A DNA stretch of 64,000 bases from positions 3,059,001 through 3,123,000 of the forward strand of contig NZ_CP085524.1 in NCBI RefSeq assembly GCF_004353525.1. Direction: 5' to 3'. Of the stretch, positions 1 to 64,000 are shown piece after piece; position 1 is the stretch's first letter; each line of letters opens with the position of its first letter. The stretch is from Zhaonella formicivorans. GTDB taxonomy: Bacteria; Bacillota; DUOV01; Zhaonellaceae. Both the position numbers and the translations under genes were made by a program. The notes under the pieces are model-generated. The model was not told the origin of the DNA. It was given only the letters and a program-made list of their open reading frames with translations, and made no database searches.

Positions 1-1
1 C

Positions 2-820
2 GGAGCCGGTGAGGCGGAAGATAAGACAAGAAGCAGGGTAGTAGTGCTGACCAGCGGCGGTAACTCGGCCGGCCTGGGTATGAGCGTTGACAGTGTTTCC
101 GAGGTTTTGCGGGTGCGGGAAGACTCTATCGGGGAACTCCCCGAATACCTTGTGGGGAGCGGCAACATTAAACTCACCGGCGTGTGCAAACTGGACGGAG
201 GCAAAAGGCTTGTCTACCTTCTTGACCCTGATTTTCTGTTAAGCCTTAATGATGTAAAACTGGTCTCGCAAAAAAACGATGGGGAGGCAAATTTTAAGCT
301 ACAAGAGGCAAGTGATCATGAAGGCCAATTCATAGTTTTTAAACTTGCCGGTCAAGTGTTTATGACTGAAATATCCTCGGTACGGGAAATCCTCAATGTT
401 CCTGAAATCTTTGCCGTACCGCAAGCGCCCGGCTTTGTGGAAGGTGTGATCAATATCAGGGGAAGGATTATTCCTGTAGTTGATTTGAGGAGGCGCCTTG
501 ACCTAGGCTATTTGGAGCGGGAAGAGCAAAACAGAATAGTCGTGGTGGAGTTAGATGGCAGTTTAACAGGATTTATCGTAGATGCGGTAAAGGAAGTGAA
601 AAAAATTCCTTTGGCTAATATCGAGCCACCCGACGTCTTGAGTGGAGTAGGCTTAGACTTTGCTCATGTGGTGGGCATAGCAAAACTTAACGCAGAGGGA
701 CTGATAGCAATGGTATTAGACCTAAAATGCCTGCTAAGCGGTTTCGAACGAAAAATCCTTTCCTCATTAACGAGGGAGGGAGAAAAAGGTGAAGTCGAAA
801 ATCCGGGTGTTGTTAGCTGA
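2..820 (+). CDS. CheW-like coupling protein, tandem CheW domains, 5' end outside window
   Basis: Couples chemoreceptors to CheA in the chemosensory array. The reading frame is open to the left window edge, so the N-terminus is missing; a GTG at 44 is internal, since CheW-like residues (TRSRVVV) precede it. Two CheW-like folds are seen: a partial one up to about residue 75 (SVDSVSEVLRV), and a complete one from about residue 100 to 240 with the signature stretches MTEISSVREIL, GVINIRGRIIPVVDLRRRL and GFIVDAVKEV. A duplicated CheW resembles the scaffold proteins of alternative chemosensory systems and may bridge two partners. The gene overlaps cheB by 32 bases, which suggests translational coupling. 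The family is certain; the full domain number is not. Confidence 0.85.
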   Translation, partial: GAGEAEDKTRSRVVVLTSGGNSAGLGMSVDSVSEVLRVREDSIGELPEYLVGSGNIKLTGVCKLDGGKRLVYLLDPDFLLSLNDVKLVSQKNDGEANFKLQEASDHEGQFIVFKLAGQVFMTEISSVREILNVPEIFAVPQAPGFVEGVINIRGRIIPVVDLRRRLDLGYLEREEQNRIVVVELDGSLTGFIVDAVKEVKKIPLANIEPPDVLSGVGLDFAHVVGIAKLNAEGLIAMVLDLKCLLSGFERKILSSLTREGEKGEVENPGVVS

Positions 821-1835
821 TGATTCGGCGCTGATGAGGAAATATATCAAAGAAATATTGGAGCAAGACCCTCAGCTGGAGGTTGTTGCCCTGGCCAGGG
901 ATGGAGAAGAAGTAGTGGGGTATGCAAGGGAGACCCGGCCTGATGTGATCACCATGGATATTAACATGCCTAAAATGGACGGCCTCACTGCCCTGCAGTA
1001 CATTATGAACACCACCCCCTGCCCTGTTGTAATACTCTCGTCACTGGCCAAAAAAGGAGAGTTGGTGACTTTTGAGGCTTTGGAGCTGGGAGCGGTGGAT
1101 TATATCGCCAAACCCGACGGCACAGTCTCCTTGGAAATTAATAAAATTGCCGATGAAATCAGAAGAAAGGTAAAAGCGGCGGCTCAGGCCAATCTCAGGG
1201 CCGCCGTGCGTACCTTGCAAAAGACCGAAGCAAAGGCTGCACACAGTTTCTCCCGCGGAAAGAATAAATTGGTAGTGATAGGTGTTTCCACCGGGGGACC
1301 GAAGACACTGTCGGAAATACTTCCCATGTTGCCTAGAGATTTTCCCGCCCCAATTTTAGTTGTACAGCACATGCCAAGCAATTTTACCGCCTCTTTTGCC
1401 AGTCGCTTAAATTCCATCTGCCGGTTACAGGTTGCGGAAGCCAAGGACAGGCAGGAAATTAATCAGGGTTGCATCCTTGTTGCCCCGGGTGATTTGCACT
1501 TAAAGGTTGAAAGGAAGCTGAACGGTAAGCTCATGGCACGGATCACCAAAGAACCGAGCGGGACCCTTTTTCGCCCATCGGTTGATGTCACCATGGAATC
1601 AGCGCTGAAAGTGGCGGGAAGAGATTTAGTTGGGGTACTCCTTACGGGCATGGGAGATGACGGGGCAAACGCCATGGTGAAGATTAAAAATAGTGGAGGA
1701 AAAACCATAGTTGAGTCCAGTGAGACGGCAATTGTCTGGGGAATGCCTAAAGAAGCGCTAAACCGCGGGGGGGCAGAAGTTGTGGCTCCCTCCTACAAGA
1801 TTGCCGAAGAAATTATAAAAGCAGTAACCATATAA
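789..1835 (+). CDS. cheB: CheB, protein-glutamate methylesterase/deamidase
   Basis: Removes methyl groups from (and deamidates) glutamates of chemoreceptors when phosphorylated by CheA, giving adaptation. Residues 1-120 form a receiver domain with D11/D12, the phosphoacceptor D57 in MDINMPKMDG and K108. After a linker, residues about 160-345 form the esterase domain with catalytic S167 (GVSTGGP), H194 (VVQHMP) and the Asp of LLTGMGDDG. The length, 348 residues, is normal. The start is GTG at 789, preceded by GGGAGGGAG. It lies inside the end of the cheW gene and is followed by cheR. Confidence 0.97.
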   Translation: MKSKIRVLLADDSALMRKYIKEILEQDPQLEVVALARDGEEVVGYARETRPDVITMDINMPKMDGLTALQYIMNTTPCPVVILSSLAKKGELVTFEALELGAVDYIAKPDGTVSLEINKIADEIRRKVKAAAQANLRAAVRTLQKTEAKAAHSFSRGKNKLVVIGVSTGGPKTLSEILPMLPRDFPAPILVVQHMPSNFTASFASRLNSICRLQVAEAKDRQEINQGCILVAPGDLHLKVERKLNGKLMARITKEPSGTLFRPSVDVTMESALKVAGRDLVGVLLTGMGDDGANAMVKIKNSGGKTIVESSETAIVWGMPKEALNRGGAEVVAPSYKIAEEIIKAVTI

Positions 1836-1877
1836 TGCAAAGGTGAAAGTACTACCTTGGCAATAAGGAGTTAAATA

Positions 1878-2678
1878 ATGAATTTAGAAGAATTTGAGAT
1901 CTTTCAGGAGATTATCTACAAAAAAACCGGTATTCTCTTTGAAACGAAAAAGCTTTATTATGTAGAGCGCAGGATTAAAGAGCGAATGAAATATCATAAC
2001 ATAGAGGATCTGAAGAGTTACGCCCGGATGCTAAAGTATGATTACGAAAGCCGTGAGCTGGAAACGTTGGTCAACTCCTTAACAGTAAACGAGACTTATT
2101 TTTTCCGCGAATACGAGCAGCTAAAACTATTTGCGGAGCATATCCTGCCGCTTTTGACCAGGCGTAAAAGGGAGCGGCAGATCAATGTTCTATCTGCAGG
2201 TTGTTCTACGGGGGATGAACCCTATACGCTGGCCATAATACTGAATGAAATGTTGGACAGCGATTGGAATTATGAGGTTGTGGCTGTGGATATCAATACC
2301 GATGTTTTAAACTATGCCAGGGCCGGTATTTACATAGAAAGAGCGATTAGGGAGGTCCCTCGTGTCTACCTGGAAAAATATTTTGAAAAAAACGGCAGCA
2401 GTTATGCTGTAAAACCAATGCTTAAAGAGAAAGTTACTTTTTTGCACAGAAACCTGCAGCACGGTTTGCCGGATTACGAGCAGTACTTTGATGCAATCTT
2501 TTGCAGGAATGTCTTAATTTATTTTGATGACAAGAGCAGGACTGCTGCTATAGAAAATCTTTACCGGGCCCTGATCCCAAGCGGGTATGTATTTCTCGGT
2601 CATTCCGAGTCCATGGGATTATTTTCCAATTTATTTCGGGCTGAACAGATTAATTCTACTACCGTTTACAGGCGTTAG
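1878..2678 (+). CDS. cheR: CheR, chemoreceptor glutamate methyltransferase
   Basis: Transfers methyl groups from S-adenosylmethionine to receptor glutamates, opposing CheB. At 266 residues it is of usual size. An N-terminal helical domain (about 1-75) precedes the Rossmann methyltransferase domain. SAM-binding features are LSAGCSTGDEPYTLA near residue 110, AVDINTDVLNYAR near 150, and the FDAIFCRNVLIYF strand near 210. The start ATG is preceded by AAGGAG at a proper distance. It sits between cheB and cheA in the same operon. No TPR or pentapeptide-binding extension was noticed. Confidence 0.97.
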   Translation: MNLEEFEIFQEIIYKKTGILFETKKLYYVERRIKERMKYHNIEDLKSYARMLKYDYESRELETLVNSLTVNETYFFREYEQLKLFAEHILPLLTRRKRERQINVLSAGCSTGDEPYTLAIILNEMLDSDWNYEVVAVDINTDVLNYARAGIYIERAIREVPRVYLEKYFEKNGSSYAVKPMLKEKVTFLHRNLQHGLPDYEQYFDAIFCRNVLIYFDDKSRTAAIENLYRALIPSGYVFLGHSESMGLFSNLFRAEQINSTTVYRR

Positions 2679-2689
2679 GGGGCGAGTTT

Positions 2690-5107
2690 GTGCAGGAGGA
2701 ATTGCTGAAAACTTTTTTGGCAGAATCAGAAGAGCTGATTGAAGATATAGACGAAAACTTGCTTGCTTTAGAAAAGTTGCCCGCTAGCAAAGAAATAGTG
2801 GATAAATTATTCAGGGCTTTTCATACCCTCAAAGGCTCCGCCGGTCTGGTGGGATTTCAGGATGTAATGGTAGTCGCCCATGGCTTGGAAGATGTGTTGG
2901 ACGAAATAAGATCAGGTAAAAGGTCAGTTAATACTAAGCTGATTAATCTTTTACTTTCGGGTTCGGACCTTTTAAGAGCCGCTATTCAGATGGAAATGGA
3001 AGGGGAAAAGCTGCCCAAGGGACATCTGGCGGGTTATTTGGCTGAGCTGAATGAAAATTCAAGCGAAAACACAGCCGTGACAATGTCACGGGAAGAGAAG
3101 AACTGGCAGGACAAGGACTTATCCCATATCCCTTTGGAAAAACGCACCGTTCTTTTAAGCCTGCTGCTTGACAAAGCTCCGCTGTATTACACGGGTTTAA
3201 CCTGCCCGCCAGATATATTTTACCGGGCCATCGACCCTTTAAGTTTATTCATTAGCGCCGTCAAGGAAGGCAGCGGGAATTTTTTATATTTTAGTTGTTC
3301 CGCAGAAGATTTGCCAACGGTCCAGGAGTTTGACCCGGAACAATGCTATCTCAGGCTGGAAGGCATTACCGAACTTGGTTCCCTGGACAATTTTTTAGCA
3401 AGCCTGGAATTTATCGCTGATGAAGCAGAGATAGAAGCTTTTCCGCTCTCCCCCGAAATGCTTTTTGCCGAAAATCTAATCTTTCCTCTGCACAGAACGG
3501 AACAAGAACTGATTAAAATAGAGGAATTGGTGAACATCCTAAAAACCGGTCCCACTGGAAGTAAGACCGATATTTTGGCGAAGCTGGATGAGTTCCTGCG
3601 AGCGGCCAGGGAAGTCCAAGCAACCTTCATCTGGTGGCAATGCGAAACGGGTTATCTCAATGACTCCATATTATTAGCCCATTTGCTGCATATTTTTGTA
3701 AAAAGAAACGATACTTACGAAGATGCTTTAAACGTTATTGTTGAGCATGTACTCGAGTTGTTAAATGAATACCTGTCTACCTACGGTGAGGGGGCTTACC
3801 CCACTCTTTCGCCCGCAGCCGCTGCCGAAGAGATTTTGGAATTAATAACTCTTGCACGGCCTGATAGCGCCGGTACATTGGCGGTCCATAAGTTTTCTAT
3901 TGCTGCTCCTGACCACGCCCCTCGTTCGGAAATGCTCAGGGTGGAAAGTAAAAAAGTTGATAAGCTCATGGAACTGGCGGAAGAACTGATGATAATCAAA
4001 AACAGTTTGGAGTACTGGCTTAATGCCGTACAAAAGGCAATTACGGAGGAAGCTCAAGCGCAAGCTATAAAAGAACAGCATTTAGCCCTGACCAGAGTTA
4101 CCAGGGAAATCCAGGATGAAATTGCCACAATGCGCATGGTGCCCATCGGGCAAGTTTTTCAAAAATTTACACGTTTTGTCAGGGATACGGCGCTTAAATT
4201 AGGTAAAGAAGTAAGCATTTCTTTTAAGGGAGAAGATACCTGTCTTGATAAAAATGTGGTGGAGAGTTTGTACGAGCCGCTGCTGCATTTAATCCGCAAC
4301 TCCATTGATCACGGCATGGAAACCAGTGAGGATAGAAGGAGGGCAGGTAAAAAAGTACCGGGTTGTATCTCCCTAAATGCTTACCGGGAGGGAAGTTCTG
4401 TCATTGTAGAGGTTGAGGATGACGGGCGGGGAATTGACTGCGCAAAGGTCCTGGAGAAAGCAGTTGCCAAAGGGTTAATTACTGTCGAAGAAGCTGAGCG
4501 GCTTTCCGTTAAAGAAATAATTAGGCTGATTTTTAAACCGGGCTTTAGCACGGCAGACAGTATTACTGACATTTCCGGTCGGGGAGTGGGCATGGATGCG
4601 GTCTTAACAGTTGTAGAGGGTCTGGGGGGGACGGTAGACCTGGATAGTGAAGGACAAAAAGGCACGGTGGTAAAAATCTCGGTGCCTCTCACTGTGACTA
4701 CCAGCCGGGTTTTAGTTATTCAGGCAGGTAAGGTCGAGGTAGGAATAGCGGTGGAAGATATAGAGAGAATAAGCAGCGCCTCAAAAGATCAGCTTAGGGA
4801 CTATAATGGACATAAGCTTATAACCCAAGGTAACAATGTGGTGCCTCTGGTGCATTTAGGGGAATTGCTGGCTGTGAGCGGTCAAGAAAACAGCGCAACC
4901 GATGAATACAGAATTGTAACTTTGTACAACGGTGTAGGCGCAATCGTAGATAAAATAAACGGAGACGAAAATGTAGTAGTGAGGAAGATAGCAGGGGAGA
5001 TTGGACAACTCCCCATGTATAAAGGCGCAGCTTTAAGGGGGAATGGTAAAGTGCTGATGGTCTTGGATGCCGGATATTTGAAAGGGTGCTTGGGACATGC
5101 CGTTTAA
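2690..5107 (+). CDS. cheA: CheA, chemotaxis histidine kinase with a long unassigned central region
   Basis: Kinase of the chemosensory array; it phosphorylates CheY and CheB. Order: Hpt domain (1-105) with the phosphorylated His in AFHTLKGSAG; a long region of about 300 residues (105-410) that does not look like a standard P2 domain; dimerisation helices (about 415-490) with the RVTREIQDEIATMRMVPI segment; an ATPase domain with the N box LIRNSIDHGME, the G boxes DDGRGID and GRGVGMDAV; and a C-terminal CheW-like domain (about 665-800). GTG start, 11 bases after cheR. The last bases overlap the STAS gene by 11. The role is clear; the central region is of unknown function. Confidence 0.96.
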   Translation: MQEELLKTFLAESEELIEDIDENLLALEKLPASKEIVDKLFRAFHTLKGSAGLVGFQDVMVVAHGLEDVLDEIRSGKRSVNTKLINLLLSGSDLLRAAIQMEMEGEKLPKGHLAGYLAELNENSSENTAVTMSREEKNWQDKDLSHIPLEKRTVLLSLLLDKAPLYYTGLTCPPDIFYRAIDPLSLFISAVKEGSGNFLYFSCSAEDLPTVQEFDPEQCYLRLEGITELGSLDNFLASLEFIADEAEIEAFPLSPEMLFAENLIFPLHRTEQELIKIEELVNILKTGPTGSKTDILAKLDEFLRAAREVQATFIWWQCETGYLNDSILLAHLLHIFVKRNDTYEDALNVIVEHVLELLNEYLSTYGEGAYPTLSPAAAAEEILELITLARPDSAGTLAVHKFSIAAPDHAPRSEMLRVESKKVDKLMELAEELMIIKNSLEYWLNAVQKAITEEAQAQAIKEQHLALTRVTREIQDEIATMRMVPIGQVFQKFTRFVRDTALKLGKEVSISFKGEDTCLDKNVVESLYEPLLHLIRNSIDHGMETSEDRRRAGKKVPGCISLNAYREGSSVIVEVEDDGRGIDCAKVLEKAVAKGLITVEEAERLSVKEIIRLIFKPGFSTADSITDISGRGVGMDAVLTVVEGLGGTVDLDSEGQKGTVVKISVPLTVTTSRVLVIQAGKVEVGIAVEDIERISSASKDQLRDYNGHKLITQGNNVVPLVHLGELLAVSGQENSATDEYRIVTLYNGVGAIVDKINGDENVVVRKIAGEIGQLPMYKGAALRGNGKVLMVLDAGYLKGCLGHAV

Positions 5108-5369
5108 CTTGACAGAGAATAAAGTTACGCTCTCCGGCTCTTTTGGCATAGAGGAAGTAAGCGAATGCTGGGATTTAATCAAGGGCCGCGGGATTGAAAA
5201 TTTTGCTGAACTGGATTTGTCCGGTCTCGAGAAAATAGATCTTGCCGGCTGGCAAATAGTACTTATGCTTTTGAGAGAATGTCCGGGGATTGAGGTGAAA
5301 AAGCCCCTTGCACCGGCACAGGAGTTGGAACTGCTTGTGGCTGCATTAAGTATCAAGAGGGGAGCGTAA
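5097..5369 (+). CDS. small STAS-domain protein
   Basis: A 90-residue protein with the pattern of a STAS (anti-sigma antagonist-like) fold: a beta-rich start (NKVTLSGSF), then ELDLSGLEKIDLAGWQIVLML, which matches the conserved DLSGV..IDSAG loop but has Leu-Ala (IDLAG) where a phosphorylatable Ser normally sits. It is therefore unlikely to be a classic Ser-phosphorylated switch. It overlaps cheA by 11 bases and precedes the receptor gene by 3, so it belongs to the chemosensory operon. A role as an adaptor or a regulator of array assembly is only inferred. Confidence 0.7.
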   Translation: MPFNLTENKVTLSGSFGIEEVSECWDLIKGRGIENFAELDLSGLEKIDLAGWQIVLMLLRECPGIEVKKPLAPAQELELLVAALSIKRGA

Positions 5370-5372
5370 GCA

Positions 5373-6473
5373 GTGATAACAGCACTGTATATAATCGGCG
5401 GGCTGCTTTCGACGGTGGCGGCTTTCCTAATTGGTTTTCAGATTGGGAAGAAAAATGCTGCAGTAGTACCTGAAAGGGTGCCGGAAACATGGAAGGAAGA
5501 ATTGCCGGAAGCGCTTACCCCTATCATGAGCGAGCCGTTAGTTGAAGGGCCTGAAGGGAAGCTAATAACAGAGTCGGAAAAAGAGGTCATAACCGATGTG
5601 CTCACCATAGCCCAAAAAAACATTGCCGATGTCATCAAGGAAACGGAAGAGGCGTTTCTTACCCTCGGTCATTCAATTTCTAACATGGGAGAGACAGGCA
5701 AGCGGCTAACAAAAGACGTATCTGAGGCAATAACGGAAGCCTCTGTGATGATTAAGGAGGCTAGCAAAAAATCCCTGTCCGTACTTGCTGCCTTTGCCGG
5801 CGAAGTCAATGCTAGCGCGCAAAACTGTGAAGAAATTTCTGATAAAATATTAAAAGATTTGTCCCAATTTGTGGAGCGAATCGGTGATATAGCAGCCCAG
5901 ACAAACCTGCTGAGTCTAAATGCCTCCATCGAGGCTGCCAGAGCTGGGGAATACGGTCGCGGCTTTGCCGTAGTGGCCGGTGAAGTCAGAAAGCTTTCCG
6001 ATACCACTGCCAAGACTGTGAAGAAGGTGGAAGAACTTGCAGGAGAAATGTCCGCTTCGTTAAAAGGTATAGCTCAGGAATTAAAAATAAGCAAAGAACA
6101 AGTGGACCGGGAACAAATTCAACTGCAAAACAGCTCCGCTGTATCCGAAGAAAAATTACAAAATCTCATCAGCGTGGTCCTTGGTCTAATCGACCAAGCT
6201 TTGGAAAAAATGAGCGAAGCACTTACTGCTGTACAATTTCAGGATATAACGAGGCAAAAACTGGAGCATGTTGCTGTTACATTGGAAGAGATTAAGGGAG
6301 GCTTAAGTGAATCTGGGAACATCGATACCAATCTGTTAAACAACCTTGCCCGGAAATACAGCACTTTTGCAGAAAGGAAAAACCATTTGGAAGTAACGGG
6401 AAAACAGCTGGGCCAAGAGGGAATCGTGGGCAGAGTATCTGGAGAGCTGGGAACAAATATCGAATTCTTCTAG
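5373..6473 (+). CDS. methyl-accepting chemotaxis-type receptor lacking an extracellular sensor
   Basis: Receptor of 366 residues with one N-terminal membrane helix (residues about 3-23, followed by GKK) and no room for a second helix or extracellular domain. After a spacer, the cytoplasmic coiled-coil hairpin carries the conserved signalling tip, read as [20 protein letters not shown] and then [16 protein letters not shown] (about residues 170-215). The C-terminal part (about 265-320) contains [13 protein letters not shown], as in receptors of type IV pili or alternative systems. It lies between the STAS gene and cheY and is probably the dedicated receptor of this CheA. The signal must be sensed in the cytoplasm or the membrane, or through partners. 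Confidence 0.88.
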
Positions 6474-6483
6474 GGGGATAGGT

Positions 6484-6846
6484 ATGGCAAAAGTATTGAT
6501 TGTAGATGATTCAAGCACAGTGCGGCTGTCTTTAAAAACTGCTTTAACAAATGCGGGCTGTACGGTGGAAGAGGCAAAAGACGGTGTAGAAGCGCTGCAA
6601 AAAGTAAATTCAAATAAGTTCAATGCTATCTTCACAGATTTAAATATGCCCAAAATGGACGGGATTAATTTTATCAGAGAAGTGAGGAGAATTCCTAATT
6701 ACCGCTTTACCCCTATCATGATGCTCACTACCGAATCAACCCTGGAAAAAAAAGAGGAAGGTAAAAAAGCAGGCGCTACAGGTTGGATAGTTAAACCCTT
6801 CACCCCAGAGCAACTGACTCAAGTTTTAAAGCGCATAAATTTATAA
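6484..6846 (+). CDS. cheY: CheY-like single-domain response regulator
   Basis: A 120-residue stand-alone receiver and the likely phospho-target of the CheA encoded upstream. Acidic D8/D9, phosphoacceptor D52 (IFTDLNMPKMDG), the TTE switch region and K in IVKPFTPEQL are all present. No output domain follows. The ATG is preceded by AGGGGGATAGGT, 10 bases after the receptor gene. It is the last gene of the tightly packed operon; 92 bases separate it from the next regulator. Confidence 0.95.
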   Translation: MAKVLIVDDSSTVRLSLKTALTNAGCTVEEAKDGVEALQKVNSNKFNAIFTDLNMPKMDGINFIREVRRIPNYRFTPIMMLTTESTLEKKEEGKKAGATGWIVKPFTPEQLTQVLKRINL

Positions 6847-6938
6847 AATAAAGCTATAACAATTAAATTCCTCACTAAAGATCATTATCCAAGCCTTCTT
6901 AACCTTCTTAGTCTACCGTAAACCTGGGGTGATTAGTT

Positions 6939-7961
6939 TTGCATATTCTGCTAGTAGAAGAAGATTTGAAGAGTAGGATAAAATTAGTACACCTTTTGGA
7001 AAGCTGGGGACATACGGTAGAAGAATGTGATAATGGCTTTGAGGCTGTCAAAAAGTTTAGCCGGGGTTATTTTCAATTAGTTTTGTCGGAAGTTAAATTA
7101 TCGCAAATTGACGGTTTGAAACTGGTAAAGCTGTTAAAATCTTTAGAGGTAAAAAATCCCTTTGAGATAATTCTCTTTACAGAATCTTACGATATAAAAA
7201 CTGCTATAGAAGCTTTCAGGGAGGGCGCCAATGACTACTTGCTCAAGCCTTTAAGCATAAGTGATTTGGATAATGCGCTCAAAAGAGTTTTACAGAGACA
7301 TGAGATGTTAACCGACAAACAGGAATATAGGATCATAATCTGTGATGATTTTTTGAGTAGAGAAGGCATTAAAGCCATTTTCAGGCATTACGCCAATAAT
7401 TTTATAGTAGTGGGAGAAACCTCGTCAGTCAATAATGTACTCCGTTTGATAGACAAAAATGCTCCTGATTTGCTTTTTGTTGATTATACCTTTGCCGAAC
7501 GGGATAATATTTTGGCGTTGTGTAAAACAGTTAAAGCTACATACCCTGGTATTAAAATATTTGTTCTGGCCTCACAGGGAAATAAAAGAGCTGCAAAAGA
7601 GATTATCGGCGCAGGAGCTAACGGTTTTATTATCAAACAAAGTTTAAAGCAAGCTGATAATTTTTTGGAATTAGTAAATATGATTACTGAAGGTAAAATT
7701 TATGTTGATCCGGAGCTAAAAAAAAATAATTGGCATCCAATGCATGCTGACTGTGCTGCAGTGGAAACGCTCTTAACCGACAAAGAGTTTCTGGTGCTCC
7801 GGTGTTTGGCTGAAGGAAAAAATAACAGGCAAATTGCCGAACAGCTGTTTATTAGCTGCTCAACTGTCCGCAATTATATCAGCAGTATTCTGAACAAGCT
7901 GCACCTTACTGACCGGGCAAGCGCGATCGTGTATGCAGTAAAATATTTTTCCAACATATAG
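6939..7961 (+). CDS. response regulator with two receiver domains and a LuxR-type HTH; first receiver has Glu for Asp
   Basis: DNA-binding regulator of 340 residues. Receiver 1 (about 1-120) has the acidic pocket (E7/E8/D9) and a conserved Lys (K103), but the phosphoacceptor position is E51 in VLSEVKLSQIDG, a possible phosphomimic. Receiver 2 (about 129-255, NarL type) keeps D136/D137 and D182 (LLFVDY). The C-terminal LuxR HTH (about 275-336) reads LTDKEFLVLRCLAEGKNNRQ and then STVRNYISSILNKL. The start is TTG at 6939, preceded by GGGGTGA. A hairpin terminator follows at once. It probably links this chemosensory cluster to transcription; the targets are unknown. Confidence 0.88.
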   Translation: MHILLVEEDLKSRIKLVHLLESWGHTVEECDNGFEAVKKFSRGYFQLVLSEVKLSQIDGLKLVKLLKSLEVKNPFEIILFTESYDIKTAIEAFREGANDYLLKPLSISDLDNALKRVLQRHEMLTDKQEYRIIICDDFLSREGIKAIFRHYANNFIVVGETSSVNNVLRLIDKNAPDLLFVDYTFAERDNILALCKTVKATYPGIKIFVLASQGNKRAAKEIIGAGANGFIIKQSLKQADNFLELVNMITEGKIYVDPELKKNNWHPMHADCAAVETLLTDKEFLVLRCLAEGKNNRQIAEQLFISCSTVRNYISSILNKLHLTDRASAIVYAVKYFSNI

Positions 7962-7966
7962 GGCTC

Positions 7967-7995
7967 ATAGCACTCTTGGGAGTGCTATTGTTGTT
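7967..7995 (+). terminator. Rho-independent terminator
   Basis: A 9-bp perfect stem (ATAGCACTC / GAGTGCTAT) with a 4-base loop and a T-rich tail, 6 bases after the double-receiver gene. It closes the chemosensory region. Confidence 0.7.
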
Positions 7996-8097
7996 TCCAA
8001 TAGTTCAAAAAATTGTATGGGTTGAACCATTTGCCACCTGCTGTCATGATCGTCTACCCGACTGCCTAAAAATTATCATTTTGTGCAATATTTTTGC

Positions 8098-8126
8098 TTG
8101 AATTCACCCTTTATTTATGCTCTAAT
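8098..8126 (+). promoter_or_regulatory. possible sigma-A promoter of the decarboxylase gene
   Basis: TTGAAT (8098-8103) and TCTAAT (8121-8126) are 17 bases apart, and the likely start codon lies about 55 bases downstream. The match is moderate and untested. Confidence 0.4.
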
Positions 8127-8181
8127 ATATCTATGCGTAAAATTGGCACAGATAAGTCAGCACCAAAGGAGGTATGAGCGG

Positions 8182-9684
8182 ATGAAACATCGGCAAGAAC
8201 GTACACCTGTATTTGACGCTGTAAAAAAGTACTTTGCTGATGGCACGGTCCCTTTTCATGTACCCGGTCACAAACTGGGTAAGGGAATCCCTGAGTTCAG
8301 AGATTATGTGGGAGAAAACGTTTTAGGCATAGATTTAACCTGTTTTCCCGATACGGATAATATCTGTAACCCCAGGGGTGTTATAGCCGAAGCTGAAGCT
8401 CTGGCTGCCGAAGCCTATGGTGCTGACCATGCGTTTTTCCTGGTCAACGGGACCACTTCCGGTATTCAGGCCATGATCATGTCAGTATGTGAACCGGGGG
8501 ATAAGATTATAATCCCCAGAAATGCTCATAAATCTGCCATCGGAGGGCTGATTATGAGCGGGGCCAGGCCAGTCTATATAGAGCCTGAGATGAATGAGGA
8601 CTTTGGCATTTCCATGGGGGTAACCCCGGAGAAAATTGCCTGGACACTGCACCACCATCCCGATGCCAGAGCCGTCTTTATTATTAACCCGAACTATTAC
8701 GGCACCGCTTCCGATTTGGCGGAGATAGTGGCAATTGCCCATTCCTTTGGGGTGCCGGTAATCGTAGATGAGGCTCACGGTGCCCATTTAAAATTCCACC
8801 GGGAGCTACCTGTTTCCGCAATGGAAGCCGGTGCTGACCTGGCAGCCAGCAGCACCCATAAGCTGGTGGGTTCTTTGACTCAGAGTTCCATCCTTTTATT
8901 AAAGGAAGGTTTGGTCAACCCCAAGCGGGTGAAAGCAGTCCTTAACCTCACCCAAACTACCAGCCCTTCATATATACTGCTCTCTTCCCTGGATGTGGCA
9001 AGGAAGCAGATTGCCACCAAAGGAGAAGAATTGATTTCCCGTACTATACAGTTGGCCAAGTGGGTAAGGGAGGAGTTAAGGGCAGTTCAAGGCTTAAGGC
9101 TTTTCGGCGAGAATTTAGTCGGTCACCCCGGCTGTTTTGCTTTCGATATAACTAAAGTTACCATTAATGTGCAGGGCCTGGGAATGTCAGGTTATGAAAT
9201 GGAAAATATTTTGCGCTCTGAATTTAAACTCCAGGTTGAACTGTCTGATCTGTACAACGTGATCTTTTTAATAACCCTGGGCGATACTTGGGAAAGCGTA
9301 CATTACCTGGTGGACTGCGTAAAACAAATTGCAGGACGCCGTACCTTGAGAAATGTGGTCAAGTTCTGCCCGCCGGTGCCTGAAATTCCCCAGGTGAGCG
9401 TTTCCCCCAGGGAGGCTTTCTACAGCTCAACAAAGGTTATTGATCTGCAGGATGCAGCCGGAGAAATCAGTGCTGAGGCTATTATGGCTTACCCGCCGGG
9501 GATTCCGCTCATTTGCCCAGGTGAAATCATCACCCAGGAGATTATTGATTACGTCAACATTTTAAAACAGGAGCATGCTGACCTGCAGGGGACGGAAGAC
9601 CCGCAGATCAGCAGGATTAAAGTATTAAAACCGGCTGTAGCCAAGAGAATAGTGGAAGAAGATATTGTAGGAGAGGTTGGTTAA
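8182..9684 (+). CDS. Orn/Lys/Arg decarboxylase (PLP-dependent, fold type I)
   Basis: Decarboxylates a basic amino acid to a polyamine precursor (agmatine, cadaverine or putrescine); the substrate cannot be told by eye. It is 500 residues long, the size of the short Gram-positive SpeA/YaaO-type enzymes that lack the N-terminal wing domain. Features: the entry motif VPFHVPGHKLGKG (about 20-32), the PLP-phosphate region FLVNGTTSGIQA, the Asp in IVDEAHGAH, the PLP lysine in SSTHKLVGS, and the C-terminal domain (AYPPGIPLICPGE). The start is ATG at 8182 with AAAGGAGG 10 bases upstream; the frame continues further up but without a binding site. It stands alone between two terminators. Confidence 0.93.
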   Translation: MKHRQERTPVFDAVKKYFADGTVPFHVPGHKLGKGIPEFRDYVGENVLGIDLTCFPDTDNICNPRGVIAEAEALAAEAYGADHAFFLVNGTTSGIQAMIMSVCEPGDKIIIPRNAHKSAIGGLIMSGARPVYIEPEMNEDFGISMGVTPEKIAWTLHHHPDARAVFIINPNYYGTASDLAEIVAIAHSFGVPVIVDEAHGAHLKFHRELPVSAMEAGADLAASSTHKLVGSLTQSSILLLKEGLVNPKRVKAVLNLTQTTSPSYILLSSLDVARKQIATKGEELISRTIQLAKWVREELRAVQGLRLFGENLVGHPGCFAFDITKVTINVQGLGMSGYEMENILRSEFKLQVELSDLYNVIFLITLGDTWESVHYLVDCVKQIAGRRTLRNVVKFCPPVPEIPQVSVSPREAFYSSTKVIDLQDAAGEISAEAIMAYPPGIPLICPGEIITQEIIDYVNILKQEHADLQGTEDPQISRIKVLKPAVAKRIVEEDIVGEVG

Positions 9685-9686
9685 AG

Positions 9687-9730
9687 AAAAAAGCAGTACA
9701 GGCAGCTTAGACCTGTGCTGCTTTTTTCTT
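9687..9730 (+). terminator. Rho-independent terminator
   Basis: A 16-bp stem (9687-9702 with 9712-9727; one G-U pair) with A-rich and T-rich bases at the stem ends, starting 3 bases after the decarboxylase stop codon. Confidence 0.85.
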
Positions 9731-9844
9731 TCATAATAGATGGCCGGCAATTGCATACAATAATCAGTAAAATGAGTTGAGCAGCAGGAAAAAAAAACAG
9801 CGAGGCGAATTGTCAAATTAAGAATGCAAACGGAGGTGAACAGT

Positions 9845-10021
9845 GTGGAACTGATCTTAATCCTGATTTTTGCTGTATTGATAATTTATTATATTGTCAA
9901 GCAAATTCGGGAACCAGGTTATGCTATTTTTCCTTTGAACCGGATCAGAGAATACGGACAGGGAACGGCCTACGCTGTACAAGAAAAAAGCTGCGTTGCC
10001 GATGAGCAACAACAACATTAA
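9845..10021 (+). CDS. small single-pass membrane protein, unknown function
   Basis: A protein of 58 residues. One hydrophobic helix (about residues 3-20, ILILIFAVLIIYYIV) is followed by a basic stretch and a polar C-terminus (FPLNRIREYGQGTAYAV). The GTG at 9845 is chosen because GGAGGTG lies 7 bases upstream; an ATG at 9824 would be upstream of that binding site. It lies between two terminators and so is a monocistronic unit. Probably membrane-anchored with a cytoplasmic tail. I do not recognise the family. Confidence 0.55.
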   Translation: MELILILIFAVLIIYYIVKQIREPGYAIFPLNRIREYGQGTAYAVQEKSCVADEQQQH

Positions 10022-10035
10022 AAAGCTGTGGTAAG

Positions 10036-10062
10036 CGTGCCTGCTAGGGGCACGATTTTTTT
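10036..10062 (+). terminator. Rho-independent terminator
   Basis: CGTGCC / GGCACG stem with a 7-base loop followed by seven T, 14 bases after the small membrane protein gene. Confidence 0.75.
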
Positions 10063-10218
10063 GGGTTTTGATGCTGAGGCGGTATGAGCAAAATGCTCGG
10101 CCGCGGGTGATTGTTTTTGCAATGGCGGGGGTATGAAAATTGTACCAGGGGCAATAATAATCACGGGTATTTTTATGTTTGTCCGTGTCTCTGTGGAAAA
10201 TTTTTTAGCTGGCCGCAC

Positions 10219-10248
10219 TTGACAAACCATAATTACCCTTTGTATCAT
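10219..10248 (+). promoter_or_regulatory. sigma-A promoter of groES-groEL
   Basis: TTGACA (10219-10224), an 18-base spacer and TATCAT (10243-10248). A TATAAT at 10248-10253 overlaps it but its spacing is too long. The CIRCE operator lies at the expected start of transcription. Confidence 0.75.
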
Positions 10249-10259
10249 ATAATTGGTTG

Positions 10260-10286
10260 TTAGCACTAGCCGATAGTGAGTGCTAA
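10260..10286 (+). promoter_or_regulatory. CIRCE operator (HrcA binding site)
   Basis: TTAGCACTA-N9-GAGTGCTAA: a 9-9-9 inverted repeat with one deviation from the CIRCE consensus (A for C at the ninth base). It sits between the promoter and groES, where HrcA represses class I heat-shock genes. Confidence 0.93.
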
Positions 10287-10314
10287 CAGAAAAATAACTG
10301 AAGGAGGGATGCAG

Positions 10315-10596
10315 ATGTTAAAACCATTAGCTGACCGGGTCGTGGTAAAAGTAATCTCCGCTGAGGAAAAAACCCAAGGAGGTATCGTTCTGCCCGATAC
10401 TGCCAAGGAAAAGCCCCAGGAGGCAGAAGTTGTTGCAGTAGGTCCTGGTAAAATTTTAGAGAACGGGTCCAGGCAGGCTCCTGAGGTTAAAGTTGGGGAT
10501 AGGGTTATTTTTGCCAAGTACAGCGGTACCGAAGTCAAGTTAGATGGTGTTGAATACCTGATCCTCAGAGAAAGTGATATTTTAGCAATAAAGTAA
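10315..10596 (+). CDS. groES: GroES, co-chaperonin
   Basis: Heptameric lid of the GroEL folding chamber, acting in the cytoplasm. It is 93 residues long, with the N-terminal PLADRVVVK, the mobile-loop region [12 protein letters not shown] (about residues 17-28), [15 protein letters not shown] and the terminal DILAI. The ATG at 10315 is preferred because AAGGAGGG ends 7 bases upstream; an in-frame ATG at 10309 touches the binding site. Transcribed from the CIRCE-controlled promoter together with groEL, 30 bases downstream. Confidence 0.97.
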
Positions 10597-10611
10597 TTTG
10601 ATTAAATATAA

Positions 10612-12246
<1,635 letters not shown>

Positions 12247-12255
12247 GATCCAGTT

Positions 12256-12290
12256 AAAAAAGCCTTCTCCGTTGAGGGGAAGGCTTTTTT
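12256..12290 (+). terminator. Rho-independent terminator of groESL
   Basis: AAAAAAGCCTTC / GAAGGCTTTTTT arms, extendable to about 15 pairs around a 5-base loop and ending in six T. It starts 10 bases after the groEL stop codon. Confidence 0.9.
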
Positions 12291-12339
12291 AGCTTAGGCG
12301 GAGTCCTTAGTCAACGCAGAGTAATTTTCAGCTATTTTG

Positions 12340-12369
12340 TTGACGGGTATGTATACATGTTAGTATACT
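12340..12369 (+). promoter_or_regulatory. promoter and likely autoregulatory operator of the toxin-antitoxin pair
   Basis: TTGACG (12340-12345), an 18-base spacer and TATACT (12364-12369). Two palindromic GTATAC half-sites (12351-12356 and 12363-12368) separated by 6 bases overlap the spacer and the -10 element, a good place for the antitoxin's ribbon-helix-helix domain to bind. The operator role is inferred. Confidence 0.5.
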
Positions 12370-12395
12370 AAAATATAGAAAGGAGAGTGTTTATT

Positions 12396-12644
12396 GTGCC
12401 AAGCAATGTTAGGGTAACCGATAATACCTGGAAAACACTGCGGGAAATTGCTACCCAAGCAGGAGAATCTATGCAAGTGATCCTGGAAAAAGCGGTAGAA
12501 GATTACCGGCGTAAAATTCTTTTGGAAGAGGCGAACAAGGCTTACCTTGCTCTTAAAAATGATTCGGAAGCATGGCAAGGCGAAAAAAAGGAACGGCTGG
12601 AATGGGATGAAACTTTAAAAGATAATTTGGAGGAAAATGAATGA
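12396..12644 (+). CDS. MazE/RHH-type antitoxin
   Basis: An antitoxin of 82 residues predicted to neutralise the adjacent endoribonuclease and repress the operon. The N-terminal half (VRVTDNTWKTLREIATQAGE then QVILEKAVEDYRR) has the strand-helix-helix pattern of ribbon-helix-helix DNA-binding proteins; the C-terminal half is charged (EEANKAYLALKND, EWDETLKDNLEENE), as expected for a flexible toxin-binding tail. The GTG at 12396 follows AAAGGAGAG at 8-9 bases; a GTG at 12387 abuts that site and is less likely. Its stop overlaps the toxin start (ATGA). Confidence 0.8.
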   Translation: MPSNVRVTDNTWKTLREIATQAGESMQVILEKAVEDYRRKILLEEANKAYLALKNDSEAWQGEKKERLEWDETLKDNLEENE

Positions 12645-12979
12645 AACCGTCAAGAGGTGAAATTTGGCTGGTTGACTTAAACCCTGTTAGGGGACATGAG
12701 CAAGCGGGAAAAAGACCGGCCCTGGTGGTATCTGTTGACCTTTTCAATCATGGACCGGCTGAACTGGCACTTGTAATACCAATAACAACAAAAAAGAAAA
12801 GTATTCCTTTACATGTTGAAGTTAGCCCAATGGAATCCGGTTTACATGAAATAAGCTATATAAAATGCGAAGATATTAGATCTGTTTCGAGAGAGCGTTT
12901 GTCTATGCGGATAGGGTCAGTCTCTGATAAAACTTTGGCTATGGTAGAGGATCGCTTGAGAATACTGTTAGGGCTTTAA
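12641..12979 (+). CDS. mazF: MazF/PemK-family toxin, mRNA endoribonuclease
   Basis: Predicted sequence-specific mRNA interferase of 112 residues. Family marks are the N-terminal RGEIWLVDLNPVRGHEQAGK (residues about 5-24; the conserved GxxxR/GHEQ loop), RPALVVSVD, LVIPITTKK, and the C-terminal IRSVSRERL strand. It overlaps the antitoxin by 4 bases, the usual arrangement. The intergenic DNA that follows (12980-13227) shows no gene or clear signal. Confidence 0.92.
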   Translation: MKPSRGEIWLVDLNPVRGHEQAGKRPALVVSVDLFNHGPAELALVIPITTKKKSIPLHVEVSPMESGLHEISYIKCEDIRSVSRERLSMRIGSVSDKTLAMVEDRLRILLGL

Positions 12980-13227
12980 CTATCCCGTTTTCATGTAAAA
13001 TACTTTTAAGATCATCTATCAAAATTGAAGGCCTTAAAAAATTAATATTTTCAAGCTTATCAAAGTAGTAGTGGTAGAATAAGGCATCAATATCGGAACC
13101 TTCGAATACTGGTTTTTTTTCTTATCATAATCATAGAGTTAGGCCATCACTGGTACAAGGCATTTAGTTTGCTAATGTTGGCTAGGAGGATAACAGTATT
13201 AGACAATAAGAGGGAGGGTGATTCTGT

Positions 13228-13623
13228 ATGAATCCTCAGGAATTAATTCAAGCCGCGTTAGATGCCAAGAAACATGCTTACGTTCCCTACTCTAAATTCC
13301 CTGTGGGGGCCGCTTTGTTAACCAAATCGGGCAAGATCTATACGGGCTGCAATGTGGAGATTGGCTCCATTGGGCTCACCATCTGTGCGGAACGCACCGC
13401 CGTTGTTAAAGCCGTTTCCGAAGGAGAAAAAGAGTTTAGCGCCATTTGCTGTGTTGCCGATACCGAGGAATATTGTTCCCCGTGCGGTGCGTGCCGGCAG
13501 TTTATTGCTGAGTTTGGCATGGATACTGTCGTCATCATGGCCAATAAGCACGGGGATTATAAGACAGCTCCAATCTCAGGACTCTTACCCCATGCTTTCG
13601 TGCTGGATAAAGAGCTGGACTAA
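13228..13623 (+). CDS. cdd: cytidine deaminase
   Basis: Converts cytidine and deoxycytidine to uridine and deoxyuridine. It has 131 residues, the size of tetrameric Gram-positive enzymes. Zinc ligands are C53 in the CAE motif (with catalytic E55), C86 and C89 in PCGAC. The substrate-binding FPVGAAL and NVEIGS segments are present. AGGGAGGGTGA precedes the ATG. It converges with the pyrimidine-nucleoside phosphorylase gene (4 bases apart), which uses its uridine product. Confidence 0.96.
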   Translation: MNPQELIQAALDAKKHAYVPYSKFPVGAALLTKSGKIYTGCNVEIGSIGLTICAERTAVVKAVSEGEKEFSAICCVADTEEYCSPCGACRQFIAEFGMDTVVIMANKHGDYKTAPISGLLPHAFVLDKELD

Positions 13624-13627
13624 TTCC

Positions 13628-14956
13628 TTAATATGTTTTGGAACCGGAGGAAGTTACGACCCCGAAAATCAAAGGTCTTTTTCCCGGGGCGTTGGCGCTT
13701 AATTCGATTGCCTGCAGTATTTTTTTCTCCGCCAGCTTTGTCTTTTCGGGATCGTTGGAGTGAATAACTGCCAGCACATCGCCTGCCTGGGCGTAATCGC
13801 CCAATTTTTTGTGTAAGACCAGACCTACGGCAAGGTCGATGGAGCTTTCCTTCGTTTCCCGCCCGGCACCTAATACAAGGGAGGCGAAACCGATCTCCTC
13901 CGCATTTATTTTAGCTATGAAGCCGGCTTTGGGGGCTTTAACCTCCGTTATTAGTCTCGCTTTGGGGAGACAGTTGTCAGGACTTTCAACTGCAGTTATG
14001 TCCCCACCCTGGGCTGCAACGAATTCTTTAAATTTATTAAAAGCTGCTCCTTTTTCCACCAGCTCTTGTAACCTGGCTCTTGCTTCTTCTGCGGAAGAAG
14101 CCTTTTTAGCTAAGAGGAGCATGTTGGCGCCTAGGGTTAAACACAACTCGTATAAGTCCTTTGGGCCGTTACCCTGCAAAGTGGCTATGGCCTCTTTGAC
14201 CTCCAGGGCGTTGCCTACGGCATAACCCAGTGGTTGTTCCATGTCCGAAATTACTGCTACCGTTTCCCGGCCAACGCCGGCACCGATATCGACCATTTCC
14301 CTGGCCAGTGCAAAAGAATCTTCTACAGTCTTCATAAAGGCGCCGGAACCCGTTTTTACATCCAGCAGGATCTTGTCTGCGCCGCTGGCAATTTTTTTCG
14401 ACATGACGCTGGCGGCAATTAAAGAAACATTGTCAACTGTGGCGGTGGTATCCCGCAAAGCGTAGAGCTTTTTATCAGCAGGGGCCAGGTTGGCTGTCTG
14501 TCCGGCAATGGCCAGGCCGATGCGGTTCACGTTATTGATAAACTGCTCTTTGGAGAGTTCCACGGAAAAGCCGGGGATTGATTCCAACTTGTCAATGGTC
14601 CCACCGGTATGCCCTAAACCACGACCGCTCATTTTGGCTACCTTGACTCCCGCAGCCGCAACCATAGGGCCCAATATTAGCGAAACTTTATCGCCCACAC
14701 CTCCGGTGCTGTGTTTGTCTACTTTGATTCCCTCAATCCCCGACAGGTCCAGCATTTCACCGGACCGGGCCATGGCCATGGTCAAGTCGGCAGTTTCCCT
14801 CTTAGTCATTTTTTGAAAGAAGATAGCCATTAAGAGGGCTGAGGCCTGGTAATCGGGTATTCTGCCTGTCAAATACCCCTCGATAAAAAATTCTATCTCT
14901 GCCTTAGTCATTTCCCCTCCATTGCGTTTTTTCAGGATAAGGTCATACATTCTCAT
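13628..14956 (-). CDS. pdp: pyrimidine-nucleoside phosphorylase
   Basis: Phosphorolysis of uridine, thymidine and deoxyuridine to base and (deoxy)ribose-1-phosphate. It has 442 residues. The N-terminal helical domain starts [15 protein letters not shown]; the family signature is [15 protein letters not shown] (about residues 110-125), preceded by [13 protein letters not shown], the phosphate and base site; [18 protein letters not shown] near 190 is characteristic. The C-terminal alpha/beta domain carries [15 protein letters not shown] start at 14956; a second ATG six bases on is possible. The gene is convergent with cdd and divergent from the LacI-type regulator across a 348-base gap. Confidence 0.95.
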
Positions 14957-15304
14957 AGCCTCACACCTCGTTTCTCAGTTACTCCACTGATTTATCTTAT
15001 TTTTGAACATGGCATGCACTCTTGTGTGCTGAAAATTTTTCATTGGTCTTTTATTTCTTGCGCTTATTTTAGCAATTTTTGCTAGCCCCTGGCAAGTAGC
15101 TTTAAAAACATACCTGAAGCGATATTTGTACTTTAAAATGCAAATTTATAACTTGTGTGATAAATTACAGTGTATGTACTTCGGGCAGGCAGGAATTTTG
15201 GGTTGGATATAGAAATAATATGCCACACAGAAAATAGAATACACTAATAGGTTTTTGTGGAAACGTTTCCATAAATTTTAGGTGTTGGAACAGGAGGTGA
15301 GAAT
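14957..15304. other. 348-bp gap between divergent genes, holding an operator
   Basis: AT-rich gap between the phosphorylase (minus strand) and the LacI-type regulator (plus strand). It must contain both promoters, but no convincing -35/-10 pair was found. The one clear element is the palindrome at 15258-15271, listed separately. No reading frame or RNA gene was recognised. Confidence 0.5.
15258..15271. promoter_or_regulatory. LacI-family operator (perfect palindrome), also cre-like
   Basis: TGGAAACGTTTCCA is a perfect 14-bp palindrome with the central CG typical of LacI/PurR/CcpA-type operators, 34 bases before the regulator's start. Autoregulation by the adjacent LacI-type protein is the simplest reading. 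It also resembles a CcpA cre site, so carbon catabolite control is possible. Confidence 0.7.
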
Positions 15305-16312
15305 ATTATAACTATCCGGGATGTGGCTAAACGGGCCGGGGTGGCGGTTTCCACCGTTTCCAGAGTTTTAAACCGGAGCGGCTATGTGAGTCCCGGTACC
15401 AGGAAAAAGGTCTTGGAAGCCGTTAAAGAAATGAACTATGAACCTAATCAGGTAGCCCGGAGTTTGGTAGGGAAGGATTCCAAAACTATTGGGCTGATTT
15501 TGCCGGATATAATGAACCCTTTTTTTCCCGCCCTGGCCAGGGGAGTGGAAGATGCGGCCCGCAGGTACGGATTTGCGGTTATCCTGGGAAATACAGATAA
15601 TGAAGCCAAACACCAGGAAGCTTATTTACGAACAATGCAGCAGAAGCAGGTAGACGGCATTATTATTACCGGAACGAACGTATGTGATCGAATGGTGCAA
15701 CAGCTCCTACAACAGGGTATGAAAATCCTATTGATTGATAGGCCTATGCAGGTAGAAGGGGTGGATTTGGTGGCTTGCGACAATATTGCAGGAGCATTAA
15801 AGGCTACTACATGCCTGCTTGAACTAGGCCACAGGAATATAAGTTTCATTTCCGGTCCCCTTGCTTTAGGACCGGCTAAAGATCGCCTGGAAGGTTACCG
15901 ACGGGCCCTGCATACATACGGCATACCGTTTCGCAACGAATATGTGGCAGAGGGCGACTTTCGGTATGAACGGGGATACGAAGCAATGCAGGAACTGTTG
16001 ACTCTGCCAGAGCCTCCTACTGCTGTATTTGCCAGCAATGACCTGATGGCCATAGGGGCGATAAAGGCTATTGAAAAAGCAGGCTTGCAGGTGCCCGATG
16101 ATATATCAGTCGTTGGCTATGACGATATTATGCTGGCTTCTCTTTTTAAACCTGCTCTTACTACTGTGATTCAGCCGTGTTACCGGATGGGGGCGGCAGC
16201 GGCCGAATTATTAATTAAACGCATTACCGGGGAAGAACGGGGCGGTCCGCAACAGATAATCTTTACACCAGCTTTAGCAATCAGGGAAACAGTGGGAGGC
16301 TTAAAACAATGA
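15305..16312 (+). CDS. LacI-family repressor of the nucleoside/ribose operon, probable non-canonical start
   Basis: Transcriptional repressor. HTH at residues about 3-24 (TIRDVAKRAGVAVSTVSRVL), hinge to about 55, then a periplasmic-binding-protein-like ligand domain (TIGLILPDIMNPFFPALARG; SNDLMAIGAIKAIEKAG; VVGYDD). Helix 1 needs TIRDVA, but no ATG, GTG or TTG lies in frame upstream of it: codons back to a stop at 15272 were read. AGGAGG (15292-15297) is 7 bases before ATT at 15305, which is the chosen start; ATA at 15308 is next best. A GTG at 15323 would cut helix 1 and is 25 bases from the binding site. The stop overlaps rbsK (ATGA). Confidence 0.88.
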   Translation: MITIRDVAKRAGVAVSTVSRVLNRSGYVSPGTRKKVLEAVKEMNYEPNQVARSLVGKDSKTIGLILPDIMNPFFPALARGVEDAARRYGFAVILGNTDNEAKHQEAYLRTMQQKQVDGIIITGTNVCDRMVQQLLQQGMKILLIDRPMQVEGVDLVACDNIAGALKATTCLLELGHRNISFISGPLALGPAKDRLEGYRRALHTYGIPFRNEYVAEGDFRYERGYEAMQELLTLPEPPTAVFASNDLMAIGAIKAIEKAGLQVPDDISVVGYDDIMLASLFKPALTTVIQPCYRMGAAAAELLIKRITGEERGGPQQIIFTPALAIRETVGGLKQ

Positions 16313-17229
16313 GTAACGGAGAAAAAATCTTGGTAATTGGGAGTTTGAATATGGATATGTCTGTTAAGACGCCCTATCTGCCTAAAGCCGGGGAAACGGT
16401 GCTGGGCGACGAATTCACTATGGCCCCGGGTGGAAAAGGGGCCAATCAGGCGGTGGCAGCGGCCAGGCTTGGCTGTCCTGTCACAATGCTGGGGCGTGTT
16501 GGTAAGGACCTGTTTGGAGAACAACTGGTTGAAAATTTAAGAAACAATGGGATATCCACTGATTTGATCATCACCGATGGTTCCCATCCCACCGGGGTAG
16601 CGCTGATTAATATCGATGAGCAAGCAGAAAACAGCATAGTGGTAGCTTCCGGAGCAAATAAGCACTGTACTCCGGAAGACCTGCAAGTGCTGGGCAAAAC
16701 TGTGGATGAGTTTAAAATTTTAATGCTACAGCTGGAGATTCCATTGCAAACGGTGGAGGCGGCGGCCAAACTGGCTAAGCAGCATGGGCTGACTGTGATT
16801 CTGGATCCGGCTCCCGCCAGGCAGCTTCCTTCTTCCCTGCTGCAACTGGTAGATATAATTACCCCTAATGAAACGGAAGCTTTTATCCTGACCGGGCTGG
16901 AAGTTCATGATGCGGAATCCGCGAAAGCCGCGGCAGCAGTTCTTTTAGCGCAGGGGGTTAAAAATGTGGTAATTAAGCTGGGCGCCAAGGGAGCGCTGTG
17001 GGCTGCTGAGAACCGCTCTAAACATTTGCCCGGAGAAAAGGTAAATGCCATTGATACAACTGCTGCCGGCGATGCCTTTGGCGGCGGCCTGGCAGCCGGT
17101 CTGGCGGCAGGACAAGATATGCTGTCAGCTCTGAAATTTGCTAATAAAGTGGGGGCGCTGGCTACTACAAAAAGAGGCGCTCAGCCTTCACTGCCTACTT
17201 TGCAGGAAGTAGAAGCATACTTTGCTTAA
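16309..17229 (+). CDS. rbsK: ribokinase
   Basis: ATP-dependent phosphorylation of ribose to ribose-5-phosphate; PfkB family, 306 residues. Marks: the N-terminal VIGSLNMDMSVKTPYLPKAG, the first PfkB signature GGKGANQAVAAARLG (about 43-57), and the second, DTTAAGDAFGGGLAAGL (about 248-264), with the catalytic Asp of GDAF. It overlaps the repressor gene by 4 bases. Downstream nucleoside hydrolases release ribose, which this enzyme would channel into the pentose phosphate pathway. Confidence 0.95.
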   Translation: MSNGEKILVIGSLNMDMSVKTPYLPKAGETVLGDEFTMAPGGKGANQAVAAARLGCPVTMLGRVGKDLFGEQLVENLRNNGISTDLIITDGSHPTGVALINIDEQAENSIVVASGANKHCTPEDLQVLGKTVDEFKILMLQLEIPLQTVEAAAKLAKQHGLTVILDPAPARQLPSSLLQLVDIITPNETEAFILTGLEVHDAESAKAAAAVLLAQGVKNVVIKLGAKGALWAAENRSKHLPGEKVNAIDTTAAGDAFGGGLAAGLAAGQDMLSALKFANKVGALATTKRGAQPSLPTLQEVEAYFA

Positions 17230-17359
17230 TTTTTTTTCCACATCCATATATGAAGTTATGATGAGGTTTGCCCAGTAACTTCTGAAAAAGGGGGGGTTGC
17301 CAGGCTAAGGGTGTAAAAAGAGCAGCATGTAGTTTATAAAATTTAAAGGGGGTAAAAAA

Positions 17360-18430
17360 GTGAAGACAAGAAAAAGTCTGGTTAGCTTGTTGATGATGGT
17401 TATGATTTTGGCGCTGGTGACTGTGGGCTGCGGGCAAAAAGATACTCCTGCCGACGAGGGTAATAAGCAGCAGTCGGAGGAGAAAAAACCTTTGAAAGTA
17501 GCGCTTATCATTAACGGTACCTTGGGCGACAAGGGGTTCTTCGATTCAGCCAACCGCGGCATTGAAGAGGCTAAAAAAGAATTTGGCATTGAAGCTAAAG
17601 TAGTAGAAGCAGGCAATGAGCCTTCCGAATGGGAGCCGGCCTTAAGGGCTGCTGCTGCCGAAGGCCAGTATGATTTGATTATTACCGGTACTTACCAGAT
17701 GCTGGACCATGTCAAAAATATTGCTCCTGAATTTCCAGACCAAAAATTCATTGTTTTTGACGTGGATATTAAAGGAATTCCCAATGTATACTCCATCCTA
17801 TACTCCCAGAGCGAAGGCTCTTTTTTGGCCGGGGCGCTGGCCGGTCTGGTCACTACCAGCAACATGGAGCTGGCTAACCCTGAAAAGAAAATTGGTTTTC
17901 TGGGCGGGATGGATATCCCGATCATCAATGACTTTTTAGCCGGGTATGAGCAAGGAGCTAAATACATTGACCCTGAGATCCAGGTTTTAAAAGGGTATGT
18001 CGGCAATTTCTTCGATGCAGCCAAAGGTAAAGAGTTGACCATGAGCCAGTATGCCCAGGGGGTTGATATTGCTTTTAACGTAGCCGGGGGCGCGGGTTTA
18101 GGTTTATTGGAAGCTGCCAAGGTATCCAACAAATATGCCATCGGCGTTGATTCCAATCAGAACGGCATCTACCCGGGATTTATCCTGAGCAGCATGCTTA
18201 AGAATGTGGATGTTTCTTTAGTAAGGGCCATTCAATTGCACCTTGAAGGCAAATTGCCCTATGGAGATTCGGAAGTTATAGGCATTAAAGAAGGTGCTGT
18301 AGGCCTGGCCAAAGACTCTTTGTATGAGCAGTATGTGCCTCAGGAAATAAGGGATAAATTGGAAGAAATTGAAGGTAAGATCCGGAACGGGGAAATTAAA
18401 GTTAACTCTGTACTGACTGGTTCCAATTAA
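17360..18430 (+). CDS. nupN: BMP-family nucleoside-binding lipoprotein
   Basis: Extracellular substrate-binding lipoprotein of a nucleoside ABC importer (Bmp/Med/PnrA family). The signal peptide MKTRKSLVSLLMMVMILALV ends in the lipobox TVGC; mature Cys near residue 24 is followed by an acidic linker. The core begins LKVALIINGTLGDKGFFDSA, typical of purine-nucleoside-binding PnrA, and has YSQSEGSFLAGALAGLV and GVDSNQNG. GTG start with AAAGGGGG 7 bases upstream. The 130-base gap before it contains a weak hairpin (7-bp arms at 17252 and 17276) but no riboswitch I could recognise. It heads the transporter genes. Confidence 0.93.
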   Translation: MKTRKSLVSLLMMVMILALVTVGCGQKDTPADEGNKQQSEEKKPLKVALIINGTLGDKGFFDSANRGIEEAKKEFGIEAKVVEAGNEPSEWEPALRAAAAEGQYDLIITGTYQMLDHVKNIAPEFPDQKFIVFDVDIKGIPNVYSILYSQSEGSFLAGALAGLVTTSNMELANPEKKIGFLGGMDIPIINDFLAGYEQGAKYIDPEIQVLKGYVGNFFDAAKGKELTMSQYAQGVDIAFNVAGGAGLGLLEAAKVSNKYAIGVDSNQNGIYPGFILSSMLKNVDVSLVRAIQLHLEGKLPYGDSEVIGIKEGAVGLAKDSLYEQYVPQEIRDKLEEIEGKIRNGEIKVNSVLTGSN

Positions 18431-18495
18431 TTTATTGAGGCGGGCGCTGGTCCAGCGCCCGCTGACTTTCAAAGCCAGAGCTGGGAGTGGGAATC

Positions 18496-20046
18496 GTGAA
18501 CGAATTACTACAGATGCAGGCCATCTATAAAGTTTATCCCAACGGTGTCGCGGCTAACAAAGGGGTGGATTTTTCCGTGGCGGAGGGAGAAATCCATGCC
18601 CTGGTGGGAGAGAACGGGGCAGGCAAGTCCACGCTGATGAAAATCCTTTATGGCATGGAGCAGCCTACCTCGGGACAAATAATATATCAGGGGCAGCCGG
18701 TCAAAATCAACAGCCCCAGGGCTGCTATTTCCATGGGGATCGGAATGGTCCACCAGCATTTTATGTTAGTTCCGTCTTTAACGGTGGCGGAGAATATCGT
18801 GCTGGGCAGTGAACCGCGCAGGGGATTGTCCTTTGATCTGCAGCGTGCCAAAGATGCAACCGCTGCTTTAGCCCAAAAATATGGCTTGAACGTGGATCCC
18901 GGTGCTGTAATCGAAAATATATCCGTAGGCAAAAGACAGAGAGTGGAAATTCTAAAGACCCTCTACCGTGGCGCCCGCTTGCTGATCCTGGATGAACCCA
19001 CCGCAGTTCTTACACCCCAGGAAACAGATGAATTGTTTTTAGCGTTGCGAAGTTTGGTTAACCAGGGACATACGATTATTTTTATTACTCATAAGCTGCG
19101 GGAAGTGATGGAAATTTCGGACAGGGTTACCGTGATGCGAGATGGCGCCAGGATCGGGACATTATCTACCAAAGAAACAACCAAAGAACAAATATCCAGG
19201 ATGATGGTAGGCAGGGATGTGCTCCTGCGAGTGACCAAGGAACCGGCTCGACCTAAAGAAACTGTCTTGGAGGTATCTGAATTATGCGCCCTTGATGACC
19301 GGGGCAAGCCGGTTTTAAAAGATGTCTCCTTTCAGCTTAGACAAGGGGAAATACTTGGTCTGGCAGGGGTAGAAGGAAACGGCCAGTCTGAATTGGTGGA
19401 AGTGCTGACAGGTCTGCGGGCGCCTTACCGTGGTAGGATCAAGCTGCTCAACCGGGAAGTAACGGGTTACAAGCCAAAGTTTTTGAGGAAGATGGGGTTG
19501 GCCCATATTCCTGAAGACAGGTTGGTACGGGGGGTTAGTACCCGGGCTTCCATAGAGGAGAATATTCTCCTTGATGTCTATGACCAAAAACCGTATGCGG
19601 GAAGGGTTTTTCTTTCTTCCAGGGAGATTGCCAAGCGGGCCAAAAGTTTGATTGCCGAATTCAAGATTAAAGCCAAAGATGAAAAAACGCCTGTTGGTTC
19701 CCTCTCCGGAGGAAATATGCAAAAAGTAGTAGTAGCCAGGGAACTGGCTAAAAAACCAAAAGTGTTGATTGCTGCCCAGCCTACCAGGGGAGTGGATATC
19801 GGTGCGATTGAATTTATTCATAAGGAGATAATCAGGCAAAGGGACCAGGGGACGGCTGTTCTTCTGGTATCGGCTGAGCTCTCTGAGGTCATGAGTTTAA
19901 GCGACCGGATTGGTGTCATGTATAACGGGCAGCTAGTTGCTTTGTTTGAGGATGCCCGGGCTGTGACAGAAGAAGAGTTGGGTTTATATATGCTGGGTGT
20001 TAAAAAGCAGCAGGGAGAGCCGGGGGGTGAAGACAGTGCAAACTAG
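18496..20046 (+). CDS. nupO: nucleoside ABC transporter ATP-binding protein (two ATPase domains)
   Basis: Energises nucleoside import; a fused double ATPase as in the ribose/BMP transporter class, about 516 residues. Domain 1: Walker A GENGAGKST (about 38-46), signature ISVGKRQRVEIL, Walker B LLILDEPTAVLTPQE. Domain 2 has a degenerate Walker A (GVEGNGQSELV) with LSGGNMQKVVVAREL and LIAAQPTRGVD, where the usual catalytic Glu is replaced (AAQP), normal for this family. The GTG at 18496 is preferred, because the GGGAG site touches an upstream GTG at 18487. The 3' end overlaps the permease gene. Confidence 0.93.
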   Translation: MNELLQMQAIYKVYPNGVAANKGVDFSVAEGEIHALVGENGAGKSTLMKILYGMEQPTSGQIIYQGQPVKINSPRAAISMGIGMVHQHFMLVPSLTVAENIVLGSEPRRGLSFDLQRAKDATAALAQKYGLNVDPGAVIENISVGKRQRVEILKTLYRGARLLILDEPTAVLTPQETDELFLALRSLVNQGHTIIFITHKLREVMEISDRVTVMRDGARIGTLSTKETTKEQISRMMVGRDVLLRVTKEPARPKETVLEVSELCALDDRGKPVLKDVSFQLRQGEILGLAGVEGNGQSELVEVLTGLRAPYRGRIKLLNREVTGYKPKFLRKMGLAHIPEDRLVRGVSTRASIEENILLDVYDQKPYAGRVFLSSREIAKRAKSLIAEFKIKAKDEKTPVGSLSGGNMQKVVVARELAKKPKVLIAAQPTRGVDIGAIEFIHKEIIRQRDQGTAVLLVSAELSEVMSLSDRIGVMYNGQLVALFEDARAVTEEELGLYMLGVKKQQGEPGGEDSAN

Positions 20047-21097
20047 GGTGAGAGATGCGCTGGTGGAAGCGTTTGGGCTTTTCTTAACTATTATAATCTC
20101 GTTAGGGATTGGTATGGTCATCATCCTTTTAACCAGTGAAAAACCCTGGGAAGCATTTCGCATATTATTGGTCAGTCCTTTCAGCAACCTGTACAACTTT
20201 GGCAATGTCTTGGAAAGGACGGTGCCGTTTCTGTTTACAGGTTTAGCCGTGGCTGTGGCTTTCCGGGCCCAGATGTTCAATATCGGAGCTGAGGGGCAGC
20301 TGTATATGGGAGCCTTGGCCGGAACTGTGGTAGCAATCTATATTACGGGACTGCCTCCCGTCCTCCATGTATCCCTGGCTCTTTTAACAGCCATGTTGGC
20401 AGGCGGGTTGTTTGCGGCCATACCGGGCTATTTAAAAGCCTACTGGGACGCCAACGAGATTGTGACCACATTGATGCTGAATTTTGTAGCTACTCTCGGA
20501 GTCTCTTATCTTATCAATTATCCTATGAAAGATGTGGAATCGGGTTATTCGCAAACGGTATTTATTCAGGAAAGCGCCCATTTGGGCCGGATTTTGCCGC
20601 CCTCCAGAGCCCACGTCGGACTTTTTCTGGCTCTTGCGACCGCAGTGCTCCTCTACTACTTCCTGTATAAAACACCCAGGGGTTACCAGATTAGGATGGT
20701 GGGTCTAAACCCTCATTTTGCAGAATATGGCGGAATAAACAGGCAGTTTAACATGGTTTTGGCCATGGTCATCAGCGGAGCTTTGGCCGGACTGGCCGGT
20801 ATCGTTGAAATTCTGGGGATTCACTGGCGTTTGATCGATGCTTTTTCACCCGGTTACGGCTTTGCCGGAATCAATATTGCGCTTCTGGCCAGGAATCATC
20901 CTCTGGCAGTGCCTTTTGCCGCTTTGTTTTACGCCTATCTGTCAGCGGGGGCTGCCTTAATGGAGCGTGGTACCGATGTTTCCCGGGAAGTGGTAAGCAT
21001 CGTGCAAGCTGTTTTGTTCTTCTTTATCACCGCTGAAGGATTATTTGCTTACCTGCGCAGGAAGGCCAAAAAGGGAGGTGAGCCTGGTGTTGAGTGA
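20036..21097 (+). CDS. nupP: nucleoside ABC transporter permease 1
   Basis: Membrane subunit of about 353 residues, BPD_transp_2 type, with roughly nine hydrophobic segments. Characteristic stretches: VPFLFTGLAVAVAFRAQMFN, NIGAEGQLYMGAL (the conserved loop thought to contact the ATPase), and GYGFAGINIALLARNHP near the C-terminus. The GTG at 20036 follows GGGGGGTGA at a good distance; upstream in-frame GTG codons (19997, 20027) lack such a site. It overlaps the ATPase gene by 11 bases and the second permease by 11 bases. Confidence 0.9.
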   Translation: MQTRVRDALVEAFGLFLTIIISLGIGMVIILLTSEKPWEAFRILLVSPFSNLYNFGNVLERTVPFLFTGLAVAVAFRAQMFNIGAEGQLYMGALAGTVVAIYITGLPPVLHVSLALLTAMLAGGLFAAIPGYLKAYWDANEIVTTLMLNFVATLGVSYLINYPMKDVESGYSQTVFIQESAHLGRILPPSRAHVGLFLALATAVLLYYFLYKTPRGYQIRMVGLNPHFAEYGGINRQFNMVLAMVISGALAGLAGIVEILGIHWRLIDAFSPGYGFAGINIALLARNHPLAVPFAALFYAYLSAGAALMERGTDVSREVVSIVQAVLFFFITAEGLFAYLRRKAKKGGEPGVE

Positions 21098-22010
21098 GAT
21101 TATAGATGTTTCCCTCCTGTTTGTAACATTAAGGGTCGCTTCGCCCATTATGCTGGCAGCCATAGGCGGAATGTACTCAGACCTGGCGGGCGCAGTTAAT
21201 ATAGGTCTGGAAGGACTGATGCTGATTTCAGCCTTTTTTGCCGTAGTTGTCAGCGCTTTGTCGGGTAGCGCCTGGCTGGGGTTATTGGCTGGAGTGACTG
21301 CATCCTTGCTGCTGGCGTTGCTTTTGGCATTTTTTAGTTTGAACCTGAAGTCGGATATCATTATTGCCGGTTTTGCCTTGACTATCCTGGCTCAAGGTTT
21401 GTCCATTTTTCTTTTAAGCAATTGGTTCGGCGATAAAGGCACTTTCTTTTCGCCGGATATCAAACCCCTACCGGAGCTCTTTATACCTTTTTTGGGTAAA
21501 ATTCCCGTAGTGGGAGCTATCCTGGACGGTCAGAATATTCTTGTTTACGCAGGTTTGGTATTTGTAATTCTCAGCCATTATGTGATCTATAAAACGCCTT
21601 TTGGCCTGCACCTGCGCTCGGTAGGTGAAAATCCGGAGGCAGCAGCATCTGTTGGGATTAACGTCCGTCGGGTACAGTATATTGCCCTTCTCATCAGCGG
21701 CTTATTTGCCGGCCTGGCAGGAGCAAATCTCTCCCTAGGCTACCTGACTATTTTCGTGCGCAATATGACGGCAGGCCGCGGTTTCATTGCACTGGCTGCG
21801 GTGCTATTCGGCGGGAGGAAACCTTTCGGGGTAATGTTGGCTGCTTTGCTCTTCGGTTTTGCCGACAGTCTGGGCAACCGCCTGCAGTCCTTGAATATGC
21901 CTTCCCAGCTGGTGCTGATGCTGCCCTATGCATTTACCATAGTAGCTATGGTTATTTTAGCGGTACGCAAGCAGAAGAAAAAGCTAAGGGTTTATGAAGA
22001 ACACTCTTGA
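21087..22010 (+). CDS. nupQ: nucleoside ABC transporter permease 2
   Basis: Second membrane subunit, about 307 residues, paired with the preceding permease. BPD_transp_2 marks: PIMLAAIGGMYSDLAGAVNIGLEGLML (read in two parts around SDLAGAVNIG), GLHLRSVGENPEAAASVGIN and GRGFIALAAVLFGGRKP. The start is GTG at 21087, 8 bases after GGGAGGTGA, which lies inside the previous gene. The carboxy end is basic (RKQKKK). Together with the lipoprotein and double ATPase it completes a BMP-type nucleoside importer. Confidence 0.9.
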   Translation: MLSEIIDVSLLFVTLRVASPIMLAAIGGMYSDLAGAVNIGLEGLMLISAFFAVVVSALSGSAWLGLLAGVTASLLLALLLAFFSLNLKSDIIIAGFALTILAQGLSIFLLSNWFGDKGTFFSPDIKPLPELFIPFLGKIPVVGAILDGQNILVYAGLVFVILSHYVIYKTPFGLHLRSVGENPEAAASVGINVRRVQYIALLISGLFAGLAGANLSLGYLTIFVRNMTAGRGFIALAAVLFGGRKPFGVMLAALLFGFADSLGNRLQSLNMPSQLVLMLPYAFTIVAMVILAVRKQKKKLRVYEEHS

Positions 22011-22033
22011 TTTATATAAGGAGGAAACGTCCA

Positions 22034-22996
22034 ATGAAGAAGATTATCCTGGATTGCGATCCCGGACATGATGACGCTCTGGCTATTCTTTTAGCCCTCA
22101 GTTCTCCTGAATTAAAGGTTGAGGCAATTACCACAGTAGCCGGGAATCAAACCTTGCCTAAGACATCTCTGAACGCTTTAAAGGTGCTGACTGCTGCCGG
22201 GAGAACCGACATTCCGGTGGCTGCGGGGATGAGCCGCCCCCTGGTGCGGGATTTGGTGGTGGCGCCCCATGTCCACGGCGAGACCGGGTTGGACGGAACG
22301 GATTTGCCTGAACCGGCTTTTAAGCTGGACAAGAGGCATGCGGTGGATTTAATAATCGAAAAGGTGTTGAACTCCCCGGAGAAAATTACCGTTATCCCTG
22401 TGGGTCCCCTGTCCAATATAGGTATGGCCCTTTTAAAGGAACCCCGGGTTGCGGAAAATATCGAGCGGATAGTATTGATGGGCGGTTCCATAGCCGAAGG
22501 GAACATTACACCTTCTGCTGAATTTAACATCTATGTGGATCCTGAGGCTGCCAAGCTTGTTTTTGAGTCGGGCATTCCCATTACCATGGTAGGTCTTGAT
22601 GTAACCCATAAAGCCCTAATTACCTATAATGATTTTCAGACAATCAGGGCTATTGGGACGCCGCTGGCTATCATGGTAGCTGAACTTCTGGACTTTTATG
22701 CTAAGTTTCACGATGAAGTCTATGGATTTGGCGGCGTCCCCCTCCATGATGCCTGTGCCGTAGCCGAGGTAATCAAGCCGGGTATTATCACAACCAAACC
22801 CATGTACGTGGCCGTAGAAACCCAGGGAGCCCTGACTGCGGGCAGGACAGTTTGCGATATTTGGGGAGTTACTGGAAAACCGGCCAATGTGGACGTGGGA
22901 ATAGATATTGACGTTCAGGCATTTAAAGAAATGCTGTTTGCGGCGTTGAAGAGTTATACCAACCAAGGCCTGTGGGGGGATGACATTGTCAGTTAA
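22034..22996 (+). CDS. inosine-uridine preferring nucleoside hydrolase 1
   Basis: Hydrolyses the N-glycosidic bond of imported ribonucleosides to base and ribose; 320 residues. The calcium-binding signature LDCDPGHDDALAIL is at residues 6-19. VAGNQTL, PVAAGMSRPL, HVHGETGLDG, and the EFNIYVDPEAA and GVPLHDACAVAEV segments match the family, the last with the conserved Asp. ATG at 22034 with AAGGAGG upstream; the frame extends 27 bases further but with no binding site. It overlaps the second hydrolase by 17 bases. Confidence 0.94.
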   Translation: MKKIILDCDPGHDDALAILLALSSPELKVEAITTVAGNQTLPKTSLNALKVLTAAGRTDIPVAAGMSRPLVRDLVVAPHVHGETGLDGTDLPEPAFKLDKRHAVDLIIEKVLNSPEKITVIPVGPLSNIGMALLKEPRVAENIERIVLMGGSIAEGNITPSAEFNIYVDPEAAKLVFESGIPITMVGLDVTHKALITYNDFQTIRAIGTPLAIMVAELLDFYAKFHDEVYGFGGVPLHDACAVAEVIKPGIITTKPMYVAVETQGALTAGRTVCDIWGVTGKPANVDVGIDIDVQAFKEMLFAALKSYTNQGLWGDDIVS

Positions 22997-23936
22997 GAAA
23001 AAGCTGGTCCTTGATGTGGATACAGGCGTCGATGATGCCATGGCTATTCTTACAGCTCTGAAAGCGCCGGAGGCCGAAGTGCTGGCAATCGGCACCGTGT
23101 GGGGAAACGTTCCTGTTCCCCTGGCCACGGAGAATACCCTCAGGGTACTGGAAGTGGCAGGAGTTGATGATGTGCCTGTGGCAGCAGGAGCGGCCAGACC
23201 CCTTTTAGCACCTTTTGTTACCGCTGAATTTGTACATGGTGAGGACGGGCTGGGCAATACGTTTATGCCTAAACCCAGAGGAAAAGCAACCGGCGAACAT
23301 GCGGCTGACCAGTTGATTCGCCTGGCCAGAGAATATCCCGGCGAAATTACTTTGGTACCCGTAGGGCCCCTGACTAATATTGCCCTTGCTTTGACTAAAG
23401 AACCGCAGCTGCCGGAGTTAATCAAGGAAGTAGTACTCATGGGCGGAGTGGTTTGTGCTCCCGGAAACATGGGGCCTATGGTGGAAGCCAATATCGGCCA
23501 TGACCCGGAAGCGGCCAAAATGGTGCTTGCTGCAGGCTGGCCCATTACCATGGTTGGCTTGGATGTGACAACCAAAGCCTGCATGACCGAAGAGCATCGC
23601 CGGGCATTGGCAGAAAGTACGAGTAACGTTGCCCGCTTTGTGCATAGAATTACCCCCTTTTATTTGGACGCGTACGAGAAGTTTATCGGTGAGCGCAAAT
23701 GTGCCATGCATGACCCTATGGCAGTTTTGGTAGCCCTTGATCCTAGCCTGGTAAAAACAGCCGAACTGTATGTGGACGTGGAAACAAGGGGTGAACTGAC
23801 CAGGGGCATGACGGTAGCTGACCTGCGGGGTTTGATTAACCCGGAGATTATGCTGAAAAAAGCCAACGTCAAAGTTTGCCTGGAAATAGACGAACGGCGT
23901 TTTATGGAACGATTTATTACACTTCTCATGTCCTAA
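22980..23936 (+). CDS. inosine-uridine preferring nucleoside hydrolase 2
   Basis: Second hydrolase of 318 residues, a diverged paralogue of the gene before it. Signature LDVDTGVDDAMAIL (about 9-22); GTVWGNVPVPLATENTLRVL, PVGPLTNIALALTKEP, NIGHDPEAAKMVL and CAMHDPMAVLVALDP carry the calcium and ribose contacts. NIGHDPEA replaces the FNIYVDPEA of the first copy, so the two may prefer different nucleosides or a modified one. GTGGGGGGATG supplies a weak start context. Followed by the AIR-synthase-like gene after 9 bases. Confidence 0.93.
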   Translation: MTLSVKKKLVLDVDTGVDDAMAILTALKAPEAEVLAIGTVWGNVPVPLATENTLRVLEVAGVDDVPVAAGAARPLLAPFVTAEFVHGEDGLGNTFMPKPRGKATGEHAADQLIRLAREYPGEITLVPVGPLTNIALALTKEPQLPELIKEVVLMGGVVCAPGNMGPMVEANIGHDPEAAKMVLAAGWPITMVGLDVTTKACMTEEHRRALAESTSNVARFVHRITPFYLDAYEKFIGERKCAMHDPMAVLVALDPSLVKTAELYVDVETRGELTRGMTVADLRGLINPEIMLKKANVKVCLEIDERRFMERFITLLMS

Positions 23937-23945
23937 GGTGAAAAT

Positions 23946-24857
23946 ATGAAAATAGAATTGGAAGTTCAAGGATTGGAACTGGAAATATTGGAGGGAGTAA
24001 GTAAGACGCTGAGGTTGCCCTTGCCCTGCCTGGTGCAAGAGCTGCTGGGCAGCTACTGCCGGCTGTTAAGCGGAGAAGTCAAGCAAGCAAAAAAAGTGCG
24101 GGATCTCAGCCTTTACCCTCTTCTGCCCGGTATAGCTTTAGTTATCGCATGTGATTCCGATGGGGGGATAGGGCCCAAAGAGCATGATCTGGTACGGATT
24201 TCTGCCTATGAGCTGGGCAGGTTCGGTACCAGGGTTCCACTGCTGGAACTCTTGGCTGCCGGGGCCAAGCCTTTTTTGGTGGTTGATACCCTGACAGTGG
24301 AAATGGAGCCTACCGGCAAGGAGATAATTGCCGGCGTAGCCGATGAAGTTAGGGCTGCAGGGCTTGATCCCGCCATGGCTTTGACGGGCAGTACTGAAGA
24401 CAATGTACCCACAACTTCTACCGGAATGGGTGTAACGGCTATCGGTGTTGTACGGGAGGCTGATTTACGGGCAGGTAAATCTCTTCCCCGGGACATGGTA
24501 GTCTGTGTGGGCGTGCGGAAAAGCGGACCTGAGGATCAAATTATTTCTGCAGACCCTGAAATTATGGATTTACCGGCAATGGTAAGGATTAATTCTCTAC
24601 CCTGTGTTCACGATGTACTGCCTGTCGGTTCCCGGGGGATCTTCTATGAGGCGCAGCAGCTGGCCCGGTCTGCTGGTCTTGCCTTTTGCCCTGATCCTTA
24701 TTTTCCCCTGGACGGGAATAAATCGGGAGGACCCGGGTCCTGCGTGTTGGTTACACTTTCCGCAGAAAACTATGAACTGCTGCATAAAATTTCTGCTAAA
24801 CCCTGTTTTGTTGTGGGCAGGCTAGATGCAGTTGGAGAGGAGAGAAAAAATGCTTAG
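23946..24857 (+). CDS. AIR-synthase-related (PurM-like) protein, unassigned substrate
   Basis: A 303-residue protein of the PurM/ThiL/SelD/HypE superfamily, whose members bind ATP and activate a substrate by phosphorylation. Visible: ALVIACDSDGGIGPKEHD (about 64-81; the acidic ATP/metal-binding segment), ELLAAGAKPFLVVDTLTVEM, GSTEDNVPTTSTGMGVTAIG (about 140-160) and the C-terminal CPDPYFPLDGNKSGGPGSCVL. It is not PurM itself, as it lacks the longer PurM layout and is not near other purine synthesis genes. Its setting between nucleoside hydrolases and an ADP-ribosylglycohydrolase suggests a step in nucleoside or base salvage; that is inference. Confidence 0.75.
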   Translation: MKIELEVQGLELEILEGVSKTLRLPLPCLVQELLGSYCRLLSGEVKQAKKVRDLSLYPLLPGIALVIACDSDGGIGPKEHDLVRISAYELGRFGTRVPLLELLAAGAKPFLVVDTLTVEMEPTGKEIIAGVADEVRAAGLDPAMALTGSTEDNVPTTSTGMGVTAIGVVREADLRAGKSLPRDMVVCVGVRKSGPEDQIISADPEIMDLPAMVRINSLPCVHDVLPVGSRGIFYEAQQLARSAGLAFCPDPYFPLDGNKSGGPGSCVLVTLSAENYELLHKISAKPCFVVGRLDAVGEERKNA

Positions 24858-25851
24858 TTTTTCAAAAGCTTACGGTGCTTTGATGGGTACGGCCATTGGC
24901 GATGCCATGGGTATGCCCGCTTACTTTTTTCCTGAAAAAACGTGGGAGCGGTTGGGTTGGATTGATGACCTGCTGGATGCTCCTCCGGACCACGAAGTGC
25001 ACAAAGGAAATGTGAGGGGCAAAGTGACTGACGATACGGAGCAGGCTATTTACTTGGCTCTGGCTTACATTGAAGGAAACGGGATTACGGTGGAAGGGGT
25101 AGCAAAAAAATTAACGGAATGGTATCTGGCGAGCGGCGGTGATCAGAATCAGTTTATCGGCCCCAGTTCAGCCAAGGCCCTGAAAGAAATCTTGGCAGGG
25201 AAGAATCCCAGGGAGACAGGCCTCTTTGGTGAAACCAACGGTTGCGTGATGCGCATCAGCCCAGTTGGTATTGTGAACGGAGGAAATATGGAGCGAGCAA
25301 TTCAAGACGCTGTGATTTCCTGTACACCTACCCATTTTACTACAGTGGCTGTTTCTGCTGCTGCCGCTGCTGCCGCTGCCATTGCTGAAGCCATGACTGA
25401 CTGCCCCACTGTAGAATCAGTAATTGCCGCAGCCAAGCAGGGAGCTGAAGAAGGCAAAAAATACGGCCGCTTGGTGATTACTCCTTCCATCAGCCGGCGC
25501 ATTGATCTGGCTGTGGAAATTGCCGCTTCAGGTAAAGAAGTGAAGGAAAAACTTCAGGATTTATATAATCTGATTGGTACCGGTCTGGCTGCGGCAGAAA
25601 TTGTGCCCGCCGCTTTGGGTATCTTTGCCATGGCTGCAGGTGACCCGGTAAAAACAGTAATTTACGCTGCCAATGCCAGCGGTGATGCAGATACTTTAGG
25701 GGCTATTGCCGGCGGCATTGCCGGAGCTTTTGCCGGGATTGACGGCTTTAAGGGCCGGTGGGTAGAGACGGTGAGTGCGGCTAATCCCCAGTTTAATTTT
25801 AAGGAAGTAGCCAAAGAGCTGCTCAAAGTAGCTGAAAACAGGGTATTTTAA
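24850..25851 (+). CDS. ADP-ribosylglycohydrolase family protein
   Basis: Member of the DraG/ARH family, 333 residues, which cleaves ADP-ribosyl or related N-/O-ribosyl bonds with two magnesium ions. Metal-binding motifs: GTAIGDAMGMP (about 12-22), VTDDTEQA (about 59-66) and the C-terminal GDADTLGAIAGGIAGAF (about 277-293). The ATG at 24850 follows GGAGAGGAGAG; it overlaps the AIR-synthase-like gene by 8 bases. Because it is embedded in a nucleoside operon, a small ribosylated metabolite rather than a protein is a plausible substrate. That is inferred. Confidence 0.88.
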   Translation: MLSFSKAYGALMGTAIGDAMGMPAYFFPEKTWERLGWIDDLLDAPPDHEVHKGNVRGKVTDDTEQAIYLALAYIEGNGITVEGVAKKLTEWYLASGGDQNQFIGPSSAKALKEILAGKNPRETGLFGETNGCVMRISPVGIVNGGNMERAIQDAVISCTPTHFTTVAVSAAAAAAAAIAEAMTDCPTVESVIAAAKQGAEEGKKYGRLVITPSISRRIDLAVEIAASGKEVKEKLQDLYNLIGTGLAAAEIVPAALGIFAMAAGDPVKTVIYAANASGDADTLGAIAGGIAGAFAGIDGFKGRWVETVSAANPQFNFKEVAKELLKVAENRVF

Positions 25852-25861
25852 ACTGTCTTCC

Positions 25862-27028
25862 ATGAAACAGAAGGATAGCTTATTAAACAAAAACGTTATT
25901 CTGGTGTTTTTTGTTACTTTTATATTTTTTGCCACTCTTGACATGACTGTTTATCCCTTGCCATTATATGTGCTTGAGCTGGGAGGAGGGCCCCGGGAGA
26001 TTGGCTATATTGCCGGGACATTCAGCTTTTCTGCTATTTTATTCAGACCGCTGCTTGGCAGAATAAGCGATGCCAGGGGTGATAAAGGCATTCTTTTAAT
26101 TGGAATGATAGCCTCTGCCACGGCGCCTCTCCTGTATTTAGCCTTTTCCGATTTGCGCCTGGTGGCCCTGGTCAGGGCCTATCATGGCCTGGGCTTAGCA
26201 GCTGTGGTGCTGGCTACCCAGGCCATGATGGCAGGTTTAGCTCCTTCCGGCAAAAAAGGACAAGCTTTAGCGCTGCAAGGGATTGCCGACGGTTCGGGGT
26301 TGATGTTAGGGCCGCCTTTGGGACAGTGGATGATGGAAGCTCAGGGTTTTCATCAGCTGTTTATCAGCATTGCTGTACTCGCAGGGGTAGGATTTTTCCT
26401 GGCTCTGTTGACTGATGAACCTAGGAATAATATTGGCGACGTAAAGGTGACAGAACAAGAAATTGCAGGTCCTTTCTTGCAGCCGCAACTGCTCCTGGCT
26501 ACCTTGTTGGGTTTTGCTGTAGCTTTTGTCTTTGGTTCCGTACTTACTTTTCTGCCTGTATATGCCGAACAGTTGACGGTCCGGTTTAAAAGCGGGCTTT
26601 TTGTTATCCTGGCACTGTTTGCTATCATAGGCAGGTATACCACCGGCTTGTTATCTGATAAATACGGCAGAAACAAGGTGGTGCTGCCTGCAGTAGTTTT
26701 GATTGCAAGCGGGGCAATGCTCCTAGCCTTTTGGACTGCATCCTTCGGCATTTACCTGGCCACAGCATTGGTTGGGATTGGGTTTGGGTCGGGACATTGT
26801 GGCCTTTTGACCATTGCTGCTGAGGGAAGCTCCTCTCAATTCAAGGGCCGGTCTATTTCGCTGTATGCTACCGTATTTGACCTGGGAATAGCTGCTTCAA
26901 GTTATATTTTCGGGGTTATAGCGGAATGGAGCAGCTACGGAACAGTATTTACAGCTGCCGGGCTTTTGGGGCTGGCGCTGGGGCTGCCCCTCTATTTCCG
27001 TTTGATTCGCTTGCCATTATGTTCGTAG
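25862..27028 (+). CDS. MFS transporter
   Basis: Major facilitator of 388 residues with about 12 membrane segments. The MFS motif between helices 2 and 3 is read as RPLLGRISDARGDKGIL (about residues 58-74), and a second copy in the C-terminal half as GLLSDKYGRNKVVLP. It starts 11 bases after the glycohydrolase gene, with no clear binding site, so it may be translationally coupled. As the last gene of the nucleoside run it may import or export a base or nucleoside; the substrate is not readable from sequence. Confidence 0.85.
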   Translation: MKQKDSLLNKNVILVFFVTFIFFATLDMTVYPLPLYVLELGGGPREIGYIAGTFSFSAILFRPLLGRISDARGDKGILLIGMIASATAPLLYLAFSDLRLVALVRAYHGLGLAAVVLATQAMMAGLAPSGKKGQALALQGIADGSGLMLGPPLGQWMMEAQGFHQLFISIAVLAGVGFFLALLTDEPRNNIGDVKVTEQEIAGPFLQPQLLLATLLGFAVAFVFGSVLTFLPVYAEQLTVRFKSGLFVILALFAIIGRYTTGLLSDKYGRNKVVLPAVVLIASGAMLLAFWTASFGIYLATALVGIGFGSGHCGLLTIAAEGSSSQFKGRSISLYATVFDLGIAASSYIFGVIAEWSSYGTVFTAAGLLGLALGLPLYFRLIRLPLCS

Positions 27029-27082
27029 GGGGGGTTAAATATATTTCCCGGAATGGTTATTTCACCGGTGCTTAGAGCCGCG

Positions 27083-27206
27083 TCCTTAGTCCTTAGTCGT
27101 TAGTCCTTAGCACCGGCCTTCGGCCGAGCCATCAGTCCCCAGTAACTAGCCACTGAAAGCTGAGAGCTGATGGCTGACAACTGAAAACTAACGGCTAATG
27201 ACTAAC
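27083..27206. repeat. inverted arrays of degenerate heptanucleotide repeats
   Basis: Four 7-base units on one strand (TCCTTAG, TCCTTAG, TCGTTAG, TCCTTAG; 27083-27110), then eight units in the other orientation (27151-27206: CACTGAA, AGCTGAG, AGCTGAT, GGCTGAC, AACTGAA, AACTAAC, GGCTAAT, GACTAAC), all fitting NRCTRAN or its complement. Between them is a GC-rich hairpin-like spacer (GGCCTTCGGCC). Two more units occur near 27227-27240. The gap 27029-27361 has no other feature. Confidence 0.75.
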
Positions 27207-27361
27207 GACGGCGTTAGCCTGCTGGTGGCTGATGACTGGTACAGGTAAGAATAAAAGTTTTTTTTTGCCCAAACTTCCTGTTCTAAATGGACTGCTGCCC
27301 TAATAGGATAGTAAGGTGATACAGGGCTCAGGGGACAGGCCCGGGGAAGGGAGGGCGAGCA

Positions 27362-28285
27362 GTGCGGAAGCTATTCGCCGAATATGCTCATGGAGGACAT
27401 GTTCTGGTGCTAGTAGTGTTTTTGGAACTGTTTTCATTGCTCTTCTACCTGTCATTTGGAGAATCCTGCGCTTTGTTTGCCGAAGCCAGGGCAGCTCAAA
27501 ACCTGGAAGCTGCAGCAATTATGGAGTCGGCGCCTGTGCAGGAAGCCGAAACAATCGACGGGGAAACTCCTGTAACCCAGGGAGAAACCGCCGGTTCTAA
27601 AATTCTTCAAACAGCTGCAGAGGCTGCTCCCGTTAAGACAGTTCAGCCGCAAGAAGGGCAAGAGGAAAACAAGACAGATAAACAGGATTTTGCTATAACA
27701 GTCAATTCCAACCCCGAGGCTTTAAAATTAATAGCCCTTACCTTTGATGACGGGCCGGGTCAACTTACGGGCGAATACTTAGCAATGCTAGGGGAATACG
27801 GAGTGAAGGCAACATTTTTTGTAATTGGCAGACACGCAGAGGAATATCCCAATGAGCTTTTGGCCATTAAACAGGCCGGGCATGAAGTGGGTGTCCATTC
27901 CATGAGCCACAGGCAGCTTAACAAGCTTACTTTAAAAGAGATTAAAGCTGAAATGCAGGGTAGCGCCGCTGTTGTTGAAAAACTTACAGGAGAATATCCG
28001 GTCTATTTTCGGCCTCCCTATGGCGCATTTAATAAAGAGGTTTTGGATGTTGCCAAAGAATTGGGACAGCAAAATATCCTCTGGAGCGTGGACCCTAAAG
28101 ATTGGAGGAATCCCGGAGCAGCCGCAATAACAGCCCGGATCTTAAAGGATGTAAAACCAGGGGACATCATTGTTATGCATGAAAACAGGAAACAAACCCT
28201 GGAAGCCCTGCCCCAAATCATTGAAGGAATTAGAAGCATGGGGTACGATTTCGGAACGGTTACCGAGGTTTTGTACGATAATTAA
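27362..28285 (+). CDS. polysaccharide deacetylase (NodB domain), membrane-anchored
   Basis: Removes acetyl groups from a cell-wall or extracellular polysaccharide. It has 307 residues: an N-terminal hydrophobic helix (about 13-38), a low-complexity acidic linker (about 45-115), then the NodB domain with motif 1 LTFDDGPG (about 128-135), motif 2 HSMSHRQL, motif 3 RPPYGAFNKEV, motif 4 WSVDPKDW and motif 5 IIVMHE. The TFDD Asp pair and the two His of HSMSH are the metal and catalytic residues. GTG start with GGGAGGGCGAGC upstream. Like PdaA/PgdA-type enzymes it acts outside the membrane. Confidence 0.92.
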   Translation: MRKLFAEYAHGGHVLVLVVFLELFSLLFYLSFGESCALFAEARAAQNLEAAAIMESAPVQEAETIDGETPVTQGETAGSKILQTAAEAAPVKTVQPQEGQEENKTDKQDFAITVNSNPEALKLIALTFDDGPGQLTGEYLAMLGEYGVKATFFVIGRHAEEYPNELLAIKQAGHEVGVHSMSHRQLNKLTLKEIKAEMQGSAAVVEKLTGEYPVYFRPPYGAFNKEVLDVAKELGQQNILWSVDPKDWRNPGAAAITARILKDVKPGDIIVMHENRKQTLEALPQIIEGIRSMGYDFGTVTEVLYDN

Positions 28286-28353
28286 TTATAAGGAGAATCT
28301 GATAAATACTATGCTGAAAGAGAGGAAACAAAAACAACCTGTTTAGTGCAAAT

Positions 28354-28406
28354 CCCGGGGGGGCGAAAAAGGCCATGAGCCGATTGGCCCTTTGCCGGGT
28401 TTTTTT
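28354..28406 (+). terminator. Rho-independent terminator
   Basis: A GC-rich imperfect hairpin (CCCGG...CCGGG outer arms, AAGGCC/GGCC inner arms) followed by seven T, 68 bases after the deacetylase gene. Confidence 0.7.
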
Positions 28407-28495
28407 GTGAAACCATTTTGCAGGAATTATGCTGAATAGAACAGAATTTTTAATAACATAACAATTGATAAGATTAAATAGTGGAGTGAATCACT

Positions 28496-29377
28496 TTGAT
28501 TCCGGTAGAGAAATTAGATTTAAATAAAAAGGCCTGGCAGCGTTTTACAGAGGTGGGGGAGTTGATGCCGGGAGTAAGGCCTGTAATCGCCCGCTCCTGG
28601 TTCCGTTGCAAAAATTACGGGCTCAAACCGTTTACCGCCTTAGATAAAGGAGCAGAATTTCCTGCAAGTAATTCGGGCGCAGAACTGATAGAAGGAGAAA
28701 AACTGCTGCCTGATGAAAAAGAAATACCTATTAATAAAAAAGAAGGCGTAAATAAGACCCCAGTGCAATGGGAAACAATAATTTCTGTATTGGAACGTGT
28801 ATATGCATGGTTAGGGCTAGAAGAAGTTTTACTGGTGCTGCTCCACAATCACACTGTTTTAGCCCGCTGGGGCCAAGTCAGGCCCATGGGGCCAAGTTAC
28901 TGGCAGGTTGGGGAAACCTTGAGGGAAGAAAAATACGGTACTATAGCCCCTGTTTTGCTCCAACCGGACATCAGTAGCTGCCAAGTTATAGGTCCTGAAC
29001 ATTTTTTGGCCTGCTTCCATGATTACCATTCGCTGGCGGTAAACTTAAGGCTGCCGGAGCTGAATCTGGGGCTTTGTGTGGTGGGACCTTTAGGCAGACT
29101 GGGACCGCAAACTGAGGGTCTTTTTATGGCAGTTGAAGAGCTACTGCAGTTGCGGTTGGCTGAGAAGCGTAAGGGGGGTACTTCGCCAGTTACGCTAAAT
29201 TCCTCCAGCCTACCTTTGGCCAAAGATGAAAGTTTGGCTATTTTGGAAGCTTACGACAAGTTTTCCGGGAATATTTCCCAGACTGCGGAGGCTGTAGATA
29301 TGGGCAGCAACACTTTACGTGAATATGGCATAACGACTGAAGAGAAAGAGATAAATTGGTGTTTCTATTCAGGCTAA
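28496..29377 (+). CDS. orphan GAF/Fis-like protein, AcoR-type activator without the AAA+ domain
   Basis: A 293-residue protein whose start (PVIARSWFRCKNYGLKP, about 27-43) is the hallmark N-terminus of AcoR-like sigma-54 activators. The middle (about 95-220) resembles a GAF sensor domain. The end (SLAILEAYDKFSGNISQTAE then MGSNTLREYGI) looks like a Fis-type HTH that has lost some residues. The central AAA+ ATPase with GAFTGA is absent, so it cannot activate sigma-54 RNA polymerase by itself. TTG start after GTGGAGTGAATCAC. It may be a decayed activator or a sensor partner. Confidence 0.65.
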   Translation: MIPVEKLDLNKKAWQRFTEVGELMPGVRPVIARSWFRCKNYGLKPFTALDKGAEFPASNSGAELIEGEKLLPDEKEIPINKKEGVNKTPVQWETIISVLERVYAWLGLEEVLLVLLHNHTVLARWGQVRPMGPSYWQVGETLREEKYGTIAPVLLQPDISSCQVIGPEHFLACFHDYHSLAVNLRLPELNLGLCVVGPLGRLGPQTEGLFMAVEELLQLRLAEKRKGGTSPVTLNSSSLPLAKDESLAILEAYDKFSGNISQTAEAVDMGSNTLREYGITTEEKEINWCFYSG

Positions 29378-29438
29378 TCACTTTGAATTGAAACACTTTT
29401 CGGTGGAAAAAACACATGCAAGATAAGAAGTTCTAAAT

Positions 29439-30437
29439 CTAGGGCAGTATATCCAGCGGGTCCACCAGCTTTTTGTTTACAAAAACCATAAAATGAAGGT
29501 GGGGCCCGGTGCTTCTGCCGGTAGAGCCCACCTTTGCAATAACATCTCCTTTTTTAACAGTTTGTCCTCGTTTAACCAGAAGGGAGGAGGCGTGAGAGTA
29601 TTGAGTCCGGTAGCCGTATCCGTGTTCAATGATTACAGTACGACCGTACCCGGAAAGCGAGCCTGCAAATACAACCTTACCATTACCTGCCGCCCTAATC
29701 GGTTCGCCCTTATTGGCGGCAATGTCCAGTCCATCGTGAAACTCTTTTCCCCCGCCGAAGGGAGACTGGCGGTAGCCAAACCTGGAGGTGATGTAGCCTT
29801 TTAGAGGCCATTTAGTGGGTATAGCTGCCAAATAATGTTGGCGTGCCGTGACGTCCTTTTTTAACTGCTTGAGTTTGTCCACCTTGTTTTCCAAGAGCGG
29901 GTTGAGTGTCTCAAATCCAGCAGCAATTTTTTGCGTTGTTTCCAGCCAGTCATATCCCTCTGAACCGGAAGTTATAGCAGGTATCTGCTGATCTTTCCAC
30001 GACCTTTCTTGGGGTGAACTGTTCATTTCATCGGAAAAACTGTCAAGGGGAATGCCGCCGCCCATGGAGCCCGTTCCTTCATCTATGTTGTTTTTGCTAT
30101 TTTTCCTTGTCAATCCTACCAGTTCCCGTATTTGCCTGTCCAATTCCTCCACAGCTTCTATTTTTTCCCTTATCGACTCCTCTTTTTCTTTGAGTCGCAT
30201 AATCTCTTGTTGCTGCTTAAGGTTAATAACCTTAAGCTCTGCATAGTGTTTGGCCTCAGAACGCAACTGCAAGTTATTGCTAAGTAAGTAGATACTTATT
30301 GTTAGTATGGCAATTGTAACTCCGGCGGCCAATTTGATCTGCCAACCGGTGATTTTAAAGTTGGTTGACCTACCATAATAAGTGGGAATAATAAGCACTG
30401 TCCAGTGCTTATTATGTTTAGATTTAGATTTTTTCAT
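29439..30437 (-). CDS. M23 (LytM) family peptidoglycan endopeptidase, membrane-anchored
   Basis: Zinc peptidase cutting peptide cross-bridges of the cell wall. About 332 residues: cytoplasmic basic N-terminus, one membrane helix (about 32-54, LAAGVTIAILTISIYLL), a coiled coil (about 58-105), a linker, and the LytM domain with FHDGLDIAANKGEPI (first zinc ligands H and D), GYGRTVIIEHG and the terminal HLHF. The start at 30437 follows AAGGGAGGAACTG; the frame extends 24 bases further up without support. It is the last gene of the actin-bactofilin-peptidase cluster, a pairing known for other bactofilins with M23 enzymes. Confidence 0.93.
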   Translation of the reverse strand: MKKSKSKHNKHWTVLIIPTYYGRSTNFKITGWQIKLAAGVTIAILTISIYLLSNNLQLRSEAKHYAELKVINLKQQQEIMRLKEKEESIREKIEAVEELDRQIRELVGLTRKNSKNNIDEGTGSMGGGIPLDSFSDEMNSSPQERSWKDQQIPAITSGSEGYDWLETTQKIAAGFETLNPLLENKVDKLKQLKKDVTARQHYLAAIPTKWPLKGYITSRFGYRQSPFGGGKEFHDGLDIAANKGEPIRAAGNGKVVFAGSLSGYGRTVIIEHGYGYRTQYSHASSLLVKRGQTVKKGDVIAKVGSTGRSTGPHLHFMVFVNKKLVDPLDILP

Positions 30438-30492
30438 CAGTTCCTCCCTTGAACAATACAAAGGGTTGCCACCATGGTACTGCTTTCTCTAG

Positions 30493-31098
30493 TTAGTAGC
30501 TACTATAAAAGCGCAGCTGTTTATGATCGTTAAGCGGCTTTTCGTCCTTTGTCTGAGAAGCGAGTGTCCCATTTTGGAGTGGTATTGTTTTTTCACAGTC
30601 TTGTTGCGTGTTGTTAACATTATGAATACAATTGTCTTTCAATATGCCGTCGGCTTCATTTGGTTTTGGTACTTTATTGCTTAGTTCGGGTTTGGATTCA
30701 ATACAGCTTTTAATTGTATCCTCTCTGGTAAAATCTAAATTGGAGGGATTCATTGGCAGCCCATTGTCAGCAACCTCATTTGACTGCTTTTTCTCCTTTT
30801 CACTTTCGTCAACCATTGTGCCTCCGTCCTTAACCGATAAGCGCTGACATTTTAGTTTACCGTAATACAGTTGGCCGGATGAATATATTACCAAACTTTC
30901 TGCTTCCACGTCACCATGCACCAAGCCGGCTATCTCAACGCTTCTAGCTTGAATATTGCCGAAAAAACGACCGGAGGGAGCAATTATCACTTCACGTCCT
31001 TTATGAATTGTCCCTTTCAGGACGCCGTTGATTTCAATCAAACCGTGTTCATCGTAAGGTGTCCTAAAAAAGTTGGTCAGTAATTTCCCTACTTTCAT
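30493..31098 (-). CDS. bactofilin
   Basis: Polymer-forming cytoskeletal protein, 201 residues. The bactofilin beta-helix core spans about residues 20-95: EINGVLKGTIHKGREVIIAP, FFGNIQARSVEIAGLVHGDV and ESLVIYSSGQLYYGKLKC show the repeating hydrophobic/glycine rungs, with the usual turn GLVHGDVEA. A long charged, probably disordered tail (about 100-201, rich in Lys, Asn and Glu) follows and is longer than in most bactofilins. It is 12 bases downstream of the actin-like gene and 55 upstream of the M23 gene, so all three are likely co-transcribed. Confidence 0.9.
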   Translation of the reverse strand: MKVGKLLTNFFRTPYDEHGLIEINGVLKGTIHKGREVIIAPSGRFFGNIQARSVEIAGLVHGDVEAESLVIYSSGQLYYGKLKCQRLSVKDGGTMVDESEKEKKQSNEVADNGLPMNPSNLDFTREDTIKSCIESKPELSNKVPKPNEADGILKDNCIHNVNNTQQDCEKTIPLQNGTLASQTKDEKPLNDHKQLRFYSSY

Positions 31099-31110
31099 TA
31101 AAATATCACC

Positions 31111-32148
31111 TTATAAACTTTGTTGCGGAGTAAGCACTGTTTCTTCATGCGGTCTAGTTTGCCATAACCTGTTTCCCCAGGACAGATAGCCGCGACAGTT
31201 GGCAGTAATCGGGTCAACTGCCAGTTTTGCATGTTGCAATTGAGACAACAAATAAGAACTTATTGCCTGTCCGCCGCCGCCTGTTAAAATCAAGTTGTCG
31301 AAATCTGACACCCTCCACTGGGAATTGATTTCTACTAATACGTTTGTGGACAACTTTTGGAAGGCTTTGTCAACTATTTCAGCAATGTCAAATGCTTGCC
31401 CCGAAATATTAATTTTGCGCTTAATAATTACGCTGTCCAAGGCGTAGCTCTCTTTTTCCAGCCCATATTCCGTGGCTAAATTGGCGCTAACTTCACTATA
31501 GGCTGTTGCCAAGCCTACAGAGAGCGATATACTTTTTTCCGGTATGTATTCTCCGTCTTCTATTGCAGCCAGATCGGTAGTACGGAAACCAAGATCAATA
31601 ATTCCGGTTAGTCCCTCCAGGGGAAACGAATTTTCTTCACCGTCAAGGCTAAGAAATTGGGACCAGTAGGTTCCCAGCGGCTGGGGGACGATTTCCACTT
31701 CGGAAACATAAATCCTGATTTCCTGCATTTCACCGCCGCGAGAAATATTGATAGTCCTTTCACCCCTAACCCGTGTTTCCAGGTCCTTACTTAAATGTAT
31801 TCTTTCCACAGGAAGTCCTGTCACTACCTTAAACTCATTAGTGCGATTAGGGCAGAACAAACTCAAGGCGCTGTAGAATAGAATTTCGAAATCGTCTCCC
31901 ACCGAGCGCGTGTAGGAAAGGTCGCGGTAGACAAACTTTGAATGCCTTATTGCCGATTTGCCAACGAAATATAACTTTTGACCCATCCCGATTTTCAAAT
32001 CATCGATAGCGGGCTTATAATTGCCCCTTGAATTAAACGTTGGCTTGGTATGGCCTTCACCTACCACGCTGGGAAAAGAATAGCCAGATTCCCCGTCCGT
32101 AATTTTTACAAAACCATACCCTACATCCAGGCCGACTATTTTTGTCAT
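31111..32148 (-). CDS. ParM/StbA-like actin-type ATPase
   Basis: Filament-forming actin homologue, 345 residues. N-terminal phosphate-1 motif VGLDVGYGFVKI (about 4-15), SFPSVVGEG, a phosphate-2 region GIIDLGFRTTDLAAIEDG (about 190-207) and the adenosine motif LILTGGGGQAISSYLL (about 288-303). These match the ParM/Alp plasmid-segregation branch, not MreB. The gene sits in chromosomal surroundings with bactofilin and a wall peptidase, not with a ParR-like adaptor or centromere repeats. The ATG at 32148 follows GGAGG by 7 bases; a TTG two codons up is too close. A role in wall growth or positioning is inferred. Confidence 0.87.
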   Translation of the reverse strand: MTKIVGLDVGYGFVKITDGESGYSFPSVVGEGHTKPTFNSRGNYKPAIDDLKIGMGQKLYFVGKSAIRHSKFVYRDLSYTRSVGDDFEILFYSALSLFCPNRTNEFKVVTGLPVERIHLSKDLETRVRGERTINISRGGEMQEIRIYVSEVEIVPQPLGTYWSQFLSLDGEENSFPLEGLTGIIDLGFRTTDLAAIEDGEYIPEKSISLSVGLATAYSEVSANLATEYGLEKESYALDSVIIKRKINISGQAFDIAEIVDKAFQKLSTNVLVEINSQWRVSDFDNLILTGGGGQAISSYLLSQLQHAKLAVDPITANCRGYLSWGNRLWQTRPHEETVLTPQQSL

Positions 32149-32426
32149 CCCCAAACCTCCAGTTCCTTAGGTTTTTAAATTAATTTACTTTCTTCGACAA
32201 TTTAATTTTAATTATAACAACTTCAGATAAATTACTTTTAAACTAACCTAAATTTTAGTTAATGTTTCTGTTAACTTTTTATAACTCTGAAAAGAGCTAT
32301 GTTCAAATAGAACTCCAAACAGATATATAAATGAATTTTAAGTTAAAAAATAGGATCTGATCGAAGAGGAGAACTTTTTTTTATGGAGAATTTAATTTGA
32401 AATCACAAATGGGTAGGGAATAATTG

Positions 32427-33128
32427 ATGGCAGGCGAGAAGATTTTAGTGGTTGACGATGAAGCTGTGGTCAGGAAAGTGGTCGAATATCACCTGGTTAG
32501 GGAAGGTTTCCGGGTGCTCACTGCCGGGGATGGTGGCAGCGTTTTAGAACTGGTTCGCCTCCAGAAGCCCGACTTGATTATCCTCGATATATTGCTACCT
32601 GACCTTGATGGTTTAGAGGTCTGTTATGAAATACGCAAAAGTAATAATGTACCTATTATCTTTTTAACCTCCAAAAATGATGCTTCAGATATCATTCTCG
32701 GTTTAGGGGTTGGCGGGGATGACTATGTAGTCAAACCATTTAACCCTAAAGTGCTGGTTGCCAGGGTAAAAGCAAACTTGCGTCGATTGCAAAAAAGCAA
32801 AACAACTCCATCTTCAGAGCAGCAACAAATTCTCAGCTATCCTGGCATAGATATAGATATCCCCAGCCGTACAGTTTTGGTGGACGGGTCACCGGTAGTC
32901 CTGACCAATAAAGAGTTTGAGCTTCTGGTCCTTCTGGCGCAAAACCCAAGCCGCGTTTATTCTTACCACCAGTTGTTGGAACTGGTCTGGCAGTTTAAAG
33001 ACAATGTGGACTATCGGACTGTATTGGTTCACATTAACCGGCTGCGTAAAAAAATAGAACGGGACCCTTCCAAGCCCCGTTATATCATGACCGTAAGAGG
33101 GGTAGGGTATAAGTTTAATCACCCATAA
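32427..33128 (+). CDS. OmpR/PhoB-family response regulator
   Basis: Two-component transcription factor of 233 residues. Receiver domain about 1-120 with DDE near residue 10, phosphoacceptor Asp in LIILDILLPDLDG (about 52) and Lys in VVKPFNPK. The winged-helix output domain (about 135-230) shows LTNKEFELLVLLAQNPSRV, VDYRTVLVHINRLRKKIE and IMTVRGVGYKF. The ATG at 32427 is preferred over a TTG just before it. It is divergent from the actin gene (272-base AT-rich gap with no clear promoter motif) and converges on the giant hybrid kinase gene, whose stop is 1 base away. Confidence 0.93.
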   Translation: MAGEKILVVDDEAVVRKVVEYHLVREGFRVLTAGDGGSVLELVRLQKPDLIILDILLPDLDGLEVCYEIRKSNNVPIIFLTSKNDASDIILGLGVGGDDYVVKPFNPKVLVARVKANLRRLQKSKTTPSSEQQQILSYPGIDIDIPSRTVLVDGSPVVLTNKEFELLVLLAQNPSRVYSYHQLLELVWQFKDNVDYRTVLVHINRLRKKIERDPSKPRYIMTVRGVGYKFNHP

Positions 33129-33129
33129 T

Positions 33130-36100
33130 TTAAACAAGCTCGTTTTTGGCGTTCTGAAGAAAGGCCAGCATTTCCTCTTCAAGCTGTCGGTATTTTTCTG
33201 TGATGGTATTGATGAGCTTTTCCGTTGCGTGTAATTCACCGGTCGTGGCCATGCGCTCCAATTGTCGGCTTAAATCTGCGAATTCGTTTAGGCCCAACAA
33301 ATGGCTGCTGGATTTCATCCCGTGCGACTGTAAGCGAACGGTTGCAGCCTCTTGTTGCTCAAAAGCTTCCCGGAGCTTGGTCAGCTTTGTTGGCATATCC
33401 GCTAAAAAGGTTTCTATTAAATCAAAAAGAAAATCACTCTTTCCTTCTATGATTTCTCTTAATTCCAGACGTCTGCTTGGATGAACAAATTGATCAATGA
33501 AGGAATCCACGGTCCGGTTGTGTATTCTTTTATCGCTCTGTGCACAATCATGTGAATTTTCAATGTAATCGGGTAACCAGCGTGCCAGCGTTTTTTGCAA
33601 ATCAATTATTCGGATCGGTTTGCTTAAATAATCGTCCATTCCGGCTTGTATGCACTTTTCTCTTTCCCCTGGCGTGGCTCCTGCCGTAGTGGCAATGATG
33701 GGAGTTCTTCGTTCTTTTTTAGCCTCCAGCCTGCGTATTGCCTTGGCCGTTTCGTAACCGTCCATAACAGGCATCTGGCAGTCCATAAAAATAAGTGTAA
33801 AAGGAGCTCGGGAATAAGCTTCTATTGCCTCCAGCCCATTGCCGGCAATTACCGTAGACAGGCCCAGCTTTTTGAATTGAGAAACAATTAATTTCTGATT
33901 GATTATATTGTCCTCCACTATTAGGACGGCACCGGATTTGTCTTTCCTTTGCAATTGATTTGCAACAGCATGAACGTGAATATTTTTGTCCTGAGTTTCG
34001 CTTTCCACACTGCCTCTTTGGAATGGAATGGTAAACCAGAAAAGAGATCCCCGCCCGGCAGCACTTTCAAAGCCTATTTGCCCGTTCATAAGTTTTACCA
34101 GGTGCTTGCAAATGGCAAGACCAAGGCCTGTGCCACCGTGCCTGCGGGTTGTCGCTTGATCAACCTGGTAAAAAGGCTGGAATAAAAATTGCTGAAACTG
34201 CTCCGGTATCCCGATGCCGGTGTCTTGTACTTCAAAACGGACGGTTACAAAATCAGGTTTTTCGCTTTCCAGGAGAGCCCGGACGGTTACTTCGCCCTCT
34301 TCCGAAAACTTAATAGCATTGCTCACTAAATTTAAAAGCACTTGGTTAAGGCGCATGGGATCACCACGAAGCAAAGCGGGGATCTCAGGCGCAAGATCAA
34401 ATTGGAGAGCAATTCCCTTATTGTCTGCTTTCGGCCCCATAGCGACCAGGATGTTTTTTTTCAATGCCTGAAGGGAGAAGTTTACTGTTTCCAATTTAAA
34501 TTTGCCTTTTTCAATTTTGCTGAAATCCAGGAGATCGTTAATAATCGTCAATAATAAATCCGATGATTCCTGGATGAGCGCCACATATTCCGACTGTTCC
34601 TGGTCCAGAGCCGTTTCCAGCAGGAGTTCGGTCATGCCGATGATGGCGTGTATAGGGGTGCGTATTTCATGGCTCGTGATAGCCAGGAAATCACTTTTGG
34701 CGCGATTGGCTGACTCAGCATCCTCTATGGCTTTTTTAAGCTGTTCATTGATTTCTTGCAGCTTGTTGGTTCTTTCTGCTACAGTTTGTTCCAGTACCTG
34801 GTTCCAGTAGGACAAATAATCACGCGAACGTTCCAGATCTGCATATAAACGGGCGTTTTCGATTGAAATAGCTATCTGGGAGGATAGGAGCTTTAGAATT
34901 TCCACCCGTTCCCGTGTAAAGGCACCTGTGGACAGGCTGTTTTCCAGGTAAAGGATACCAACCTTTCTCCCTTTTCCGGCTATGGGCAGACACAGTAGCG
35001 AAAAAGTAGGCTTGCCGGACAAATAAGGATCATCGACAAACATCATAGCTTTTATTGTGTTATCAAGGAGTACAGTTTCCCCTGTACTGTCCACGTAACT
35101 TATTATCGTGCGCGGTACAAAGTCGCATTCCTCCAGGGGAACAGACTGCAGGACTTCGAGATTAATTTGATCTGGGCCGCTTTTTACCCTGGCTTCCAAG
35201 TATAAATTTTCATCTTGCGAGAGAAATAAGGCCCCTTGACTGGCGCCGGCATCTTGCAATACAACTTCCATCATTTTTTTGAGCAAATTTTCCAGAATAA
35301 TTTCACCGGACAGAAGTTGGCTGGCTCGCAAAATAGCTTCCACGTCGATCATTTGTGATAGGTTGCGGTTCGGATAAACGGTTGAGTTTTCCCAAGCAAA
35401 GTCCATCTCCCCTTGCTCTTCATTTGCCAGCCACAAGTACTGTGAGCGGAGTTGCTCCGCTTTAAGCCGTGCTCCCCAAGTGCAATAATCTTTGTAGGCA
35501 TCCCGAATGTATTTTTGACCCAGGTCGGTTAATCCCCTGGAAAAGTAAAACCTGGCAGCGCATTCACCGGCGATGGCAGCATTTTGGATAAAGCAATGGG
35601 TCCTCGCCGACTGGATCGCCCGGTCGTACATCAGGGCAGCCTTCTTATCTTGTCGGCGGATGCGGGCAATTTCTGCGGCTATCAACAGGTGCTTGTGTTC
35701 AAAATTGGCAGGGCAGTGCCGAGCCCACTGCATCATTTGGCGGTGTTTTTTGTGCAGCAGCAGCCCGAAAATTGTTTTTTCTTTGATTGAAAAAGAAGCA
35801 AACATTGCTGTAATGGTCAGACAATAATAAAAGGAGTGCTCGGCCAGATAAACTTCGCCAAAATACAGCCTTGTCAACCATTCAGCCTTCCTTAATAAGG
35901 GCAGTGCCCGGTCATAATAACCCAGGAGGTAATAAACTTGGTTCTTGCATAAGTAGTAATCAAACATTTCTTTTTCCCTGATTTGGTAACCTGTATCCCC
36001 GTGGATGAATTCTTCTTCATCGAAAGTATCGTCGCTGAAACTATCCCAACTCCGGGTCAAACCTTGCAGGTTACGAACCAGTTGCCGGTAAATGGTTAGA

Positions 36101-39057
36101 AAACAGCGGAAATACGGGTCTTTTACTTTTGATAAATACTGAAAACTTTCCTGGATCTGCATGGCAAGCCTTTTCAGCGGCATACCTCGGAAGTGCATGG
36201 AAATAAGGAGAAATGTCAAGGCATAACCGGCATATGTAAAATTTTGAAAAACAATGCTGCCTTCCAGTGCTTTTTTCAGGTATAATTCGCTTTGCTGAGT
36301 ATGTTCCAGCCAGGGAAGAAAAAAAGCTCCGTACAAAAATTCCACTATATGTTTTTCGGTTAAGTGTTCATACTGTTCCGCCAGGGCTAGGGCCGTTTTC
36401 CCCAGCGCCACTCCGGTTTGAAAGTCTTTTAGGCGAATAATGTTGACCATGGACATTGTCATATAACCCGTGCTGGAGTGGGCAAAATTCCCGTACCGCA
36501 AAGAAAGTTCGCACATTTTTAGGGTAATGGCTAAGAACAGGTTTTCATTATTATTATAAGCGCATGGAGAAATGGCCACGAGTAAATCCAAAACGGCGTT
36601 AATCTCTTCATCGCGCGCTGTGGGAAGGTCTGCTATACGGTTAATCCCTGTCTTTTTTATTAATCTTTTGACCTTAAACAACTGCCGGATAATGTAAACC
36701 ATGGAAGGTTGTGCAGGCAATACATGTCCCAATTCATGCATTCCCTGTAAACCCACTTCGATTGCCCTTCTGTCAAAGTCTTGTTTGGTAGCAAACATGA
36801 TCTCAATTAAATGCAGCTTTGTCCTGTCTAATTTGTTTCCGGTTTTACTGAGCAGTTGTTGGTATAAATTTTTAGCTTCCTCATAATGACCGCACAGGTA
36901 CCGGCATTCCAAGTATTCAAGATGCAACCGGAAAGTTAACGAGTAATTAGTTTCCCAAAATTCCGGTTTTAGCAGTTTAAGTCCCATTTGCAGGTAGTGC
37001 AAGGCGGCGGCAAAGTCCGAGGCTTGTTTGGCTTTCTTCCCGGCTAAGAAATTCAGTTCCATCCCCCTGATGTTTTCATTGTTTTTCAGCAACAGTTCTG
37101 CAGCTAAGTTAAGATGGCTGACTGCGACAAAAAAATTCTTTAGAGATGCTTTGTGCTTATTTGCATAATCTCCCTTGTCTTCCTCCAGCATTAAGCACCC
37201 CAAACGATAGTGGATAACCTTTTTTTCTTCAGCGGGGATTAAGGAATATGCTGCCTGGTGCACCCGGTCATGGACGAAACAGTAAAATTGTCCGTTAACT
37301 TTCTGGATTAACCCCTCCAAAGCACATTGCTGCAAGTGTTTTTCAGCTTTGCTGACGGGTTGGCCGCATACTTTGGCCAGCAAGGATATGCTGAAGGAGT
37401 AACCGATGCAAGCGGCAAATTGCATTAGCCTTTTGCTTGCTTCCGGCAACGTTTGCACTTTGTTGACCAGAAAACCAGCAATGTCGTCAGCTATCGACGT
37501 ATGCTCAAGTTGTTCCAGGTGCAATTGCCAGCTGCTGCTGTCCGACCTCGGTAAAATATAGCCGTTTTTGTATATGGTCTGCAGCAATTCTTTCACAAAA
37601 AGGGGATTGCCTCCTGTTTTTTTCAGAAGGAACCTGGCTAGGGGCCTTGCCTCTTCCAAGCTGCAGCAAAGACTGGCTGCAGTAAACTCCTCGACTTCGC
37701 AGGGATCTAAAGGGGACAACCTTATAGTAGTGCATTGCCTCTTTTTTTGTTGTATTGCCACCATAGTTTCCTTTAAAACATGACCGGGGGACAATTCTTC
37801 CTCCCGATAGGTCCCTATTAGCAAAATATGGTGAGGCTCGTGCTCCAGGAAAATTGATTCAAGAAGTTTTATAGATCCTGAGTCGGCCCACTGCAGGTCA
37901 TCAAGGAAAAGCACCAAGGGCGCATTTTTCTTCGCGAACAACTGGAGCAACTGGTAAAAAGCATAGAAAAGGCGCTCTCTCACCCCCAGGCTTGAACTTA
38001 ATTCCACCTTGGGCTGTTTGCCGACCAGCAGTTCAAAATATGGTGTCAATGCGGCAACCAACGGAGCATTGGTGCTAAGCTTGGCGAGAATCTTCTTTTG
38101 CCAGGCAGCTATTTCCTCCCGACTTTGGCCCATTATCCATATAAACAATTGTTCAACTGCTTCAATTAGAGCTCCATAGGGGGTTTCGTTATTAAGGGAC
38201 TGGAACTTTCCGCTGATAAAAAACCCCTGCTCTTTTTGAACTTGCTTGAAAAACTGCTGGAGCAGTCTTGTTTTACCAATCCCGGCCATCCCCTCCGCAA
38301 AGACGATTTCAGCCGGGCCTTGCTCAACCCTCTTCAATGCCGCGTGGAGGTGGCGCAGTTCCTGTTCTCTACCATAAAATTCAGTTGAAAGCTGGAATGC
38401 TGAGGGGACATCGCGTTGACCGAGTTTAAAAGGGGTGATGCTTTTTTTCTGCTTCCATTCCTCAAGGCATCTGCGTAAATCTCCTTTAATGCTTTCAGCG
38501 CTTTGATACCTGTCGTCAGGGTCTCTGACCAAGCATTTCATCACGATGTCTGAAAGAGGAACCGGGATTTGCTTGTCAATCTGGTGGGGAGGTTTAATAT
38601 TGCCGGCCAGCAAATTATGGAACCATTCCAATCTGTTAGTGCCTTCTACAGGTAAACGGCCTGTCAGCATTTCATAAAAGATCACCCCCAAAGAAAACAG
38701 GTCTGCCCTTAGGTCCAACGGCTTGTTCATCCGCTTTGTTTGTTCCGGTGCAAGATAAAAAATAGCCTTGGAATCAGGACCTGGTTTTGTTGTGCTGCCT
38801 AATTCAGTTAAGTGGACTGTATTGTCCTCCCTGCTGATTAACAACATATCCGGGTTCAGGTTCCCGATGATGACGCCTTTGCGATGCAACCGGGAGATAA
38901 GTACGGCTAATTTTATTGCCAGATGGATAAACAACTCCGGCGCTTTTGCTTGGGTGTCAAGATATTGCCTGAACGGCACGCGGTTTGAAACGCCAGGACC
39001 GCCGAGATCTCGGCGGTCCTCCGGATTTTTTTCCCCAAAGACCACTTTACTGTCCAA
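33130..39057 (-). CDS. giant multidomain hybrid: truncated pseudokinase - AAA/NACHT-like ATPase - TPR-like - GAF - histidine kinase - receiver - Hpt
   Basis: A 1975-residue signalling protein. Order: a Ser/Thr-kinase-like domain (1-215) without N-lobe, whose catalytic loop reads [12 protein letters not shown] (Asn for Asp) and whose DFG is TELG; an ATPase with Walker A GMAGIGKT (about 256) and FLDDLQWAD; a helical TPR-like region (about 640-1230); GAF (about 1236-1400); HisKA with H1463 in SHEIRTP; HATPase with [10 protein letters not shown]; receiver with D1759 in [10 protein letters not shown]; and an Hpt with H1912. The start is TTG at 39057 after a G-run; a stop lies 9 codons upstream, so no longer start exists. 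Its likely partner is the convergent OmpR-type regulator. The kinase domain is probably a binding module. Confidence 0.92.
38995..39020. repeat. 26-bp perfect palindrome inside the hybrid kinase 5' coding region
   Basis: AGGACCGCCGAGA joined to its exact complement, followed on the plus strand by CCGGA and seven T (39024-39032). It lies about 13 codons into the giant gene. In plus orientation it looks like a terminator; in the minus-strand mRNA it would form a very stable hairpin near the start codon. Confidence 0.8.
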
Positions 39058-39137
39058 AGTTTCAATCCCCCCCGCTTTAGTTTAACTTTATCTCTTTTTA
39101 GAGCATCGTGACCCGGTATAAGCAAGTATCACAGCTA

Positions 39138-40955
39138 CTAATTACCTCCTGCCAGCTGCTCCTTATACTGCAGTAAGTACAGCTGATAGTAGAGACCCCG
39201 CTTGGCCAGCAGTTCCCGGTGGGTGCCTGCTTCCTGGATCCTGCCGCGGTGAAACACCAGGATGCAGTCGGCGTGTTGAATGGTTGACAGCCTATGGGCT
39301 ACGATGATGGTAGTCCTGTTGGCTGTCAGCTTTTTTAATGCATCTTGAATTAACAGCTCGGTTTCCGTATCAATATGGGCGGTGGCTTCATCAAGCACCA
39401 GCACTGCCGGGTCGAAAGCCAAAGCCCTGGCAAAGGCCAGGAGCTGCCGTTGGCCTGTGGAGAGGGTTGCGCCCCTCTCCACTACCTCCTCTCCAAATTT
39501 GCCGGGCAGTTCTGCGATGAAGCGACTGGCATGGACATAGTCGGCAACCTCCCGCACTTTTTCCATGGGGATGGAGTCGTTCCCCAGCCTGATGTTCCCG
39601 GCGATAGTGCCGGAAAAGAGAAAGACGTCTTGCATCACCACGCCGATCTGGCGGCGCAAATCGGCCAGGCGAATTTCTTTAATCGGCACGCCGTCAATCC
39701 GTATTTCCCCTTTTTGCACATCATAAAACCGGTTGAGCAGGTTGATGACCGAGGATTTACCGGCCCCGGTAGCTCCCACCAGGGCAAATGTCTGCCCAGG
39801 TTCGATGGTGAAGCTCACATCTTTTAACACCCATTCCTCGTCCTGGTAGGCAAACCACACCCGGTCAAACTCTATTTTACCCCGCATGACGGGCAATTTT
39901 CTTGTCTGCTCACTGTCTTTAATCGTTATTTCTTCATCCAATAGTTGGAAAATCCGTTCCGAGGAAGCCATGGCCGACTGGACAATGCTGTATTTTTCGG
40001 TCAAGTCATTGATTGGTCGAAAAAACTGCTCCAGGTAATTGATAAAAGCGTAGAGCACCCCGAAAGAGAGCTTGGCCTGGATGACCTGTCCCCCGCCGTA
40101 CCAGATTAAAAGCGCCAGCACCAAGGCGTAAATTAAGTCCATGGCGGGCCGGAAAAGAGCGAAGGCCAAAAGTTCCCGCATACTGGCCAGGTAAAGCTCT
40201 GCATTTAAGTCCTTAAATTCCTGCAGTTTTTCTTTTTCCCGGCGGAAAAGCTGGATAATGCGCATTCCGGAAAGGTGCTCCTGCAAAAAAGAGTTGACCT
40301 GGGCCAACTTAATTCTCACTTCCCGGAAAGCTTTACGGGCCTTTAGCTGGTAGAGCAGGGCAGTTCCGAAGACTAAAGGAATGCCGGTGAAGGCTACAAA
40401 AGCCAGCGTTAGGTGGAGCTTCAACATTACTAGAATAATACCCACAATTAAAAATAAATCCTTAAACAGGTTTATAAAAACCCCTGAATACATCTCATTT
40501 AAGCTTTCTATGTCGTTGGTAACCCGGGTTACAAGCCTGCCTACCGGGTTGCGGTCAAAGAAAGCCGGGGATAGTTTTAAGAGATGGCTGAAAACTTCCC
40601 GGCGCAGGGCAAAGAGAATTTTTTGCCCTGTAAATTGCAGCAGGTAGGCTTGAACGTAGTTTAAGACGAAGTTCAACACAATGGTCAGCAGAAAAAAAGC
40701 CACCAGTTTATATAGCGCCCGGGCGTGGAAGACCCAGCCTGCTTTTTCTTCCGCTGCTTTTAGCAAGTGCTCATCAATGGCTATTTTAATCAGGTAGGGC
40801 CGTGCCAGATCAGTGACTGTAATCAGAAGCAGCAAGAAGATTGAGAGGACGATATAACCACGGTACGGCCAGGCGTAGCCTAAGAGCCTGCGCATCAACC
40901 TGGTATCCAATGGTTTTCCCGAAATATCCTCCTGGCGAAAATCTCGGTAATTCAT
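39138..40955 (-). CDS. ABC exporter half-transporter, consensus ATPase subunit
   Basis: Type IV ABC exporter of 605 residues: six membrane helices (about 25-320) and an ATPase domain with Walker A GATGAGKSS (about 385), signature LSTGQRQLLAFARAL (Thr for the second residue of LSGGQ), and Walker B VLVLDEATAHID with the catalytic Glu intact. The gene follows its partner by 5 bases, with AGGAATAG upstream. By analogy to TM287/288 and BmrCD, this subunit supplies the active Walker site and the altered signature of the degenerate site. It probably exports drugs or lipids. Confidence 0.92.
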   Translation of the reverse strand: MNYRDFRQEDISGKPLDTRLMRRLLGYAWPYRGYIVLSIFLLLLITVTDLARPYLIKIAIDEHLLKAAEEKAGWVFHARALYKLVAFFLLTIVLNFVLNYVQAYLLQFTGQKILFALRREVFSHLLKLSPAFFDRNPVGRLVTRVTNDIESLNEMYSGVFINLFKDLFLIVGIILVMLKLHLTLAFVAFTGIPLVFGTALLYQLKARKAFREVRIKLAQVNSFLQEHLSGMRIIQLFRREKEKLQEFKDLNAELYLASMRELLAFALFRPAMDLIYALVLALLIWYGGGQVIQAKLSFGVLYAFINYLEQFFRPINDLTEKYSIVQSAMASSERIFQLLDEEITIKDSEQTRKLPVMRGKIEFDRVWFAYQDEEWVLKDVSFTIEPGQTFALVGATGAGKSSVINLLNRFYDVQKGEIRIDGVPIKEIRLADLRRQIGVVMQDVFLFSGTIAGNIRLGNDSIPMEKVREVADYVHASRFIAELPGKFGEEVVERGATLSTGQRQLLAFARALAFDPAVLVLDEATAHIDTETELLIQDALKKLTANRTTIIVAHRLSTIQHADCILVFHRGRIQEAGTHRELLAKRGLYYQLYLLQYKEQLAGGN

Positions 40956-40960
40956 TGAGC

Positions 40961-42718
40961 CTATTCCTTTCCCACAGCAAAAAATTCTTGTTCCAAGAGC
41001 TGCTTTTGGTAGAGCTGGAAATAGCGCCCTTCTTTTTGCAGCAGTTCCTGGTGGTTGCCTTGTTCCACGATTTTACCGTCATCCAAAAAGATAATCTGGT
41101 CCGCATGCTGAACCGTAGAAATGCGGTGGGCAATCATAACGGTGGTTTTACCTTGGCGTATCCTTTTCAGGTTTTGTAAAATTGCCTCTTCGGTTTTGGT
41201 ATCCACCGCCGACATGGCGTCATCCAGGATTAAAACAGGTGGATCCGCCAGTATGGCCCTGGCAATGGCCACCCGCTGTTTCTGTCCGCCTGACAAGGTC
41301 ACGCCCCTTTCCCCAATAATTGTTTCCAGGCCTTGGGGGAAGGAGGCCAGGTCGTTTTCCAGCCGGCTTATCCGCACCGCTTCGGCCAGCTTCTGTTCAT
41401 CGGCGTCAGGCCGGCCAAAAAGGATGTTAGACCTGATGGAAGCGGAGAACAAGAAGGAATCTTGGGGCACATAGCCAAACTGTTCTCTCAAACTTTGCAG
41501 TGTTAGCTTTTTGATGTCCAGGCCGTCCAGCCAAATGCTGCCATCGGGTGGGTCATACGAGCGCAGCAGGAGATTGACCAGGGTGCTTTTGCCGCTGCCG
41601 GTACGACCAACTATGCCCAGTGTCTGGCCTGGGAGAATTTTTAGCTCAATATTTTGCAGCGCCGGCCGGGAAGTATTGTTATAGCTGAAGCTCAAGCTTT
41701 TAAATTCAATCAGTCCCTGTGCCTTTTTTATGGCTAGGGCATTGGGTGCATCTTTAATCTGCGGTTCCGTTTGCAGGATAGTATTAATTCTCTGCATGGA
41801 GGCTTTGCCCCGCTCGATAATGCTAAACACCCAGCCCATAGCCATCATGGGCCAGATCAGCATGGCCAGGTAGCCGTTTAAAGCCACGAAATCCCCCAAA
41901 CTAACTTCTTGGCGCAAAATCAAATAACCGCCGTAGCCCAGCACAATTAAAAAACTGAGGGAGGCAAAAAGCTGTACCAGGGGAAAAAGCAAACCTGCCA
42001 CCCTGACTAAATTCAAATTGGCTTGCATGCTGCGCTCACTTGCCTGGTTGAATTTATCCAACGTCGGTTTTTCCTGTACAAAGGATTTAATAACCCTGAT
42101 ACCGGCGATGCTTTCCTGAGCCTGCTCGGTCAAACGGCTGAAAGACTCCTGCACTTTCAGGTAGCGGTTGTGCAGCAGGCGGCTGAACCTGGTAGCCAGC
42201 CAGACTACAGCAGGGAGAGGCAAAAGGGAGACCAACACCAGGCGCGCATCGATGGTGGTGAGCATTAAAAAGATTGTAGCAGTAGTTAAGACCAGAGCAT
42301 CGGTGACCATGACCAGGCCAATGCCGAAAGTGCTGCGAATGGCATTTAAGTCGTTGGTGGCGTGGGCCATCAAATCTCCCACGCGGTGCCGGTCGTAATA
42401 CTCCGGTTCCAATGTTTGCAAATGCTTGTAGAGCAGATCGCGCAAATGCATTTCCATTCCCCTGGCCGCCTGCTGCACCAGGTAGCGCCAAATAAAGCGG
42501 AGTACTGCGATCACTACAGCCACGGCGATCAAAATCAGGGCATACCTTTGGATTAGCCCCGGATTGAGCTGATTTTTTTGAAAAGCATCGGCCAGGTTGC
42601 CTAAAACTCTGGGCGGAACTAACTGCAGCAGGTCCACACAAACCAGTCCCAGAATGCCCCAGAAATAGTTCCACCTGTTCTGCCAAAAAAATTCTTTGAG
42701 CAAGAAAAATTCACGCAT
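40961..42718 (-). CDS. ABC exporter half-transporter, degenerate-site subunit
   Basis: Partner half-transporter of 585 residues with six membrane helices and an ATPase domain: Walker A GRTGSGKST (about 370), a perfect signature LSGGQKQRVAIARAI, and Walker B VLILDDAMSAVD, in which Asp replaces the catalytic Glu. That substitution marks the degenerate ATP site of heterodimeric exporters. First gene of the two-gene minus-strand operon, divergent from the hemerythrin gene. The upstream 94-bp repeat (42763-42856) lies right behind its start region. Confidence 0.92.
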   Translation of the reverse strand: MREFFLLKEFFWQNRWNYFWGILGLVCVDLLQLVPPRVLGNLADAFQKNQLNPGLIQRYALILIAVAVVIAVLRFIWRYLVQQAARGMEMHLRDLLYKHLQTLEPEYYDRHRVGDLMAHATNDLNAIRSTFGIGLVMVTDALVLTTATIFLMLTTIDARLVLVSLLPLPAVVWLATRFSRLLHNRYLKVQESFSRLTEQAQESIAGIRVIKSFVQEKPTLDKFNQASERSMQANLNLVRVAGLLFPLVQLFASLSFLIVLGYGGYLILRQEVSLGDFVALNGYLAMLIWPMMAMGWVFSIIERGKASMQRINTILQTEPQIKDAPNALAIKKAQGLIEFKSLSFSYNNTSRPALQNIELKILPGQTLGIVGRTGSGKSTLVNLLLRSYDPPDGSIWLDGLDIKKLTLQSLREQFGYVPQDSFLFSASIRSNILFGRPDADEQKLAEAVRISRLENDLASFPQGLETIIGERGVTLSGGQKQRVAIARAILADPPVLILDDAMSAVDTKTEEAILQNLKRIRQGKTTVMIAHRISTVQHADQIIFLDDGKIVEQGNHQELLQKEGRYFQLYQKQLLEQEFFAVGKE

Positions 42719-42762
42719 GCCTATTTCTCCATGTAATTTTTACTTATTTAGAATTTCTCTGC

Positions 42763-42856
42763 AGGCAAGTTCAAACCTGCTAAAGGAGAGGAAAAATTCC
42801 TTAATTAAACCTAGGATGTCCAAATTTACCTAACATAAAATATGGAAACTGTGTTA
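42763..42856 (+). repeat. 94-bp dispersed repeat, copy 1
   Basis: Begins AGGCAAGTTCAAACCTGCTA and ends CTGTGTTA. It matches 56739-56832 along its full length with three mismatches (A/T at the fourth base of TTTACC, and GA/AG in TATGGAAAC). Both copies lie just upstream of a plus-strand gene and end at a -10-like element (TACACT here). A GCAGG...CCTGC hairpin can form at its left end. Confidence 0.92.
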
Positions 42857-42949
42857 CACTGTCTAAATAATAAAAATAACTATAATAAAAATTAATTATT
42901 AAATGGTCATAATTGGGAAAGATGGGGTTTAATACTGGGAGGGATGGAT

Positions 42950-43381
42950 ATGTGGAAAGAAAGTTACTGCATTGGTGTAGAAAAAGTCGATGCCCAACAT
43001 AAAGAACTTTTTCAACGCGTGACGGACTTTTTGCAGGCCTTAAAGGGGCCGGGCCAATGGCCTGACAAAGTGGAAAAGGTTAAAGAAACACTGAGCTTCA
43101 TGCAGAGCTATGTCATTGAACATTTCGCTGATGAAGAAATTTATCAAAAGGAAATTAATTATCCCGACCTGGACAAACACTGCCAAATTCACGAGGATTT
43201 CAAACGAGACGTAGGAAAATATGCTGAAAAGCTCACAGCCACAAACTATGCCGAAGAAGTAGCCTTGGAGTTTGGTGGCAAATTGATGGCATGGCTCATA
43301 TACCATGTGGCCAAGGAGGACCAGAGGATCGGCGAATATGTGCGCACAAGTGCAATGGGAGGGCTAAGTCATGAAGGCTGA
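42950..43381 (+). CDS. bacteriohemerythrin
   Basis: Oxygen-binding di-iron protein of about 143 residues. The fold pattern is complete: start WKESYCIGVEKVDAQHKELF (first His ligand), EHFADEE with His and Glu ligands (about 58-64), the HCQIHEDF pair (about 77-84), and LIYHVAKEDQRIGEYV with the last His and Asp. The ATG at 42950 is preferred, because GGGAGGG sits directly against an upstream ATG at 42944. It overlaps the CheX-like gene by 11 bases. Oxygen scavenging or oxygen sensing for taxis is likely. Confidence 0.93.
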   Translation: MWKESYCIGVEKVDAQHKELFQRVTDFLQALKGPGQWPDKVEKVKETLSFMQSYVIEHFADEEIYQKEINYPDLDKHCQIHEDFKRDVGKYAEKLTATNYAEEVALEFGGKLMAWLIYHVAKEDQRIGEYVRTSAMGGLSHEG

Positions 43382-43847
43382 ATATGTCAATCCATTCCTG
43401 CAGGCTACCCAGGATGTTTTCAGGCAGATGTTGAATTTGGATATTGAAAAAGATCGCATCGCCTTGCAAGAGGACTGGATACCTGGCAAAGAGGTAAATG
43501 TTTTGATTGGGGTGGTGGGTGCCCTGACGGGATCAGTTGTTTTCAGTTTCTCCAAACCCATGGCCCTGGCTATGGTGCAGTCCATGGCGGGCATGGAGAT
43601 AAGCGAATTGGATGTTTTCGTTACTTCTGCTTTAGGAGAGGTTGGTAACATTATCTGCGGTAATGCTATGACATATCTGGCCAACGCAAAGTATCCCTGC
43701 GACATAGCCCCGCCTCAGATCATTCTGGGTGAAAACAAAACTATTTCACTGGCTACGCCAAAATCTTTGTTGGTTTTCTGTAAGACAGCTCTTGGAGAAT
43801 TCACTATCAATATCTCCCTCAAAGAAAAGTCAATAACCCCTGACTAA
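43371..43847 (+). CDS. cheX: CheX-like CheY-P phosphatase
   Basis: A 158-residue protein of the CheC/CheX/FliY family that dephosphorylates CheY-P. It starts MKAEYVNPFLQATQDVFRQM, as CheX does, and has the single catalytic E-x2-N motif in SALGEVGNIICGNA (about residues 82-95). VNVLIGVVGALTGSVVFSF forms the core sheet. The start codon lies in the end of the hemerythrin gene, with GGGAGGG upstream, so the two are coupled. It may act on the cheY encoded 37 kb upstream in this window or on another system. The 170 bases after it contain no credible gene. Confidence 0.87.
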   Translation: MKAEYVNPFLQATQDVFRQMLNLDIEKDRIALQEDWIPGKEVNVLIGVVGALTGSVVFSFSKPMALAMVQSMAGMEISELDVFVTSALGEVGNIICGNAMTYLANAKYPCDIAPPQIILGENKTISLATPKSLLVFCKTALGEFTINISLKEKSITPD

Positions 43848-44015
43848 AGTGACTAAAGTCAGTGGCTTGCCCTGGCGGGGGCAAGGGCAACACGTTGACT
43901 AGACTCAGCCATTCGAGGGCTACGCAAGCACTGAAAAGCTTATTGGCTCAGTACTGCCCAAGTTATCAAACTCGGCATTTCGTCTGGCAGGTGCTTTCAG
44001 TCGTGCGGAAAGTCT

Positions 44016-45236
44016 GTGGACCAGAGAAAGGAGCTGATAACTATAGCCAGGCTATTATGGGGTGGAAATGATGCTTTCACCCACACCATTATCGTGGGGC
44101 CTACCAGATGCGGCAAGACGGCAACCCTCATTAAGCCCATCATCTACCAAATACTCATCGCAAAAGCCAAAGGTTTTCCTTGCGGGCTGAGCGTGATTGA
44201 GCCAAAAGGTGATGTGGCGCAATTCACTGTAGATTTAGCAAGGGAACTGGGGATACGGGCCTATCACCTTGACCCTACACGGAGCGACAGTAACATGATA
44301 AACCTGATGAAAGGCCCGGTAGACGATGTGGCAGAGGCCACCATCGCTGTTTTAAAAGGCATGTTCGGCAAGCAGGAGGCCTTTTTTCAGTTAGTCCAGG
44401 AACTTACGGCCAGGAACTTCATCAAGCTTTTAAAAATAAACCACGGGGACAACCTGGACATAATAAGCGTGCTTCGTGCCTTGCGGGACGAGGATATTCT
44501 GAAAAAAGAAACAAAAACACTGGGAGCAAGCGGCAGGGACCCGGACCTCCACAGCTTTTTTGAACATGAAATGCGCGGCCGGATGGGAGAAAAATGGAGA
44601 GACCTGGCCCTGGGCCTGCGGGCGCAGATTGAAAACATAGTCGCAAACCAGAGTTTGAAGCGCATAATCACCGGCGACAGCGGCATAGACCTGGACCGGC
44701 ACATGGCGGAAGGTGGGGTGCTCGCCATCAACACCGCTTTGGGGAAGCTCCGGCGTTCTGGAGACGCTTTCGGGCAGTTCATGGCCATGCACCTGCAGTC
44801 GGCCACATTCAGACGTCCGGGCACGGAAAAGACCAGGATACCCCATTATCTCATCATTGACGAGAAGTCGCGATATATAAACCCGGCTTTTTTCTTTTCT
44901 TAAAAAAATCACAAACAAGGGAGGTGAAGAAAAAAGTGAAAAAAGTGAGGAAAAAGTAACCCCAGCAGTTTCATTGCCAGAAAACAAAACAAACGGTCCT
45001 TTATCTTTCGTATCAACCGCGCAAGAAAAACAGCCCAAAACAAACGACAGTTCAAAAAGAGCATCAGCCGGACCCGCAGACTTAACAGCAAAGCCTGAAA
45101 CAGAGGCTCAGCCTAAAAAGCGGGCTGCTTCCAGTCCGCCCAAAAAAAGATAGTGGTCAACCAGAAAATCAAAGCTGATGACAAAGAAAAAAAACTTAAA
45201 GAAGAACTCAAAAAAATCAACGAAAATTTTATCTAA
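44016..45236 (+). pseudogene. remnant of a TraG/VirD4-type conjugative coupling protein
   Basis: Residues read from 44016 give a T4SS coupling ATPase: HTIIVGPTRCGKTAT (Walker A), LSVIEPKGDVAQF, YHLDPTRSDSNMIN and HYLIIDEKSRYINP (Walker B), then a stop at 44901 after a T-rich run. The N-terminal membrane helices and most of the C-terminal ATPase domain are missing. In a second frame the text continues (44881-45153) as a low-complexity Lys/Pro/Ala tail, and a run of seven A near 45142-45149 shifts it back to a third segment ending at 45236 (KADDKEKKLKEELKKINENF). So it is a deleted, twice-frameshifted gene of an integrated conjugative element. Confidence 0.85.
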
Positions 45237-45250
45237 AGGAGAGATGATTA

Positions 45251-46135
45251 ATGGAACTGTTAAAAAAATTCATAGAGGGCTACGACGAGCAAAAAGCGCT
45301 GGAAACCTTGACGGAAAAAGACTACTGGCAAGACGTAATCCGGGCCGAGCAGAACAGGCTCATCGTTCAGGAGCCGCTGGAAGGAATCGAAATACATTTT
45401 GACGTGCCCTGCGCCGTAGTTTACATGGGTAACATCAAAGGCATAATCCCGGTCCACGAATTTGGCATCAATAAAGAAAATTATGTTAATAGTAGGGAAG
45501 ATTTAACCGACAAAGAAAAACTGAATAACAGCTACCGGTTTTTAAGGAGCATGACTGGCCAGAAAATTGCCTTTATCATCAAAGGCCACGACAAAGAAAA
45601 CAACCTTTTTACGGCCAGCCGGAAAGAAGCTCTGGAATGGATGAAAAAGCGCGCGGAAGAAGAACTGGCTGCCGGAGACAAGACTATTGCCGTCGTAAGA
45701 AACGTCAACCCCTACCGGGCCATAGCGGACATCGGCGGTATTCCAGCCGTTATGCTTTCCGCCGAATACCAGCACGGCTGGACCGACGACCTTACCGAGC
45801 ATGTGCAGGTTGGTGACCACATCATGGTGAAAATAATTAACTTTGACAAAGAAAAGGGGAGAGCGATAATAAGCCGCAAAGCCCTGATCCCTGACCCCTG
45901 GGAGAACCTTGAACTCAGGGAGAAATGCGAATATGCCTGTGAAATCATGGGCGTAAGGGAAAACGGCTGTTTCTTCAGGGTCAAAACAAAGAGCGGTTAT
46001 GTTGACGGTTTCCTGAAACATCCAAGGCATGAACTTTTAAACAGAGGCGACAAGGCCCTGGTGAGAATACTGAATATAGACAAAGACAAACGCCGGATAT
46101 TCGGCCTGTACCTGCGTCCGCTTAAAGTGAGCTAA
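45251..46135 (+). CDS. S1-type RNA-binding domain protein of a conjugative element
   Basis: A 294-residue protein with two or three S1-like OB folds: about 45-120 (DVPCAVVYMGNIKGIIPVHE), about 140-210 (GDKTIAVVRNVNPYRAIADI; QVGDHIMVKIINFDKEKGRA; IISRKAL) and about 215-290 (CEYACEIMGVRENGCFFRVK; RGDKALVRILNIDKDKRRIF). It resembles the ribosomal S1-like proteins carried by Clostridia conjugative elements, not the housekeeping rpsA. AAAGGAGAG precedes the ATG. It lies between the TraG remnant and the replication-relaxation-like gene and seems intact. Its exact role is unknown. Confidence 0.8.
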   Translation: MELLKKFIEGYDEQKALETLTEKDYWQDVIRAEQNRLIVQEPLEGIEIHFDVPCAVVYMGNIKGIIPVHEFGINKENYVNSREDLTDKEKLNNSYRFLRSMTGQKIAFIIKGHDKENNLFTASRKEALEWMKKRAEEELAAGDKTIAVVRNVNPYRAIADIGGIPAVMLSAEYQHGWTDDLTEHVQVGDHIMVKIINFDKEKGRAIISRKALIPDPWENLELREKCEYACEIMGVRENGCFFRVKTKSGYVDGFLKHPRHELLNRGDKALVRILNIDKDKRRIFGLYLRPLKVS

Positions 46136-46143
46136 CCCCCGCT

Positions 46144-46182
46144 CGCCTAACTAAACTCGCCATTTTAATTAGGCGGGTTTTT
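46144..46182 (+). terminator. probable Rho-independent terminator
   Basis: CGCCTAA / TTAGGCG arms with an 18-base loop, followed by GGTTTTT, 9 bases after the S1-domain gene. Confidence 0.55.
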
Positions 46183-46247
46183 CAATTCACCGAAAGGGGG
46201 TGTGCGTTTATAAATAACCTCAGTGGAACAAGTAACATAAAAGTCCG

Positions 46248-46979
46248 GTGGTATCGAGTGCCGTCAAGGACAACAAACGGCCATTCATTTTTAGTCCCGG
46301 AAACCGAAAAAAACTGTATTATCTTTTGTATAAAATCGGCGTAATATCCGGTGGGCAGATACAGGCTCACCAGATACTGCACAAGTCGCCCAAAACTTCC
46401 CGCAAAATACTGGCAAAACTCAGAAGGGAGAACAAAATAGCGGAGCACACCTTAACGGTAGGTAGTAAAGACTATAAATTATACACCCTGGGCCCGGTTG
46501 GCGCAGCTGCCATAAAAGCCGAATACCGGCCGGACTATTGGTATGCTTACAGCGAAAGCGAAGCAATTCAGAAGTTGTTGACCCTGGAACTATATATCAG
46601 GCTGTGCGACTACCTTTCAGCCGATTTAAAGGTTGAGCCGGGCGAAAAGCCATACACATATACCTTCATACACGGTGACAAGACATACAATATAGGCGTA
46701 GTGTGGGACAACGCCGTAAGTTTCATGGAAACCTACCGCTGGTCGCCGCCAAAGGAGCGGGTAATCCTGATATGCCAAAACATCGACCAGCTAAATTGCT
46801 TGCTGGAATATTTGGAAGAATATACCCCCATAAGGGCGGCAACCAGGGAAAAACTGAAAGAAGGGCTGGTTTTTTATAAGCCGGAAAACGGAAAGTGGGT
46901 GCTGGATTTGCCGGACAAAAAAATAAAAGCAGGGCCTGCTGAAAAGAAAATAGTTAACAGACAGCGAATTTTAATTTAA
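46248..46979 (+). CDS. replication-relaxation-like winged-helix protein
   Basis: A 243-residue protein. Residues about 15-95 (LYYLLYKIGVISGGQIQAHQ, KTSRKILAKLRRENKI, YKLYTLGPVGAAAIK) form a winged-helix pattern typical of the replication-relaxation family found beside TraG-type genes in conjugative elements. The rest (about 105-225) resembles the family's C-terminal nuclease-like fold (TYNIGVVWDNAVSFMETYRW; ERVILICQNIDQL). The GTG start has only a weak binding site, so the start is uncertain. It is the last intact gene of the conjugative remnant. Confidence 0.6.
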   Translation: MVSSAVKDNKRPFIFSPGNRKKLYYLLYKIGVISGGQIQAHQILHKSPKTSRKILAKLRRENKIAEHTLTVGSKDYKLYTLGPVGAAAIKAEYRPDYWYAYSESEAIQKLLTLELYIRLCDYLSADLKVEPGEKPYTYTFIHGDKTYNIGVVWDNAVSFMETYRWSPPKERVILICQNIDQLNCLLEYLEEYTPIRAATREKLKEGLVFYKPENGKWVLDLPDKKIKAGPAEKKIVNRQRILI

Positions 46980-47013
46980 GGATTATGATGCCGTATCCTT
47001 TTAATAGGGAGTC

Positions 47014-47436
47014 AATCCCAAGTATCTAAAAAAGTATGAAAAACACCTGACCCGTTGGTAACATATCCTCTAACGCCGGAAAAAAGGCGGGAGACGGTGG
47101 GAGAAAGCCCGTCTGAAAGTGGCCAGACTGCATGAGAAGGTGGCCAGTTGCCGCAACGACTTCTTGCACAAGCTGTCCACCCGGCTGATACGCGAAAACC
47201 AAGTAATCTGCCTGGAGGACCTGCAAGTGCAGAATATGCAAAAGAACAACCATCTTGCAAAAGCAATTGCGGACGCTTCGTGGTCGGCATTCCGCACCAT
47301 GTTGGAATACAAGGCGGTATGGTATGGGCGTGCCATCGTTTTTGTGGGCAAAACCTTCCCTTCCAGCCAGCTTTGTTCCTGTTGTGACTATCGCAACAGG
47401 GAAGTAAAGGATTTGGCATTGAAGAGTGGATGTTGA
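47014..47436 (+). pseudogene. TnpB (IS200/IS605 type) remnant
   Basis: C-terminal part of a TnpB RNA-guided nuclease. In one frame it reads NPKYLKKYEKHLTRW, then two in-frame TAA codons (47059 and 47071), then [19 protein letters not shown] and [15 protein letters not shown] (RuvC Glu region), then [14 protein letters not shown], the first half of the zinc ribbon. After KDLALKSGC it stops; the second CxxC and catalytic Asp are lost by a frameshift. The N-terminal half is absent. No TnpA is nearby. Confidence 0.85.
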
Positions 47437-47886
47437 TGCCCACATTATATGACAGCCATTTGATAACCGTCAGTGGCGGTTTTCATGAAACGCCAAGTAA
47501 GGTTGCCAGTAGGTTAGACATTTTCGCCAATGGCGGTGGTCGTTTTTTTAAGGTACTGAATAGCCCACCTCTGTTGGTGGTGGGCTCAACATGTTAAAAT
47601 TTGTGAAAGTCCTCAATTACCATAAGCAACCCTTTCCAAACTTAGAAATATTCTTTCTATACATAACATATAGCCCCCCATAGCATGTAGCGCATTTAGC
47701 CGACCTCCAATAAAGGTGGGCTTTCCAATAACTTTACACATGACCACTGCCATTCCCCGCTTGCAACGCTATTTGGCATCCAATGACAACCACACTGACG
47801 TTATCAAGTGGCCACAAAATACAGTGAGTATCAACACCGAAAACGTACAAAAAACTGCATTTTTCTAGCTTAATGTTTCAAGTTTC
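47437..47886. other. 450-bp stretch without genes
   Basis: Contains the 3' remains of the TnpB element, including a hairpin AGCCCACC / GGTGGGCT (about 47552-47583) that could belong to the guide-RNA/right-end region of an IS605-type element, and AT-rich DNA. No reading frame was recognised. Confidence 0.4.
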
Positions 47887-48183
47887 TCAAATTAAAAACC
47901 TCGCCATAATTAAGGAGAAAAAAAGGAATGGTAAAGAAAAAGCAAATATCTTTGTACTAATATTACTTCTTCTTTGATCTTCATTTGTTTCACTATAGTT
48001 GTTAGCTCGGACTCTGTCACCCGTAATATGGGCACCAGAAAAGATACCTGCAATTAACATTCCACCGACTCCCAAAAACATAAGAATATTCATTGCTAAA
48101 TCCATCTTATTTAAACCCTTACCTATAATTAGTACCCCTATTGAAACAATAATACCTAATAATAAAGATTTAATATTGATCAC
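47887..48183 (-). CDS. DUF5316-like small membrane protein
   Basis: A 98-residue protein with three hydrophobic segments (about 5-22, 32-50 and 80-97). The motif SGAHITGDRVRANNYSETNE (about 49-68) resembles the conserved loop of DUF5316 proteins of bacilli and clostridia (GDRxRANxxSETxEDR). AGGAGGTGATCA precedes the ATG on the minus strand. The function of this family is unknown to me. It stands alone between mobile-element remnants. Confidence 0.7.
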   Translation of the reverse strand: MINIKSLLLGIIVSIGVLIIGKGLNKMDLAMNILMFLGVGGMLIAGIFSGAHITGDRVRANNYSETNEDQRRSNISTKIFAFSLPFLFFSLIMARFLI

Positions 48184-48297
48184 CTCCTAGTTTCTATTCG
48201 TAGTGTTAATTAATTTACACCAAAATAGATTCTAAAGTCTTATATATCGGGGGTTTCAAGTTTTTTTACAATAAAAAACAATAACACCCCCGTTTTT

Positions 48298-48366
48298 GGT
48301 ATAATTGAGTCGTTCAAAACAACAATCCACCAAAAGGAGAGTGTTATTGTTGAACTCAATTATACC
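48298..48366 (+). promoter_or_regulatory. IS promoter inside a hairpin that can hide the transposase ribosome-binding site
   Basis: Perfect 13-bp arms (48298-48310 and 48354-48366) enclose AAGGAGA (48334-48340) and the TTG start codons. The left arm contains the extended -10 sequence TGGTATAAT (48297-48305), so a transcript from this promoter begins inside the arm's far side and lacks it, whereas read-through transcripts from outside carry both arms and would sequester the start region. Confidence 0.6.
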
Positions 48367-49783
48367 ATTTTTGATACTATACAATCAATTTTTACTTAAA
48401 CAAATTCGCCAGTTACTTTTGTTTATCGTTAAAAATATTCCCTTAAAAACTCCTAAACAGGATATCACCAGCCCGAAGTATCGTAAGCTTACTGTGGACA
48501 GGCTCCCCATTATTAAACAGCCTGAAAAACTTGACTACAAGCAGCTGCTTAACGATTACAAGTCTAAGCATGGTAAAGAGCTTAAACCTGTTAAGTCCCG
48601 TGGGAAAAACCCTGTTTCTCCCGATGTTGTTTGCCACCGTTGCGGCGCCCCTCATACATACCTCTACGACAATACAGGAGGCCGTGGTCAGCTTTTATGC
48701 AAAGTCTGCGGGCTAAGGTTCAACAAAGATAAGAAGGACTTTAAAATCGGTGCACTTACTTGCCCTTATTGTGGCAGAATCCTTGAGAAAAAGAAGGAGC
48801 GCAAGCAATTTAATATCCACAAGTGTACGAACAAGAAATGTCCTTTTTATCTTCAGTCCCTTAAAAACCTTTCTCCGGAAGACCTGGAAGAATACAAGAA
48901 AGATAAGCATAAATTTAAGCTACACTACATCTACCGCGAGTTCACTGTCGACTTTTTTAAGGTCGATTTAAACAGTATGCCTAAAGGATCAGTCAATTTT
49001 ACTTTTCGTCACTTTTCTCCTCACATTCTTGGTCTTTGCCTGACCTATCTTGTAAACCTTGGGCTGTCCACACGGGCTACTTCCAGGGCCCTTTGGGAGA
49101 TCCACGGCGTTAAAATCTCTCATGTTATGGTCAGTAAATATGCCAAAACTGCTGCCGCTTTGGTTAAACCTTACGTTGATAATTTTGATTACAAACCCAC
49201 AAACTACCTGGCTGCTGATGAAACCTACGTTAAGGTCAGAGGCATCAAGCATTATGTCTGGTTTATTATGGATGCACTCAAAAAATCTATCTTGGGCTAT
49301 TGTGTATCTGATACAAGGGATGTAGGTCCTTGTATCCTGGCTATGCGTATGGCTTTTGCTAAGTTTAAAGATTTCCCCGCTCAAGCCCTAAAGTTTGTTG
49401 CTGATGGCTACTCTGCCTACAACGGTGCACAGCAGCAGTTCATGCTTAAAGACATGGATTTTAACCTTACGCAGGTATTCGGACTCACCAATGATGATCC
49501 TGTTTCGGAAGAATATCGCTGGCTTAAGCAAATTATTGAACGCCTTAACAGGACCTTTAAATTCTCCTATCAGGTGACAAACGGCTATGGTAGTGGGGAA
49601 GGCTCAAATACCCATGTGTCACTTTTTGTAGCCTATTACAACTTCCTGCGCCCACACTCCTATACTTACTGGCAGCCACTAAACTCTATTCCGGAACTTG
49701 AGTCTATCCCAAACATGCCTGCTAAATGGCAGAAGCTTATTGAATTATCACAGCAGCTTATCCTGTCACAGCAAACACCATAG
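48347..49783 (+). CDS. DDE transposase with zinc-ribbon N-terminal region
   Basis: Transposase of about 478 residues. A first part contains two Cys-rich zinc-finger-like motifs (CHRCGAPHTYLYDNT...CKVCG, and CPYCGRIL...CTNKKC). The catalytic core (about 245-440) is DDE-type, like IS240/IS6: ALWEIHGVKISHVMVSKY, LAADETYVKVRG (first Asp), FVADGYSAYNGA (second Asp) and IIERLNRTFKFS (Glu). It ends in RPHSYTYWQPLN, typical of integrase-like transposases. The start is TTG at 48347 or 48350, judged from AAGGAGA. The reading frame is intact, so it may still be active. Exact element ends were not found. Confidence 0.85.
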   Translation: MLNSIIPFLILYNQFLLKQIRQLLLFIVKNIPLKTPKQDITSPKYRKLTVDRLPIIKQPEKLDYKQLLNDYKSKHGKELKPVKSRGKNPVSPDVVCHRCGAPHTYLYDNTGGRGQLLCKVCGLRFNKDKKDFKIGALTCPYCGRILEKKKERKQFNIHKCTNKKCPFYLQSLKNLSPEDLEEYKKDKHKFKLHYIYREFTVDFFKVDLNSMPKGSVNFTFRHFSPHILGLCLTYLVNLGLSTRATSRALWEIHGVKISHVMVSKYAKTAAALVKPYVDNFDYKPTNYLAADETYVKVRGIKHYVWFIMDALKKSILGYCVSDTRDVGPCILAMRMAFAKFKDFPAQALKFVADGYSAYNGAQQQFMLKDMDFNLTQVFGLTNDDPVSEEYRWLKQIIERLNRTFKFSYQVTNGYGSGEGSNTHVSLFVAYYNFLRPHSYTYWQPLNSIPELESIPNMPAKWQKLIELSQQLILSQQTP

Positions 49784-49805
49784 AACAGGCGGTAGCACCC
49801 TTAAT

Positions 49806-49929
49806 CCTTCAACCTCTTATCTGCCCTTAAACATGCGGTTCAAAGACTGTCAAATGCCTTTCTTCGAAGGCAATGACCTCTTGACAGGCTTTGAATCCGC
49901 ATTGTTATGCTCTTCATAGAGGTTGGAGG
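49806..49929. repeat. long composite inverted repeat downstream of the transposase
   Basis: Three nested stems in 124 bases: outer 12-bp arms (49806-49817 / 49918-49929, one G-T pair), middle arms of about 21 bp (49832-49852 / 49881-49902, one mismatch and one bulge) and an inner perfect hairpin (49855-49872, TGCCTT / AAGGCA around CTTCG). It probably marks the right end or terminator of the insertion sequence. The rest of the gap to 50113 shows no gene. Confidence 0.75.
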
Positions 49930-50113
49930 TGTTTTGTTTTACTGTTCTTCTGGGCTATCTCGTTTTTCAGGTGACATTTTGGGTTTAGTCTGTCCCATAT
50001 ACTCCTTAAACTGCATTTTTCATAAGTTAGTTAACACTATCTTTCTATTATAATTATATTTTATTAGTGAAAAAAGGAATACAAGTCATAAACTTGTATT
50101 CCCCCTTAAATCA

Positions 50114-50836
50114 TCAGTAAGAATTCATAAATGAGAAATCCCAGGAAGAGGTTCCTCTATGAATAGTAACATTTTGTATGCATCCCATTTGGGTATTTAT
50201 ATCAGCTAAGACGAAGTCCCAATCAGAAGGGGTCGTATAACTAAATGTATTTATAGCAGGGTAAACCGGATGAACCTGTTCTATCCACCCCCAGCCGCCG
50301 TTACCGGAACTGGCTAATATAACTTCTCTATCGCTTAGTGACAGCTGTGAATCTAAAATTTGCCAGCCGCCTTCGGCTTTATACAGTTTAACCATTGCAA
50401 GCCCATTAGGGTCTGTACTCTTTTGCCAGTAAATGGTGTTATACGCTTTTACCCCATAAGAACCATCATAGTCATAATCGTATTTACTAGGAAGTTCAGC
50501 CACTGCTGCAAAATTTGTAGTTGCATAGGTTGTCACCGTCTTACCATCAGCATATTTTTTCTCTTCTAGCTTTTGTGTAGTGGAAAAAATATCAACTTTG
50601 CCTTCTTTTTTTGTTTTAACATTAACTACTTTGCTCTCATGTCTAAATGGTGCATTAATATCTGTAATTCCTTTTTGTGCTCGCTCAAAGAGTTTGTCCT
50701 TATCTTTAATTTCTTTTGCTGTAAACACAATTTCAGGGTTATCAACATTCTTGGCAAAACTTGCTGGTACTACAAATATTAAACCCATCAGAATAGCAAC
50801 ACTTAATATAAGTGATATTTTCTTAGTTAAATCCAT
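50114..50836 (-). CDS. secreted protein of unknown function
   Basis: A 240-residue protein with a clear signal peptide (basic start MDLTKKI, hydrophobic 7-25, cleavage after ASFA near residue 28). The mature part is polar and rich in Tyr, Thr and Lys, with aromatic-rich stretches YDYDYDGSYGVKAYNTIYW and GGWGWIEQVHPVYP. No Cys pair, repeats or catalytic motif that I recognise. A GAGGGGG site precedes the ATG. The AT-rich composition resembles its neighbours to 53000 rather than the core chromosome. It may be controlled by the ECF sigma factor nearby; that is speculative. Confidence 0.7.
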   Translation of the reverse strand: MDLTKKISLILSVAILMGLIFVVPASFAKNVDNPEIVFTAKEIKDKDKLFERAQKGITDINAPFRHESKVVNVKTKKEGKVDIFSTTQKLEEKKYADGKTVTTYATTNFAAVAELPSKYDYDYDGSYGVKAYNTIYWQKSTDPNGLAMVKLYKAEGGWQILDSQLSLSDREVILASSGNGGWGWIEQVHPVYPAINTFSYTTPSDWDFVLADINTQMGCIQNVTIHRGTSSWDFSFMNSY

Positions 50837-51048
50837 TCATAGTCCCCCTCTTGAAAAATTATATTAATTTAAATCATAATTTTTCACACAATCAACAGAA
50901 CCACCCCCCTTAATCATCTGAAAATTTACTCCTGCACATATAAGACAAACTAAAGCCCAAAAAGTTTTATTTTTTTTGGCAAAAAATAGAACTTTTTTTA
51001 AAGTTATTAGTCTTGATATCGAATTAAAATTTAAGGGGGAATTGATTT

Positions 51049-51447
51049 ATGAAAAAGGTAGTAGTATTAAGTATTACTCTTTTGGTTTTAATGCTGTGTA
51101 CCCAAGTGGCATTGGCAGCGGAAGAGGACAATTTAATAGTCGCGCCGGAAAGTTCTTCAGTGTTCATGGCCTATGATGCTTTGATTGACGCAACTTCTTC
51201 CAGTATTATTTGCGGCGTCTCGTCTGAACTTACTTACCCCACAAGCCAGTCGCTTTACATGGAACTGCAAAAATGGAACGGCAGCTATTGGGTTAAAGTT
51301 AAATCGTGGTCACGTTATGATACTGCTATGTCCCTGCAACTCAGGGAATCTTACCCAAAAAGCCCGGGTACATACAGGGTAACCGGCACTCACCAAGCAG
51401 CTGGTGAAACGAGATACTCTTATAGCCCCATTAAAATTATCGATTAA
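51049..51447 (+). CDS. small secreted protein of unknown function
   Basis: A 132-residue protein with a signal peptide (MKKVVVLSITLLVLMLC..., cleavage after ALA near residue 24). The mature part (about 108 residues) looks like a beta-sandwich: MELQKWNGSYWVKVKSWSRY, then SPGTYRVTGTH. These short repeats of Trp/Tyr strands resemble secreted proteins of Gram-positive bacteria whose function is not known. AAGGGGGAA precedes the ATG, and a terminator follows at once. Confidence 0.7.
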   Translation: MKKVVVLSITLLVLMLCTQVALAAEEDNLIVAPESSSVFMAYDALIDATSSSIICGVSSELTYPTSQSLYMELQKWNGSYWVKVKSWSRYDTAMSLQLRESYPKSPGTYRVTGTHQAAGETRYSYSPIKIID

Positions 51448-51448
51448 A

Positions 51449-51473
51449 AAAGGAAGCCCTAGCGGCTTCCTTT
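51449..51473 (+). terminator. Rho-independent terminator
   Basis: Perfect 10-bp arms AAAGGAAGCC / GGCTTCCTTT around a 5-base loop, directly after the secreted-protein stop codon. The AT-rich gap that follows (to 51733) holds no recognisable gene. Confidence 0.8.
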
Positions 51474-51733
51474 ACGCTATTTTAGTTTTTAAGCATTCCT
51501 GGTTCTACAATATTAACATCACACCGATTACAACATTTTTTATGTCTTTATGTTATTAGATATTATTCAATTTAACCGATAAACATATAGTCTGTTTTAG
51601 AGGAGTTGCGTTATAGAACAATTTGAACATTAAACAATTAATTATTTTTTTGCTTTAGTTATAATAATTCCAAGAAAAATCTTTATAGAAGACAAGGTAA
51701 TAAATAAAACGTTTTTTGTGCCCCGGGTTTTTT

Positions 51734-52459
51734 TCACTTTAAATTTTTTATTATTTCTAACAGAATCTCCTGTTCAATAAAATTGGCTGACAATGTGTAC
51801 TTAATTCCGTTATAAGTCCATTTAGCAGAAAGGGAATTATCGATTTTTAGCAAAGTAATATTTTTATTATCTAATTTAATATTCTCAACCTCAACATTTT
51901 CCGGAACAAAAGTGTTCCTTTTCTCCTCACCGGCGGAATTTTCCTGTACTAAAGACAGAAATTTGTTGTCGGCCCCTGTATAGGTCATTTTTACAAGGGC
52001 TAAAGGATAATTATTTATTATTACCTCTATTTCAGGGCTATTTTCAAAGTCGGAAGGTAAATAGGTTGGTTTAACGAGGTGGAAAATAGTCATTCCCTGG
52101 GCTTCCTCAAAAGTCAGACCCGTATACCTACCATTTTCCGCGGTAACATTCTCTTGTTCAGTAATAATAGTAATATTATTTTCATCTTTTCCAATCCATT
52201 CATATATTTCATTTTTAAAAGCAGTAACTTTTTGATTCTGAATGGAAAAGAGTATAATAATCGCTGCAGCCACAACTAACGCTAGCCTTTTACGATTTTT
52301 TTTATGGTCTGTTTTATGCTTGGATTCTCTAACCTGCACTCTTTTTTCAAAATTTGCCCAGGCCACGTTAACATCAGGCATACCTTGTTCTGCTTCCACT
52401 TCTAATTCCTTTAAAGCTGCGGCAATTATTCTATCCATCTGATCGCTATTTTTCCTCAT
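51734..52459 (-). CDS. anti-sigma factor-like membrane protein (DUF4367-type)
   Basis: A protein of about 241 residues. The cytoplasmic N-terminus (1-70) is charged and helical, suited to hold a sigma factor; a membrane helix follows (about 78-95, LALVVAAAIIILFSI), and an external domain (about 100-240) with TFEEAQGMTIFHLVKPTYLP and TLLKIDNSLSAKWTYNGIKY, like the DUF4367 domain found in anti-sigma partners of ECF factors. It overlaps the sigma gene by 14 bases. The start is probably ATG at 52459; an ATG 15 bases further upstream is the alternative. Confidence 0.8.
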   Translation of the reverse strand: MRKNSDQMDRIIAAALKELEVEAEQGMPDVNVAWANFEKRVQVRESKHKTDHKKNRKRLALVVAAAIIILFSIQNQKVTAFKNEIYEWIGKDENNITIITEQENVTAENGRYTGLTFEEAQGMTIFHLVKPTYLPSDFENSPEIEVIINNYPLALVKMTYTGADNKFLSLVQENSAGEEKRNTFVPENVEVENIKLDNKNITLLKIDNSLSAKWTYNGIKYTLSANFIEQEILLEIIKNLK

Positions 52460-53003
52460 TATCACCACACCCATAATTCATATTACAGCTCTTATCATTC
52501 TGAAAAGAAAGCATTTTAGCTAAAAGTTTTTTAGCCCTGTACAAGGAAGATTTCACCGTTCCCACTGGTTTCCCTATCTGTTTACTAATTTCCTGGTCCT
52601 GGAGTTTCATGTAGTATTTTAGTATTATGACTTCTTTTAACTTGGGAGGCAATTGAGTCACGGCCTCTTTTACGGCATCAATTTGCTCATTAATAACTAA
52701 GACATCCGAAAGGTCATTTGAGTTCCAGTTATTTTGTTCAAAATAATCTAGTACTGCTTCTTCATCTATTGGTACTATCTTTTGGTTTCTCCGGTATAAT
52801 GAAATGGCTTTATTGGTTGCTATTGAAATAATCCATGAACTGAATTTTGCGGGATCTTTTAGGGTATATATTTTCTCGTATGCTGTCGTAAAAGTTTCCT
52901 GGGTTACTTCTTCTGCCAATTCATGGTTTCTCAGGATCATATAACAAGATGTATACACTTTTTTATAATAAGTCATATATAAGACTTTAAAATGATCGCT
53001 CAT
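52446..53003 (-). CDS. ECF sigma factor
   Basis: Extracytoplasmic-function sigma-70 factor, 185 residues. Region 2 (about 10-80): LYMTYYKKVYTSCYMIL, LAEEVTQETFTTAYEKI and FSSWIISIATNKAISLYRR. Region 4 (about 115-170): AVTQLPPKLKEVIILKYYM, ISKQIGKPVGTVKSSLYRAKK, the HTH that reads the -35 element. CGGGGAGCAAAC precedes the ATG. The 50-bp direct repeat begins 12 bases upstream of the start, so its promoter must lie in or beyond the mobile DNA. Confidence 0.93.
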   Translation of the reverse strand: MSDHFKVLYMTYYKKVYTSCYMILRNHELAEEVTQETFTTAYEKIYTLKDPAKFSSWIISIATNKAISLYRRNQKIVPIDEEAVLDYFEQNNWNSNDLSDVLVINEQIDAVKEAVTQLPPKLKEVIILKYYMKLQDQEISKQIGKPVGTVKSSLYRAKKLLAKMLSFQNDKSCNMNYGCGDNEEK

Positions 53004-53014
53004 GTTTGCTCCCC

Positions 53015-53064
53015 GTTATTTGGAAAGTAAAAAGGAACTAGGCCACATTCTTCCCGCATTTTAG
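53015..53064. repeat. 50-bp direct repeat flanking the IS110 element, copy 1
   Basis: Identical over 50 bases to 54712-54761, in the same orientation (starts GTTATTTGGAAAGTAA, ends CCCGCATTTTAG). The two copies bracket the IS110-type transposase and its non-coding flanks. Confidence 0.95.
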
Positions 53065-53200
53065 TACGAAAATAAATTTGAAATATTCTTTAACAACTGC
53101 ATATGGCAACCAGGATAACCCGTAAAAAGGTAATAATTAACTAGCCAATGCAGATCTTGCATCAGTGAAATTAATTCTTTTGGAAAAACCATTGTAGCTG

Positions 53201-54448
53201 TTAAGCAACCTCGTGGGGTTCTATCACCTCCAGACCTAGTTTCTTAGCTTCAGCAATAATCCTTTTAACTCGGAACTTTTCCTGTTTTTGTTTGGCTTTT
53301 TCAAAGGATGTTTCATCGTAATCAGCATCATTTTTTAACAGGTTGTATATTATTACGAGAACTTTTCTGGCTAATGCAACAAGAGCTTTTTTGGCGCCAC
53401 GGCGTTGTTTGATTTTCCAATACCAGGATGATAAGTAGCTTTGACGTATTCGGGTGATGCACCAAGCAACTTCACATAGGATCCGTTTTAAATAGGTGTT
53501 ACCGTTGGTGGTACGAGTGGACTTTTTTTTTCCTGCACTTTCATTGTTACCGGGGCTTAAGCCCGCCCAGGAACAGATATGTTCAGCGGTTTTAAAACGA
53601 CTCATATCAATTCCGATTTCCGCCAAAATGGCTGCTGCTGCAGTTTTATCAATGCCCGGTATGCCGTCTAGTTGCTCTAGTTGTCTTTGATACTGAGCCA
53701 GTTTTTCTTCTAAGTTTTGCTCTACTTGACGGAGATGCTCGTAATGCTGATCTAGCCAACCTAACAATAGCTTTAGAAACTCTCTTTGATGAACATCCAT
53801 TTTGCCATTGACAGCCTGTTTGATCTCATGGAGCTTATTCTTAGCACGCCCCTTTACAAAATTCTCTACTTCCCGGGCGGATATTTTCCCATGGTGGCTA
53901 AGATGATCCATAATCGCCCGGCCCGATACGCCGAAGATATCGGTCAGGAAGGTAGAGAGCTTAAAGCCGCAGCTTTGTAAGTGTTTTTCGATCCGGTTTT
54001 TCTGTGACGTAATTTCCTCGATGATACTTTTGCGGTACCGGGTCAGATTACGGAGTTCCCGGATTGGTTTGGAGGGAACAAAACTTCCTTCTAATAATCC
54101 GGCACGCAAAAGGGTAGCTATCCATTCGGCGTCCTTCATGTCGGTCTTTTTACCGGGTACATTTTTCATATGCCGGGCATTGGCAACAATCAAAACCATA
54201 CTGCCGTCAAAGGCTTCTTCCAACACGTTATATACAGGCTGCCAATAGATGCCGGTGCTTTCCATTGCAACATGCCGACAGTTCTCATTTTCTAGCCAAA
54301 CTTTCATTTCATCTAGCCCGGCAAGAAGGGTGGAAAAGGTGCGGATGGTTTTAACCGGTTCCCCGTCAACATTGCCTTTTAATAGGCAGGCTACAACCGT
54401 TTCTTTGTGGACATCAAGACCACAACATATTTCCAGGATGTCTTGCAT
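53201..54448 (-). CDS. IS110-family transposase (DEDD recombinase)
   Basis: Recombinase of 415 residues. N-terminal DEDD domain: CCGLDVHKETVVACLLKG (first Asp), VAMESTGIYWQPVYNVLE (Glu), KTDMKDAEWIATLLRAG (Asp pair). The C-terminal Tnp20 domain has LDGIPGIDKTAAAAILAEIG, CSWAGLSPGNNESAGKKKS and TTNGNTYLKRILCEVAW with the conserved Ser (GNNESAGK). The ATG at 54448 follows AGGAGTGAGTT; the frame continues upstream but only through non-family sequence. It is intact. Members of this family are guided by a bridge RNA from their own non-coding end. Confidence 0.93.
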   Translation of the reverse strand: MQDILEICCGLDVHKETVVACLLKGNVDGEPVKTIRTFSTLLAGLDEMKVWLENENCRHVAMESTGIYWQPVYNVLEEAFDGSMVLIVANARHMKNVPGKKTDMKDAEWIATLLRAGLLEGSFVPSKPIRELRNLTRYRKSIIEEITSQKNRIEKHLQSCGFKLSTFLTDIFGVSGRAIMDHLSHHGKISAREVENFVKGRAKNKLHEIKQAVNGKMDVHQREFLKLLLGWLDQHYEHLRQVEQNLEEKLAQYQRQLEQLDGIPGIDKTAAAAILAEIGIDMSRFKTAEHICSWAGLSPGNNESAGKKKSTRTTNGNTYLKRILCEVAWCITRIRQSYLSSWYWKIKQRRGAKKALVALARKVLVIIYNLLKNDADYDETSFEKAKQKQEKFRVKRIIAEAKKLGLEVIEPHEVA

Positions 54449-54711
54449 GTAACTCACTCCTGCTCCAAAGAATTTCAGGGATGATTGCTCGAGAAATAAA
54501 GATTTTAGTACCCGTGCTGTTCCCAAGTCCTTAAGAACAAGGGGCGACAATTGGCTGTGCTCAAAAGCAATCAAGTTAGGTTATTTAACGAGGTTATACC
54601 ATCAAAATAAAATCAACCTTTGTCCCTGATAATTTCAATGTAGCAAAAAATCCAACCTTTGCAATAACTTAGCTAATTTTCATGATTGGTTGTGCCTTCC
54701 AGGCATGGGTG
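54449..54711 (-). ncRNA. candidate bridge RNA region of the IS110 element
   Basis: The 263 non-coding bases upstream of the transposase start, within the element. In known IS110 elements the bridge RNA is encoded here. I did not fold it or find the target- and donor-binding loops, so this is by position only. Confidence 0.35.
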
Positions 54712-54761
54712 GTTATTTGGAAAGTAAAAAGGAACTAGGCCACATTCTTCCCGCATTTTAG
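54712..54761. repeat. 50-bp direct repeat flanking the IS110 element, copy 2
   Basis: Exact copy of 53015-53064. The sequence after it (54762-55106, 345 bases) contains no recognisable gene or signal. Confidence 0.95.
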
Positions 54762-55106
54762 ATGAATGTGGCTCAGGAGTACCAGAACTCGGCTGCTTTA
54801 GGTCAATAGTTTTGTGTACTTGTTTTTGACAAATTTTCCGTTATTTATAAATTTTATTCTATATGGTCCAACCGATTTAGTCAATTTTAGTTCTGCTTGA
54901 GCTTTTTGCGCTGCACCTGTTTAAGTCTGTTTCAGGTAGCGTTTTAGCGACGGAACGCTCGTCATTTTGCCTAAGGTTCAACCATTTAAAGCGTTCCGGA
55001 ATTGTTTCTCCCATAAGTTTCCTGGTGTATCATTAATAGGCAGTCAAATGGGCGGACTACTCACTCAGTGGTTGCGCCAGATATGATATTTGGGTTGGTT
55101 GCTGCT

Positions 55107-56405
55107 TTACGCCGCCACCAGGCTGCGCATCTTCGCGACCTGCTTCTCCTTGATCCGCCCCAGTGCCATCACCAGCATGACGCATAATGCCAGCCCGCAC
55201 CGCACCTTCATTTTCGCCATGCCGCGAATAGTGTGCAGTTCGAAGCCAAAGGACACGTCCAAACGGCTGTTCACTCGCTCCACCGCCGTCCGTTTGTCGT
55301 ACTCTTTCTCCCACTTGTAGCTGGCACGGTCAATCGGTGTAAAGATCCGACGATCCATCGCCAGCGGGATCCGGATCCCTTGCTTTACCGGGCATTGTGC
55401 CTGACCTGCACACTCGATGCCCATATGCTTGGCGGGGCAAAGCTTCTTCAATGTGTTACGGCCTTTTTCAAAGCCGCCGTTTGTCATCTCCCGCTGCTTC
55501 CCCGTTTGTGGACATACGCAGTATACGGTGCCTTTATAGTCGTAAACCACATTCTCTCTGCCTTCCAACACTCGTGTTCGGTCTGGATCCTTCCACATGT
55601 TCCGAATGTCGATGACCGGCTTAATCTTGTACTCATCCCAGCACTTGATGATAAACTTCGTGTCGTCATAGCCGCGGTCTGCTGCGAGGGTTTCGGCTAC
55701 CTCGAGGATTTCCGACTGTCTTTCCTGCATCTGGTTCAGCAGGGCATGCCCTTCACTTATATCCGCTGCCGATGCTTTCGTTACCTTAAACGCCACGGGC
55801 AGTTCATAGGTCGCATCAACTACCAGGTGTAGCTTGTAGCCAAACCATTTGACGATCTTCTCCCATGGTTTGCCGTCTTTGTCTACGCCGCGGTATTCTT
55901 TTCTCCCGTAGTCGGCATCCGTATCCCGCCGCCCATCCGCGGCCTCGTTCCGATTCTTTCCCTTGGCAAACGAGGAGATGGCTTTGCTGTCCATGGCCAG
56001 GTGTCGACCAGAGTCAGGAAGCACTTCCCTAATCTGCTGCACCAGGTTCTCGAACAAGTCATCCACCATGGATGTGTGTGCGAATAGCGTTTTCATAAAC
56101 CGGGTGTAGACCCAGGCGGGAGGTACTTCCCCCGCAAACCCACACATGTCCCGCAGCTGGGCGTTGCGTTTAAGTTCTCGGCGCAAGCTCTCGATGGAGG
56201 AATGTTGAAAGACGATGCCGGCTAAGAGGAAGTTCCACACGGCTCTGACCGGGTAGTCATTACGCCCCTTACCACGCTTTCTTTCCAAAGCTTTCATCAG
56301 GTCTTCATCCGGCATGTGTTCCAATACCAGCCGGAGTCGTTCCATGTCCCCCAGCGTTTCAATTTCGTTCCACGCAAACAGTTTCAGTTGTGGTATAATA
56401 GCCAT
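55107..56405 (-). CDS. DDE transposase of a second insertion sequence
   Basis: Transposase of 432 residues with an IS4/IS5/IS1182-like layout: N-terminal DUF772-like region (LVLEHMPDEDLMKALERKRG, YPVRAVWNFLLAGIVFQHSS), then RHLAMDSKAISSFAKG (first catalytic Asp), a GYKLHLVVDATYELPVAFKV strand, LAADRGYDDTKFI (second Asp), a Cys cluster (CPAKHMGIECAGQAQCPVK) and RTAVERVNSRLDVSFGFE (Glu). It appears complete. The ATG at 56405 follows GGGAGG; a TTG at 56414 is too close to it. No target-site or inverted terminal repeat was found. Confidence 0.9.
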   Translation of the reverse strand: MAIIPQLKLFAWNEIETLGDMERLRLVLEHMPDEDLMKALERKRGKGRNDYPVRAVWNFLLAGIVFQHSSIESLRRELKRNAQLRDMCGFAGEVPPAWVYTRFMKTLFAHTSMVDDLFENLVQQIREVLPDSGRHLAMDSKAISSFAKGKNRNEAADGRRDTDADYGRKEYRGVDKDGKPWEKIVKWFGYKLHLVVDATYELPVAFKVTKASAADISEGHALLNQMQERQSEILEVAETLAADRGYDDTKFIIKCWDEYKIKPVIDIRNMWKDPDRTRVLEGRENVVYDYKGTVYCVCPQTGKQREMTNGGFEKGRNTLKKLCPAKHMGIECAGQAQCPVKQGIRIPLAMDRRIFTPIDRASYKWEKEYDKRTAVERVNSRLDVSFGFELHTIRGMAKMKVRCGLALCVMLVMALGRIKEKQVAKMRSLVAA

Positions 56406-56408
56406 GAC

Positions 56409-56473
56409 AGGCAACCTCCCGAGGATAAAATTGGTGTCTTTTCAACTACAATTTTACCATAACGGAGGTGCCT
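56409..56473 (-). promoter_or_regulatory. leader hairpin and promoter of the second transposase
   Basis: Outer arms 56409-56421 and 56463-56473 (AGGCACCTCCG with CGGGAGGTTGCCT, one bulge each side) would pair away the ribosome-binding site GGGAGG; inner arms 56426-56433 and 56449-56456 are perfect. On the minus strand an extended -10 (TGGTAAAAT) falls in the upstream inner arm, so the element's own transcript would start past it. Confidence 0.5.
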
Positions 56474-56738
56474 GTTATTGCTTTTTTATCACATGCTGAG
56501 GCTGGGGTGGATTTTTACCCAGTCTCTCTTTTTACGCCGACAAGCCCCCTTTTCTCGCCCTTTTTTGGGGTAAAATTTATTTGCCTGTGTCTCTCGCTCC
56601 TTGTCCTGTAACGCTTTTGGCACAGCGCCATTAGCTCCGCTTAGTGTCTATAAATAGGCCTTTGAGGTTTTGTTGGGCCATGTTTTATTGAAGGTTTTGA
56701 GATGAATAATGAATACTACCCGCAAGCATGTTAAATAT
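56474..56738. other. non-coding stretch before the second 94-bp repeat
   Basis: Together with the repeat and leader it makes a 450-base gap without genes. T-rich near 56510-56580. Presumably contains the right end of the second insertion sequence; no inverted repeat was identified. Confidence 0.4.
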
Positions 56739-56832
56739 AGGCAAGTTCAAACCTGCTAAAGGAGAGGAAAAATTCCTTAATTAAACCTAGGATGTCCAAA
56801 TTTTCCTAACATAAAATATGAGAACTGTGTTA
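56739..56832 (+). repeat. 94-bp dispersed repeat, copy 2, with the nfu promoter
   Basis: Matches 42763-42856 with three mismatches. Here it runs into TGTTATAAT (56829-56837), a good extended -10 element 36 bases before the Nfu start codon, so this copy probably carries the native promoter. Confidence 0.92.
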
Positions 56833-56868
56833 TAATGAACCATATGAAGAACAAGGGAGTGAACAGTT

Positions 56869-57090
56869 TTGAAGGAAAAAGTACAAGCAGCGCTTGACAA
56901 AATTCGCCCCAGCCTTCAGGCAGACGGCGGCGACGTAGAATTAGTAGATGTTACTGGTGATGGAGTAGTCAAGGTTAAATTAAAAGGCGCTTGCGGCAGC
57001 TGTCCCATGGCGTTAATGACTTTGAAAAACGGCGTGGAGCGCGTAGTTAAATCTGAAGTGCCGGAAGTAAAAGAAGTAGTTTCTGTCTAA
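56869..57090 (+). CDS. NifU-like Fe-S scaffold (Nfu domain)
   Basis: A 73-residue Nfu protein that carries and transfers an iron-sulphur cluster. Start [20 protein letters not shown], then [20 protein letters not shown] with the CxxC cluster ligands (C-G-S-C, about residues 43-46), and [18 protein letters not shown] start after AAGGGAGTGAACAG. Single-domain Nfu proteins of this size are common in Firmicutes. A terminator follows after 6 bases. Confidence 0.93.
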
Positions 57091-57096
57091 GATATG

Positions 57097-57128
57097 AAGC
57101 TGTTGACCCTATCTGGTCAACAGCTTTT
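57097..57128 (+). terminator. Rho-independent terminator of the Nfu gene
   Basis: Perfect 12-bp arms AAGCTGTTGACC / GGTCAACAGCTT with a 6-base loop and a TTTT tail. The group II intron begins about 5 bases later. Confidence 0.9.
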
Positions 57129-57132
57129 CAGT

Positions 57133-58589
57133 GTGCGCCCGGCATGGGCGCTGTCTATAAGGTGAAAGTCCCGAACGGTGAAGGTAGCAGTAGCCGTAGC
57201 TTAAGACAAGGGTGTCCACCGTGAGGTGGAATCTGAAGGAAGTCGGCGGCAAACCTCCGGCCCGACGAACAGAAACCACATAAGAGGCTAGCGGCAGTTG
57301 GATGAGCTTGCACTACAAAGCAAAGTCCTTGCTACCAAAGGCTGCCGAGAGTAAATGTGGCGGGTAGATGGAGGAAAAGACAGCGCTCTTACCCGGGGAG
57401 GTCTGCCGGTAATATTGGTAACACCGATAACCCAGGTTGCGAGGCCTGGCTGAACCGGCAGAAGTCAGCAGAGGCCATAGTAGCCAGTATAGACGTCACA
57501 CTGGTGAAGGGCCGAACACGAAGCGAGGGATTGACTTGGTACGTTCGAGAGATATGCAAAGACAGCAGAAAACCCCATATGGGGCCTGCCATGGGGAGGA
57601 AGCGGTGAATACGCAGGGGACCCACGGAGGGCCGAGTGTATCTCCGGCACAACCCAGGAACACATCCCACGGAAGAGATGGTAACGGCCTGATGGAGAAA
57701 GTGGTAGACAGGCAGAATATGTTGCTTGCTCTACGGCGGGTAGAGGAGAACAAAGGTGCTCCAGGTATCGACCACGTCACGGTAAACGACCTCCGTGATT
57801 ACGTACGGGAGCACTGGGTCAGAATCAGAGAAGAACTCCTCAAGGGAACCTATCAGCCCCAACCGGTACGTCGGGTCGAAATCCCGAAACCCAGCGGCGG
57901 AACAAGGCTACTAGGTATCCCGACCGTCATAGATCGCCTAATCCAGCAGGCACTTCTACAAGTACTTACACCTATCTTTGACCCGGAATTTTCACCATTC
58001 AGTCACGGATTCAGACCCGGACGGAGGGGACATGACGCGGTCAGACAGGCAAGGAAGTACGTTGAGGAAGGATATACCTGGGTAGTGGATATGGATTTGG
58101 AGAAATTCTTTGACCGCGTAAACCACGACATCCTAATGGCGCGAGTGGCCCGCAAAGTCAAGGATAAGCGGGTATTGAAACTCATCCGCCGCTACCTTCA
58201 AGCCGGAGTAATGGTCAACGGAGTAGTAATGAGTACCGACGAAGGTACACCTCAAGGAGGCCCTTTAAGTCCATTATTGGCTAACATACTACTTCATGAC
58301 CTAGACCGGGAGTTGGAAAGACGCGGACACAGATTCGTACGTTACGCCGATGATTGTAACATCTACGTCCGAAGCAAGCGAGCCGGAGAGCGGGTGCTCG
58401 AGAGCATTAAATCCTTCCTGGAGGATAAGTTAAAACTCAAAGTGAACAATGCCTATTGGCATAGCCAGGGCCTAAAGAGTATAACCGAACGTTATCATCA
58501 AATTCGTCAAGCTTGGTGAACCGCCGTATACCGAACGGTACGTACGGTGGTGTGAGAGGACGGGGGTTAATCACCCCCTCCTACTCGAT
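57133..58589 (+). mobile_element. group II intron, class C-like, internally deleted
   Basis: The 5' end GTGCGCCCGGCATGGGCGC followed by TATAAGGTGAAAGTCCCGAA matches the conserved group II intron start. Near the 3' end, domain V is read at 58521-58550 (CCGCCGTA...TACGGTGG with a GAAC-type loop), and a domain VI hairpin follows (AGGACGGGGGT / ACCCCCTCCT), ending about CTACTCGAT. It sits directly after the Nfu terminator, the preferred target of class C introns. The total of about 1.46 kb is shorter than usual because the encoded maturase has lost its C-terminal part. Confidence 0.85.
57554..58519 (+). pseudogene. group II intron reverse transcriptase, truncated by an internal deletion
   Basis: Intron-encoded protein of about 321 residues. 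RT motifs in order: KGAPGIDHVTV, RLLGIPTVIDRLIQQALLQV, HGFRPGRRGHDAV, VVDMDLEKFFDRVNHD (catalytic Asp), GTPQGGPLSPLLANILLHDL and RYADDCNIYV (YADD box). After LKLKVN the text jumps directly to NAYWHSQGLKSITERYHQIR, which resembles the extreme C-terminus of such proteins. The thumb, maturase (X) domain and part of the linker are missing, though the frame is preserved. It should be unable to splice or mobilise the intron by itself. The start codon is uncertain. Confidence 0.85.
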
Positions 58590-58795
58590 TAGCATTGAAT
58601 GGAGCGATCTTTTGGGGAAAAACGGAAGAAAATTGCTGGTGTAAGAAGGGGGTTATTTCCCCTGACTCCCCGTAAAACCGTACCAGTTTTCCAGGCTCAT
58701 GTTAAAATTGTAGCAGGAAAATGTTATGTTATGTCTAAGTACAATATAGTTAATAGCGAAATTTTGGTTGTTTCATAAATTGAGGATGAGATATA

Positions 58796-59722
58796 ATGCC
58801 AAGAGCAAAAAAGCAAGATTTATGTGAAATATTTGGGTTTGCTCCCGACGATTTGACACCGATATGCAGAAATTACTGGAACAGAGGCGTATGCCCTTTT
58901 GTAGGAAGCCGATGTACAAAGCATAATCATGATAAATCTGTAATTTATGGGGTATGTTCAGTTGTCAGCGGAAATGATGAAATAATAATTTGCCCTAAAC
59001 GTCTGTATGCAGAAAATTATAAAACCCTCAAAGATGTAAGTCTTGATGCTTTTGGCTATGTTCCTCTGTACTTAGTAAATGAGGTGAAGTCTCTCGAATT
59101 GGTAAAAGAAACACCGAACGAATTTGTTATTGCGTTTGGACAGAATTCAGGAAGAGAAATTCAGGTTGGTTCTAGTCGAAATAAGCTTAGCATGGATTGG
59201 GTTTTAGTAAAAATTGTGGACGGGAACCCAACAGAGGTTGCCGGGGTGGAGGTCCAAAGTATAGATATAACTAACAATTATAGAGCAACTTGGGAAGCTT
59301 ACAAAAATCTGGAAACCAATCCTTGCGTTGAAATACCTGATTCCGCGCATGGAATGAACTGGGCCAATGTCCACAAACGTTTAATACCTCAGATTATTAG
59401 AAAAGGTCAAGTGTACGCTGATTCGCACTTGGCTACAAAAGGGATGTATTTCATTGTACCAGATGTAGTATATTCCAGATTTGAAGACATTATAGGCGAT
59501 ATTATACCTGTTAGTACACCGAACAAAGGAGTATTAAGCGTTTTAACATATTCGTTGGATGAACCGGTTGATTTCGGCAAAATCCGAAACTTAACCAGGT
59601 GTAGAATAATTCGGGTTAATCTGGAAGATTTTGCATTGAATTTTATTTCTGGCGGAAAAATACCCGGATCCTCTCTTGATGAAGCAGTAAAACAACAAGT
59701 TTGCACTATATTCAGTAAATAG
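58796..59722 (+). CDS. NotI-family type II restriction endonuclease
   Basis: A 308-residue endonuclease. The N-terminal Cys-rich segment EIFGFAPDDLTPICRNYWNR, then CPFVGSRCTKHNHDKS, corresponds to the iron-binding Cys4 module of NotI. The nuclease core is suggested by WVLVKIVDGNPTEVAGVEVQ, where the Asp and the EVQ match a PD-(D/E)XK site. ITNNYRATWEAYKNL and MNWANVHKRLIPQIIRKG follow, as in that family. AGGATGAGATATA precedes the ATG. It lies 31 bases before a cytosine methyltransferase, which supports a restriction-modification pair. The recognised sequence cannot be told; NotI itself cuts GCGGCCGC. Confidence 0.85.
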   Translation: MPRAKKQDLCEIFGFAPDDLTPICRNYWNRGVCPFVGSRCTKHNHDKSVIYGVCSVVSGNDEIIICPKRLYAENYKTLKDVSLDAFGYVPLYLVNEVKSLELVKETPNEFVIAFGQNSGREIQVGSSRNKLSMDWVLVKIVDGNPTEVAGVEVQSIDITNNYRATWEAYKNLETNPCVEIPDSAHGMNWANVHKRLIPQIIRKGQVYADSHLATKGMYFIVPDVVYSRFEDIIGDIIPVSTPNKGVLSVLTYSLDEPVDFGKIRNLTRCRIIRVNLEDFALNFISGGKIPGSSLDEAVKQQVCTIFSK

Positions 59723-59753
59723 ATGTTTGGAAAATCTAATTTGAGGTGAGTTT

Positions 59754-60965
59754 ATGGCTAAACTCATAGCAGCTGACCTATTTTGCGGAGCCGGAGGTCT
59801 ATCTGAAGGATTAGCTCAAGCGGGTTTTCAGATTAACTTCGCCAGTGATATTCATCAGACTTATACTCAAACTTACAAATACAATCATCCCAATACATAC
59901 GTTTGTACCGAAGATATTAGAAATCTGTCAAATAAACAGGTCCTTGAATTTTGTCAGGTGAAGCCGGGTGATTTAGACTTACTGGCAGGTGGACCACCGT
60001 GTCAAGGTTTTTCAATTAATGCTCCTGTAAGAACTATGGAGGACGAAAGGAACCATTTATTTGTTCATTTCCTGCGTGTTGCCGAAACCTTAAAGCCGAA
60101 ATATATTCTCATAGAAAATGTTCCTGGTATAGTATCCTTAGAAAAAGGAACTGTAGTAAAGGCCATATATAAGTCATTAAACAAATTAGGATATAAAGTA
60201 AGACACATGATTTTATTTGCTGCTCACTATGGGGTTCCACAGATGAGATGGAGGACCTTTTTTATTGGAACCAGATTGAAAAATGCTGAATGTCTATTTC
60301 CTTATCCGACTCATTTTGCCCAGGGAGTTGCTAATTTCACTGGGGGGAAAAACCTTTGTTTTAAAATAGAATCAAAAGAGAGCCTTTTTGGCCCTCAACT
60401 TTTAGACTACACAACTGTTTGGGATGCAATTTCAGATTTACCAGTAATTGAAAACGGTGGAGGTGCAGATGAAATGCAATATGATACTCCACCAAAGTCT
60501 GAATATCAAAAATTGCTTCGGGAGAATTCCAAAATTCTGTACAACCATAGAGCCCCAACTTTAGGTAAAATTAATTTAGAAAGGCTTAAATACATTCCTC
60601 AAGGTGGAAGCTGGCGAGATATACCTTTTGACTTACTTCCGGCAGGTCTAAAAAAAGCTAGAAGAAGCGATCACACCAAAAGGTATGGTCGGTTAGACCC
60701 TAACGGCATATGCTCCACAATTTTAACTAAATGTGATCCTCATTGGGGGTCTTTTTTCCATCCCACACAGGAAAGAACTCTGACAGTTAGAGAGGCTGCC
60801 AGAATCCAGTCTTTTCCAGACCGTTTTAGATTCTTGGGTAGCTTAACCGAACAATATGAGCAAGTAGGAAATGCCGTTCCACCTCTGCTTGGAAAAGCTA
60901 TTGGGGAAATAATCGCGCAACAAATTTTTGCTAACCAGCTTAGTGGAAAATTGCAAGCAGTATAA
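59754..60965 (+). CDS. C5-cytosine DNA methyltransferase
   Basis: Protective methyltransferase of 403 residues. Motif I DLFCGAGGLSEGLAQAG (about 7-23), motif IV GGPPCQGFS with the catalytic Cys (about 80-88), motif VI IENVPGIVSLE, motif VIII near MRWRTFFIGTRL, and motifs IX-X RTLTVREAARIQSFPDRF and QVGNAVPPLLGKAIG. The target-recognition region lies between about 220 and 320. TTGAGGTGAG precedes the ATG. It follows the NotI-family endonuclease and together they form the restriction-modification unit. Confidence 0.96.
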   Translation: MAKLIAADLFCGAGGLSEGLAQAGFQINFASDIHQTYTQTYKYNHPNTYVCTEDIRNLSNKQVLEFCQVKPGDLDLLAGGPPCQGFSINAPVRTMEDERNHLFVHFLRVAETLKPKYILIENVPGIVSLEKGTVVKAIYKSLNKLGYKVRHMILFAAHYGVPQMRWRTFFIGTRLKNAECLFPYPTHFAQGVANFTGGKNLCFKIESKESLFGPQLLDYTTVWDAISDLPVIENGGGADEMQYDTPPKSEYQKLLRENSKILYNHRAPTLGKINLERLKYIPQGGSWRDIPFDLLPAGLKKARRSDHTKRYGRLDPNGICSTILTKCDPHWGSFFHPTQERTLTVREAARIQSFPDRFRFLGSLTEQYEQVGNAVPPLLGKAIGEIIAQQIFANQLSGKLQAV

Positions 60966-61030
60966 TTTAGCAGGCTAATGCAATTGGTTATGGAGAGGAC
61001 TTCTGTAAAAAGGGAACTTAGCAGATGTAC

Positions 61031-61067
61031 AAAGCGGATTCAACAAGCTGTTGAGCCGCTTTTTTGT
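61031..61067 (+). terminator. Rho-independent terminator of the restriction-modification unit
   Basis: AAAGCGGATTCAACA pairs with TGTTGAGCCGCTTT (one bulge) and a run of six T closes it, 65 bases after the methyltransferase gene. Confidence 0.85.
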
Positions 61068-61209
61068 TGTTCATTAAACATGTAATCTCACAATTCCGAA
61101 CCATAAGAATTTTTATTACATCACAGGTTAAAAAAAGGATTCATTCTGTACTTGCCGAATATAAGCAAAAACTAAAAATATCCACTTTAAAGCAAAGGGC
61201 GGTGGAACT

Positions 61210-61860
61210 TTGAATTATCTAAAATTTATCAATGGACACCTTTCAACCATTTTGGAATATGCCGGTACCCATTTTACACTTGTCTTTTGGTCGATCCTCC
61301 TGTCTCTCCTGCTTTGGGTTCCCGTCGGTGTCTTGATTACCAAAAACGAGAGATGGGCTAAAACGGTGCTTGGCATTGCCAACACTATCTTCTGTATCCC
61401 CAGTCTATCTCTCTTTGCGATAATGATAACAATTCCTTTCCTGGGTTTGGGCAGGCGTTCCGCTTTAGTTGCCCTCGTGTTATATGCCATGATGCCTTTG
61501 GTGAGAAATGTCTATCAGGGCATCAAGATTGTAGATAAAAATGTGATCGAAGCAGCCAGAGGCATGGGAATGAATTCCTGGAAAATTCTTTGGGAAATAC
61601 AGCTTCCGCTGGCGGCGCCGGTTATTTTTGCGGGTTTTAGGATAACGGTAGTAATGACCACAGGTATAGCCGCTATTGCTACCTACATTGGAGAAAGAAA
61701 TTTAGGACGGTTGATAGCGGAAGGACTGACCAGGTTCAATGTGGAGATGATTGTTGTAGGTGCTTTACTTATTGCTTTTATTGCTATTGCTTTGGACAGC
61801 ATTTTGGGGGGGTTTGAAAAGAGAATGGTACCCAGGGGTCTCAAGGTGAAACGCGGATAA
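61210..61860 (+). CDS. opuCB: OpuC-type osmoprotectant ABC permease 1
   Basis: Membrane subunit of a glycine betaine/carnitine/choline importer, 216 residues with about six hydrophobic segments. Marks: PVGVLITKNERWAKTVLGI, FCIPSLSLFAIMITI, GLGRRSALVALVLYAMMPLV (EAA-loop region continues KNVIEAARGMGMNSWK) and TYIGERNLGRLI. TTG start at 61210 with AGGGCGGTGG upstream. First gene of a four-gene unit: permease, ATPase, permease, binding protein. Confidence 0.9.
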   Translation: MNYLKFINGHLSTILEYAGTHFTLVFWSILLSLLLWVPVGVLITKNERWAKTVLGIANTIFCIPSLSLFAIMITIPFLGLGRRSALVALVLYAMMPLVRNVYQGIKIVDKNVIEAARGMGMNSWKILWEIQLPLAAPVIFAGFRITVVMTTGIAAIATYIGERNLGRLIAEGLTRFNVEMIVVGALLIAFIAIALDSILGGFEKRMVPRGLKVKRG

Positions 61861-61910
61861 TAATGGTGGTTAAATTACTACAGGGCATACGCTGGTAAGG
61901 GGGAATGACC

Positions 61911-63035
61911 ATGATCGAGTTAAAGGAAGTTACGAAATTCTATAAGGGACAGGAATTCGCTGCTGTCGATAACCTCTCCCTGAAAGTGGAGAAAGGTGAA
62001 ACTTGTGTTTTTGTCGGACCGTCCGGGTGTGGTAAAAGCACTACCCTGCGCATGATCAACAGGATGATTGAACCCAGCTCGGGGACAATCCTGATTAATA
62101 ATAAAGACGTAAAAGACTGTGAACCGGATAAGCTTAGAATGGGCATTGGTTACGTAATTCAGCAGATTGGCTTGCTCCCGCACCGAACGGTTGCCGAAAA
62201 CATTGCTATAGTACCCCGTTTGTACGGCTGGCCCAAGGAAAGGATTAAACAGCGGGTAGATGAATTACTGCTGCTCATCGGGTTGGACCCGGAAGTAACC
62301 AGGAATAAGTATCCTTCCCAGCTTTCCGGCGGACAGATGCAGAGGGTTGGTGTGGCCAGAGCTATGGCCGCTGACCCGCCTATAATGTTGATGGATGAAC
62401 CCTTTGGCGCCGTTGACCCTATCGCCAGGAATTACCTTCAAGATGAATTCCTGCGTTTGCAAAAGGAAATGAAAAAGACTATATGCTTTGTCACCCATGA
62501 CATCAATGAGGCAATTAAAATGGGCGACAGGATTGCTATTTTTAATAAGGGGAAATTGGTTCAATACGGCACTCCTTATGAAATTTTAACCAAACCTGCC
62601 AATGATTTTGTCAGCGATTTTATCGGTTATGACCGGGTGGTAAAAAAGTTGAGCCTTTTTCAGGTAGAGGATTTGGTCCGGCAACAATGGTGTATTGTCG
62701 ATGAAAATGAACTGGCTAATGCCCGGCAAAAAATGAAGGATAAGAAGGCGGAAATTTGTTTCATAAGGGATGCATCCGGCAGGTTGGTTGGATTTATCAC
62801 AGGTGATGAAATGGATAGCAGCGGAGAAATCGTATCTCCGGAGACTATAAAACAGAAGGCTGCGGCCAGAAAGGAAGCCTTTGTTCAGACAACGACTCTA
62901 TTGCGGGATGCTTTGTCGCTGATGCTGGAGCTGGACACGGAATATCTTGGTGTTGTGGACAGAGACGAGCCGGCCGGCATAATCACCCTTGCCGATATAA
63001 GGAAGCATTCGTGCAGGAAGGGGGAGAATAAGTGA
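61911..63035 (+). CDS. opuCA: OpuC-type ABC transporter ATP-binding protein with CBS domains
   Basis: ATPase of about 374 residues. Walker A GPSGCGKST (about 37-45), Q-loop YVIQQIGLLPHRTV, signature QLSGGQMQRVGVARAM and Walker B IMLMDEPFGAVD. The C-terminal third (about 255-370) contains two CBS-like repeats (CFIRDASGRLVGFITGDEMD; LDTEYLGVVDRDEPAGIITL), which in OpuA-type transporters sense ionic strength. ATG at 61911 is 6 bases after AAGGGGGA; an ATG at 61905 abuts it. It overlaps the next permease by 4 bases. Confidence 0.93.
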   Translation: MIELKEVTKFYKGQEFAAVDNLSLKVEKGETCVFVGPSGCGKSTTLRMINRMIEPSSGTILINNKDVKDCEPDKLRMGIGYVIQQIGLLPHRTVAENIAIVPRLYGWPKERIKQRVDELLLLIGLDPEVTRNKYPSQLSGGQMQRVGVARAMAADPPIMLMDEPFGAVDPIARNYLQDEFLRLQKEMKKTICFVTHDINEAIKMGDRIAIFNKGKLVQYGTPYEILTKPANDFVSDFIGYDRVVKKLSLFQVEDLVRQQWCIVDENELANARQKMKDKKAEICFIRDASGRLVGFITGDEMDSSGEIVSPETIKQKAAARKEAFVQTTTLLRDALSLMLELDTEYLGVVDRDEPAGIITLADIRKHSCRKGENK

Positions 63036-63673
63036 ACTGGGGGCGTTTGCAAGAAGCTCTTTTTAATAGGGCGCCGGAGGCATTGGCTATACATATTTGG
63101 ATGGTAATAATCACCATGATTATAGCCATAGCCATTTCAGTTCCCACCGGCGTATTTCTTACTCGACCGAAATACAAAAAATACGGAATTGTTATTTTAA
63201 ATATCCTCAACCTGTTGCAGACTTTCCCGGGTTTAGCCATTGTTGCTCTTGCCATGCCGGTTTTGGGCATGGGTTTAAAGCCTACAATTGTCGCGCTTAC
63301 CGTTCAGGGTTTGCTACCCATTGCCAGGAATACCATTGCCGGTTTAGCCGGTGTAAACCCTGATGTTAAAGAAGCTGCTTTGGGCATGGGCATGTCGGAG
63401 AAAAAAGTTTTATACGAAGTTGAATTGCCCTTGGCAATGCCTGTCATTCTGGCTGGTATCAGGACTTCAGCGGTGTATGTGGTAAGTACCGGTACACTGG
63501 CTGCCTATATTGGCGGCGGTGGACTGGGGGACTTGATCTTGAGCGGGTTGACCATGTTCTGGGCCGAATTTCTACTGGTGGGCGCCGGACTGGGGGCAAT
63601 ACTGGCTATTACCCTGGACAGGCTGCTGGGCTATGTTGAGTATAAAATTACCCCGCCAGGATATGAGTCGTAA
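63032..63673 (+). CDS. opuCD: OpuC-type osmoprotectant ABC permease 2
   Basis: Second membrane subunit, 213 residues. Recognised by the same layout as the first: PTGVFLTRPKYKKYGIVILN, LQTFPGLAIVALAMPVLGMG, GLLPIARNTIAGLAGVNPDV, KEAALGMGMSEKKVLYEVEL (EAA loop that contacts the ATPase) and YIGGGGLGDLILSG. GTG start at 63032, overlapping the ATPase stop by 4 bases, with AGGAAGGGGGAG upstream. Followed after 119 bases (no recognisable signal) by the binding-protein gene. Confidence 0.92.
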   Translation: MNWGRLQEALFNRAPEALAIHIWMVIITMIIAIAISVPTGVFLTRPKYKKYGIVILNILNLLQTFPGLAIVALAMPVLGMGLKPTIVALTVQGLLPIARNTIAGLAGVNPDVKEAALGMGMSEKKVLYEVELPLAMPVILAGIRTSAVYVVSTGTLAAYIGGGGLGDLILSGLTMFWAEFLLVGAGLGAILAITLDRLLGYVEYKITPPGYES

Positions 63674-63792
63674 AGGGATTGTTCCCATTACTCTAAAAGA
63701 AACTTGGAAGGGAGGGGAGAAGGCGGTTTCGAGTTTTGCCGATAGCTGCAGGATAAAGGATATTTAAATCCATATGGAAAGGAGAACGGGTA

Positions 63793-64000
63793 ATGAAAAG
63801 AATATTAAAGTATGTTGTTGTTATGGTTCTTATGCTTGCCTTACTGGTAGGAGCCACCGCTTGCGGAGGAAGCGGACAATCAGCTGGCGGCGATAAAGCT
63901 GCTAATGATGAAAACAAACCGACTATTGTTGTCGGGTCCAAAACTTTTACGGAAGCGCTGCTTTTAGGGACCATGACGTATGAGTATCTGAAAGCTCTTG
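63793..64000 (+). CDS. opuCC: OpuC-type osmoprotectant-binding lipoprotein, 3' end outside window
   Basis: The first 69 codons only. Signal peptide MKRILKYVVVMVLMLALLVG ends in the lipobox ATAC; the Cys is followed by a Gly/Ser linker (GGSGQSAGGDKA) and then the mature domain begins PTIVVGSKTFTEALLLGTMT, the OpuAC-like start (VGSKxFTE). GGAAAGGAGAACGGGTA precedes the ATG. It completes the importer and would capture betaine, carnitine or choline outside the membrane. Confidence 0.9.
   Translation, partial: MKRILKYVVVMVLMLALLVGATACGGSGQSAGGDKAANDENKPTIVVGSKTFTEALLLGTMTYEYLKAL

Follow-up and report, generated by a model that had tools for sequence, protein, structure and literature searches.

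Closest described systems

Pseudouridine is used by a pair of enzymes, pseudouridine kinase, which phosphorylates the riboside, and pseudouridine-5'-phosphate glycosidase, which then splits the product to ribose-5-phosphate and the base. The pathway proposed here shares this logic of phosphorylating and then splitting, but its enzymes are unrelated to that pair and its substrates would be alpha N-ribosides rather than a beta C-riboside. A nearer relative is the alpha-ribazole kinase CblS, which with the transporter CblT was described in Listeria innocua by Gray and Escalante-Semerena in 2010, as related in excerpts of papers that cite this work (PMC6461909 and PMC4086397 among them). The locus considered here has in common with this system a homologous kinase of the PurM superfamily, and related loci of the ECF type also encode a CblT-like S component. 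However, the kinase that we name CblS2 has its own clade and signature, is tied to a protein of the ADP-ribosylglycohydrolase (ARH) family rather than to cob genes or a cobalamin riboswitch, and is mostly carried by genomes without CobS, the cobalamin synthase required for the completion of B12. The window, that is, the 64,000 nucleotides of Zhaonella formicivorans DNA that were analysed, differs further in that no CblT is found in the operon, and none was matched in the organism's own genome in a search run without a positive-control genome.

The E. coli yegTUV genes, with their regulator YegW/GgaR, are another point of comparison, their function being reported as unknown in the accessible part of PMC10819704. 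Like the CblS2-ARH modules, this system unites a GntR regulator, a nucleoside-type transporter, an ARH-family protein and a kinase; its kinase is, however, a PfkB-type sugar kinase and its transporter an MFS protein, in place of CblS2 with ECF or BmpA transport. The window does not match a yegTUV-type module, its regulator being of the LacI type and its sugar kinase a true ribokinase. Finally, the ARH1, ARH3 and DraG enzymes share with the operon-encoded ARH proteins the fold, the metal-site motifs and a proposed alpha-glycosidic specificity, the excerpted text of PMC9738213 stating that ARH1 and ARH3 hydrolyse alpha linkages, that of alpha-NAD among them, and leave beta linkages uncut. The operon-encoded proteins differ in being encoded together with small-molecule importers and kinases, and no protein target is indicated.

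Organization of the operon

Four intact open reading frames, all on the forward strand and part of a single operon, encode two nucleoside hydrolases, CblS2 and an ARH protein. They are preceded (15323-22010) by genes for a regulator, a true ribokinase and an ABC importer: a LacI-type regulator (15323..16312; family assigned by reading the sequence), whose gene overlaps by 4 bases that of the ribokinase RbsK (16309..17229; TIGR02152, 373.2 bits, cut-off 299.65), a nucleoside-binding lipoprotein of the BmpA/PnrA type (17360..18430; PF02608, 3.2e-67), an ATPase with two ATP-binding halves (18487..20046), whose homologues adjoin BmpA in loci L056, L189 and L250, and two permeases, likewise assigned from their reading frames and homologues (19997..21097 and 21045..22010). 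The hydrolase NH1 (22034..22996; PF01156, 3.4e-108) is RihA-like, scoring 403.6 bits against the RihA model, under its cut-off of 433, and has an intact DCDPGHDD motif; NH2 (22980..23936; PF01156, 5.4e-102) has an intact DVDTGVDD motif, so that both carry the family's DxDxxxDD signature. By BLAST, NH2 is 47% identical to the hydrolase encoded directly 5' of CblS2 in an Euzebyaceae locus (L192). The first-pass annotation had counted this second, diverged hydrolase among the added parts of a salvage operon; its gene is intact, and no fewer than two further loci (L189, L192) have such a hydrolase as part of the set.

CblS2 (23946..24857; PF00586) is followed by the ARH gene (24850..25851; PF03747, 1.5e-58, 199.2 bits), the longest reading frame of which starts at 24826, and this in turn, 10 bases further 3', by a gene for an MFS transporter (25862..27028; PF07690, 1.8e-55) that is possibly the last of the operon. 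Gaps of 23 and 9 bases separate the second permease from NH1 and NH2 from CblS2, NH1 and NH2 overlap by 17, and CblS2 overlaps ARH by 32 bases if the first ATG is taken as the start, or by 8 if translation begins at 24850, where an ATG follows a GGAGAGG run. Overlaps, earlier put at 8-17 bases and read as translational coupling, are thus present between the hydrolases and between CblS2 and ARH, but not at the junction of NH2 and CblS2. The broader view of a nucleoside-salvage core (importer, hydrolases and ribokinase) joined in one operon to an added module, now CblS2 and ARH, was borne out.

Identity of CblS2 and of the ARH protein

The protein first described as AIR-synthase-like is not PurM, as it scores 15.4 bits against the AIR synthase model TIGR00878, which has a cut-off of 236.35, and it matches the AIRS domain PF00586 weakly (1.6e-5, 25.7 bits, cut-off 24). 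On sequence grounds it is a member of the alpha-ribazole kinase (CblS) family, the nearest known family, in which it forms the separate subfamily CblS2. Aligned over its whole core, it is 31% identical to CblS of Listeria and 35% identical to that of Levilactobacillus, and it has about 47 extra residues at its N-terminus. The model (pLDDT 92.1) adopts the two-domain fold of PurM, SelD and ThiL, the best fold matches being SelD (Z 22.2, rmsd 3.7, 240 aligned), ThiL (Z 19.6) and PurM (Z 18.0); a search of solved structures with the window protein and with a CblS alignment returned no sequence match. CblS relatives in Listeria, Levilactobacillus and Cytobacillus adjoin cob genes, in the last two also an ECF S component. 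In a tree of 87 chosen rows, the window row lies outside these cob- or CblT-linked rows, in a clade of 36 (support 95/92) that includes all 23 ARH-linked rows, while none of the 51 rows outside is ARH-linked. This clade has a two-residue insertion seen in 0/51 of the other rows, and around the DxxGG and KVG motifs the signature of CblS2 departs from that of CblS. Of its 36 rows, 23 are paired with ARH, 6 are lone, 4 are cut by contig ends and 3 are of other kinds; a hidden ARH near the lone CblS2 genes of Brevibacillus and Salipaludibacillus (L184-L188, L220) was considered and dropped, none being present within the fetched flanks.

The ARH protein retains the metal-site motifs TDD and DxDT; in an alignment of 54 rows, aligned to DraG, T68, D69, D70, D287 and D289 are invariant and T290 exceeds 90%. 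Its model (pLDDT 95.7) matches MJ1187 with a Z of 39.1 and ARH3-ADP-ribose complexes with a Z of about 38. The earlier expectation of an ATP-using enzyme of the PurM superfamily plus a glycohydrolase acting on ribosides finds support as a prediction. On the ARH tree the branch of the window protein is long (1.19) and falls between the group linked to CblS and the one linked to PfkB; a single monophyletic origin of the CblS-ARH link is unsupported there, the label needing 4 changes. A plasmid search with ARH at 1e-30 found none.

Recurrence of the CblS2-ARH pair

Besides the window there are 26 linked CblS2-ARH loci, distributed among Bacillota, Ignavibacteria/Bacteroidota, Neomarinimicrobiota and Actinomycetota and using two types of transporter, ECF/CblT and the BmpA-type nucleoside ABC system. 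Carriers include Melioribacter roseus (L178) and two culturable species, Brevibacillus fluminis (L198) and Bacillus litorisediminis. The first-pass annotation had staked its proposal on the AIR-like gene being conserved with the others, and since the pair is kept across phyla the objection that it is not so conserved lapses. Within 398 genomes of the window's phylum, a hand tally gave 8 CblS/ARH pairs at most 10 kb apart on the same contig, against about 0.35 expected from the 47 ARH genes in CblS-bearing genomes (Poisson 4e-9); the grouping exceeds chance. The link is nevertheless a minority arrangement in that phylum sample, where a CblT-like gene adjoins 87/96 of the CblS loci recognised by BLAST: ARH is linked in 7/96 and in the window, whereas 89/96 have no same-strand ARH at a distance of 8 kb or less, which counts against a general pairing. 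A genome-contig collection gave 24 ARH-linked loci among 80, six of them already among those seven, and Actinomycetota adds one (L250); a third match from Actinomycetota (L251) has neither ARH nor BmpA nearby, which counts against the pairing in that phylum.

BmpA operons with both CblS2 and ARH are found in the window, in one other member of Bacillota (L056) and in one of Actinomycetota (L250); at L189, overlapping genes for CblS2, ARH and a nucleoside hydrolase are followed by a reverse-strand regulator and then a BmpA operon. At L056 a PfkB kinase is also encoded next to CblS2, so that transporter, ARH, PfkB and GntR regulator are all there together with CblS2. In three loci (L178, L183, L195) the module sits amid a BtuF-like binding protein and two TonB receptors, and the four receptors scanned (L178, L195) have the B12 receptor as their top model, below its cut-off. 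A kinase exchange is evident in the ECF operons. ARH has an ECF T gene in its vicinity in 41 cases: CblS occurs without PfkB in 24 of them (five of these being second copies of one genome), PfkB without CblS in 16, neither in one, and the two together in none. CblS2 and the PfkB kinase thus substitute for one another in ECF operons with ARH. The tally of ARH with CblS was drawn from hand-picked regions round search matches and includes six loci that are second copies from genomes present twice. Ten of the PfkB proteins were scanned with the ribokinase model (cut-off 299.65) and scored 103-156 bits.

A literature search on ribazole with ARH, on ARH with nucleoside hydrolase, ribokinase, transporter, PfkB, ECF or cobamide, and on YegU found no description of the CblS-ARH pairing; one paper, in the excerpts at hand, names both ribazole and ADP-ribosylglycohydrolase in unrelated passages (PMC9503650).

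Relation to cobamide synthesis

An Rfam scan placed a cobalamin riboswitch at 0/23 ARH-linked loci versus 13/24 other CblS loci, a comparison uncorrected for kinship in which the first set is 23 of the 24 ARH-linked loci of the genome-contig collection (L177 left out) and the second was hand-chosen from 56, first 7 cob-linked loci and then two mixed batches of 10 and 7, and includes L185, whose gene belongs to the ARH-type clade but stands alone. The window, scanned in the same way, has none. CobS was found in 2/24 ARH-linked genomes versus 31/32 controls, again uncorrected for kinship, many of the ARH-linked genomes being MAGs of uncertain completeness; CobT was found in 1/24. Bacillus litorisediminis, one of the culturable carriers, gave no CobS match. 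The 24 include two genomes (G229, G204) with CblS and ARH on different contigs, and the controls were picked from CblS-bearing genomes without ARH linkage, only part of them placed in the tree and one (G069) positive on a fragment. In the unpaired part of the ARH-type clade, CobS is present in 7/8 genomes. The window genome has two CobS and two CobT, and a cobamide role for an alpha-riboside phosphate is therefore possible there.

Proposed pathway and alternatives

The recurrence of the pair in distant bacteria, most of them without CobS, suggests a pathway of alpha-riboside breakdown that has hitherto gone unrecognised. We put at roughly 0.38 the probability that such a pathway exists in many bacteria, with CblS2 as a 5'-kinase that diverged from B12 lower-ligand salvage, and ARH as the 5'-phosphate hydrolase, and that operons of transporter, PfkB and ARH, yegTUV included, do the same with another kinase. 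For the operon itself there is an even chance that it serves the use of ribonucleosides in two branches. In the beta branch the BmpA-type ABC transporter would import beta-nucleosides, NH1 and NH2 would cut them and ribokinase would phosphorylate the released ribose. In the alpha branch CblS2 would phosphorylate with ATP the 5'-OH of imported alpha-ribosides, such as alpha-ribazole, the cobamide lower-ligand nucleoside, or its close kin, and ARH would hydrolyse the resulting 5'-phosphate at its alpha-N-glycosidic bond, yielding ribose-5-phosphate and the free base. Alpha-ribazole is an alpha-riboside released by bacteria, according to the excerpted part of PMC5643483. What is observed is which genes are present, their families and folds, the intact motifs, the conservation of the pair across phyla and transporter types and, for most carriers, its dissociation from the synthesis of cobamides; we infer the substrate, its anomer, the order of steps and every catalytic activity.

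The same two enzymes may instead act in this order on something other than alpha-ribazole, such as alpha-nicotinamide riboside, alpha-adenosine, ribosylated amino acids or another modified ribonucleoside. The BmpA-type importer points to nucleosides, ARH1 and ARH3 tolerate a range of alpha-linked leaving groups (excerpts of PMC9738213), and CblS2 is unlike CblS near DxxGG and KVG, but the S component of the ECF operons is of the CblT kind and the neighbours at L178, L183 and L195 resemble B12-receptor and BtuF proteins, and we regard this as unlikely. Alpha-ribosides akin to alpha-ribazole are a likelier substrate than the ADP-ribose-derived nucleosides suggested earlier. It is somewhat more doubtful still that CblS2, like CblS of Listeria, supplies cobamide assembly with alpha-ribazole phosphate, with ARH trimming unwanted alpha-ribosides or recycling the base: homology to CblS, the known CblS-CblT salvage pair (excerpts of PMC6461909 and PMC4086397) and the CobS and CobT of the window genome would fit, yet 22/24 ARH-linked genomes have no CobS, the 23 ARH-linked loci scanned lack the riboswitch, GntR or LacI regulators replace B12 control, and the clade is separate with an altered signature.

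A reversed order, in which the riboside is first split by ARH and the freed ribose is then phosphorylated by CblS2 (or PfkB), making CblS2 a replacement ribokinase, would suit the ECF operons with CblS2 and ARH, which have no ribokinase-like gene; it is improbable given the true ribokinase already in the window operon, the PfkB kinase beside CblS2 in L056 and the standing of CblS as a riboside kinase in the excerpts of PMC6461909. Slightly less probable again is that ARH reverses protein ADP-ribosylation and sits in the operon incidentally: the full fold, with its similarity to the ARH3-ADP-ribose complexes, and the metal motifs agree with it, but across many phyla ARH is repeatedly coupled with a kinase and an importer of small molecules, and the DraG model gives 60.2 bits against a cut-off of 337.

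Implications

If alpha-riboside breakdown by CblS2 and ARH is real, alpha-ribosides, which are mainly known as parts of B12 or as products of ADP-ribosylation, would be nutrients with enzymes of their own, and many ARH-family proteins now named for protein de-ADP-ribosylation would have small-molecule roles. Operons like E. coli yegTUV would gain a testable function. It would also call for caution where genome surveys take each gene of the CblS family to indicate cobamide salvage.

A predicted CblS-family kinase linked to ADP-ribosylglycohydrolases

The AIRS-domain protein of the window (23946-24857, + strand), which the first-pass annotation had taken for an AIR-synthase-like enzyme, is a member of the CblS (alpha-ribazole kinase) family, and the earlier assignment is replaced by that of a putative alpha-riboside kinase. 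In the plasmid collection the family gene has annotated neighbours only at B12 loci: in Levilactobacillus and Cytobacillus it adjoins cob genes and the gene of an ECF S component, and in Listeria cobU, cobS and cobC. Passages in the literature assign these places to the alpha-ribazole kinase CblS and the alpha-ribazole transporter CblT (PMC6461909, PMC6167548, PMC4086397). The predicted structure of the window protein (pLDDT 92) has the SelD/HypE/ThiL/PurM fold by structure comparison. Among 398 genomes sampled from the phylum, family matches occurred at 98 places in 96 genomes; the 97 places other than the window were retrieved and the CblS gene was seen by BLAST in 96. Of these 96, 87 have an adjoining CblT-like gene, and within 8 kb 33 have a cobU/S/C/P gene and 7 an ADP-ribosylglycohydrolase (ARH) gene.

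Scanning 84,980 species genomes with an alignment of ARH-linked CblS gave 80 loci, 24 of which have an ARH gene on the same strand in an operon-sized neighbourhood. Six of the 24 come from second copies of phylum-sample genomes, so that 18 are new; adding the seven phylum loci and L250, an actinomycetotal locus, brings the linked loci other than the window to 26. As the query was made from ARH-linked rows such loci are over-sampled, but the contrast within the tree is independent of their number. In the 87-row CblS tree all 23 ARH-linked rows lie in one clade of 36 (support 95/92), here named CblS2, and none lies among the 51 rows outside it. The clade carries a two-residue insertion (D197-Q198 in the window protein) that is absent from all 51 outside rows, and a signature, in window numbering, of Asp 72 (32/36), Ser 193 (34/36) and Pro 195 (34/36). 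Clade genes also occur in Brevibacillus and Salipaludibacillus without CblT, ARH or cob neighbours (L184, L185, L186, L187, L220, and L188, which is outside the tree), and CobS is present in all four such genomes checked (L184, L185, L187, L220). In Bacillus litorisediminis, the CblS2-ARH operon has two more diverged ARH-family genes close by on the opposite strand (L176, 16832-20119).

Operon architecture

One operon type (a), found in Bacillota and Ignavibacteria/Bacteroidota, reads GntR-CblT-CblS2-EcfAA-EcfT-ARH. In type b, CblS2 and ARH belong to a BmpA-type nucleoside ABC operon, as in the window, in L056 (GntR-ARH-PfkB-BmpA-ABC-Perm-Perm-CblS2) and in L250 (GntR-ARH-BmpA-ABC-Perm-Perm-CblS2). 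Type c consists of CblS2 adjoining ARH, with a BtuF-like protein in L181 and L195 and neither transporter seen in L219 and L224. Other arrangements include a MAG named Rubrobacter (L189), where CblS2, ARH and a nucleoside hydrolase have overlapping ends and are followed by a reverse-strand response regulator and then a BmpA operon, and L209, where a BmpA operon is divergent from CblS2 and ARH is absent. CblS2 was found in 3 of 396 actinomycetotal genomes: L250; L251, with no partner genes near it; and L192 (Euzebyaceae), whose 7.1-kb contig has no ARH but carries permeases, an NH2-like hydrolase and CblS2 in an arrangement with 4-base overlap, with an NH1-like hydrolase and PfkB on the other strand.

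The four-gene operon described earlier stands, its genes being confirmed within a single + strand operon of LacI regulator, ribokinase, BmpA-type binding protein, ABC ATPase, two permeases, the nucleoside hydrolases NH1 (22034-22996) and NH2 (22980-23936), the AIRS-domain protein and ARH (24850-25851), with the MFS transporter after ARH perhaps its last member. Its score against the curated model shows the ribokinase to be genuine, and both hydrolases retain the DxDxxxDD motif. Genes resembling cytidine deaminase and, on the opposite strand, thymidine phosphorylase (13228-14956, named from reading the sequence) lie just 5' of the operon, which makes the area a nucleoside-use neighbourhood. The four genes (22034-25851) have a G+C content of 51%, higher than the window's 46%, and two genomes of the same family (G001, G002) have a CblT-linked CblS and no ARH match; both observations would fit horizontal acquisition. 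Elsewhere in the window, two adjoining Rfam matches mark group II intron domains (RF02001, 150 bits; RF01998, 76 bits; 57215-57512, + strand).

Separation from B12 synthesis in most carriers

In most carriers the CblS2-ARH pair probably does not serve B12. A cobalamin riboswitch was found by Rfam at none of the 23 ARH-linked loci examined, nor in the window, versus 13 of 24 other CblS loci (Fisher 2.6e-5, kinship ignored). CobS couples alpha-ribazole phosphate to the corrinoid; it is present in 2 of 24 ARH-linked genomes versus 31 of 32 control genomes, and, within the phylum alone and under completeness and contamination limits, in 2 of 9 (window counted) versus 29 of 30, kinship being ignored in both comparisons. 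CobT is present in 1 of 24 ARH-linked genomes. The window genome is an exception, having two CobS, two CobT and a single CblS, the CblS2 of the operon.

Some operons bear a corrinoid trace. In two Ignavibacteria loci a BtuF-like protein opens the operon, and ARH is followed by a CehA/McbA-family metallohydrolase with a signal peptide (L178, 14425-16068; L183, 14400-16052), which might release nucleosides from corrinoids extracellularly, and then by two TonB receptors; two TonB receptors also follow ARH in L195. All four TonB receptors scanned matched the B12 receptor model best, in each case with a score too low for its cut-off. For the BtuF-like proteins, the best matches were to several binding-protein models. 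These neighbours weakly favour cobamide-derived alpha-ribazole as one substrate.

Proposed chemistry and kinase exchange

The model of the window ARH (pLDDT 95.7) matches MJ1187 (Z 39.1), DraG, and complexes of ARH3 with ADP-ribose, ADP-ribosyl-arginine and alpha-NAD. The TDD and DxDT motifs of the window protein, the predicted ligands of the two metal ions, are conserved in 54 aligned rows and align with those of DraG. ARH1 and ARH3 are described, in a passage of PMC9738213, as accepting alpha and not beta anomers, and alpha-ribazole, an alpha N-riboside released by bacteria, is recorded with its 5'-phosphate in bloom waters (PMC5643483). An alpha-ribazole-family kinase encoded next to a hydrolase from an alpha-specific family suggests alpha-ribosides as substrates. 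Ribokinase is missing from the CblS2-bearing ECF operons and present alongside CblS2 in the window, which makes it likelier that phosphorylation precedes hydrolysis: CblS2 would first phosphorylate the alpha-riboside, and ARH would then hydrolyse the phosphate to ribose-5-phosphate and base. The route for modified or ADP-ribose-derived nucleosides suggested previously is recast as a putative alpha-riboside kinase and alpha-riboside-phosphate hydrolase.

An ECF T component lies near 41 ARH genes. Of these, 24 are accompanied by CblS without PfkB, 16 by PfkB without CblS, none by both and one by neither; that one is on a contig (L062), and L093, which carries GntR-CblT-CblS2, is probably the other half of it. 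The ten PfkBs scanned score far under the ribokinase cut-off, and the simplest reading is that in these operons CblS and PfkB have one and the same role, acting on a riboside. Many operons (L063-L080) combine ARH and a non-ribokinase PfkB with an ECF ATPase and an ECF T component, and apparently form an uncharacterised ECF riboside system. The ARH tree has one main CblS-linked group and another linked to PfkB; the window ARH lies near their split and that of L056 inside the PfkB group, which indicates either several origins of the CblS-ARH link or its frequent exchange. A search of open-licence papers found none on the CblS-ARH pairing. In E. coli, yegTUV similarly brings together a GntR regulator, a nucleoside-type transporter, an ARH-like protein and a kinase, and its function is described as unknown in a passage of PMC10819704; by inference, it may follow the same alpha-riboside scheme with PfkB as its kinase.

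Follow-up and report, generated by a model that had tools for sequence, protein, structure and literature searches.

Bactofilins and actins are regarded as separate cytoskeletons. In the ParMRC systems (R1, pCBH), the ParM actin gene is followed by that of a partner, the RHH adaptor ParR, which bears a short C-terminal hook for the actin. Crenactin and arcadin-2 resemble this arrangement: the gene beside that of the actin encodes a protein whose linker is not conserved but whose C-terminal peptide is, and the tails of arcadin-2 and ParR bind to one and the same hydrophobic groove (PMC5173319). Chromosomal members of the ParM class are also described. Dh-cParM1 (PMC12270681; PDB 8x1i) lies on a Bacillota chromosome; chromosomal ParMs are mostly described with RHH cParR adaptors, and bactofilins are unmentioned in that article. 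In filamentous cyanobacteria, FcmB/FcmC (CorM/CorR; PDB 9rmi) likewise comprises a chromosomal ParM-derived actin that is not tied to a plasmid. FcmB/CorM is membrane-associated and morphogenetic in Nostoc; the partner, FcmC, carries a ParR annotation (PMC12645912).

The closest bactofilin systems are the LmdC-BacA modules, in which a bactofilin gene adjoins that of a bitopic M23 peptidase composed of a cytoplasmic hairpin, a transmembrane helix, a coiled coil, and a catalytic domain (PMC10945521). The hairpin of LmdC binds bactofilin, and no actin is described in these modules (PMC10945521).

The window analyzed here is a 64,000-nucleotide stretch of Zhaonella formicivorans DNA, within a 3.31-Mb single-contig chromosome. 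It carries a co-directional minus-strand trio encoding a ParM-class actin, a bactofilin, and a membrane-anchored M23 peptidase (Table 1). Gene calls and Pfam agree with the first-pass annotation, which had described this trio with spacings of 12 and 55 bases and an OmpR-type regulator divergent from it. The actin most likely starts at the ATG at 32148, preceded by GGAGG, and its stop codon is overlapped by the Shine-Dalgarno-like AAGGTGA of the bactofilin, 12 nt away. For the peptidase, whose listed open reading frame (29439-30461) opens with TTG, the start is placed instead at the GGAGG-preceded ATG at 30437; the gap from this ATG to the bactofilin is 55 nt. A genome search with the window actin returned no ParM-type actin other than itself. 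The genome also encodes three MreB/Mbl homologues and, at ~2.65 Mb, a separate canonical bactofilin-M23 pair.

Table 1. Features of the actin-bactofilin locus and its neighbors (window coordinates).
Feature	Position	Strand	Remarks
LmdC-type M23 (LytM) peptidase	29439..30437	-	PF01551, 125 bits; sequence motifs
Bactofilin	30493..31098	-	Short hydrophobic/basic N-terminus, beta-helix core ~11-100, variable tail of ~100 aa
Codons of C-terminal hook motif FYSSY (F-x-x-x-[Y/F]-COOH)	30496..30510	-	Conserved among actin-linked bactofilins
ParM-class actin-like ATPase	31111..32148	-	Listed as 31111-32154, from an upstream TTG
OmpR/PhoB-type response regulator	32424..33128	+	Response_reg and Trans_reg_C; divergent from actin
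Giant hybrid sensor kinase	33130..39057	-	Pfam: protein kinase-AAA-GAF-HisKA-HATPase-receiver-Hpt

The window actin belongs to the ParM class and not to MreB, as had been proposed from the letters of the window. It matches the Pfam models ALP_N (118 bits) and MreB-like_C (64 bits), with weak matches to the ParM_N and Alp7A C-terminal models. Its closest solved folds are Dh-cParM1 (Z 36.7, at ~22% identity in the structural alignment), CorM (Z 33.9), and pCBH ParM (Z 32.5); with Alp7A, these span Z 31-37, versus 24-25 for MreB. The ATP-site residues G184, D187, G189, T192, and G292-294 are near-invariant across the actin set, a feature shared with ParMRC, and Q158 aligns with pCBH Gln168, the equivalent of actin Gln137 (PMC6599009). 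Two tryptophans, W164 and W326, are invariant in all 29 bactofilin-linked actins, where relatives have Y/F and L/M, respectively. W164 is six residues past Q158, at the position of actin Tyr143. Although CorM is the second-best structural match, the window actin lies outside the FcmB/CorM family: it scores 25 bits against the NCBIfam FcmB model (cut-off 300), its adjacent genes are not FcmC-like, and its partner is a bactofilin.

That partner is highly constant. Bactofilin lies directly downstream of the actin in 30 of the 31 loci whose actin is at least ~41% identical, a recurrence that sets the pairing apart from chance, and adjoins none of the actins at ~30 more distant ParM-like loci (38% identity or less). 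The one exception (L164/G532) has an actin with both tryptophans and no adjacent bactofilin. Within the single phylum to which whole-genome sampling was confined, the pair occurs in no fewer than 14 families. Actins of the pair group in one clade (SH-aLRT 100) on a long stem of 1.32, also recovered at 100/100 in a smaller tree. The linked bactofilins likewise form one clade, apart from canonical M23-linked bactofilins, with a support of 96 in a tree of 90 columns and limited resolution. Distances among actins and among bactofilins are strongly correlated (Mantel r 0.90, 0 of 2000 permutations). Nearly every pair host examined has a canonical bactofilin besides the paired one, in most cases accompanied by an M23 gene of its own. 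The conserved unit is the pair of actin and bactofilin, which is narrower and stronger than the trio.

The window bactofilin scores 58.9 bits against PF04519 (cut-off 27.9), and AlphaFold2 models its beta-helix at pLDDT ~90 and its tail at ~30. The tail distinguishes it from other bactofilins. Terminal F-x-x-x-[Y/F]-COOH is present in 23/29 actin-linked bactofilins, behind a linker that varies in length and sequence, and most of the others carry degenerate near-terminal versions. One bactofilin counted as lacking the motif (L062, G347) has a suspected frameshift, since a different frame of its 3' region encodes IVFRGYM, resembling L165. None of 16 further bactofilins of these genomes has a terminal F...[YF] (Fisher p 1e-7, with relatedness ignored), and it is absent at the terminus in 17 bactofilins of control genomes. 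A loose match, 'FSCLF', two residues from the end of the G001 bactofilin (L186) is taken as chance because that protein is of a different, weakly scoring bactofilin type. Codons within the motif vary synonymously, which suggests that selection acts on the protein. In the deepest branch (f133, L166), the aromatic motif is degenerate or lies several residues inside the terminus; since the aromatic pair seems to be kept there, PDZ-type recognition of the C-terminal carboxylate is disfavored. As judged from sequence and phylogeny, the fixed co-directional pair has a single origin and has been co-inherited, and the family and fold of each protein, the clade-specific tail, and the clade-specific actin tryptophans are established on the same footing.

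ParR and arcadin-2 have C-terminal hooks that dock in actin-like grooves; the tail resembles these and, by analogy, may dock likewise. Its F-x-x-x-[Y/F] differs from the KLDxLxxxF-like tails of ParR-like proteins encoded in related loci, and arcadin-2 has no known sequence relation to the bactofilin and is an archaeal monomer sequesterer; actin binding is proposed here by likeness of arrangement. We give roughly even weight for and against a chromosomal two-polymer cytoskeletal module, in which a former segregation actin of the ParM class without ParR is co-inherited with a hook-tailed bactofilin. The actin would have lost its DNA adaptor, and the bactofilin would carry the hook on a flexible tail. 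The bactofilin would polymerize on the membrane, and the hook would bind the groove between actin subdomains 1 and 3 (barbed end), as ParR and arcadin-2 tails do. Actin filaments would thereby be recruited, capped, or nucleated at a membrane site. At six loci, that of the window among them, the scaffold may also recruit an M23 endopeptidase of the LmdC type by the enzyme's cytoplasmic hairpin, and the output there would be local remodeling of the cell wall. The adjoining kinase/OmpR pair may regulate the module.

The neighbors of the pair bear on what it might organize. The M23 peptidase has a cytoplasmic N-terminus, one transmembrane helix, a coiled coil, and an M23 domain with HxxxD and HxH intact. 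Beside a bactofilin, this is probably an LmdC-type architecture, with the beta-hairpin as its weak element because strands 12-18 and 24-30, followed by a long helix, are predicted at pLDDT of only ~50-56. The model derives from a two-sequence alignment with an overall pLDDT of 48, and only its N-terminal hairpin-helix topology is used. Binding of this hairpin to bactofilin is putative, by analogy with LmdC, and wall shaping by the module is plausible. Adjacency to M23 and to the kinase and regulator is lineage-specific. The peptidase adjoins the pair at 6/31 loci and the OmpR regulator or giant kinase at seven. In L015, L018, L054, L055, and L060, the regulator is also divergent from the actin and giant kinase homologues lie beside the pair; a related 1710-aa kinase is next to it in L020. 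In Fermentithermobacillaceae, and only there, the pair is convergent with a pilus-like operon, as judged by eye from translations. These aside, no neighbor recurs widely. The first-pass annotation had held that a neighborhood not conserved in relatives would speak against a module; conservation is found for actin and bactofilin and is restricted for the other genes. Its proposal that a pair of filaments positions a wall hydrolase consequently describes only some members.

This distribution permits a second reading, in which the pair, rather than shaping the cell, serves in polarity or in positioning another machine, such as type IV pilus ATPases or a sensory kinase complex, and M23 is a lineage-specific addition. 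The scarcity of M23, the kinase and regulator loci, the pilus-like operon, and the roles that bactofilins have elsewhere, both in shape and in motility (PMC4627819), are consistent with it. We consider it somewhat unlikely, given the confinement of the pilus-like operon to one family, the lack of any other widely recurrent neighbor, and the fact that M23 in the window clade has its catalytic residues intact and a cytoplasmic hairpin like that of LmdC.

It is also doubtful, though conceivable, that actin and bactofilin share a promoter and a pathway without contact, the actin working alone and the tail binding the membrane, M23 or another enzyme, or another bactofilin. When a natural in-frame read-through actin-bactofilin chain was modeled with AlphaFold2, the tail stayed undocked with pLDDT ~30 to the last residue; this was a weak test (9 alignment rows, monomeric actin), and actin-tail binding is accordingly proposed only conditionally. 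The brevity of the tail motif and the single actin without an adjacent bactofilin point the same way. However, the tail is confined to actin-linked bactofilins: in these genomes, the second bactofilins and those linked to M23 lack it, which leaves it unexplained by M23 or by bactofilin assembly in general. The strong co-variation of distances also argues for contact, though shared ancestry alone can produce it.

Plasmid partitioning, which had been thought unlikely from the absence of ParR and a centromere array, remains unlikely since the locus is chromosomal, has neither element, and has plasmid and phage relatives at most ~29% identical in protein searches. No ParR-like open reading frame is present at the locus, where bactofilin and M23 lie downstream and a response regulator is encoded divergently, and a scan of the interval between actin and regulator found no iteron or direct-repeat array. 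Viral contigs gave no match to the window actin protein and two relatives (34% and 25%) in a profile scan; with only distant relatives in these data, a plasmid or phage origin was rejected. Continued DNA segregation, by a plasmid or chromosomal ParMRC with unrecognized adaptor and centromere, would suit the actin class and known chromosomal ParMR systems, some seemingly without ParR (PMC12270681), but is very improbable given these absences, the distant mobile relatives, the bactofilin occupying in 30/31 loci the downstream slot that holds ParR-like frames in several outgroup loci, and a long actin stem that would fit a functional change.

The co-inheritance of actin and bactofilin with a hook-like tail suggests an undescribed two-filament cell-organizing system. 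No paper describing bactofilin paired with ParM or actin-like proteins was found in the literature, so the first-pass view of an undescribed module holds for the pairing; its view that a ParM-type actin is unusual in such a role is tempered by the precedent of ParM-derived shape actins (FcmB/CorM, 2025-26). There is about an even chance that the two proteins are obligate partners, ParM having exchanged its adaptor for DNA against a bactofilin scaffold on the membrane by way of a new C-terminal hook, and that they form an actin-based, MreB-independent morphogenetic or positioning apparatus widespread in one phylum. The five-residue hook and two tryptophans make a concrete molecular prediction that is testable in vitro. 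Direct coupling, if true, would be to our knowledge the first actin-bactofilin composite system. It would also be a second independent recruitment of a plasmid-segregation actin for cell organization, after cyanobacterial FcmB/CorM, and would bear on what drives ParM systems from plasmids to chromosomes.

The window occupies 3.06-3.12 Mb of a single-contig chromosome of 3.31 Mb. Gene and profile calls agree with the first-pass annotation on a minus-strand trio of ParM-class actin, bactofilin and M23 peptidase, separated by 12 and 55 nt, and on a divergent OmpR-type regulator. The stop of the actin is overlapped by AAGGTGA, a Shine-Dalgarno-like sequence serving the bactofilin. Genes checked upstream are ordinary chromosomal ones (ABC transporter, permease, nucleoside hydrolase), and insertion sequences start at about 48 kb. 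The transposase genes beyond the kinase (IS240-like DDE, IS110, DDE_Tnp_1/DUF772) and the cytosine methylase after them form a small stretch rich in mobile elements. A 293-aa protein weakly matches DhaR, a sigma-54 activator, in the N-terminal part of the latter; lacking an AAA+ domain, it resembles a sensor/regulator that is truncated or stands alone.

Features of the window and of homologous loci (L-numbers) from other genomes (G-numbers)
Feature	Position	Strand	Remark
ParM-class actin	31111-32154, probable ATG at 32148	-	first in order of transcription
Bactofilin	30493-31098	-	second in order of transcription
M23 peptidase	29439-30437	-	third in order of transcription
OmpR-type response regulator			divergent from the trio
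Hybrid kinase, 1975 aa			beyond the response regulator
DhaR-like protein	28496-29377	+	
Three transposase genes	48305-56414		
C-5 cytosine methylase	59754-60965		
Short second bactofilin	L018 13117-13419; L054 9007-9309; L055 3125-3475		about 100 aa, after M23
Pair and pilus-like operon	L016 6123-10314; L017 2674-6912		Fermentithermobacillaceae
Different ParM-like actin and following genes	L075 5306-7665 (G311); L077 5568-7932 (G374)		

The actin belongs to the ParM branch and not to MreB, as first proposed. It matches the Pfam models ALP_N and MreB-like_C, and weakly ParM_N and the Alp7A C-terminal model; the nearest solved chains by sequence are pCBH ParM and Dh-cParM1. Its modelled fold, also compared with Foldseek, best matches Dh-cParM1 (Z 36.7, 329 residues, rmsd 2.8), followed by CorM (Z 33.9) and pCBH ParM (Z 32.5), with MreB behind at about Z 24-25. 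It is the only ParM-type actin that the window-actin query returned from this genome, which additionally encodes three MreB/Mbl homologues; the ParM-class actin therefore exists alongside the actins normally used in elongation.

The search took in relatives, 398 genomes from the phylum and the classes to which several members belong, and neighbours at the fetched loci were scored with profiles. At actin identities of about 41% or more, a bactofilin lies immediately downstream on the same strand in 30 of 31 loci, covering 14 family codes; the sole unpaired locus is L164 (genome G532). At 38% identity or less, none of about 30 profile-scored loci has a bactofilin nearby; in some of them ParR-like ORFs end in KLDxLxxxF-like tails, and many are orphans on the chromosome. 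The paired actins and L164 form one clade (SH-aLRT 100, stem 1.32 changes per site, 63-sequence tree; 100/100 in a smaller tree). The paired bactofilins also form a clade (support 96), set apart from the canonical ones in those genomes, and distances among the actins correlate with those among the bactofilins (r 0.90; 0/2000 permutations as high). Actin and bactofilin have therefore long been inherited together as a unit. In a sister group (L021, L022, L063-L074, L167-L170), chromosomal ParM-like actins that share 30-38% identity with the window actin have neither a ParR-like gene nor a bactofilin gene next to them. L075 and L077 encode a different ParM-like actin (34-35% identical). The next gene specifies a protein of 143-147 aa whose Sm/Hfq-like domain is weak (17 bits, below cut-off) and whose C-terminal tail resembles that of ParR (FKDRLDQLVRNW); an uncharacterised protein of about 281 aa comes after it. 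This may be a further ParM put to a new use, with an atypical adaptor.

Conservation of the neighbourhood holds for actin and bactofilin, and fails for the M23 gene, which adjoins the pair only in the window and five loci (L015, L018, L020, L054, L055), and for the regulator/kinase (window, L015, L018, L054, L055, L060; a related 1710-aa kinase at L020). At three loci the order is actin-bactofilin-M23-bactofilin, the short second bactofilin lacking the hook tail described below; G111 may retain a weak remnant at the equivalent place. The peptidase has catalytic HxxxD and HxH residues, one transmembrane helix, a coiled coil and a cytoplasmic segment, VLIIPTYYGRSTNFKIT, that a low-confidence model folds as a hairpin. 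Bactofilin is bound by LmdC, its M23 partner, via a cytoplasmic hairpin (PMC10945521), and this likeness, with the catalytic residues, makes wall remodelling a plausible output in the window clade. The same genome also has a canonical M23-bactofilin pair elsewhere, at 2.65 Mb, and most other hosts have an equivalent, which marks the window cluster as a paralogous, specialised module. The main rival is that the pair positions some other machine. At L016 and L017 a pilus-like operon runs convergently to the pair; its products, judged by eye from translations, are a PilT-type ATPase and PilC-like and pseudopilin-like proteins.

After the beta-helix, paired bactofilins carry a long, poorly aligning region that ends exactly in F-x-x-x-[Y/F] in 23/29 (among others FYSSY, FYISY, FFTSY, FHSSF, FDCSY, FKSSF, FQTVF, FITSF, FHISF, FIVSF, FYESY), with synonymous codon variation inside the motif; the deepest branch has near-terminal variants such as FCGGF, FKGGY, FHGF and FRGY. 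This terminus occurs in 0/16 other bactofilins of the same genomes (Fisher p 1e-7, with fewer independent events than sequences because members are related) and in 0/17 from control genomes, including those with more distant actins. W164 and W326 are invariant in 29 paired actins and absent from 21 related unpaired ones, which have Y/F and L/M there. In actin, subdomains 1 and 3 enclose a hydrophobic groove that Tyr143 lines, and the C-terminal helix flanking this groove presumably holds W326. Q158, six residues before W164, aligns with pCBH Gln168, the equivalent of actin Gln137 (PMC6599009), so W164 corresponds to Tyr143. In crenactin this groove is bound by arcadin-2, through a conserved C-terminal peptide that follows a non-conserved linker; in ParM it is the binding site of ParR (PMC5173319). 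The paired bactofilin has the same anatomy with a different peptide. From this match in tail anatomy and tryptophan position we infer that the hook binds the paired actin. Actin and bactofilin lie in one reading frame, separated by a single stop codon, which allowed a read-through chain to be folded. This model (nine alignment rows, one actin subunit, monomer network) renders actin and beta-helix well and supports no tail docking, pLDDT being about 30 to the last residue; it gives docking no support and is weak evidence against it. Co-expression of the two proteins without contact is the second rival.

Most likely, the bactofilin would build a membrane-associated scaffold whose hooks hold or cap ParM-derived actin filaments and which, in some lineages, would also recruit the M23 endopeptidase, perhaps under two-component control. 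Residual DNA segregation by the pair is the last alternative. The proposed scaffold mechanism resembles cyanobacterial FcmB/FcmC, in which a ParM-derived actin depends on its partner for membrane localisation and rod shape requires both (PMC12645912). Chromosomal actins derived from ParM (PMC12270681), a shape actin of that origin (PMC12645912) and bactofilin-M23 modules (PMC10945521) were already known; the constant pairing of an actin with a bactofilin that carries a dedicated tail is absent from the literature searched, which lacks most subscription papers. There is a real chance that this pair is more than a variation on known systems.
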